In this document: piece after piece, positions 1 to 24,948 of the stretch
How the letters are laid out: each line of letters starts with the position of its first letter
Position numbering within the stretch: position 1 is the first letter of the stretch
Origin: a virus
Length of the DNA stretch: 24,948 nt
Strand: one strand, 5' to 3'
IMG/VR virus record: IMGVR_UViG_3300045950_000112
Location: 1 to 24,948 of that record
Made by a program: the position numbers and the translations under genes
Notes under the pieces: generated by a model
Told to the model about the DNA's origin: nothing
The model's database searches: none
The model's input: only the letters and a program-made list of their open reading frames with translations

Positions 1-61
1 TGCGCTCCGGCACGGTATCGGCCGCGCCCAGCAACTTCTTGATGATTTCTTCCTGCGTCAT
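1..61 (-). CDS. Tail assembly chaperone-like protein (partial, N-terminus only)
   Basis: An open frame begins at an ATG at 61 (MTQEEIIKKLLGAA...) and runs off the left edge, so only about 20 residues are visible. In-frame GTG codons at 70 and 79 are alternative starts; the AAAGGGG near 85-91 is too close to the GTG at 79 and far from the ATG, so the start is uncertain. The N-terminus is predicted helical and acidic/basic. Its position directly after the tail tube gene is where PBSX-type phages place the XkdN-like tail assembly chaperone, just before the tape measure. The function is inferred from position only. Confidence 0.45.
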   Translation of the reverse strand, partial: MTQEEIIKKLLGAADTVPER

Positions 62-88
62 ATCTTTCACCGCAATCACAACCCCTTT

Positions 89-496
89 CTACGGCGCCTC
101 AATCGGGTCCAGGAGCTCATAGCCCTCAAACGTGAAGGGCGTGGCCTCTTCAACGACTTCACCGGCGGTCCAGTTCGCCAGGACGATCTCATCGGCCATA
201 CAGTTCTTCAGCCTGATCCGCTCGTGTCCGAATGCTTCCGGATCTTCGAGCTTGGAGATGACCTCAAAGCGGCCAAAGCCTTGTTCAATCATCTCTGACG
301 TCACCTTGAAGCCACTCATGGTGCCGGTGCCTTTCATAGGACCTTTCTTGTGCCGCACCCAGGCACTGCCGGACAGCTTAAGTTCAGCCTTTTCCATCGC
401 CACTTTGGCTTCCAGATGGTTGACATTGGTCAGCCACCTGCCGTCCTTGAACAGTTTCCCATAATGCCCTTGGATCGCCCTTTCCGCCTCAAGCAT
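89..496 (-). CDS. xkdM: Tail tube protein, XkdM/DUF2001 family
   Basis: This 135-residue protein would polymerise into the inner tube of a contractile tail. The frame is open up to 535, but an AAAGGAGGTG ribosome site lies 9 bases before the ATG at 496, so translation should start at MLEAERAIQG. Family features include a conserved early segment on the assigned numbering (GHYGKLFKDGRW), an EKAELKLSG strand resembling the EKAEVKTLG region of XkdM, and a C-terminal FTFEGYELLDP resembling the family FTFEDVDLP end. Length is close to the usual 140-150. It follows the sheath gene, the standard sheath-tube order of PBSX and Mu-type myophages. Confidence 0.88.
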   Translation of the reverse strand: MLEAERAIQGHYGKLFKDGRWLTNVNHLEAKVAMEKAELKLSGSAWVRHKKGPMKGTGTMSGFKVTSEMIEQGFGRFEVISKLEDPEAFGHERIRLKNCMADEIVLANWTAGEVVEEATPFTFEGYELLDPIEAP

Positions 497-531
497 CTGA
501 GGTCGCACCTCCTTTGGTTTGTGGACCGGAA

Positions 532-1965
532 TCACTTGATGTAGCCCGTGCCGAAGATCTTCTCCATGGAGTCGATGATCGTAGCCTCGTAACGCCAGAA
601 GAATTCATCCGATTCGGCGTTAGCCTGAAGAGCCTTATCCGTCTCGACAACGAAGTCCGGCGCCAGCAAAGCGGGGGAGAGGGTCTCAAAATAGTTCTTG
701 ATTGCGGACAGCACAGCCGCCTGGCCGTCTTCGTTGTTGAGCACTTTACCGATATAGTTGTCGTGCGCCGCCTGGGCGGTGTCCATGTCGATGGCGTCCA
801 TAATCCGGATGGGCTTGATCTTCCGCCAAGCGCGGCCTTGCCCCTCGCGGAGGGAGGAGAGGGTGTTAATGCCCTGCTCGATGATCACTTTCTCACCATC
901 GTGCACAAAAACAAGGGTGCCGGACTGTAGCGCCTGGACCACTTGGTTATGCGTGAGACGGGGCGCTACATCCGCAAAAGGGGTGGCCGCGTAGGTGAGG
1001 CTTTCGGCCAACCGCTGACCGGTGCCGCGGCCCGCCACGTAACAGGCCGCCACGGCGCTCGGGTACCAGGTGCCGGCCAACTTCACACTGGTACCAACGT
1101 TAACCACACCCTCGTGATTGAAGCCGGCGGACCGGGTATTCGCGGTCGCTGGCGTCTGGTCGTCGACCGCGCTGCCGCCCAGGTAGGCAATAACCTTCTT
1201 GCCCTCGTCGCGCAGTCGTTCAACCCACGCCCGCACGGACGCCTGCAGGCTTGCCTCCGTGGTGCCGTCCAGCGCGAATCCGTTAAACGGCCTTCCCTCA
1301 AAGGCGTTCATGGCATCAAGGTAGTCGGCGTTGTTTATCACCGCTACCCCGGCATTGCCACCGGTGAGGGGCTGAGTGGCCACGTTGGCGATTGTGCCGC
1401 TGCCGGCCGCCAGTTTCTGCGCTTCCAGCCAGACGTTATTCGCGCCGTCGCTGACAGCCGCCACCGCGTTGTCCACCACGGCGGCGCCCTTAGCGAACGT
1501 GTAGGTGTGAAGACGCCTGGCACCTTCGTAGAGGACGATGTCCTGCTTGGTCTCGTCCTGGATGCTGTCCTGTACCGCAACCTTAAAGTCCCGCGTGGTC
1601 TCGTACTTAGTGGTGAGTCTCAATACGTCCAATGCCGCCGAGTCTTTCAGGGTTATGCCGGCTTTCGCTTCGCTGCCGTCCGCCAGCCGGTAGGCCAGGA
1701 TCGTTTTCGGCCGTCCCAGGAGGCACATGCGGACGCATGTGTAGGCCGTGAAGCCGCCCCCGGTGTCGGTGCCGAGAATGTCTACCAAGTCTTTTTCGCT
1801 GGTGATCTCCACCACTTGTTTCACGGGTCCCCAGTTCGCCTTGACGGGAATCGCCACGATTCCCCTGGCCCCAGGTTGGATCGCCGCCAGTGCGGCCGCG
1901 ATGAACCGCATGTAAAAGCCAGGTCTCACCGGTTTGTCCGCAGGGTCCCAAACACCGCCCGCCAT
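532..1965 (-). CDS. xkdK: Contractile tail sheath protein, XkdK family
   Basis: A 477-residue tail sheath subunit, whose contraction drives the tube through the cell envelope. The start ATG at 1965 follows GAAGGAGGG at good spacing. The N-terminus carries the family pattern: a short leader, RPGFYMRF, then a strand region GIVAIPVKANWGPVKQVVEI with a following 'LxxxLGTD' segment. The C-terminal half has the subtilisin-like core and the ending RYEATIIDSMEKIFGTGY expected of XkdK proteins. It is preceded by a 67-residue protein with a 1-base stop/start overlap (TAATG) and followed by the tube gene. Presence of a sheath makes this a myovirus-type particle. Confidence 0.93.
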   Translation of the reverse strand: MAGGVWDPADKPVRPGFYMRFIAAALAAIQPGARGIVAIPVKANWGPVKQVVEITSEKDLVDILGTDTGGGFTAYTCVRMCLLGRPKTILAYRLADGSEAKAGITLKDSAALDVLRLTTKYETTRDFKVAVQDSIQDETKQDIVLYEGARRLHTYTFAKGAAVVDNAVAAVSDGANNVWLEAQKLAAGSGTIANVATQPLTGGNAGVAVINNADYLDAMNAFEGRPFNGFALDGTTEASLQASVRAWVERLRDEGKKVIAYLGGSAVDDQTPATANTRSAGFNHEGVVNVGTSVKLAGTWYPSAVAACYVAGRGTGQRLAESLTYAATPFADVAPRLTHNQVVQALQSGTLVFVHDGEKVIIEQGINTLSSLREGQGRAWRKIKPIRIMDAIDMDTAQAAHDNYIGKVLNNEDGQAAVLSAIKNYFETLSPALLAPDFVVETDKALQANAESDEFFWRYEATIIDSMEKIFGTGYIK

Positions 1966-2168
1966 TATTTCGCCCTCCTTCTCAAGAAGCGGTTGACCGC
2001 TTTTTGTACCTCAGCCTTTGTCAGCTCCGGGGCCGGATCACCGTGCAGCGCTCCGACAACCACTTCCGGTTTTACCCCGAAAAGTCCCTGTGCGTTTTTG
2101 ATGAATTCTCCCCGGGGATACTTCGCAGGCCTGGTTTTAGCTTCGCCGTTGGTTGCCCCTTCAGTCAA
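1965..2168 (-). CDS. Small phage tail-region protein of unknown function
   Basis: A 67-residue basic protein with no function I can assign. The start is a TTG at 2168 preceded by GGGGGGAAGCAAG, and the TAA stop overlaps the ATG of the sheath gene by one base, which implies translational coupling. The body (FIKNAQGLFGVKPEVVVGAL, then ELTKAEVQKAVNRFLRR) looks like two short helical units. I recall similar 60-70 residue proteins immediately upstream of XkdK-type sheaths in Clostridia prophages, but only as hypothetical proteins. In Mu the corresponding slot is gp38, which this does not clearly resemble. Confidence 0.75.
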   Translation of the reverse strand: MTEGATNGEAKTRPAKYPRGEFIKNAQGLFGVKPEVVVGALHGDPAPELTKAEVQKAVNRFLRRRAK

Positions 2169-2185
2169 CTTGCTTCCCCCCTGTC

Positions 2186-3025
2186 TTACTTGATTTCTCC
2201 GGTGCCGACAACCTTCTGGATCAGGCTCACTTCCGGCTGCGGCCTGGCGACCATCTTCGTCAGCACCAAAGACACCTGGCCTTTGCGCCAGGCATCGGCC
2301 TGCAGATCCGCCCTGGGCGTCACTGCCGTCATATAGTCCTTGGCCTCGGCGTCAATCGGGATCTTGACCGCCCCCGTTAAATCCTGACTGATCCGCAACA
2401 CCGCCTGCAGTTGACCGTTCGGCGTGAGCCCCACCAAATGGATGGCCACGTGCTTCCGCAGCTCGTAGGCAGCACGGCTCTTATCTTCGGCCTGGATATC
2501 CGTCACCCGGATTAGCACCGCTGGTCTGATGTAACCCAGGGGCCAACCGTTCAGGTAGACATTCCATCCCGGCATAAAGCCTTGAATCCACCGCGACAGC
2601 GCCTGCAGCCAGGGATCATCCTGCACAGTCTCCGGAACATCCACAGGCTGCAATGCCAGCACCGCAAAGCGCAGCGGCCTGGTCAGCGCGTCCCAGTCGT
2701 CGTCCACGAAGTCGGGGGACGTGGGGCCTAAGTAATTGCACGTAAACACCTGGCCGGTTTCCGGGTCGCCGATGAGCTGCTTGTCCAGCGCCGCCACTAC
2801 GGAATTGACCAGGACATCCAGTCCCGTAAGGCTGGTCCGCAAAACATAGGGGTATATCTCAAACACCCGGCGCCAGCCGGACCAGGGCGACTCCTCGGCG
2901 TCCACGCCCTGGCGGATCACCAGATACGGCTTTTCAGTATCCTTGTCGGCGGCGTGGGGTTCAAACGCCCGGCCGTCCAGGGCCGGAATTTGGCTGATCA
3001 GCTTTTCGCGCAGCGCATTCCTCAA
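2186..3025 (-). CDS. Two-domain tail terminator/completion-like protein
   Basis: A 279-residue protein beginning at a TTG (3025) with GGGAGGG seven bases upstream. Residues about 1-130 resemble the DUF3168/tail-terminator type: an N-terminal helix (RNALREKLISQI), PYLVIRQGVD, a Trp-rich strand and a late hydrophobic strand. Residues about 140-270 look like a second copy of the same alpha/beta layout (WNVYLNGWPLGYIRPAVLIRV, then a helix and strands ending VSLVLTKMV). Tail terminators cap the tail tube and join it to the head connector; the location between a gp10-like connector gene and the sheath fits that job. The two-domain form is unusual. The role is moderately certain, the duplication is inference. 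Confidence 0.65.
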   Translation of the reverse strand: MRNALREKLISQIPALDGRAFEPHAADKDTEKPYLVIRQGVDAEESPWSGWRRVFEIYPYVLRTSLTGLDVLVNSVVAALDKQLIGDPETGQVFTCNYLGPTSPDFVDDDWDALTRPLRFAVLALQPVDVPETVQDDPWLQALSRWIQGFMPGWNVYLNGWPLGYIRPAVLIRVTDIQAEDKSRAAYELRKHVAIHLVGLTPNGQLQAVLRISQDLTGAVKIPIDAEAKDYMTAVTPRADLQADAWRKGQVSLVLTKMVARPQPEVSLIQKVVGTGEIK

Positions 3026-3046
3026 GGCCGAACCCTCCCGGTACAG

Positions 3047-3379
3047 TTAACTCCATAGATCATTGAGCGTTTTTTTGATCTCGCCCAGGTGGACGTCCAG
3101 CGTGGGTAGAATAATCGCGTTCTTGCCGCCGTGAGCGATTTCCAGCCAGATACCGTACTCTACGCCGTGGCTGAGGAAGAGGACCACTTTGTTGTCGTCC
3201 GGCTGCTCAACACCGGCGTGCAGAGCCTGCCGGGCGTGACCGGTTCGGTCCCGCCATTTGGCGTGCCGCTTGGCGTGGGACTCCAAGGTCCCGGCCCAGG
3301 TTTGCACCAGCATCGCCGTGGCCGCTTTTTGTCGCTCAATGTGCTTCAGCGCTCCGTCTCCGAAGACCATCGGCATCAC
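3047..3379 (-). CDS. HK97 gp10-like neck/head-tail connector protein
   Basis: A 110-residue protein with the compact layout of the HK97 gp10 family: an N-terminal helix rich in Ala and Gln followed by WAGTLESHAK, a basic RDRTGHARQALHAGVE segment, a strand (KVVLFLSHGVEYGIWLE) and the characteristic 'AHGGKNAIILPTLD' motif near residue 82. These proteins sit at the neck between capsid and tail. The start is uncertain: GTG 3379, ATG 3376 or ATG 3370 (the last has GGGTGA at good spacing); all overlap or abut the upstream stop at 3376. It lies within a tightly packed set of connector genes. Confidence 0.82.
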   Translation of the reverse strand: MMPMVFGDGALKHIERQKAATAMLVQTWAGTLESHAKRHAKWRDRTGHARQALHAGVEQPDDNKVVLFLSHGVEYGIWLEIAHGGKNAIILPTLDVHLGEIKKTLNDLWS

Positions 3380-3552
3380 CCGTCCCGCAGCAGATTGTTC
3401 TCCTTGAGGACCGTGTAGAGCCCGACAATTCTGATCACCAGGTTGGCATTATCGGCTTCACCAACGCGATCCCTGCGCTCCTTGTTAACAAGAGCCAGAC
3501 GCTCTACCCGGTAGGGGAACGGCCCCACCTTGAGAGTCTCCGGAATCTTCAT
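3376..3552 (-). CDS. Short protein homologous to the N-terminus of the early metallopeptidase-like protein
   Basis: A 58-residue frame starting at an ATG (3552) that overlaps the upstream stop by one base (TGATG) and ending just inside the next gene. The first 40 residues align by eye with the protein at 23929-24222: MKIPETLKVGPFPYRVERLALVNK here versus MKIPQHVRIGGHLFQVSIVEIVNK there, and both continue with an Asn followed by IRI. The HExxH catalytic segment that follows in the other protein is absent; instead the chain ends TVLKENNLLRDG. It is either a trimmed domain reused in the neck region or a decaying remnant. Function unknown. Confidence 0.7.
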   Translation of the reverse strand: MKIPETLKVGPFPYRVERLALVNKERRDRVGEADNANLVIRIVGLYTVLKENNLLRDG

Positions 3553-3938
3553 CAACTCACCCTTTCCAGGTCGGCCTGGTAGCCGACCACAACGCCGTCC
3601 ACGACCTGCGGGTAGACGGCCCGGACGAGGAACGTGCCTAGCCCCGGGGCCTCGAATTTGTCCGTGACGGCGGGGCCGGCCTTGAGATCGGCCGTGTGGT
3701 CCGCCAATAGGCCGTAAACCGTATCCGTTTCTTTCTTTCCGGCCACGCTGGAGACATCTTGCTGGCCGGCAGGACCGCCTTGCATGAACACGCGCACCAT
3801 CAGGGGGCCGATAGTGGAGACCCACTCCACGAACCCGCCGCCGGACCGGACCTTTTCGGTCCGTTTTATGACGATCACAGTCGGGTTTTGCGCGATGGAC
3901 CACCTGATGTGCTTCTTCCGGGCCGCTACCGGATCCAT
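3552..3938 (-). CDS. Head-tail joining (head closure-like) protein
   Basis: A 128-residue protein starting at ATG 3938, seven bases after GGAGG; its start overlaps the preceding stop (TGATGG). The N-terminus is a helix (DPVAARKKHIRWSIAQNP) followed by a beta-rich body with repeated strands (TVIVIKRTEK, PLMVRVFMQG, GTFLVRAVYPQVVDGVVVGYQADLERV). This small beta-barrel layout and the place between the gp6-like connector and gp10-like neck genes match head-closure or stopper proteins. I cannot name a precise family from sequence alone. Its stop overlaps the start of the next small gene by one base. Confidence 0.68.
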   Translation of the reverse strand: MDPVAARKKHIRWSIAQNPTVIVIKRTEKVRSGGGFVEWVSTIGPLMVRVFMQGGPAGQQDVSSVAGKKETDTVYGLLADHTADLKAGPAVTDKFEAPGLGTFLVRAVYPQVVDGVVVGYQADLERVS

Positions 3939-4273
3939 CACAGCACCTCCGGCGGCCTCACGCTGATGATAACCCCGCCTGAAACTCCCGCCGCCCGGGC
4001 CATTTCGGCGTATCTTTCCGACATCTTGAGTGCGTGTTCGACCTGGTCCTTGAGCTTGGTCACGTCGTAGGATTCATTGCCGACCTTGTAGCTCTCAATC
4101 TGTCCCTGATAGAGTCCGGCCTTGATCGTCCAGGCCAGTGACGCCGCCAGGTAGAGGTTCTGCTTGTCATTCAACAAGGACTCCAATTCGGCGTCGGTGA
4201 AGTGGGTGTCCTCTTCAACGCCGCCGGGCGGGATGACCTCGTTGATCAGCTTGCGCAACGGTGTTACGTCCAT
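3938..4273 (-). CDS. Head-tail connector protein (gp6/YqbG-like)
   Basis: A 111-residue mostly helical protein starting at ATG 4273 with AAGGGGG about ten bases upstream. The frame is open to 4411, but the extra N-terminus is low-complexity Pro/Gly/Ser from a GC-rich spacer and is rejected. Visible features: MDVTPLRKLINE, a loop, FTDAELESLLNDK, then a long helix with AASLAWTIKAGLYQGQIESYKVGNESYDVTKL, typical of the small helical connector proteins that bind under the portal and continue the DNA channel. The stop overlaps the next start by one base. Confidence 0.75.
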   Translation of the reverse strand: MDVTPLRKLINEVIPPGGVEEDTHFTDAELESLLNDKQNLYLAASLAWTIKAGLYQGQIESYKVGNESYDVTKLKDQVEHALKMSERYAEMARAAGVSGGVIISVRPPEVL

Positions 4274-4456
4274 TTCTATCCAGCCCCCTTCAGGCCCCTT
4301 CCCCGGCGCCGGCCCCCATGGCGTCGCCGACGCTCGACGCTTGGGGAGGGTAGTTGCGACCGTCCCCTTCCCGGCGCCGGGGGAGAGGAGGGAGTGGGAG
4401 GAAGACCCCACCCCCTACTCGAACTTAATGATTCTGATGTGTTGTGAGAAAAACGG
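4274..4456 (-). other. GC-rich structured spacer with repeated CCGGCGCCGG palindromes
   Basis: This 183-base gap breaks an otherwise gapless operon. It contains two near-identical units, CCCCTTCCCCGGCGCCGG at 4295-4312 and CCCCTTCCCGGCGCCGG at 4364-4380, each containing the palindrome CCGGCGCCGG. Between them GCGTCG (4321-4326) and CGACGC (4335-4340) form a short hairpin. No convincing gene, U-tract terminator or promoter is visible. It may be a dispersed intergenic repeat or an mRNA structure that separates capsid expression from the connector genes. Confidence 0.55.
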
Positions 4457-5491
4457 TTACTGCAGGGACAGTTCCTGCACGTTCTCGCCGACCGCGGCGA
4501 ACACGCCCCGGTAGGCGTAGCCCACGATCTGGGCTTCCACCAGCCGGGCCAGGTCGCCCCGGGCGGCCTCAAGCCGGAGATCCTGCTTGAGCAACGCCTT
4601 GAAGCCTCTCTCGGGCCTGATCAGATACGCCTTGTTTTCCGGTACCCCCGGATAGGTGTGCGCCTTCTTGCCGACGGTTACTTCCCAGCCGTCGTAGTAG
4701 ACCGCGGCGCTGATGCCGCTGATGGCCGGATACTTCGTGCCCGCGATCTGGTGTCCGCCCTCCAGGGCCATCTGGATGTCGGCCTCGTTGGCCGAGTTGG
4801 CCAGGAGCACCGTGCCCTTGCGCTTCTTCTTGGCCGCATCTTTCTTCGCCGCCTGGATCGTCTTCCAAACGCCGACCCAGGCAGGATCTTCGGCCGCGCC
4901 GGCGTAGGCCGTCTTGTTCGCGGCGGGATAGGTGAAGGCGAAGATGGGGTAGAGGTGGATGTGGTTCACCAGCGCGTTGTATGCCTCACCGATGGATTTA
5001 TTGAGCATCTCGACCGAGAATGACTGATTGAAGTCTTTCATGAACTTCGTGTACTCAAAACCGGCGGAGTAAGGCAGAATCCTGGCGGACGGCCCTTCAT
5101 CGGCGTACAGCTTGCCGAATTTGACTTCTTCGCCCTCCATATGTTCGGTGAAGACACACGCCCCGCCGAGCGCCCACTTGGCGTCCACGACGGGCGGAAG
5201 GTTCTTGTCCTCGATTATGTCGTAGATCGGACGATACAGGACCGGCACCTTTTCGCGGCCCAGCTCCACATCCAGCACGGCTTTGCCCACCAGATCCTTA
5301 ATGCTCTCAATGGAGCCCAAGGTCAGCAATTCGCCAATGGGCCTCGCCAGCTCGAACGTCTCCATCTCACCGTTGACGATCCGCTTGGTGACCTGGTATT
5401 CCTTGCCGTCCACAAGGAAAGACACCGGCACCTCGATAGTGCCCGTCCTGCGTTTTTCACGCAGTGTCTCGATACTGATTACTTGAACCAT
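4457..5491 (-). CDS. Major capsid protein
   Basis: A 344-residue protein starting at ATG 5491 after AAGGAGG. Its size, the place between the capsid cement and connector genes, and the fold pattern fit an HK97-fold capsid protein: an N-terminal arm, a long helix region around FMKDFNQSFSVEMLNKSIGEAYN, a middle helix rich in Lys (WKTIQAAKKDAAKKKRKG), LLANSANEADI, and a C-terminal strand/helix end LARLVEAQIVGYAYRGVFAAV. No pro-arm cleavage site can be assigned by eye. It is the most expressed gene in the late operon by expectation, and is followed by a structured spacer rather than a direct overlap. Confidence 0.85.
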   Translation of the reverse strand: MVQVISIETLREKRRTGTIEVPVSFLVDGKEYQVTKRIVNGEMETFELARPIGELLTLGSIESIKDLVGKAVLDVELGREKVPVLYRPIYDIIEDKNLPPVVDAKWALGGACVFTEHMEGEEVKFGKLYADEGPSARILPYSAGFEYTKFMKDFNQSFSVEMLNKSIGEAYNALVNHIHLYPIFAFTYPAANKTAYAGAAEDPAWVGVWKTIQAAKKDAAKKKRKGTVLLANSANEADIQMALEGGHQIAGTKYPAISGISAAVYYDGWEVTVGKKAHTYPGVPENKAYLIRPERGFKALLKQDLRLEAARGDLARLVEAQIVGYAYRGVFAAVGENVQELSLQ

Positions 5492-5507
5492 CGACTACTC
5501 AGCCTCC

Positions 5508-6026
5508 TTACGATGCAATGATGCCGGCTGTCCGGAGCTTGGCCAGCAGCGCATTGAAATCACCAACAATGCCCGCCACATCCCCCGCCGTGCTGTTGGC
5601 CTGCGCCGCAGCCTGCCGGAGCGCGCCGAGCAGCTGATCCGCAAGCTTGAACCGGATTACATTGTTGGCGTCTTTGGCCAACGTCACCCGGCCCGCGTAA
5701 CGATTGCCGGCCGCCGCCTGGGTAAAGCGGTTGTTGGCGGCGTCCCAGTAGATGTCCGCGCCGCCCGCCATGGCATCGGTGGCCAGGATCTGGTCCGTCT
5801 CGTACTCCGCCTGTTCGATGTTCAGCACCAGCTCGGCCGTTTCTCCCGCGCCGGTGGTAACGCTGCGCATCGCCGCGCCCAGAAACCCGCCGAGCAGGTA
5901 GAACTTACCTGCAGAAATAGTGGTGTTTTGCGGCACGGTCACTTGCACCGCTCTACCGTTCGATACCTTGGGGTCGGTGCTCTGGTGCACTGTGGTCGGT
6001 ACCGGTTGACCCTGGTACATCTGCAT
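5508..6026 (-). CDS. Capsid decoration/cement protein, DUF2190-like
   Basis: A 172-residue protein from ATG 6026 (AAAGGA upstream; ATG 6020 is also possible). Residues 20-130 show the beta-rich DUF2190 layout: GRAVQVTVPQNTTISAGKFYLLGGFLGAA, then ETAELVLNIEQAEYETD and GADIYWDAANNRFTQAAAGN followed by YAGRVTLA. This family (lambda gpD-type fold in known members) binds the capsid surface and stabilises it. The last 35 residues (AGDVAGIVGDFNALLAKLRTAG) form an added helix also seen in Firmicutes relatives. It lies directly between scaffold and capsid genes, the normal cement position. Confidence 0.82.
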   Translation of the reverse strand: MQMYQGQPVPTTVHQSTDPKVSNGRAVQVTVPQNTTISAGKFYLLGGFLGAAMRSVTTGAGETAELVLNIEQAEYETDQILATDAMAGGADIYWDAANNRFTQAAAGNRYAGRVTLAKDANNVIRFKLADQLLGALRQAAAQANSTAGDVAGIVGDFNALLAKLRTAGIIAS

Positions 6027-6039
6027 TCACGTCCTTTCG

Positions 6040-6564
6040 TTAAATGGCGGCCCGCTTTACGCGCACGTTGGTGGAACCGCCTTTGTCGCCGGCGGCGCGC
6101 ACGGCGCCGGCGACCATTGCCGGCGTGTCGGTGTGCAGTCGGCTCAGGGCCTCCTTTACCGACGCTTCGGCCAGCAGCGCGTCGATCTCGCCAACGATCT
6201 GTTCCTTGGTCTTGCCCGCCGGCTGCAGCATCTTCCGGATCAACGCCTGAGCCATCTCGCCGGCGACTTTTTCCTTAAGCACACCATCGACCAACTCCTG
6301 GTGACTGCGCTCCCGGTCTTTGTCCATAGCCGCCTTAGCCTCCTTGGCCGCCTGTACGACGCCCATCTCGCCGGTCACGCCCAGGGCTTCGGCCACGGCC
6401 TGCAGCGCTTTCTCCGCGCCGGCCTTGCGCTCCACCCACTTGCCGTCAATCGCCCCGGCCACCTGCTCCGGCGTCCAGCCCATCTCCCCGGCCACCTGGG
6501 CCAGGGTCACATCACCGCTCTGCAGCAAGCCCTTCAGTTGCTGCACCAACTCTTTCCAACCCAT
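6040..6564 (-). CDS. Nested in-frame scaffolding protein (Mu gpZ-like)
   Basis: An internal ATG at 6564 in the same frame as the protease gives a 174-residue protein, MGWKELVQQLKGLLQ to the shared stop. GAAGGAGG lies seven bases upstream of this ATG, as strong as any gene start in the window, although it sits inside the protease coding sequence (Glu-Gly-Gly-Lys). The product is almost entirely helical, charged and Ala-rich with repeated LxxxL patterns, as expected for a capsid scaffold. The arrangement copies the Mu I/Z and lambda C/Nu3 nested design. Confidence 0.72.
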   Translation of the reverse strand: MGWKELVQQLKGLLQSGDVTLAQVAGEMGWTPEQVAGAIDGKWVERKAGAEKALQAVAEALGVTGEMGVVQAAKEAKAAMDKDRERSHQELVDGVLKEKVAGEMAQALIRKMLQPAGKTKEQIVGEIDALLAEASVKEALSRLHTDTPAMVAGAVRAAGDKGGSTNVRVKRAAI

Positions 6565-7113
6565 CGTTTTGCCTCCTTCAATCTCACCAGTGGCCACTAT
6601 TCTGGTTTGCATCCCCGCCCGGTCCAGAGGCGTCCAGTCAATTGAAAGCGCCTCATAGTCAATAACCTCGGCCTCTCCGCCCGCCGTCCGCAGCTTGGGA
6701 TAGCCGAAGATGGACACCTGCTTAACCCGTCCGGTGCGTATCCAGCGTTTGAGATCCACCGCCGCCTGGTCAACCACGCCCCGAAAATACGCTTTGCCGT
6801 TCTGCATCTTGGCTCCGACCCAATGGGTCACAACAGCCGGGAACTGGGTGGGCACATCGTCGGCCTTCTGGTGCCCTAAAAACCCGTTCAGCGTCCGCTC
6901 CTGGACCCGCCGGACGATGGCTTCCAGCGCCGGCATCTTGTAGTTCCAACCTCGCTTGCTCTTGCCCGGGGCAATCTCGACCACGACCTCCAGGGGGTCC
7001 TGGTCGCCCGCTTTAAGCGCCGACAGATCCACGCCCGGCGCCGCCGGCACATCCTCGGGCCGCATTTCGCCCGAAACAGCGGCCGGCAGCCATGTCATTT
7101 CTCCCACAAGCAA
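6040..7113 (-). CDS. Prohead protease with C-terminal scaffold (Mu I/Z-like)
   Basis: A 357-residue head maturation protease. Start is taken as TTG 7113 (TTG 7116 is equally possible) because AAGGGAGGTG lies just upstream; the frame is open to 7158. Residues 40-170 form the protease region: an E-rich strand, GFLGHQ (His81), and QVSIFGYPK (Ser134), matching the His/Ser arrangement of herpes-type phage proteases, then DYEALSIDWTPLDRAG. Residues 184-357 are Ala/Glu/Lys-rich helices typical of a scaffold. In Mu the I gene encodes the protease and the nested Z gene the scaffold. Preceded by a likely promoter and phased repeat array. Confidence 0.85.
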   Translation of the reverse strand: MLVGEMTWLPAAVSGEMRPEDVPAAPGVDLSALKAGDQDPLEVVVEIAPGKSKRGWNYKMPALEAIVRRVQERTLNGFLGHQKADDVPTQFPAVVTHWVGAKMQNGKAYFRGVVDQAAVDLKRWIRTGRVKQVSIFGYPKLRTAGGEAEVIDYEALSIDWTPLDRAGMQTRIVATGEIEGGKTMGWKELVQQLKGLLQSGDVTLAQVAGEMGWTPEQVAGAIDGKWVERKAGAEKALQAVAEALGVTGEMGVVQAAKEAKAAMDKDRERSHQELVDGVLKEKVAGEMAQALIRKMLQPAGKTKEQIVGEIDALLAEASVKEALSRLHTDTPAMVAGAVRAAGDKGGSTNVRVKRAAI

Positions 7114-7136
7114 CAAATCACACCTCCCTTCGGGGC

Positions 7137-7165
7137 ATAATGAAAAACGTCCTAACACCGTTCAA
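7137..7165 (-). promoter_or_regulatory. Candidate sigma-A promoter for the capsid operon (PI-like)
   Basis: On the minus strand TTGAAC (7165-7160) and CATTAT (7142-7137) are separated by exactly 17 bases, each matching 4 of 6 consensus positions. Transcription would begin near 7130, just before the ribosome site of the protease gene. A phased repeat array ends 11 bases upstream. In Mu the C-dependent promoter PI occupies this same slot before gene I. A weak core next to upstream repeats suggests an activated promoter; this is inference. Confidence 0.5.
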
Positions 7166-7175
7166 CACCGCTCCG

Positions 7176-7246
7176 ACGTTAACGGGGTCAGCCCCCGGCG
7201 TTAACATAGCGTTAATACCGCGTTACATGGGCGTTATTTTGCGTTA
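7176..7246 (-). repeat. Helically phased TAACGC repeat array
   Basis: On the plus strand GCGTTA begins at 7198, 7209, 7220, 7231 and 7241, and ACGTTA begins at 7176. Steps are therefore 22, 11, 11, 11 and 10 bases, so all six copies face the same side of the helix. Intervening bases are unrelated, so this is not a simple tandem duplication. The array ends 11 bases upstream of the candidate capsid-operon -35. It looks like a multi-site protein-binding or DNA-wrapping element. Confidence 0.72.
7178..7205 (-). other. Imperfect inverted repeat within the phased array
   Basis: GTTAACGGGG and CCCCGGCGTTAAC (plus strand) face each other across a short loop, pairing GTTAACG and GGG with a two-base bulge. 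Each arm ends in a GTTAAC palindrome. No U-tract follows on either strand, so it is more likely a DNA-binding dyad or promoter-proximal structure than a terminator. Confidence 0.45.
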
Positions 7247-7295
7247 CTAGATTTGGGTACGTGGGTGGGTAGGGGTGTGCCCGGCTACGAGGCTT

Positions 7296-7316
7296 GCAGG
7301 GCCGTATAGGCCCTGC
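7296..7316. other. 8-bp GC-rich hairpin downstream of the immunity gene
   Basis: GCAGGGCC (7296-7303) pairs perfectly with GGCCCTGC (7309-7316) across a five-base loop. It lies 19 bases after the DUF4926-like gene, so it could stabilise or end the upstream transcript. There is no U-tract, so it is not a classical intrinsic terminator. Confidence 0.45.
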
Positions 7317-7334
7317 TGCCAAATCATGGGTGCT

Positions 7335-7556
7335 TTATGGCTTACCGGCGGAGCCTATGCTGTGAACCAGCTCTAAATCGTCGGGACCGAACTCCTCCAG
7401 GACCAGGGTTTCTCCTTCCTGGTTGCTGAATTCCACTGTGTAGGCTTCATCCGGATGCCGAAACGCCATTACCACCGTTCCGGTGTCACCGCTTTTCAGT
7501 CCGTGCTCCGGAAAATCCCTGGTCAATCGTACCACATCAAGTTCCTCGAACTTCAT
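7335..7556 (-). CDS. DUF4926-like small protein, candidate immunity/antitoxin
   Basis: A 73-residue acidic protein matching the DUF4926 pattern: MKFEELDVVRLTRDFPEHGL, then KSGDTGTVV, a strand AYTVEFSNQEGET and a C-terminal LxPDDLEL-like end (FGPDDLELV). This SH3/KOW-like fold is typical of small proteins encoded beside toxins. The start ATG at 7556 overlaps the MuF gene stop by four bases (ATGA), so it is translationally coupled to the toxin-like head protein. The gene breaks the usual MuF-to-protease order of Mu-like phages, supporting a specialised role as immunity to the MuF C-terminal domain. The family match is good; the immunity role is inference. Confidence 0.75.
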   Translation of the reverse strand: MKFEELDVVRLTRDFPEHGLKSGDTGTVVMAFRHPDEAYTVEFSNQEGETLVLEEFGPDDLELVHSIGSAGKP

Positions 7557-8971
7557 TTCTTCACCTTCTTGGGAACGTAAGTGGTTACCAGATGGGGAAA
7601 GTCCTTATTTTCCCGAAAGATCCACGCCGTAACCACTTTAGCCGTTTTACCGCTTGGCCCCGTCAATTCCATGATTACCTCGTATTTGTCGCCATGTTTA
7701 CCTTTACCCTTGTAGACTGCGTCGTAATAGGGGAGGTTGCCCAGGATGTCCCTCTCCAAGCGCCCCGCTGTGTTCAGGTTATAACCAAGGACTTTTTCGA
7801 AAACCATCGCCTTATGTTTGCCGTCGGGATGGTTCTTATCCAGGGAATACTTCAACAGCTTCGGCGGGGCAATATAGGCCCGTTCCAGCCCCGGCAGCGG
7901 CTTTTCGGCCCATGGCCTTTCTCTGATTATACCACCCGGCGGCCCGGCGCTAAACCCTTTGTAGACATCATTATGCCAACGCTCCAGTTCGGGCTGGGCA
8001 GCCGGGTGCTGTGCCCATTCCTTGATCTTTTCGACCATTTCATCCGGCTGCGCGTGCACCGGCACCAGAAAGCTCATGGTGTTCGGGTGCGCCGGGTAAA
8101 CCGGCTCGTTGCCCGGAGCGTACACTCCCGGCCCCAGGCCGTCCTCATCGGCGGCCGCCAGTACGTCGCAGATGTCATAGATCCGATGCTGTGCCGAAAG
8201 ACAATACTTGATCCCGACGTAGGAGGGAGTGAGCCGTGCGGCGGCGATACTGGCCTGACCGAAAGCCGCCGTGGCCTCGGTGCGCGCCAGGCGCAGCGCC
8301 TCATAGCTAATATCCTTCGGCACCCGGCCCTTGAGGCGCTCCCACGCCTCGGGATAATCCCGCAGGAGCGTCCCGGCGCCGGCTTTGACGTATCGCTCCA
8401 ACATCCGGGCGGTCTTCACGGCGTCCTGGCCGATGGCCACCGATTCCTGCACAAGCCTGGTTAGTTGGGTGCCATAGTTCTCCCCGGCGCGCCAGATTCG
8501 ATCCGACACCTTTAGTCCCTTGAGGGTACGCTGCCACGCGGCTTCCACCGCCCGGGCGTTGACACGGGCGAACATGCTGTTAATGCCGCTTGCGGTCACC
8601 AGGGTGCTGCCCGCATCTTGGAAGAGAGTGGTCGTCACTCCTTTGGAGTAGGTCGTCCCGGCTTCGACCGCGCCGTGGATCTGCCGGCGCAACGCCGCAG
8701 TCAAATCGTCCGTCAGCTGGCCGGCCTCCAGCCGCAGCATCTTCTCCAGCTCTTCGAGCTGTTGTTTCCTGATGTAGCTTGAAGGGGCTTTAAGGACCAG
8801 TTTCCGTATCTCGTCGGCGACGCGGTCAGCGGACCGTGCGTAGACCTGCCTGATCTCCAGATCCTGTTTCAGGCGCAGCTCGATAAACTCCCGCCGGGCC
8901 TGCAGGAAACGCCGCTTGTACTCCTCGTTTCGGGTGGCGGCCGCGATCTGGTCGATCTCCCGCGGGCTCAT
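7553..8971 (-). CDS. MuF-type minor head protein with C-terminal toxin-like domain
   Basis: A 472-residue protein. Residues 1-210 are helical (head/portal-associated). The MuF core follows, with ALRLARTEATAAFGQASIAAAR, CLSAQHRIYDICDVLA, and YPAHPNTMSFLVPV, the Cys/His/His pattern typical of this family. MuF proteins sit inside the head and are delivered with DNA. Residues 374-472 form an extra domain (LDKNHPDGKHKAMVFEKVLGY ... YEVIMELTGPSGKTAKVVTAWIF ... HLVTTYV) that resembles DUF6883, a family seen at toxin C-termini. Overlaps the portal stop and the DUF4926 start by four bases each. The toxin call is by pattern, not test. Confidence 0.82.
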   Translation of the reverse strand: MSPREIDQIAAATRNEEYKRRFLQARREFIELRLKQDLEIRQVYARSADRVADEIRKLVLKAPSSYIRKQQLEELEKMLRLEAGQLTDDLTAALRRQIHGAVEAGTTYSKGVTTTLFQDAGSTLVTASGINSMFARVNARAVEAAWQRTLKGLKVSDRIWRAGENYGTQLTRLVQESVAIGQDAVKTARMLERYVKAGAGTLLRDYPEAWERLKGRVPKDISYEALRLARTEATAAFGQASIAAARLTPSYVGIKYCLSAQHRIYDICDVLAAADEDGLGPGVYAPGNEPVYPAHPNTMSFLVPVHAQPDEMVEKIKEWAQHPAAQPELERWHNDVYKGFSAGPPGGIIRERPWAEKPLPGLERAYIAPPKLLKYSLDKNHPDGKHKAMVFEKVLGYNLNTAGRLERDILGNLPYYDAVYKGKGKHGDKYEVIMELTGPSGKTAKVVTAWIFRENKDFPHLVTTYVPKKVKK

Positions 8972-10467
8972 TGCTTACCGCCAAGCTTGTCGATCATCGT
9001 TTTTTCATCCAGTAGACCTTCTGCGTCCTCCAACCGGGCTCTTTCGATTCGGTTCCTGATGATCCGTTCTCTTTCTCCCGGTTCATCATCCGCTTCGGAC
9101 TCATAACTGCGCATGGTGTCCACGTACCGACTGAGGAATTCGGCGGCCGCGTCATCGGAGAGGAACCCGCCCTGCACAGCGCGGTCCAAGGCGCTGGCGA
9201 CCTTCTCCAGGATCTCGGCCACCTCTTTTTCGTCGCGCGGGTCCACTTCGTTCCAGTCCAGTTCTGTGGCATAGGTTGAATAGGCTTTGCCCTCGGACTT
9301 GGCCGTCATCGCCAATACGATCCGGGCCACGAGCTGCCAAGGGTCCGCAAACTGATCGCGCTTGCGGGTTACCTTGCGCACCACGACCGGCATTTGCTCT
9401 TTGACGGATGACATAGAGCTGGGGGTATGCACACCAAAAACGAATTCCGGTGTCTCGCTGGTATCCACGATGCAGTAAAAAATCAGCTTCAGCAGGGCGA
9501 TGGTATCCCCAGTGGCGCTTTGCGCTTCCAGGAAGCCCGCATCTTCTTCGGACGAGAAGATGAGCAGTTCATGGCCGGACAGATTGATGGTGCCGCCCTT
9601 TTTCGCGAACTCCGCCGGCTCGGTGATGTTGAAATTGTTTCGCAGGAACGCGGCTACGTCTTTCAACTTCAGTTTCAGTCGAGGAGTGGAGTGCATCTTG
9701 GAGCCTTGGGCGGCGTGCAGCATCACATCATGATACAGCTTCAGAAAAGGTTCGACGGGCTCCAGCTCCGACCGGCCGAACACTGTTGTTTCGTCGCCCT
9801 CGTTCCGGAAATGGACGATGGGGATGAAGCCCCAAATGTTTTCTTCCGTTCCCGATCGCACTCCGGGGACCTGGTCACCGTCGATCTCAATGGTCCTGGC
9901 CTCGCGGGTAATCCGCTGAGTGACGGTCGCCTGTCTCTTGCTGCCGTGCTCGTCCGTCCATTTGTGCCGGGACTTTAGCACATATTCGTAAACATCGCCG
10001 GTGACCGGGTTCCGTTTGATCTCGCTGACCTGTTCCGGCGGGATGATGTGGCACACCAACCGGGTCTTCAGCTCCGGGTAAAGCTCTTTATCGGTTTCTT
10101 CCCGCGTAATCCAGACAAAGCAGTCTCCGTCACGCAGCGCATTACGGTGGGTTCTCTGCACCCGTGACCGGTTGGCGCCGAAGAATCCATCCAGCATCTT
10201 CTGGGCGTCGTCGTCCACCGAGAGGAAGCGGGGCACGCCCATGAACGCCACCAGCGTGTTGATGATGCCGCGCGCGAACCCGGCCCCCAGTTTATACTCA
10301 TCCCGGCTGTTTTCGTAAAGCTCCCGGGCCAGCTCGTAGTCCACCCGGCTGGAGTCCAGCTGGTAGACCGCATAGCCGCCGGTGGTCACCCCGAAGGGCA
10401 GGTACCCGCGCAGCCGGCTCATTTCGCCGATAGCCCGCTTGACCCGTCGTATCCAACTTCCGCGCAC
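8968..10467 (-). CDS. Portal protein
   Basis: A 499-residue protein of the size and composition of a phage portal, the dodecameric ring through which DNA enters the capsid. Start is GTG 10467 with GGTGG seven bases upstream. Visible pattern: N-terminal positive arm, a helix/loop with RDEYKLGAGFARGIINTLVAF, NALRDGDCFVWI, a wing region ending GFIPIVHFRNEGDETTVFGRS, then the long stem/crown helices (FLKLYHDVMLHAAQGSK) and 'SSMSSVKEQMPVV'. The C-terminus is acidic and helical. It follows the large terminase with a 27-base gap and overlaps the MuF gene by four bases, the conserved packaging order. Looks closer to the SPP1 gp6 type than to the DUF935 portal of Mu. Confidence 0.88.
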   Translation of the reverse strand: MRGSWIRRVKRAIGEMSRLRGYLPFGVTTGGYAVYQLDSSRVDYELARELYENSRDEYKLGAGFARGIINTLVAFMGVPRFLSVDDDAQKMLDGFFGANRSRVQRTHRNALRDGDCFVWITREETDKELYPELKTRLVCHIIPPEQVSEIKRNPVTGDVYEYVLKSRHKWTDEHGSKRQATVTQRITREARTIEIDGDQVPGVRSGTEENIWGFIPIVHFRNEGDETTVFGRSELEPVEPFLKLYHDVMLHAAQGSKMHSTPRLKLKLKDVAAFLRNNFNITEPAEFAKKGGTINLSGHELLIFSSEEDAGFLEAQSATGDTIALLKLIFYCIVDTSETPEFVFGVHTPSSMSSVKEQMPVVVRKVTRKRDQFADPWQLVARIVLAMTAKSEGKAYSTYATELDWNEVDPRDEKEVAEILEKVASALDRAVQGGFLSDDAAAEFLSRYVDTMRSYESEADDEPGERERIIRNRIERARLEDAEGLLDEKTMIDKLGGKQ

Positions 10468-10494
10468 ATTATCACCACCGCTTTACCCGCAGAT

Positions 10495-12060
10495 TTACCC
10501 GTAGATCCTGGCCCGGCGGAAGATCCCCATCAGCCCCGAATCCAGGGTGGATGCGTTCTTGCACAGGCTCCGGCAGCCCTCCAGGGCGTCCGGCCCGTCG
10601 TCGTAATCGGCCATGGGGAAATACTTGAGCTGTTCCAGCAGCCGGCGATGCCTGGGGTTGAACTTGATGTACTTGTTCTTGATATCCGGCTGCAGAGTCT
10701 GGATGCGCAGAACCTTGTCCCTGGACTGATAGACTTCTTCGATGGGCAGGTACAGCTTCTCACGGGCGCTGGCCTTGGCCAACTCTTCCTTCAAGAACCA
10801 CTGAAACTGGTTCGACTCGGAGCCGAACTTAGCATAACCCCGGCCGTAATCCCGGCGCAGCCAGCGCTCTTTCTCTAATATGTCGGCAATGATCCGGTCC
10901 GGGTGCCGCCGCTCAATATCGGCGTCCAAGACGTACATGTAGCCCGTTTGCGTGTCCAAGGCGACGGTAATGACCGCGGAAAAGTCCGATTTTTTGCTCT
11001 TGCCCAGAGACGGGTCTACAAAGCCGAAGAAGAGAAAGCCCTTGCCGAACTGCATCCCCACGGGGTTGAAGTAGTCAAACCACCCATCGTCAAAGAGGCA
11101 GTCTTCGGGGTTGATCGGTTCATTCTGCAGCTCCGAGTTGAAGCTGGCCTCGCCCTCGGACACCCGGGTCGCCATCAGGTCGTAATAACTGTTTTTCTCT
11201 TCCCAGAGCACTCTGGCGCCTTCCAACATGGCTTCACGATGCTCTTCAAAAAACCGTCGCGCATTCTCCTCACGGTCTTCGTCAAACAGGTCGGTGTAGA
11301 TCTCCTCCCACTGATCCCACAGCCCCTGGTTCTTGGCGAAGCTCAGTACCGCCTGGTATTTCCTGGTCCGGTAGGCCGGGTTCTTGAGCACTTTGGCCAG
11401 CAGGCTGTCGTAGTGCAGGAGGGTGCCGATGTAGATGATGTCCGTGTAGTCGTCGCCCGCTTTGGACACGGCCTTGTAGAACCAGTTCTCCAGCTTCTTG
11501 CGCTGCTCCGGCGTCCGGACGTTCTCGTCGTTTTCAATGTCGTCCAGGATGATCAAGTCCGGCCGCCAGTTCTTGTGCTTCCGGCCGCGGACCTTCTTGC
11601 CGGCGCCCAGGGCCTCGATCTTGATGCCGGTACTGGTCAACAGCACGTTACCCTTCCAGACCTTGCCTTCAAGTCGCCCAAAGTCCTCGATAACGCGCTC
11701 GTTTTCTTCCAGCTCTTCGCGTATGCTGGCCAGGAAGCCCTCGGCCTGTTCGCTGCTGTCCGAGATAATGAGGATATAGTGCTTGTAGCCATAGAGGATG
11801 GCGTGCAGCGTATTCTTGAACGTGAGCGTGGTGCTCTTGGCGTGCCCGCGCGGGGCGCCGACGGCTCGCCGGGTACCCGTTTCCGTGTCGATGACGCCTT
11901 CGAGCCAGATCTGATCCAGCTCCCGGTGAAATTCCGGCGACGGGCGAGAGAAGTAGTGGGGGAAATAAGCTTTGCCGAAGTAGTCCAGGTCCCGCTGCCC
12001 GCGGCGTTTTCTGTTCGAGTCGCCGCTGCGGCCTTGGACCAGGTCCTCAAGGATGCTCAT
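10495..12060 (-). CDS. terL: Terminase large subunit
   Basis: A 521-residue packaging motor. The ATPase half has a Walker A-like GAPRGHAKST (residues 68-77), a long P-loop helix, and Walker B LIILDDIE (169-176) followed by a coupling region. The nuclease half has FFGFVDPSLG (first acidic residue of an RNase H-type site), an HPDRIIADILEKE helix and a C-terminal DYDDGPDALEG motif with the final acidic residues. It packages DNA into proheads with the DUF3486-like small subunit at 13775-14353. Start ATG 12060 has a weak GGGGCGTGG upstream. Four late genes lie between the two terminase subunits, unlike the adjacent arrangement of many phages. Confidence 0.93.
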   Translation of the reverse strand: MSILEDLVQGRSGDSNRKRRGQRDLDYFGKAYFPHYFSRPSPEFHRELDQIWLEGVIDTETGTRRAVGAPRGHAKSTTLTFKNTLHAILYGYKHYILIISDSSEQAEGFLASIREELEENERVIEDFGRLEGKVWKGNVLLTSTGIKIEALGAGKKVRGRKHKNWRPDLIILDDIENDENVRTPEQRKKLENWFYKAVSKAGDDYTDIIYIGTLLHYDSLLAKVLKNPAYRTRKYQAVLSFAKNQGLWDQWEEIYTDLFDEDREENARRFFEEHREAMLEGARVLWEEKNSYYDLMATRVSEGEASFNSELQNEPINPEDCLFDDGWFDYFNPVGMQFGKGFLFFGFVDPSLGKSKKSDFSAVITVALDTQTGYMYVLDADIERRHPDRIIADILEKERWLRRDYGRGYAKFGSESNQFQWFLKEELAKASAREKLYLPIEEVYQSRDKVLRIQTLQPDIKNKYIKFNPRHRRLLEQLKYFPMADYDDGPDALEGCRSLCKNASTLDSGLMGIFRRARIYG

Positions 12061-12073
12061 GCCGCCACGCCCC

Positions 12074-12265
12074 TTATCTCCCTACCGCCTTGCCGTCCAC
12101 ATAACTCTCGCCGACTATGAAGGCGATGACCCCGCCGGTGATGGCGAAGTACGCCTCCCGGTCGACCGGGGCTCCCAGGATTTCGTTTAGCCCCACAAAT
12201 CCGAAGTTCGCCAGGGCTGCAAGGAACTTCCGGGACTTCAGCCGGTCAAAAAAGGGTCTTTGCAT
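12074..12265 (-). CDS. Small holin-like membrane protein
   Basis: A 63-residue protein with a basic N-terminus (FFDRLKSRKF) and two hydrophobic stretches, LAALANFGFVGLNEIL and AYFAITGGVIAFIVGESYV, separated by a short polar loop. This is the form of small two-helix holin or holin-like proteins seen in Firmicutes prophages, ending with the GESYVDGK motif I associate with them. It lies directly after the amidase gene (3-base gap) and before the terminase. It would form membrane lesions that let the amidase reach peptidoglycan. No experiment distinguishes it from the membrane protein on the other side of the amidase. Confidence 0.7.
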   Translation of the reverse strand: MQRPFFDRLKSRKFLAALANFGFVGLNEILGAPVDREAYFAITGGVIAFIVGESYVDGKAVGR

Positions 12266-12268
12266 AGC

Positions 12269-12910
12269 CTACACCCCCTTTGCGGGAACAATTACATCCA
12301 CCGTCTGCGTGGTCGCGTCCCAGTCGATGGTTGCCTGCGGAATCATCTCAATTACGCTCCGCAGCTGCACCCACTGGCTATCCAGCTGCATCTGGGTCCG
12401 CCCGTCCACGATCCGCGCCGGGATCTTCGTCCGCCGACCATTAAAGAGTACCGTGACGCCGGCACTGCCTGTCTCCAGCAACCCTTCCAATTCTGCCCAG
12501 GGGAACATCGACCCCGGGCAAGCCGTGACATCCACGTCTTTATGCCCGATCACCGGGATGTTGCCATATCGCCTCCGGATGTCCCCGATGAGCCAAGCCA
12601 GCGACTGCATCTGCTCCGGCGCCGGTCGCGCACTTGTAAAATCACCGGCCAGGGCGATACCGATTCCGTCAGCGTTTGCAACCGGCGCGTGGGCTCCCTG
12701 CATATGCTCGGGCCGGCCCCGCTCGATAACGCCACTGCGGCGGACCAGGTAGTGGTATCCAATCCCGGCCCACTTATTGTTCAGGTGCCACCGATGCACG
12801 GTAGCCGCCGAAACGTCCCCGGATGCGGTGTGGTGTACCACGATGCGCCGCGTGCTTGCCCGCGGGGGCAGAGCGCCATTAAATCTGATGCTCGTCTCTG
12901 TGATCTGCAC
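12269..12910 (-). CDS. N-acetylmuramoyl-L-alanine amidase (endolysin)
   Basis: A 213-residue lysin. The start is GTG 12910, chosen because GGAGG lies seven bases upstream; the frame continues to 12976 without a better site. Residues about 20-140 are an Amidase_2 domain: VVHHTASGD with zinc ligand His26 or 27, a GYHYLV strand, IGIALAGDF, and GHKDVDVTACPG with His123 and Cys131. Residues 150-213 form a beta-rich tail (VTVLFNGRR ... ARIVDGRTQM) like the copper amine oxidase N-terminal/stalk domain used for wall attachment. No signal peptide is visible, so release depends on a holin. It overlaps the upstream membrane protein gene by 32 bases. Confidence 0.9.
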   Translation of the reverse strand: MQITETSIRFNGALPPRASTRRIVVHHTASGDVSAATVHRWHLNNKWAGIGYHYLVRRSGVIERGRPEHMQGAHAPVANADGIGIALAGDFTSARPAPEQMQSLAWLIGDIRRRYGNIPVIGHKDVDVTACPGSMFPWAELEGLLETGSAGVTVLFNGRRTKIPARIVDGRTQMQLDSQWVQLRSVIEMIPQATIDWDATTQTVDVIVPAKGV

Positions 12911-13157
12911 GATAATCCCTCCTCGATTGATACGCATCCGTGCCCATCCGGGCCACCTCATGCACGAAGTAGCCACCCAGAATAATCTGGATCATCCGCC
13001 CCAACTGGTCCACCGCCCATTCTTCGCCGTATCCAAAATAACTGGCGATGATCATAGGCAGATAAACCAGCACAAAGGAGACCGCCAGACCGTCCTTAAA
13101 ACTGAACTGCCTGGGGGCGCTGAAGCGATCTTCTATTTTTTTCAGGTTCTCACCCAT
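12879..13157 (-). CDS. Membrane protein of the lysis cassette (holin candidate)
   Basis: A 92-residue protein from ATG 13157 (AAGGTGTG upstream). After a short polar N-terminus (MGENLKKIEDRF) it has two hydrophobic segments, LAVSFVLVYLPMIIASYFGY and a region around IQIILGGYFVHEVA, then a highly charged tail (SRRDYRADHRDEH). Two helices and a charged C-terminus are holin-like. Its end overlaps the amidase start by 32 bases, so the two are translationally linked. With the 63-residue protein it brackets the amidase; one may be the holin and the other a regulator. The start lies 20 bases after the long hairpin at 13178-13243. Confidence 0.7.
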   Translation of the reverse strand: MGENLKKIEDRFSAPRQFSFKDGLAVSFVLVYLPMIIASYFGYGEEWAVDQLGRMIQIILGGYFVHEVARMGTDAYQSRRDYRADHRDEHQI

Positions 13158-13177
13158 AAGCTCACACCTTGCCACAC

Positions 13178-13243
13178 AAAAGGGGCTGATTTTGGCCGCG
13201 CTACGCCATTTGGCCCTCATCGCGGCCAAAGTCAGTCCCTTTA
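13178..13243 (-). terminator. Long hairpin with U-tract after the NusG-like gene; possible switchable terminator
   Basis: The arms at 13178-13200 and 13221-13243 are complementary at 20 of 23 positions around a 20-base loop. Read on the minus strand the stem has an A-rich 5' base and ends in CCCCUUUU, a terminator-like form. The 5' arm segment TTTGGCC can alternatively pair with an inner GGCCAAA (13215-13209), giving a mutually exclusive smaller hairpin. In minus-strand RNA two internal positions are A-C mismatches, while in plus-strand RNA they are G-U pairs, so strand of action is not certain. It lies 42 bases after the NusG-like stop and just before the lysis genes. Confidence 0.65.
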
Positions 13244-13284
13244 ATATCCTCGCTCGAACTGCACCGCCGAAACAGGCGCGGTCC

Positions 13285-13782
13285 TTACTCGGACTTTTGC
13301 AACACGTTTACGCTCAACTCAATAATCTTGGGCTCGCCAAACAGTGGGATATTGACCTTCGCCCGGCCCTTCCGCCGATCCAACTTAATGATTTGGCCTT
13401 CTAAGCCCCGCAACGGTCCCGACACTATCCGGACCCCATCCCGCTCAAGCAAGGCAGTCGATACACCGATCAGTTCATCGTCCCGCACCAGGCCGAGTAC
13501 CCGATTCATCTCCGCCGGCTGCACCGGCTGCGGTTTGCCGGCGCCCAACACGCGGATTACGCCGCCAATTCCGGTGAGTGTGTAGTAGTCGTCCGGCTCC
13601 AAGGCTGTGCTTACGAACACATAGCCCGGGAAAAGACACCTGATGACCTGCCTTGTCACGCCGCGCCGCCGCTCCATCATCTGCCGGCGGGGGACCAGGG
13701 CGTGCATCCCCGCGTCCCGGACCCTGCGGCCGACCGCAACCTCCCGCGCCGTTTTGGTATGCAAGACATACCACTCAGCCAT
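13285..13782 (-). CDS. NusG paralogue, LoaP-like transcription antiterminator
   Basis: A 165-residue protein with the two NusG domains. The start ATG 13782 follows GGAGG by six bases; the longer frame to 13839 is rejected. Residues 1-98 are an NGN domain: WYVLHTKTAREVAVG, LVPRRQ, and the signature CLFPGYVFVSTAL (residues 49-61), then GGVIRVLG. Residues 114-165 are a KOW domain: GVRIVSGPLRGLEGQIIKLDRRKGRAKVNI. Such paralogues (LoaP, RfaH, TaA) ride on RNA polymerase and prevent termination at specific operons. Its place at the head of the lysis and packaging genes, followed by a long hairpin, suggests it controls late transcription. It overlaps the small terminase stop by eight bases. Confidence 0.85.
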   Translation of the reverse strand: MAEWYVLHTKTAREVAVGRRVRDAGMHALVPRRQMMERRRGVTRQVIRCLFPGYVFVSTALEPDDYYTLTGIGGVIRVLGAGKPQPVQPAEMNRVLGLVRDDELIGVSTALLERDGVRIVSGPLRGLEGQIIKLDRRKGRAKVNIPLFGEPKIIELSVNVLQKSE

Positions 13783-14353
13783 CCCTATCCTCCAAGCGGG
13801 AGACGATCTTTTCATCCAGCAGGCGGCAGATCTTCTCATGCAGATCAGGGTTGCGCTTCAGCTCCTTGGCCAGCTCATCCTTGACCTCCTGGACGGCTTG
13901 TTTGATCAGCCGGCCCTGCTCCGCCCGGAACTTCTCCTTGTGGACGATACTCCTCTGCAGGTAGACCAGGAGCCGCCCCACCTTGTCCAGGGGCATCCGG
14001 TCCCACTCATCTTCGGCTGTCGCCAGTCGCTCGGTCAGGGCATTGATCAAGATCGTCTCTGCGGCGTCCGAGGCCTCGATGTTCTGGTTCTCCTTAACAG
14101 TCTGGACCAGGAGCCGAGTCTTCTCGTATGCTTCCTTCAGCCGCCGGGCGGCCGCGTTCTTGTTCAGCGCATACCGTCCAACGCTGGATTTTGAGATCCG
14201 AAAGGCTCCATGCCCCCGTGATGTAATTTCGGCCGCGATCTGCTCGTAGGTATAGTTCACGTTGGCCAGCATCTCATCCAGCCGCGCACGTACATCTTCC
14301 GGGAGTTCGTCCACCCGGCTCTTGATTCGATGTCTCTCGCGTTCCTTGCCCAT
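13775..14353 (-). CDS. Terminase small subunit, DUF3486 / Mu gp27-like
   Basis: A 192-residue helical protein with the DUF3486 pattern: KSRVDELPEDVRARLDEML near the start, then a sequence YTYEQIAAEITSRGHGAF followed by the SKSSVGRYAL helix (residues about 54-63), then long charged helices. This family supplies the DNA-recognition subunit of terminase in Mu-like phages. Start ATG 14353 overlaps the previous stop. It ends eight bases inside the NusG-like gene. The C-terminus is acidic/basic and likely a coiled coil that binds the large subunit. Confidence 0.87.
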   Translation of the reverse strand: MGKERERHRIKSRVDELPEDVRARLDEMLANVNYTYEQIAAEITSRGHGAFRISKSSVGRYALNKNAAARRLKEAYEKTRLLVQTVKENQNIEASDAAETILINALTERLATAEDEWDRMPLDKVGRLLVYLQRSIVHKEKFRAEQGRLIKQAVQEVKDELAKELKRNPDLHEKICRLLDEKIVSRLEDRDG

Positions 14354-14670
14354 TACACGTCAACCCCGGGATCTTCCCGGGAACCCTCCAGCAGGTCGAT
14401 CCCCGTGGGCGTCAATCGTACGGCAATGTCATCCTTGAGCACGTTATAGGACTTGATCTTGTCATCCGTGAACTCGATATAGCCCTTTTGCTCCAAGTAG
14501 TTGATGTAGTTGCCGATATCGTATGAGACAACCAGGCCGTCCCCGAAAAGGGAAGAGGCGATCTGGCGGCAAAAAAGCGTTAAGTTCTGCGACTTCAAGA
14601 GGCTCCGCAGGATATATCCCCTGATTGCCTTGTTTTTCCTTATTTCCATCGTCCGCTCCGGGCTCTCCAT
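14353..14670 (-). CDS. Mu gp26-like winged-helix protein (VpaChn25_0724-like)
   Basis: A 105-residue protein starting at ATG 14670, overlapping the upstream stop (TAATG) with GGAAGG upstream; the in-frame extension to 14694 is rejected. After a helix (IRGYILRSLLKSQNLTL) it has a winged-helix layout: FCRQIASSLFGDGLVVSYDIGNYINYLEQKGYIEF followed by AVRLTPTGIDLLEG, typical of the VpaChn25_0724 family found between gp25 and gp27 in Mu-like phages. It probably binds DNA or a packaging partner; the exact role is not known. It overlaps both neighbours, as part of the middle/packaging operon. Confidence 0.75.
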   Translation of the reverse strand: MESPERTMEIRKNKAIRGYILRSLLKSQNLTLFCRQIASSLFGDGLVVSYDIGNYINYLEQKGYIEFTDDKIKSYNVLKDDIAVRLTPTGIDLLEGSREDPGVDV

Positions 14671-14966
14671 TACGCACCCTTCCTTTCGATCCACGACTGA
14701 ATCTTGTCTAGTTTCTTTTCAAGGATGCCGGTAAAGCGGATGAAGTCGTCCTTGGCGGTGTAAATAAACGGCAGATCGGCCTTCAGTTCATTCAGGCCCC
14801 TCTCCAGCCGCCGGGCCTCATCCTGGCAGTCCCGGCTCACCTGGGCGATTGCTTCCTTGTTTTCCTTGATTTCCTCGTCGATCCGCTTTTTCAGATCTCG
14901 CAAGAAATAGGCTATCGTGCTAATCGCCAGCAGTGTGGCCGTTTGCACCACCCAGGAGAGATCCAT
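14670..14966 (-). CDS. DUF2730-like membrane/coiled-coil protein (Mu gp25-like)
   Basis: A 98-residue protein starting at ATG 14966, seven bases after GGAGG. It has one N-terminal hydrophobic helix (WVVQTATLLAISTIAYFL) followed by about 60 residues of coiled coil (KKRIDEEIKENKEAIAQVSRD ... LEKKLDKIQSWIERKG). This is the DUF2730 form, found just before gp26 and gp27 in Mu-like phages. The role is unknown; the protein would sit in the cytoplasmic membrane with its coil in the cytoplasm. It is the first gene after the Mor control region, so it leads the presumed Mor-dependent operon. Confidence 0.78.
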   Translation of the reverse strand: MDLSWVVQTATLLAISTIAYFLRDLKKRIDEEIKENKEAIAQVSRDCQDEARRLERGLNELKADLPFIYTAKDDFIRFTGILEKKLDKIQSWIERKGA

Positions 14967-15101
14967 TGAGCTACCTCCCGAATAGATAGATGGTATGGTG
15001 TTAGATGGTTTGCATCCCGGTCCCCACCAGCCACAGGATGCTGCTCCGCCGCCCTTCCTTCCGGCGCGCGGCAACCCGTCGGCCGGGGCGAAGCTCCTCA
15101 C

Positions 15102-15126
15102 AAAAGCCCATTTTAGCTAAGGGCTT
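15102..15126 (-). terminator. Weak intrinsic terminator or attenuator in the middle-operon leader
   Basis: On the minus strand AAGCCC (15126-15121) pairs with GGGCTT (15109-15104) around an 11-base loop and the pairing runs into TTTT. The stem is only six bp plus a possible G-U. It lies about 35 bases downstream of the predicted start from the -10 at 15165-15170, so it could end read-through from the early operon or attenuate the middle operon. Confidence 0.5.
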
Positions 15127-15164
15127 CGACCAATGTTGCTTTCTGTTGCATCTTTCTTTGGTTA

Positions 15165-15170
15165 ATTGTA
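15165..15170 (-). promoter_or_regulatory. -10 box of a Pm-type middle promoter lacking a -35
   Basis: TACAAT on the minus strand matches five of six positions of the consensus -10. The hexamer 17 bases upstream is GGCAAA, only two matches to TTGACA. A -10 without a -35, placed between the mor gene and the first middle gene, is what established work describes for the Mor-activated Mu Pm promoter. Confidence 0.55.
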
Positions 15171-15195
15171 TCGGCAATTCCTTCGATTTTGCCGA
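15171..15195 (-). promoter_or_regulatory. Dyad TCGGCAA...TTGCCGA overlapping the -35 region
   Basis: Perfect 7-bp inverted repeats TCGGCAA and TTGCCGA separated by 11 bases lie directly next to the -10 box. The dyad covers the place where a -35 would be. It could bind Mor, which recognises dyad DNA in Mu, or a repressor that covers the promoter. Confidence 0.5.
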
Positions 15196-15208
15196 ATGAT
15201 CACAAGTT

Positions 15209-15247
15209 GTTGACACGTTTTGTTGACACGTTTTACTGAAACGTGTC
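15209..15247 (-). promoter_or_regulatory. Operator-like cluster: tandem and inverted GACACGTTT half-sites
   Basis: GTTGACACGTTTT occurs twice in perfect tandem (15209-15221 and 15222-15234). The second copy also forms a 9-bp inverted repeat, GACACGTTT with AAACGTGTC (15225-15233 and 15239-15247), across five bases. Three half-sites thus sit immediately after the mor stop codon and upstream of the middle promoter. Strong candidate for regulator binding; which regulator is not shown by sequence. Confidence 0.7.
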
Positions 15248-15251
15248 CGAG

Positions 15252-15557
15252 CTAAAGTCCTTTAAGGCTGATTGATAATGGCGAATTCTCAATAACTCTT
15301 CGGATACTGCGTTCCGACATCTCGAATTTCCGGGACAAATCATCAATGTTGTATCCATTGAACTCCGCCCTGATCCGCCGGTCACGGGCTTCTTGGACTA
15401 TGCGTGCCGGTTGCGGGAAGTAAAGCTGCCGCCCGCCGAACTCGGATGCCAGTATCAGGGTCGCTTCAAGCCCGATTAGCTCCGCCATCCGGTGATACGG
15501 CTCCGGCAGATCTTCCGTCTCAATCTCAATGTTATCCCGCTCCTGCAGCTCCCGCAT
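15252..15557 (-). CDS. mor: Mor-family middle operon transcription activator
   Basis: A 101-residue DNA-binding activator. The start ATG 15557 is chosen because AAAGGAGG lies upstream and the family domain begins here; the frame to 15665 lies within gp16. Features: LPEPYHRMAELIGLEATL, then LASEFGGRQLYFP (the dimer/beta part), an arginine-rich ARDRRIRAEFNGYNIDDL and a C-terminal HTH (LSRKFEMSERSIRRVI). In Mu, Mor dimers activate Pm, which drives the next regulator. Here the following 285 bases hold dyads and a -10 box consistent with this. Mu makes a second activator, C; no C homologue is visible here, while a NusG paralogue is. Confidence 0.88.
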   Translation of the reverse strand: MRELQERDNIEIETEDLPEPYHRMAELIGLEATLILASEFGGRQLYFPQPARIVQEARDRRIRAEFNGYNIDDLSRKFEMSERSIRRVIENSPLSISLKGL

Positions 15558-15574
15558 CGCCTCCCGCTCCTCCT

Positions 15575-15979
15575 TTAGGCTTCTTCGGCAGCGCCTTGCT
15601 CCTGGCGCTCCAAGAGCTTCTTGAGTCCCTCGATTACCCGCCATGCCTGGGCGGTCGTCAGCCACTCCAGCCGTTCCACGCCGGCGTACTTCTTCACAAA
15701 ACCTTGGACCCGCTTGGGGTTATCCGCCCAGCCCAGCGCCCGGGCCAGATCGTTGATCTTCCAGATCTGTTTCCTGCTGGCCCGTCCGGATCGCGTGCGG
15801 CCGATCCGGCGCTCAAGTTCATCGATCACCCGGATCGCCTCCGCCTTTGTGAGCTTTGACATGCTCTCCTTGCCGGCCACGTTTTGGATGATAGCCCGCC
15901 GCAGATCGTCGTCAATTCCCAGTTCCCGCGTCACCGCGAAGATCTTCTTGCGCTGCTCCGGCGTGATCGGTTCACCCAT
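15575..15979 (-). CDS. Gp16-like protein, DUF1018
   Basis: A 134-residue protein of the DUF1018/Mu gp16 family. Visible pattern: MGEPITPEQRKKIFAVTRELGIDDDLRR, then SMSKLTKAEAIRVIDELE, a basic linker GRTRSGRASRKQIWKINDLARALGW, and LEWLTTAQAWRVIEGLKKLL, two repeats of a helical unit. In Mu-like phages gp16 lies just before mor, as here. Function unknown; a nucleic-acid-related role is plausible from its basic helices. Its start overlaps the upstream gene by eight bases and it ends 17 bases before the mor ATG. Confidence 0.87.
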   Translation of the reverse strand: MGEPITPEQRKKIFAVTRELGIDDDLRRAIIQNVAGKESMSKLTKAEAIRVIDELERRIGRTRSGRASRKQIWKINDLARALGWADNPKRVQGFVKKYAGVERLEWLTTAQAWRVIEGLKKLLERQEQGAAEEA

Positions 15980-16397
15980 CTGCTTTGACCTCCTCCCACA
16001 ACGAGCTTTGCTCAGGCTCCCGATCCGCTTCCAGCTTCATCGCCAACTGGCCGGCCATCTCCGCCACCCACCCGGCCCGGTCATACGCTTTAGCCCGCCC
16101 CAAGATCGACACCGCCCGGCGGACTAGAGAGGCACGCACCTGGCGCAGTTCCTTGAGGTCTGTGATCATGTAGTACCCGCCGTCTACTGCGCTGGTGCTG
16201 CCGATGGGCAAATGGTGCTGCTCGACCAGCTTTTTGATGATCTCCCGGACTTTGCGCTCGGGGAGGCCAACCTTGTAACCGACGTGCCGGGCCTGGACAG
16301 CTTTGCCCCGGCCCCGGCACTTGGCGATGATTTCGGCCACCCGGCGCTCTTCCGGAGACATCTGGGGCATCAAACTTGCCTGATCCACCTGTGCCAC
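15972..16397 (-). CDS. Winged-helix phage regulatory-type protein
   Basis: A 141-residue protein from GTG 16397 (ATG 16370 is an alternative start). Residues 30-80 look like a winged HTH: AVQARHVGYKVGLPERKVREIIKKLVEQHHLPIGST, then GGYYMITDLKELRQV as the wing and following helix. The C-terminal half is helical with RAVSILGRAKAYDRAGW. Such short winged-helix proteins are common in phage early regions, but target and role are not known. It overlaps the gp16 gene by eight bases and follows the upstream stop closely. Confidence 0.72.
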   Translation of the reverse strand: MAQVDQASLMPQMSPEERRVAEIIAKCRGRGKAVQARHVGYKVGLPERKVREIIKKLVEQHHLPIGSTSAVDGGYYMITDLKELRQVRASLVRRAVSILGRAKAYDRAGWVAEMAGQLAMKLEADREPEQSSLWEEVKADG

Positions 16398-16403
16398 CTC
16401 GCA

Positions 16404-16640
16404 TCACCTGACGGTTACCGCTACAAACATTCCGTCGTATTCCCGAGCCAGCACCACGGCCCGGGAGCTCCCCCGGAGCCTCACGTGGTATTTGCCGTCC
16501 TCAAGCCTTTTCAGGCTTCGCTTTCGGATCGTATTTGCGATCCAGGCCCGCTGCGCCGCGGGAGATGCATTCCCGATCCTCTCCTGGTAGCGCTCCACAA
16601 AGTGTCCGGTGAGAAAAACCGTTACCCGCCTTTTCCTCAT
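16404..16640 (-). CDS. Small basic protein of unknown function
   Basis: A 78-residue basic protein. ATG 16640 is preferred because GGGTG lies at good spacing; GTG 16649 is possible. It begins with basic residues and a strand/helix (RKRRVTVFLTGHFVERYQERIG), then a helix rich in Arg, and ends in two strands (KYHVRLRGSSRAVVLAREYDGMFVAVTV). I recognise the FERYRERVG-like element as recurring in phage proteins but cannot name a family. It may be a small nucleic-acid-binding protein. Packed between two other early genes. Confidence 0.65.
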   Translation of the reverse strand: MRKRRVTVFLTGHFVERYQERIGNASPAAQRAWIANTIRKRSLKRLEDGKYHVRLRGSSRAVVLAREYDGMFVAVTVR

Positions 16641-16656
16641 CGGTGTCACCCGCCAA

Positions 16657-17013
16657 TCAACGAAGATACAGCTTCTTGATCATCTCCCGTTCTTTCTTCC
16701 GGTCCCTGGAATCGCCGCCCGTGCCAGGTCGGGCTTGCAGAACATACCTCGGCCACAGTCCTTCGATTCTTGCCAAGTGATCAATCCGGTTTTTCCAGTA
16801 CGGCTCCGTAAACGCCCAGTCAATGCATTTACGCCACTCATCCAAGCTCGGAGCATTTCGGCCGGCCAGCATCACCCTGGCCGTTGCCAGTTGCCGCAGG
16901 TACCAATCGCGTGGGAAGCGGAGCACCCCGCGCTTCTTGAGCGCTTCCTTGAGATAGTTGACTAGTGCCTTTTCGTCCTCCGCGTAACCCGTCTCAGACC
17001 CCTTTGGCGTCAC
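16657..17013 (-). CDS. Small helical early protein of unknown function
   Basis: A 118-residue protein from GTG 17013, the only start allowed by an upstream stop; a strong ribosome site is lacking (AAAGGGGG is 13 bases away). It is helical, with FPRDWYLRQLATARVML and a Trp/aromatic-rich DEWRKCIDWAFTEPYWKNRIDHLARI segment, then a polar basic tail. The W..CIDWAF..P.W element resembles the C-terminal segment of some phage replication-organiser proteins. That likeness is weak, so I leave the function open. Confidence 0.65.
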   Translation of the reverse strand: MTPKGSETGYAEDEKALVNYLKEALKKRGVLRFPRDWYLRQLATARVMLAGRNAPSLDEWRKCIDWAFTEPYWKNRIDHLARIEGLWPRYVLQARPGTGGDSRDRKKEREMIKKLYLR

Positions 17014-17068
17014 CGTTCACCGACAACCCCCTTTCGCGGCTCCTCTTCCCGTCACGGGGAACATCCCC

Positions 17069-17581
17069 TCAGCCCTGATCGCGCAACCTTTCACGATCCC
17101 ACTCGTACCAAAACACATCGTCCACATCGACACCCGCGCCCACCTTTAAGATCTCGGCGGGGGGGTATTTTTTCAGTGCTTCCTTGTCCACCTTTTCCGG
17201 CGCCTGCACAATGCAGTCAGTCATCCCGCGGGCCTTGAGCTTCTTGATAATCTCCGCCAGTTTCGCGGCTGCCCGGGGCAGTTGTATCTTGGTGCTCTTC
17301 CGGAAACCTAGCTTGCCGAAGTTGAGGAACATGGTTTTCTTCTTGCCCAGTTCGTCCCGATGCGCCTCGGTGAACTCCTTGATTTCCACCTCAAGCTTTT
17401 TGACCCGATCCTTGTGCGGCTTGGCCCGCATCTCGGCATCCAGCTTCAGATCGTGGATCTTCTCCGTCAGCTCGGCCTCAATAGCCTCGACGGCCAGCTC
17501 ACATTCCCCGATCTCCTTGAGGTTTAAGTTGACATCGTCCCAACTCCGCAACGCCGTTCCTTCCATCCGCACTCTCGGCAT
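17069..17581 (-). CDS. gam: Host-nuclease inhibitor Gam
   Basis: A 170-residue Mu Gam-family protein that binds DNA ends and blocks exonucleases. Start ATG 17581 follows AAGGAGTGA. It has the family layout: a start with SWDDVNLNLKEIGECE, a long coiled coil (ELAVEAIEAELTEKIHDLKLDAEMR ... VEIKEFTEAHRDEL), then a beta part with FLNFGKLGFRKSTKIQLP and the C-terminal AEILKVGAGVDVDDVFWYEW. In Mu, Gam protects the injected or transposing DNA; homologues resemble Ku-like end binders. It lies in the early operon among accessory genes, as in Mu. Confidence 0.92.
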   Translation of the reverse strand: MPRVRMEGTALRSWDDVNLNLKEIGECELAVEAIEAELTEKIHDLKLDAEMRAKPHKDRVKKLEVEIKEFTEAHRDELGKKKTMFLNFGKLGFRKSTKIQLPRAAAKLAEIIKKLKARGMTDCIVQAPEKVDKEALKKYPPAEILKVGAGVDVDDVFWYEWDRERLRDQG

Positions 17582-17606
17582 CGGTAATCACTCCTTCGTG
17601 TGTGGC

Positions 17607-18515
17607 TTATAGCACCAATTTAGCGTTCTTGAGTATTTCTATCCGCGACTCGCTCTGGGTCAAATAGTTCAGCAAAACCTCGGCGACCCTGTCGGTGATC
17701 GTTTCGTTTTGCAGCATCCGGCGACAGCACTCTTTATCTGCCTCGAAGGCATCGATCAGCTTGATGACATCCGCCACGGAAACCAGCTTCTCTCCGTACC
17801 CTTCCGGCATATCCTCGTCGTCGGTCAGCCCCGGATCTGCACATCTGCATCCCGAACCGCAACCGGACCCGCAGGTGGCCAGCGTGTGATCGAGCCTCTC
17901 CTGGCGGGAATCAGGTCCGGAGTCTCCGGCCGGTGTCTTGCCAGGTCTGAGGCTTACGCCGATGAGCTTCTGCTTGCGCTTCCAGGCGTAAAACAGGTCC
18001 TGCCGTTTTGTAATGCCGCACACGTTCATGATCCGCAAATCAGACCACCCGGCTGCTTTCAGTTCGCGATATGTCTCCGCCGTCAGGACCTCGCGCCAGT
18101 CCTGGCCTGCTGGGACTTCAAACGCGGCTTCTGTTTGGCGGGGTGCCAATCCCAGGTCTCCGGCCTCAGTCACCGCCGGTGGCACCGGCGCACTGTCCCC
18201 ATCAGCTCTCATCTGATCATCCCCCTTTCTCTGTTCTTGCAGGGCCGGGCCGTCGCGTTGGACCACGCGGACCCGGACCCCGCTGATGATGTGACTCCTC
18301 GACACCGAGAACGTGAACCCCAGTCGGTGGCGAACCTCCAGGAACCGCGGGAGCACCTTAACGATCTCCCCAACATTGCCGTAATCGCGCTCATTTTCTT
18401 CTCTTATGCCCCCCGCCGCCCAGTCGATTTCGACTACATCCCCCGGGCGATACAACTCCTGCAATGCAGGTACAGTGGGTGGGGGGGGGGTGATCTTCTG
18501 GCCACCGGCGGTCAC
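17607..18515 (-). CDS. Modular protein: SH3/KOW-like N-terminus, HTH-like middle, Cys-rich segment
   Basis: A 302-residue protein from GTG 18515, overlapping the upstream stop by four bases (GTGA). Residues 19-85 look like a small barrel (YRPGDVVEIDWAAGG, a hydrophobic strand set FLEVRHRLGFTFSVSRSHI). Residues 140-180 have an HTH-like unit (TYRELKAAGWSDLRIMNVCG). A Cys-rich CGSGCGSGCRC follows, and a helical C-terminus. A perfect run of ten C on the minus strand encodes the Pro stretch at residues 10-13. An internal ATG at 18212 has AAAGGGGG upstream and could give a separate shorter protein. I do not recognise the family. Confidence 0.7.
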   Translation of the reverse strand: MTAGGQKITPPPPTVPALQELYRPGDVVEIDWAAGGIREENERDYGNVGEIVKVLPRFLEVRHRLGFTFSVSRSHIISGVRVRVVQRDGPALQEQRKGDDQMRADGDSAPVPPAVTEAGDLGLAPRQTEAAFEVPAGQDWREVLTAETYRELKAAGWSDLRIMNVCGITKRQDLFYAWKRKQKLIGVSLRPGKTPAGDSGPDSRQERLDHTLATCGSGCGSGCRCADPGLTDDEDMPEGYGEKLVSVADVIKLIDAFEADKECCRRMLQNETITDRVAEVLLNYLTQSESRIEILKNAKLVL

Positions 18516-19042
18516 CTCGTCATCACTGGGGCCGTCTTATAAGCCACCAGCACCTGCTTGCGTCCCCAGCGCAGAGCGTCGTTCCTGGCCGCTGACCCGG
18601 CGCCCATATAAAGATCAATAGACCTGCCCCGGATGGCCGCTCCCGTGTCTTCGGCCATCCGCCAACCCAGCCCTTGAACGTAGATCCAGCTGCCCAGGGG
18701 GATGACTCCGGGGTCCACCGCCACGGTGCGCCCCGGCACCGGAATAGTCATGCTGGCTGTGAAACCGTCGCCATTCCCGCACTGCGCGGTGTAAGCTGTG
18801 GACTCGAACGTCTCCACCCGCCAGATTTCCAACCACTCCTGCCACCGCGCCCGCAACTCCTCGTTTTCCCGCCGCAGCTCAACAATCTCGTTCAACAGCA
18901 TCCGGTTGAGGTCCAACAGCTCCTGTCTGTCAGCAAGTTCCTTCTGCAGCCTATCGGCTCCGGACAAATAGCTGTGCCCGATGACCAGGAGACCAAGCAA
19001 GAGCAGCACCGCAGGCAGAATCTTTAACCGTTCCTTCACCAT
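18512..19042 (-). CDS. Membrane-anchored 3D-domain protein
   Basis: A 176-residue protein. ATG 19042 is chosen because the hydrophobic helix begins right after it and GGTGG lies upstream; GTG 19039 is equally possible. Residues 7-25 are a signal-anchor (LKILPAVLLLLGLLVIGHS). A coiled coil follows (LQKELADRQELLDLNRMLL). Residues about 80-175 are a 3D domain, a double-psi barrel like lytic transglycosylase cores: TAYTAQCGNG, VAVDPGVIPLGSWIYV, EDTGAAIRGRSIDLYM, with the conserved Asp residues DP, ED and ID. It probably modifies or binds peptidoglycan outside the membrane. Its early-region location is odd for a lysis enzyme. Confidence 0.82.
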   Translation of the reverse strand: MVKERLKILPAVLLLLGLLVIGHSYLSGADRLQKELADRQELLDLNRMLLNEIVELRRENEELRARWQEWLEIWRVETFESTAYTAQCGNGDGFTASMTIPVPGRTVAVDPGVIPLGSWIYVQGLGWRMAEDTGAAIRGRSIDLYMGAGSAARNDALRWGRKQVLVAYKTAPVMTR

Positions 19043-19056
19043 CACACCACCTTGAC

Positions 19057-19497
19057 TCAAGAATCGGGGTCCCCGTTTAACCACCGTTCCGCGCCGCCAA
19101 CCCGGCCAACGTGACCAGGGCCAGGGCGATAAACCCGACAGCAACCCAATCGGCCAACACCATCATCCATCACCTCGTACACTTCCGGCACGCACATGGC
19201 ACAAAGCGCTTCGTCCTCGATCTCCGCGCCAACACGCCGGTCGTCTTCGCTCACCAGCTCACCGCACCGCCGGCAAGGCACCTGCCAGCCCTTTTCCACC
19301 AGTACCCGGGCCGGTACCCGGCCGACCTCCGCGTATTGGTCAAACTCCTTGACGCGCCGGACCGAAATTGAGGGGTTGGTCGGCACCATTTGAGGCTCTT
19401 CTACCGCCCCTAATGCCTCGTCGCGCGTCGGAGCGAAGACCACTTGGCTGCCGACAGCATCCGTTACCACCCAGGCCCGCAGGTTTTGCTCGGGCAT
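19057..19497 (-). CDS. Zinc-ribbon early protein of unknown function
   Basis: A 146-residue protein from ATG 19497, with GAGGTGA upstream. The first 65 residues are mixed strands/helix (AWVVTDAVGSQVVFAPT). A zinc ribbon follows: CRRCG about residue 76, with CAMC about residue 100. The last 40 residues (GCCRVYRPGPGHVGRVGG) overlap in another frame a small ORF coding for a transmembrane peptide at 19077-19166, and are less convincing as folded protein. The function is unknown; zinc ribbons in this region are shared with the next gene. Nucleic-acid or protein binding is possible. Confidence 0.65.
   Translation of the reverse strand: MPEQNLRAWVVTDAVGSQVVFAPTRDEALGAVEEPQMVPTNPSISVRRVKEFDQYAEVGRVPARVLVEKGWQVPCRRCGELVSEDDRRVGAEIEDEALCAMCVPEVYEVMDDGVGRLGCCRVYRPGPGHVGRVGGAERWLNGDPDS
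19077..19166 (-). CDS. Possible 29-residue single-helix membrane peptide
   Basis: An overlapping frame starting at ATG 19166 with GAGG six bases upstream encodes MMVLADW, a hydrophobic run (VAVGFIALALVTLAGLA), and a basic end ARNGG. It is a plausible single transmembrane peptide. It lies in the 3' end of the zinc-ribbon gene in a different frame. Peptides this short are often chance, so confidence is limited. Confidence 0.4.
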   Translation of the reverse strand: MMVLADWVAVGFIALALVTLAGLAARNGG

Positions 19498-19503
19498 CAA
19501 ATC

Positions 19504-19839
19504 TCACCTCACAATCCGCTCCGCCGCCCGCCCCCACAGATCAAAGTGGGGGAGGCCGGTCCTGCTCACGTGCATCCAAGATTCCGGTATCCCGTTTGTC
19601 CGCCCCCAGCTCCGGAGCTTGTCCGGATCGCTGCAGAGCACCTTGACGATCACCCGGCCCCGGTGCCGGTGGCGAATCACAACGATCTCGCCGGCCCGGG
19701 CCTTGCCCAGTGCCACCGCCTGCTGATTGCGCACCAGGTGCATCACCCAACAGACCAAGCATAGGTGATAAATCGTCCTGCCCACCGACCACGGCAGGCC
19801 GAGGGGCCGGCCGCACGCGAAGCAGTCAGTTGAATGCAT
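19504..19839 (-). CDS. Zinc-finger plus DUF4031-like protein
   Basis: A 111-residue protein (ATG 19839; TTG 19842 also possible, GGAGG upstream). The N-terminus has a CFACG and CLVC pair forming a likely zinc finger. The C-terminal half (KVLCSDPDKLRSWGRTNGIPESWMHVSRTGLPHFDLWGRAAERIV) resembles DUF4031: a helix with DELHAFA-type positions, IG-P-x-W, and the H-F/Y-D-L motif. DUF4031 proteins are small cytosolic proteins of unknown function. The two modules in one chain are not common to my knowledge. It lies six bases upstream of the next zinc-ribbon gene start. Confidence 0.75.
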   Translation of the reverse strand: MHSTDCFACGRPLGLPWSVGRTIYHLCLVCWVMHLVRNQQAVALGKARAGEIVVIRHRHRGRVIVKVLCSDPDKLRSWGRTNGIPESWMHVSRTGLPHFDLWGRAAERIVR

Positions 19840-20074
19840 CAAAACCGGCCTCCACTATCGCCGCCCGCTTGATAATGGCGGCCCGAACCGCTTGAAGCAT
19901 ATCCACGGCTTCCGGAATGTCCAGCCGCTGAAAGCCCGGGATGTTTCGGTCAATCACCCGGATGATCTCCCTAGCCGCCCGTTCGTCAGGCCATCGCTGC
20001 CACCGGTTAACGAAGAGGGGCAAGGCATCCGGGGCATATACCTGCAAGATTTCCCATGCTTCGCCGTACAGCAC
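19826..20074 (-). CDS. Small helical early protein of unknown function
   Basis: An 82-residue protein from GTG 20074, placed right after the upstream TAG (20075), with GGTGAT upstream. Its C-terminus overlaps the next gene's start. Composition is mixed and helical (EAWEILQVYAPDALPLFVNRWQ; RAAREIIRVIDRNI), ending RAAIIKRAAIVEAGFDAFN. I do not recognise it. It sits within a row of small early genes, possibly accessory to replication or host takeover. Confidence 0.68.
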   Translation of the reverse strand: MLYGEAWEILQVYAPDALPLFVNRWQRWPDERAAREIIRVIDRNIPGFQRLDIPEAVDMLQAVRAAIIKRAAIVEAGFDAFN

Positions 20075-20278
20075 CTACATCACCGCCCATCTGATCACCT
20101 GTCCGGCCAGCATTAGGCCGGCCAAGACAACCACGGCCCAGCCCAGCCAGCTCAGCTTGTCCTCGATGAGTCCGCGCCCAGCACGCTCCAGGAACTCATC
20201 CGTCCGAGCCGTCAGCGCGGCCCGGATGATCTGACCGTCCAACTTGTAGGACTTGCGCTTTAGGATCATGTGAGACAT
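20075..20278 (-). CDS. Small membrane-anchored protein
   Basis: A 67-residue protein from ATG 20278, with GAGGAGGAATCGC upstream. The first 40 residues are polar and basic (MSHMILKRKSYKLDGQII ... EFLERAGRG), and the last 25 residues contain a hydrophobic helix (LGWAVVVLAGLMLAGQVIRW), so it would be a C-tail-anchored protein. No family recognised. It follows a 110-base hairpin-rich gap. Confidence 0.72.
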   Translation of the reverse strand: MSHMILKRKSYKLDGQIIRAALTARTDEFLERAGRGLIEDKLSWLGWAVVVLAGLMLAGQVIRWAVM

Positions 20279-20302
20279 GCGATTCCTCCTCTCGGCTTGC
20301 CA

Positions 20303-20383
20303 CCGGTTTCCCGGCCCGCGCTATGCGCGGCCATCAGGTGCGGGGGAGCCACCCCCGTCACGACCCCGGGCTGAACCCGGGGT
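20303..20383 (-). other. Cluster of GC-rich hairpins between early genes
   Basis: Consecutive inverted repeats sit in a 112-base gap: CCGCGC/GCGCGG at 20316-20330 (loop 3), CGGGGG/CCCCCG at 20341-20357 (loop 5), and ACCCCGGG/CCCGGGGT at 20363-20383 (loop 5). A weaker CCGG pair lies at 20303-20314. None has a U-tract. They could slow RNA decay or polymerase, or be remnants. No gene is visible in the gap. Confidence 0.55.
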
Positions 20384-20390
20384 TTCGGCG

Positions 20391-20564
20391 TTAATTCGGC
20401 AGGATCATGGCCACGCGCTCCCGCGCTATGTCCCAGTACACCACCATGCTTTGCCCCGCCCGGTCGGTGATCAGCCGTCCGGCCGGCAACAACGGGAAGT
20501 TCTCGATCCTGATCGCATCCAAATGGAAGTTTGCCTCTATCCAATCCCGGACCGCCTTCTCCAT
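20391..20564 (-). CDS. Small early protein of unknown function
   Basis: A 57-residue protein starting at ATG 20564, with AAGGGGTGAT six bases upstream. The frame starts MEKAVRDWIEANFHLDAIRI, continues ENFPLLPAGRLITDRAG and ends in a strand MVVYWDIARERVAMIL. Its mixed alpha/beta composition and strong ribosome site support a real gene. It lies between the MuB-like gene and the hairpin cluster. No family recognised. Confidence 0.72.
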   Translation of the reverse strand: MEKAVRDWIEANFHLDAIRIENFPLLPAGRLITDRAGQSMVVYWDIARERVAMILPN

Positions 20565-20598
20565 TGCCAATCACCCCTTGCGCCGAGGGTTTCGGCAT

Positions 20599-21639
20599 CT
20601 ACGCCTTGAAACTCAGCACGATCTGGCCCAGCTCTTCGACCAGGTCCTCGGTGATCTGAGCGCCGCCGGTCACGTCCAGCAGCCGGCCCAAGGCCTTAAC
20701 CAACTGGCGAATACCGCGCTTGGCGCCGGTGTCGCACAGCAGCCGCATAGCCGCCGGCGTCACGTTGATCCGCGCCAGGAACACATGCGCTTCCTCGTTG
20801 CTCAGACCGCTTAAGCGCACGTAATACCCGATGCGGTCGCGCAGCCGGGCCATTTCCGGCCGGTCCTCGGCATAGAGGAGGATCTTTTCCGCCAGCACCT
20901 CATTGCCGACCAGCACCACGCCCACCCGGGCCTTGTCGTAGATCGCCCGCACCGTCTCCAGCACGACGTCATTCTTCATCAGATCCGCCTCGTCATAGAC
21001 CAGGAGGCGGGGTTTTTGCTTCAGGCTTTTAACGATCCGCTTCAGTAGTATGGCCGAGGAACCGTAATCCTTCAAGCCCAGTGCCTCCGCCGTATCCGCC
21101 AGGATGCTCCGCTTCGTGCTGGTGGTGTCGCACGTGATACACACCATCGGCACGGCGGCCCGCTTCTCATACTCCTCAAGCGCGAAGCTCTTGCCCGCGC
21201 CTGGGTCGCCGGTGATGACGCCCATCTCAACAGAGTCGTGGCACTTCTTGCATACGCCCCAGATGCGTTCCATGTCCCGCGTGGGCACCGGCCCCAGCTC
21301 GCGGATTGACCTCATCCAACCATCCGCCGGGACCTTGTCCGGCGCCGGCGCCGTCTCGCCGTCAACCGTCCCATCCATAGCGATAGCGCTATCGCCCTCT
21401 TGCCAATAGCCAGTGCTTTTGAGATAATCCCGGATGAGAGGCTCCAGTGTGCGTGTGCTTGAGTATTTGCCGTTCAGGTACAGACTTACGGCGCTCCGGT
21501 GCTTGCCGATGGCCCGGGCGACGTCCGCCACGCTGGTGCCCTCTTCTTTGACGACCTTGTGCAGCAACCGCCGCTCCGGACTCCAACCATCCTGCTGCTG
21601 ATGGATCTCCAATACGGCTTGCTCCAGCGCCTGACCCAC
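20599..21639 (-). CDS. B: MuB-like AAA+ transposition ATPase
   Basis: A 346-residue protein that, in Mu, binds target DNA as an ATP-dependent filament and delivers it to the transpososome. Start GTG 21639 follows GAGGGGG. Residues 25-60 form an HTH (SVADVARAIGKHRSAVSLYLNG). The AAA+ core has Walker A GDPGAGKS (144-151) and Walker B LLVYDEAD (212-219), then a sensor strand VGVVLVGNE and a helical lid with DRIGYYVRLSGLSNEEA. Length exceeds Mu B (312) by about 30. It follows the MuA-like gene by 33 bases, the same order as in Mu. Confidence 0.93.
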   Translation of the reverse strand: MGQALEQAVLEIHQQQDGWSPERRLLHKVVKEEGTSVADVARAIGKHRSAVSLYLNGKYSSTRTLEPLIRDYLKSTGYWQEGDSAIAMDGTVDGETAPAPDKVPADGWMRSIRELGPVPTRDMERIWGVCKKCHDSVEMGVITGDPGAGKSFALEEYEKRAAVPMVCITCDTTSTKRSILADTAEALGLKDYGSSAILLKRIVKSLKQKPRLLVYDEADLMKNDVVLETVRAIYDKARVGVVLVGNEVLAEKILLYAEDRPEMARLRDRIGYYVRLSGLSNEEAHVFLARINVTPAAMRLLCDTGAKRGIRQLVKALGRLLDVTGGAQITEDLVEELGQIVLSFKA

Positions 21640-21672
21640 AACAACTCCCCCTCTGATAGAATTTGGAACCTA

Positions 21673-23895
21673 CTAGATTTCACTGCCCGCCTTGCGCAAG
21701 AAGTCATCGAACCGGCTTCCGGGCGCCTTCTTCCGGGCCGCCTTGGCCTCTCCGGCGCCGGCCGGCGGCTGCCCGCCCTCAGTCCTTGGCGCATTGGCCG
21801 CGCCGCGTTCGAACCCCGTGATGTAGCGAGTGCCGGGCTTCTTGTCGCCGTCGATTTCGCCGCTGGTCATCGCTGGCCCGGCCGCCTGGCGCGCCCTGGC
21901 CACCGCCTCGACGCTTTGCTTCCCGGACTCCTTAAGCCGCCGTTTCAAGTCCTTCTTCCGGGCGGCGTTCGCCTTGCGGATCGCCGCGATGTCGTCTTTG
22001 GACGCATCCCAGCAAAAGAGTTCCGCGTTGGTCGCCGTGCAGATCTCGCGGCCGGTCTTCGGGTCAAAGACCCGTATCTCCCCGAGACGGTTGGGATCGT
22101 AGCGGATGACCACCTTCCGGCCCACGTACTTGTCCATCAGCAGTTCGTGCTTGTAGTAGCGCGGCCGCCCCCGGATACCGAACCGCTGAATGCCGCTGGC
22201 AGAAACGGTAGCCTTCTCAGCATCCATCAGGCAGATGTCCAGAGCACGCAACTCCGGCATCCCGGCCCGGGCCTTCGGCGTGGATTCGTATTTTTGGGCC
22301 GGGGTCATTCCCAGAGTGCTGTGTACTGCGTTGTGGTACCGGTGGATATACATCTCAAGCAAAAAGGCCGCTTCCTCAACATCAAGCAATTCACCACGTG
22401 CCGCCATTGTTTGCTCATCAAGATCGTGCGGCCGGTTCTTGTTATCTTTGCCGCAGTAACTCGGCAGGTCGCGGTCAAACTGGTTTGCCAGCGTACCGTA
22501 CCAGCGCTCCATATGCGCTTTGGCCCAGGGCGAATACTTTGTGCAGAATTGGGGTTTGATGCCCAGCGACTCGCAGACGCCGCGTACTTCGCGAGAATAC
22601 TCAAAGCCTGGATGTGCAGTACCGGTCTTCAGCTTGGACTTGTAATCCTCGCCGTTATCTATGTACAGCACCGCTGGCAGCCCACTAAAAGGCAACTCCT
22701 GGCCAGCGTAGCCGTTGATTTCATCCCAGTCCAGGCTGTCCAGATGCATCCGCAAGGCCGGGCTGATCTCCCGGCCCCAGCGCGGCAGCCGTTTGTGCCA
22801 GATACCGTGGCGCAAGGCCAGAGCAATGGTCCGGCCGTTCGCCTGCACGGAGAGGGACCAGCCCACGATCACCCGGGAACAGACATCCATCCAGCTCGTC
22901 AACCAGGGTCGTACCGGCCGGCCGTTGTAGATGATAAAGAAGTCCATTCGCCGGTGGTCGCCCATCCACACTTGGTTCACAAAGTCCGGCTCCTTGCGGA
23001 TGACCTTCTCGGCAAACCTCTTGTTGTATTCCTCTTCGCCTTCCTCGATCAGGCAAATCAAACCCTGGTCCTCTTCGCGTTTTTCACCTATGAGGCGGTA
23101 AATAGTCGCCCGGCTGGGAGCCTTGATCCCCTGTTGATCGCAGAACTTCACGCACTTGTCATACACTTTGCTGACCTTGAGCGTGCCCCGCCCCGGCCGG
23201 TCGCGCCGGAGGTGGGTAACCCAGGCGTACTCTTCCACTTCCGCCGGCACCGACCGGCGGACGGTGCCCACGTGCAGCCTCGGGGGTACCTCCATAAGTC
23301 CCACCGTCCCCGCTTCCTGATATGTGTCCGTCCAGCGGTAGACCGTTTGCCAGGTAACACCATGCCGCGCGGCGATCTCCATCGCCGCCTGCTTCTTCTG
23401 GCCGCGCATGTCCACCGCCAGTAACCCCCGTGCCGCTTCGGCCTTGATCTCCGCTGCCGCCAGCAACTGCTGGAAACGCTCTTCGCCCACGAGCGCCTTG
23501 ACCTCGGCCAGGTTCACCGGCCGGGCCGCCGGGGAAGCCGGTGCCGGCACCGATTCCGGCCGGTTCTGACTTTCCGGTTCTTCCGCCGGTGCCGGCACCG
23601 ATTTCGGCTGATCCGGACTTTCCGGTTCTTCCGCCGGCGCCGACGTCCGGCCGGCCGCGGCTTCCCGCTCGGCCTCTTTAGCGTACCGCTCATACCAGCG
23701 CTGCCGCGCCACCACAGAGAGAGAGGAGAGTGCAATCAGATAGCGCTGGCCGCCGTTGCCGCCCCGACCAGCCCTTTCGGTTTTCACTGTCCAGGTACCA
23801 GTCTTCGCCCTAGAGTGCGCAGCCTGGCGAGAGATCCCTTCAAGCTCCGCCGCCTGGCTGGTGGTCAGCCACGTCTCCCGCGCTGTCGGTTGCAC
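21673..23895 (-). CDS. A: MuA-like DDE transposase
   Basis: A 740-residue transposase starting at GTG 23895 with GGAGGG six bases upstream. Residues 5-70 are a Mu-type winged HTH (WLTTSQAAELEGISRQAAHSRAK). A Pro/Glu linker has two 16-residue repeats. Residues 170-270 contain HTH units (EIAARHGVTWQTVYRW; KAPSRATIYRLIG). The catalytic core has D313 (MGDHR), D413 (YIDNGED) and E463 (HMERW). A Mu-type beta-barrel C-terminus follows (YYKHELLMDKYVGRKVVIRY) and a basic tail for MuB interaction. It catalyses integration and replicative transposition. Confidence 0.96.
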   Translation of the reverse strand: MQPTARETWLTTSQAAELEGISRQAAHSRAKTGTWTVKTERAGRGGNGGQRYLIALSSLSVVARQRWYERYAKEAEREAAAGRTSAPAEEPESPDQPKSVPAPAEEPESQNRPESVPAPASPAARPVNLAEVKALVGEERFQQLLAAAEIKAEAARGLLAVDMRGQKKQAAMEIAARHGVTWQTVYRWTDTYQEAGTVGLMEVPPRLHVGTVRRSVPAEVEEYAWVTHLRRDRPGRGTLKVSKVYDKCVKFCDQQGIKAPSRATIYRLIGEKREEDQGLICLIEEGEEEYNKRFAEKVIRKEPDFVNQVWMGDHRRMDFFIIYNGRPVRPWLTSWMDVCSRVIVGWSLSVQANGRTIALALRHGIWHKRLPRWGREISPALRMHLDSLDWDEINGYAGQELPFSGLPAVLYIDNGEDYKSKLKTGTAHPGFEYSREVRGVCESLGIKPQFCTKYSPWAKAHMERWYGTLANQFDRDLPSYCGKDNKNRPHDLDEQTMAARGELLDVEEAAFLLEMYIHRYHNAVHSTLGMTPAQKYESTPKARAGMPELRALDICLMDAEKATVSASGIQRFGIRGRPRYYKHELLMDKYVGRKVVIRYDPNRLGEIRVFDPKTGREICTATNAELFCWDASKDDIAAIRKANAARKKDLKRRLKESGKQSVEAVARARQAAGPAMTSGEIDGDKKPGTRYITGFERGAANAPRTEGGQPPAGAGEAKAARKKAPGSRFDDFLRKAGSEI
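23540..23635 (-). repeat. Two tandem 48-bp repeats in the MuA linker
   Basis: A 48-base unit is present twice in a row (23540-23587 and 23588-23635) with a few differences, beginning GGTGCCGGCACCGATT on the plus strand. It encodes a 16-residue Pro/Glu-rich unit with the core PAPAEEPES, located between the N-terminal DNA-binding domain and the next HTH. Copy number can vary by slippage and would change linker length. Confidence 0.8.
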
Positions 23896-23928
23896 CCATA
23901 ACCCTCCTCTCTGCAGGTAAGTGCCTGA

Positions 23929-24222
23929 TTAGTCTTCTAGCCCGAAGTGCAATTTGTTGATTTTAATTGCTGCGTAGAGGCTTTCAGCCAGTCGGGCCAC
24001 AGCGTCCTCATCCAACCCGATTGCGCATTGTTGGTCGATTTCGTGCAGTATCTCGTGAAGCAGTGATTGTTCCTGGCGGCTGTGACTCATAGCACCATCA
24101 ATTCGTATCTTGTTTTCCAAATGATCTATCTCTGCCCGCCTCGGAACATGTTTGTTGACAATCTCCACTATAGACACCTGAAATAAATGACCGCCAATTC
24201 TTACATGTTGAGGAATTTTCAT
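23929..24222 (-). CDS. HExxH metallopeptidase-like early protein
   Basis: A 97-residue protein from ATG 24222; the ATG overlaps the stop of the preceding small frame (ATGA) and GGGGG lies seven bases upstream. ATGs at 24228 and 24243 are alternatives. The N-terminal half is a small beta unit (MKIPQHVRIGGHLFQVSIVEI ... NKIRIDG) and then comes LHEILHEID with a metallopeptidase HExxH motif near residue 57, as in ImmA/IrrE-like or other small prophage peptidases. The N-terminal half has a paralogue at 3376-3552. In other prophages such proteins cut repressors; here the target is unknown. Confidence 0.75.
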   Translation of the reverse strand: MKIPQHVRIGGHLFQVSIVEIVNKHVPRRAEIDHLENKIRIDGAMSHSRQEQSLLHEILHEIDQQCAIGLDEDAVARLAESLYAAIKINKLHFGLED

Positions 24223-24377
24223 CCGCATTCCCCCGAAAAACATGTATAATTACTTCTAAGGAGGTGATTTCGTTGTCGAAGAAACCCACGCACAAACCGG
24301 GAGAAAATGCAGAGTTTCCTTAGCTCGTCCCAGGTAATCTCCCCGAACCCCCTCCCCTTAGAGTCAGTAACGGCCAT
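24219..24377 (-). CDS. Possible small protein overlapping a plus-strand ribosome site
   Basis: A 52-residue frame from ATG 24377 (GGAG eight bases upstream) with a stop overlapping the next start (ATGA). It begins MAVTDSKGRGFGEITWDEL and ends basic and Cys-containing (RQRNHLLRSNYTCFSGECG). The ordered spacing with both neighbours supports a gene, but the second half reads opposite a strong plus-strand ribosome site, so one of the two readings may be chance. Function unknown. Confidence 0.45.
   Translation of the reverse strand: MAVTDSKGRGFGEITWDELRKLCIFSRFVRGFLRQRNHLLRSNYTCFSGECG
24245..24323 (+). CDS. Possible divergent 16-residue peptide with perfect Shine-Dalgarno
   Basis: A perfect TATAAT (24245-24250) is followed by AAGGAGGTGA (24258-24267), an ideal match to 16S rRNA, and TTG 24273, giving MSKKPTHKPGENAEFP and a stop at 24321-24323. 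No good -35 is visible. It may be a leader peptide, a truncated KPG-type small protein, or coincidence on the strand opposite early genes. The coordinates include the -10, ribosome site and peptide; the reading frame itself starts at 24273. Confidence 0.4.
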
Positions 24378-24411
24378 TCTCACAACTCCGCTGGTTCACC
24401 GCCGTTCCGCC

Positions 24412-24801
24412 TCACCCCCCTTCCGGCGGGGGAACATACAGCCGCTTACCTTGCCGGAGTTTGCGCACCGCCCGGTAGATCGTCTGATACACCCCGATCC
24501 GCCAGCCCTGGGTGGCCGCTTCGCTCTGCAGCGCCCGGACCAACTGCGCCGTCTTCCATCCCGGATTGTCCGCGTACAACGACTCCAGGTAGACCAGTGC
24601 TTCCGGATCGAAGCCGGGATGGCGGCTTTGCTGGCCGGCGCCGGCCTCCCGGATCACCTGCTCCAGCACCAATAGGTTGCGCTCCAGGTTGTGCAGGCGC
24701 CGGTGCATGCGTTTCAGTTCCGACAAAACCGGACGCGCGGGAATCAGTATTTCCCGCTGGCCGGAACCGACTTTGTCCGAATCAAACAATCTGACCTGCA
24801 C
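24412..24801 (-). CDS. Coiled-coil/HTH-like early protein of unknown function
   Basis: A 129-residue protein from GTG 24801, with AAGGGTG upstream. Residues 25-60 form a likely coiled coil (LSELKRMHRRLHNLERNLLVLEQ). Residues 70-115 look like a helical DNA-binding unit (EALVYLESLYADNPGWKTAQLVRAL, then YQTIYRAVRKLRQG). It follows the Ner-like gene at 33 bases and precedes the small early gene. It may be an early regulator or accessory transposition protein; I do not recognise a family. Confidence 0.68.
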   Translation of the reverse strand: MQVRLFDSDKVGSGQREILIPARPVLSELKRMHRRLHNLERNLLVLEQVIREAGAGQQSRHPGFDPEALVYLESLYADNPGWKTAQLVRALQSEAATQGWRIGVYQTIYRAVRKLRQGKRLYVPPPEGG

Positions 24802-24834
24802 TGATTGTCACACCCTTTAAATTCGAGCCTGGGC

Positions 24835-24948
24835 TCACTGCCTTCTGGTCTTTGTGGGCAATTTTATCCCCAATTCCGTTGCGATCAGCTCTTTGTGTTT
24901 CTTGCCAGATACAGCTCCGTAGAGTGCCTCAGAAACGCGGGTTTCGCT
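24835..24948 (-). CDS. C-terminus of a Ner-like HTH regulator (partial)
   Basis: An open frame running in from the right edge ends at a TGA at 24835-24837. The visible 37 residues (TRVSEALYGAVSG, then KHKELIATELGIKLPTKTRRQ) have the recognition helix and following helix expected of a small HTH protein. In Mu, Ner is the first early gene, before A, and turns off early transcription. Its position upstream of the early operon fits. Only the C-terminus is seen, so exact family is inference. Confidence 0.6.
   Translation of the reverse strand, partial: SETRVSEALYGAVSGKKHKELIATELGIKLPTKTRRQ

Follow-up and report, generated by a model that had tools for sequence, protein, structure and literature searches.

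The window, that is, the whole stretch of DNA analysed here (IMGVR_UViG_3300045950_000112, 24,948 bases), carries Mu-like genes on its minus strand: a Mu transposase, an AAA ATPase with a TniB match just below cut-off, a Mor/C-family activator, terS, loaP, a small ORF, an amidase, and terL. The loaP gene, encoding a LoaP-type NusG paralogue of 165 aa (13285..13782, (-)), is complete, with its ATG at 13782 and its stop codon at 13285-13287. Directly upstream lies terS for the terminase small subunit (13775..14353, (-); phrog_426, 5.8e-28). The first gene past the proposed switch is a small ORF (12879..13157, (-)), which is holin-like by position and by eye only and gave no family match in NCBIfam, Pfam, and PHROG profile searches. 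The amidase (endolysin; 12269..12976, (-); phrog_822, 8.3e-37) and terL for the terminase large subunit (10495..12060, (-); phrog_38, 3.9e-112) lie further downstream. An earlier note, made on this DNA from the letters alone, had placed a hairpin at the head of the lysis and packaging genes, a reading borne out by these assignments.

The same note took the C activator of Mu to be missing and LoaP possibly to replace it. However, a Mor/C-family late transcription activator is encoded at 15252..15665 (-) (PF08765 65.4 bits, cut-off 24.9; phrog_532 'late transcriptional activator'), and the genes are ordered as in Faecalibacterium phage Mushu. Thus, LoaP as a stand-in for a missing C is ruled out, and LoaP would act after or beside C. 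Nothing points to numerous terminators that would have to be passed: terminator-like sites in 1-13300 were not commoner than in shuffles (13, three of them on the minus strand, versus 13.6).

Searching viral contigs with a single protein yielded just one near relative, and further loci came from alignment-based searches. The phage set comprised 18 non-redundant loci after removal of near-copies (L002, L014, L035, L040) and of repeat matches of the same contigs (L012, L019, L027, L029-L033, L037, L041, L042, L061, L065, L111). From 31 matched phage records eight were used, namely the LoaP-type L004, L005, and L007, phage phi3LM21, and four housekeeping NusGs. terS is the gene before loaP in all ten phage loci tested for gene order, and terL is the large ORF after the leader in nine of them, in some with a small ORF between; the exception is L015, where the large ORF is a tail sheath gene. 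By a simple scan without shuffles, terminator-like hairpins lie between element B (see below) and the next ORF in 6 of 18 rows (L004, L005, L015, L017, L025, L028). A phage-type loaP with its leader (65.8 bits) was also seen on chromosome II of Ruminococcus bicirculans 80/3 (L142, 5995-6585), with the same motif surroundings as in the gut phage locus L007.

LoaP protein of the window

The window protein scored 152.1 bits with the NCBIfam LoaP model (cut-off 125), and LoaP was the sole NCBIfam family whose cut-off it passed; the scores for NusG (70.9, cut-off 135.7), UpxY (60.2, cut-off 100), and RfaH (42.8, cut-off 144.5) fell below. An NGN match and full-length NusG and LoaP matches agree with the earlier description of a complete NGN+KOW NusG-like gene, and the assignment to the LoaP type made there is upheld by the family score, the tree position, and a structure match. 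Among ten phage relatives scanned, five passed the LoaP cut-off (L002, L013, L015, L016, L060), and the other five (L018, L028, L034, L004, L005) scored below it with LoaP still the best family.

Phylogenetic placement had been proposed in the earlier note as a check. In a 66-row tree, the window protein lies among phage and chromosomal LoaPs, set apart by a split of 98/98 from four housekeeping NusGs and 16 other chromosomal paralogues of unassessed class. Within the LoaP half, its position is weakly resolved.

According to the available text of PMC12691694, B. velezensis LoaP requires E40, R41, and I143 for RNA recognition. The window protein has E, R, and I at the aligned positions; the four housekeeping NusGs share E40 and have V, L, V, and I at position 41. 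Among 12 phage proteins compared, E40 is found in 7, R41 in 11, and I143 in 10. The numbering was taken from the LoaP of L221, counted from its second Met, which has E40, R41, K128, and I143 as given in the parts of PMC12691694 at hand; this protein was treated as B. velezensis-like, its identity with the B. velezensis protein being an assumption. The AF2 model of window LoaP has a mean pLDDT of 89.8, with the KOW part predicted as strands. Its top PDB match is 8f5g, 'NusG-RNA complex', the chains of which took ranks 1-3 (TM by query length 0.82, 0.88, and 0.77), and which, judging from its title and sequence, would be LoaP.

Bulged UUCG hairpin after loaP

Directly after the loaP stop codon lies a bulged UUCG hairpin, element A (13256..13284, (-)), which was overlooked in the earlier note and which we propose as the LoaP-binding hairpin from a descriptor match, the fold, and covariation. 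It reads GGAC-c-GCGCC-u-GU[UUCG]GC-GGUGC-a-GUUC, with the core at 13261-13279 and the loop at 13268-13271. This form is the MFE structure both in the whole leader and in 13257-13283; for the bare 19-nt core a different pairing was preferred in the MFE fold. A UNCG scan without bulges missed the element.

By descriptor, 11 of the 18 phage loci have a bulged UNCG hairpin after loaP, with quite different stem sequences; in L005 it lies inside the end of loaP. Five further loci (L025, L007, L034, L004, L060) show one by eye, and in L015 and L020 no UNCG hairpin A was recognisable by descriptor or by eye. The same descriptor matched 4 of 80 chromosomal paralogue loci (700 nt each). Chromosomal LoaP leaders of Bacilli mostly have the form N5-9-CGW-UGU[UNCG]GCA-C-N5-9, and the window core UGUUUCGGC is identical letter for letter in several chromosomal leaders.

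Over 22 leaders, the element A stem had a covariation score of 0.618; shuffles gave 0.224, with none of 500 reaching the observed value, and sliding the stem gave 0.147 at most. Within 14 chromosomal leaders the value was 0.443 versus 0.262, and within 14 phage leaders, with the pairs of hairpin P (see below) included, 0.509 versus 0.217 (0.336 when slid by one). RNAalifold predicted no pairs on the mixed 22-row alignment. As far as sequence comparison goes, the LoaP ligand is likely the bulged UUCG hairpin A.

A third conserved block, ending ACATA and lying ~25-30 nt after the UNCG loop between A and B, appeared in alignments A5 and A6. Blocks of this type are present in many chromosomal and phage leaders; the one in the window (GAGGATATT) is weak.

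Long hairpin and its alternative structure

The long hairpin described in the earlier note 42 bases after the gene is present as an inverted repeat (13179-13200 / 13221-13242, 20 of 22 positions complementary) which begins 42 nt after loaP, ends CCCCUUUU, and is the longest of eight listed inverted repeats in the window (arms at most 120 nt apart). We propose it as terminator T, with its 5' arm at 13221..13242 (-) and its 3' arm and UUUU tract at 13178..13200 (-), from the repeat and the fold. None of 200 dinucleotide shuffles folds as well as 13158-13284, on either strand (z -3.8 minus, -5.5 plus). The two A-C mismatches which the note had pointed out in minus-strand RNA of the stem are indeed there. 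L002, a 92% relative, has two A-to-G changes in the 5' arm, which leave G-U pairs in minus-strand RNA and would give C-A in plus-strand RNA. Because these changes pair only in minus-strand RNA and the genes are on the minus strand, we take minus as the acting strand of the hairpin, on the modest evidence of two changes in one relative.

The U-tract of T is short (UUUUGUGU), and T was not listed by the terminator scan, which takes loops up to 8. In full form T was seen only in the window and L002. It encloses element B in the window, and L018 has a shorter stem of that kind by eye (GCCGGATGG/CCATCCGGC). T is more likely a terminator than a LoaP ligand. Thus, of the earlier view of the long hairpin as the element controlled by LoaP, the antitermination part stands, and the role of LoaP ligand probably does not belong to this hairpin.

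The two exclusive structures foreseen there were also recovered: hairpin P (UUUGGCC / GGCCAAA, 13209..13230, (-)) has its 5' arm in common with T, cannot form together with the T stem, and finds counterparts in relatives. We propose P as a pause hairpin. A hairpin of at least -4 kcal/mol ending at most 2 nt before TGGCN is present in 17 of the 18 phage loci, L020 being the one without, compared with 3.3 loci in shuffles, and 26.5% of places picked at random in these loci pass this criterion; the per-locus z-scores average -1.9 (20 rows, near-copies included). In chromosomal leaders, a hairpin before B is also frequent, at a more variable distance. By counting, P lies ~11-14 nt from the proposed pause, which is the distance of known pause hairpins from their pauses. 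The MFE fold contains P in a transcript ending 11 nt short of the proposed pause and lacks it in one ending 14 nt short, and the MFE fold of the whole leader contains A and T. The exclusive inner structure fits a pause hairpin directly before the ops-like motif.

ops-like element

Within the long hairpin, ~64 nt past element A, the window has GGCGTAGC (element B, 13200..13207, (-)), an ops-like motif likewise overlooked in the earlier note and, from its recurrence, a proposed pause and LoaP loading site. GGCGNAGC occurs within 260 nt of the loaP stop on the same strand in 15 of the 18 phage loci, at 29-235 nt. As L060 was found through the motif, it was excluded, leaving 14 of 17 loci against an expected 0.046 per locus, with none on the other strand; the motif had been widened from GGCG[AT]AGC to GGCGNAGC after the first loci were inspected, which makes its p-values post hoc. 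The count without L060 becomes 14 of 22 with five more distant NusG-like loci (L010, L021-L024), none of which has GGCGNAGC within 260 nt. GGCA-type variants of B are found in L017, L038, and L039. The distance from UNCG to B is 63-72 nt (64 in the window), in a scan that also lists unrelated pairs in decoy loci.

DNA mini-hairpins formed by d(GCGNAGC) are very stable. The consensus of RNA polymerase pauses is G-10 Y-1 G+1, which GG...TNTG presumably fits; the pause register in the window would be one base shorter than this spacing.

B-like sites are not confined to phages, since, among 80 chromosomal NusG-paralogue genes from several phyla, 14 also have GGCGNAGC in the 130 nt before the gene (expected 0.008 per locus, none on the other strand; the 80 loci are not dereplicated). 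The 14 are L156, L166, L167, L173, L185-L187, L189, L192, L193, L195, L198, L205, and L206. In L198, a Lachnospiraceae NusG paralogue is preceded, at 97-216 nt upstream, by four copies of GGCGAAGC in tandem units of ~37 nt, plus one GGCGGAGC.

The motif alone was tried as a marker of LoaP and rejected: when viral contigs were searched with GRATGGCGAAGCNNTGCC, only 4 of the 80 loci listed (84 stretches) had a same-strand LoaP gene, namely L060, L061, L065, and L111, of which three were contigs already in the set.

Leader models and genome searches

LoaP over its cut-off was found in 30 of 398 Bacilli genomes (E 1e-30). R1, a model built from 22 leaders including the window, gave matches of at least 28 bits, a line chosen after the scores were known and with post hoc p-values, in 24 of the 30 LoaP-positive versus 2 of the 368 other genomes, and in 15 of 21 versus 2 of 368 when nine training genomes were left out. 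At 22 bits or more, the numbers were 25 of 30 and 12 of 368.

R3, a model from 14 phage leaders with the window and L002 held out, found 13192-13287 (-) as its only match in the window (23.2 bits, E 8e-5). It also found L002 (20.7 bits) and L015 (20.4 bits), and not L020. Among the 14 chromosomal leaders, R3 ranked four (28.8 to 21.0 bits) above all 25 decoys given (best 19.0) out of 76 motif-bearing ones; of the remaining ten, four fell among the decoys and six were not among the matches listed. R2, a model from the 14 chromosomal leaders, found the whole of L025 (22.1 bits) and, of L013, the B part; it had no match in the 76 motif-bearing decoys and did not find the window leader even with filters off. 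From R2 and R3, the window leader is remote from the chromosomal leaders and linked to them via other phages. An Rfam search gave no match.

One LoaP-negative, R1-positive genome (G079) has, on contig C9 at 62377-63342, an apparently broken LoaP gene next to a well-conserved leader: two partial LoaP matches lie on opposite strands, one with an internal stop, ~350 bases from the leader. Another such genome, G210, has a LoaP match of 104.6 bits only. L303 has two divergent LoaP-type leaders in one genome (1244-1317 (-) and 1501-1608 (+)), one preceding an acyltransferase (PF00698) gene and the other an S-adenosylmethionine synthetase gene.

Discussion

In this study, we identified the protein of the window as a LoaP and observed leader elements whose order and spacing recur in its relatives, together with an association of leader and LoaP at the level of genomes. 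We consider it probable that this phage has a gene for a processive antiterminator of the LoaP type, immediately followed by a complete LoaP leader which acts as a late-gene switch. The dfn leader of B. velezensis has a UNCG hairpin, a pause, and a terminator, and LoaP opposes NusA there, as described in the available parts of PMC12691694. Since the phage elements stand in the same order, that the phage leader works like a LoaP leader is the strong claim, and loading through an ops-like DNA hairpin is the bold one.

We infer binding, pausing, termination, read-through, and the timing of the switch as follows. Transcription would begin upstream, plausibly via the Mor/C-type activator, and cross terS and loaP, after which the nascent RNA would expose hairpin A for LoaP to bind. 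About 64 nt on, P and the ops-like B would pause RNA polymerase, with GGCGTAGCGC as the candidate pause position, and LoaP tethered to A would load onto the elongation complex. Possibly, LoaP also recognises B as a mini-hairpin of the non-template DNA, in the manner of RfaH at ops. For a polymerase without LoaP, the 3' arm would be made, P would yield to T and its U-tract, and transcription would stop, with UUUU as the candidate termination site, ahead of the lysis, terL, and head genes; a polymerase loaded with LoaP would pass T into these genes.

In its fullest form, the signal would be bipartite: RNA hairpin A captures LoaP, and its NGN domain loads 63-72 nt further on, at a hairpin-stabilised pause where GGCGNAGC forms an ops-like mini-hairpin in the non-template DNA. 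Such a code would be common to NusG paralogues and used here for a phage late switch. We put this forward tentatively, as a little short of an even chance. Alternatively, A binds LoaP, and B and P only pause the polymerase, LoaP making no contact with non-template DNA. This is a real possibility, albeit well below even. In the available text of PMC12691694, binding of B. velezensis LoaP to ssDNA of the region upstream of the hairpin was only weak, and the dfn pause was helpful, not essential. In addition, some chromosomal leaders have no more than a loose form of B (GGGAAAAG, GGAGAAGG), and the ops-length form GGCGNNAGC was absent within 130 nt of the 80 chromosomal paralogue genes. However, GGCGNAGC is more constant than a bare pause would require, the free base sits at the loop position of a C-GNA-G hairpin, and ops-length loops are found in two chromosomal LoaP leaders (GGCGATAGC in L253 and GGCGGGAGC in L308).

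The mutual exclusion of P and T would also suit an attenuator independent of LoaP, with LoaP acting elsewhere, e.g., on host operons. This we regard as unlikely: the order of terS, loaP, leader, and terL recurs in diverse phages, the leader tracks LoaP in chromosomes, and R1, although its training set includes the window, gives one strong site there, at 38.8 bits versus 12.3 for the next best. More doubtful still is that T itself is the RNA bound by LoaP and A is incidental. T does adjoin the gene as the longest close inverted repeat in the window, but other phages also have bulged UNCG hairpins after loaP, the known LoaP ligand is a UNCG hairpin according to the parts of PMC12691694 available, and, by eye, a stem around B comparable to T was seen only in L018 besides L002. 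That an ordinary NusG copy and an ordinary terminator, of the sort common between phage genes, lie side by side functionally unlinked is very improbable in view of the LoaP family score, the tree, and the recurring leader.

The proposed LoaP-controlled late switch resembles the dfn/mln systems of B. velezensis in family score, fold, and RNA-recognition residues, and, compared by hairpin type, in the order of UNCG hairpin, pause, and intrinsic terminator before a long gene block. In contrast, the window system is phage-borne, between terS and the lysis and terL genes, its leader directly follows loaP, GGCGNAGC lies at the proposed pause, and a terminator-like stem is wrapped around the pause element. 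The ops hairpin has a C3:G8 pair and a loop of G4-A7 with T6 flipped out, as given in the accessible part of PMC5995543. Compared with RfaH/ops of E. coli, B keeps GGCG...AG and the same C:G pair around G-N-A, with the loop opened by G and closed by A, and shares the pause-like setting and an NGN-KOW protein. Unlike there, the phage B loop is one base shorter, RNA hairpin A is an extra element, the KOW part is predicted as strands in the AF2 model and not as an alpha-hairpin, and the protein falls below the RfaH family cut-off (42.8 versus 144.5 bits). N with nut and Q of lambda are phage-encoded antiterminators that likewise open further phage genes; these proteins are unrelated. Mushu has the Mu-like order of late activator, terS, and terL seen in the window, and its TerL is 58% identical, but its terS and terL overlap, with no loaP between and no leader match.

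LoaP is known from chromosomal gene clusters, e.g., antibiotic operons. If diverse phages carry a LoaP cassette between terS and terL, phage late-gene control would gain a mechanism based on a NusG paralogue. The leaders, when compared, also provide a second half of the LoaP site which is conserved, ops-like, and nearly constant in spacing. In the part of a 2020 paper available (PMC7593976), the recruitment of NusG paralogues encoded inside their own operons was called unknown; element B makes such recruitment testable and aids sequence-based finding of LoaP targets. If the bipartite reading is true, NusG paralogues would share sites of the GGCGNAGC type as a recruitment code, the ops of RfaH being one form of it. 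A literature search that covered few subscription papers found in print neither a phage late switch made of a LoaP cassette and its leader nor an ops-like part of the LoaP site, and as far as searched both are new.

NusG-like phage proteins per se are already known, as PHROG 6386 and as the annotated NusGs of phages phi3LM21, vB_RleM_PPF1, and MaAM05, but these annotations name no LoaP class, leader, or target. The NusG locus of Sinorhizobium phage phi3LM21 (L010, 2839-3507), which lacks GGCGNAGC within 260 nt, has its NusG-like gene shortly before terS and terL and belongs to another host group, possibly as a parallel case.
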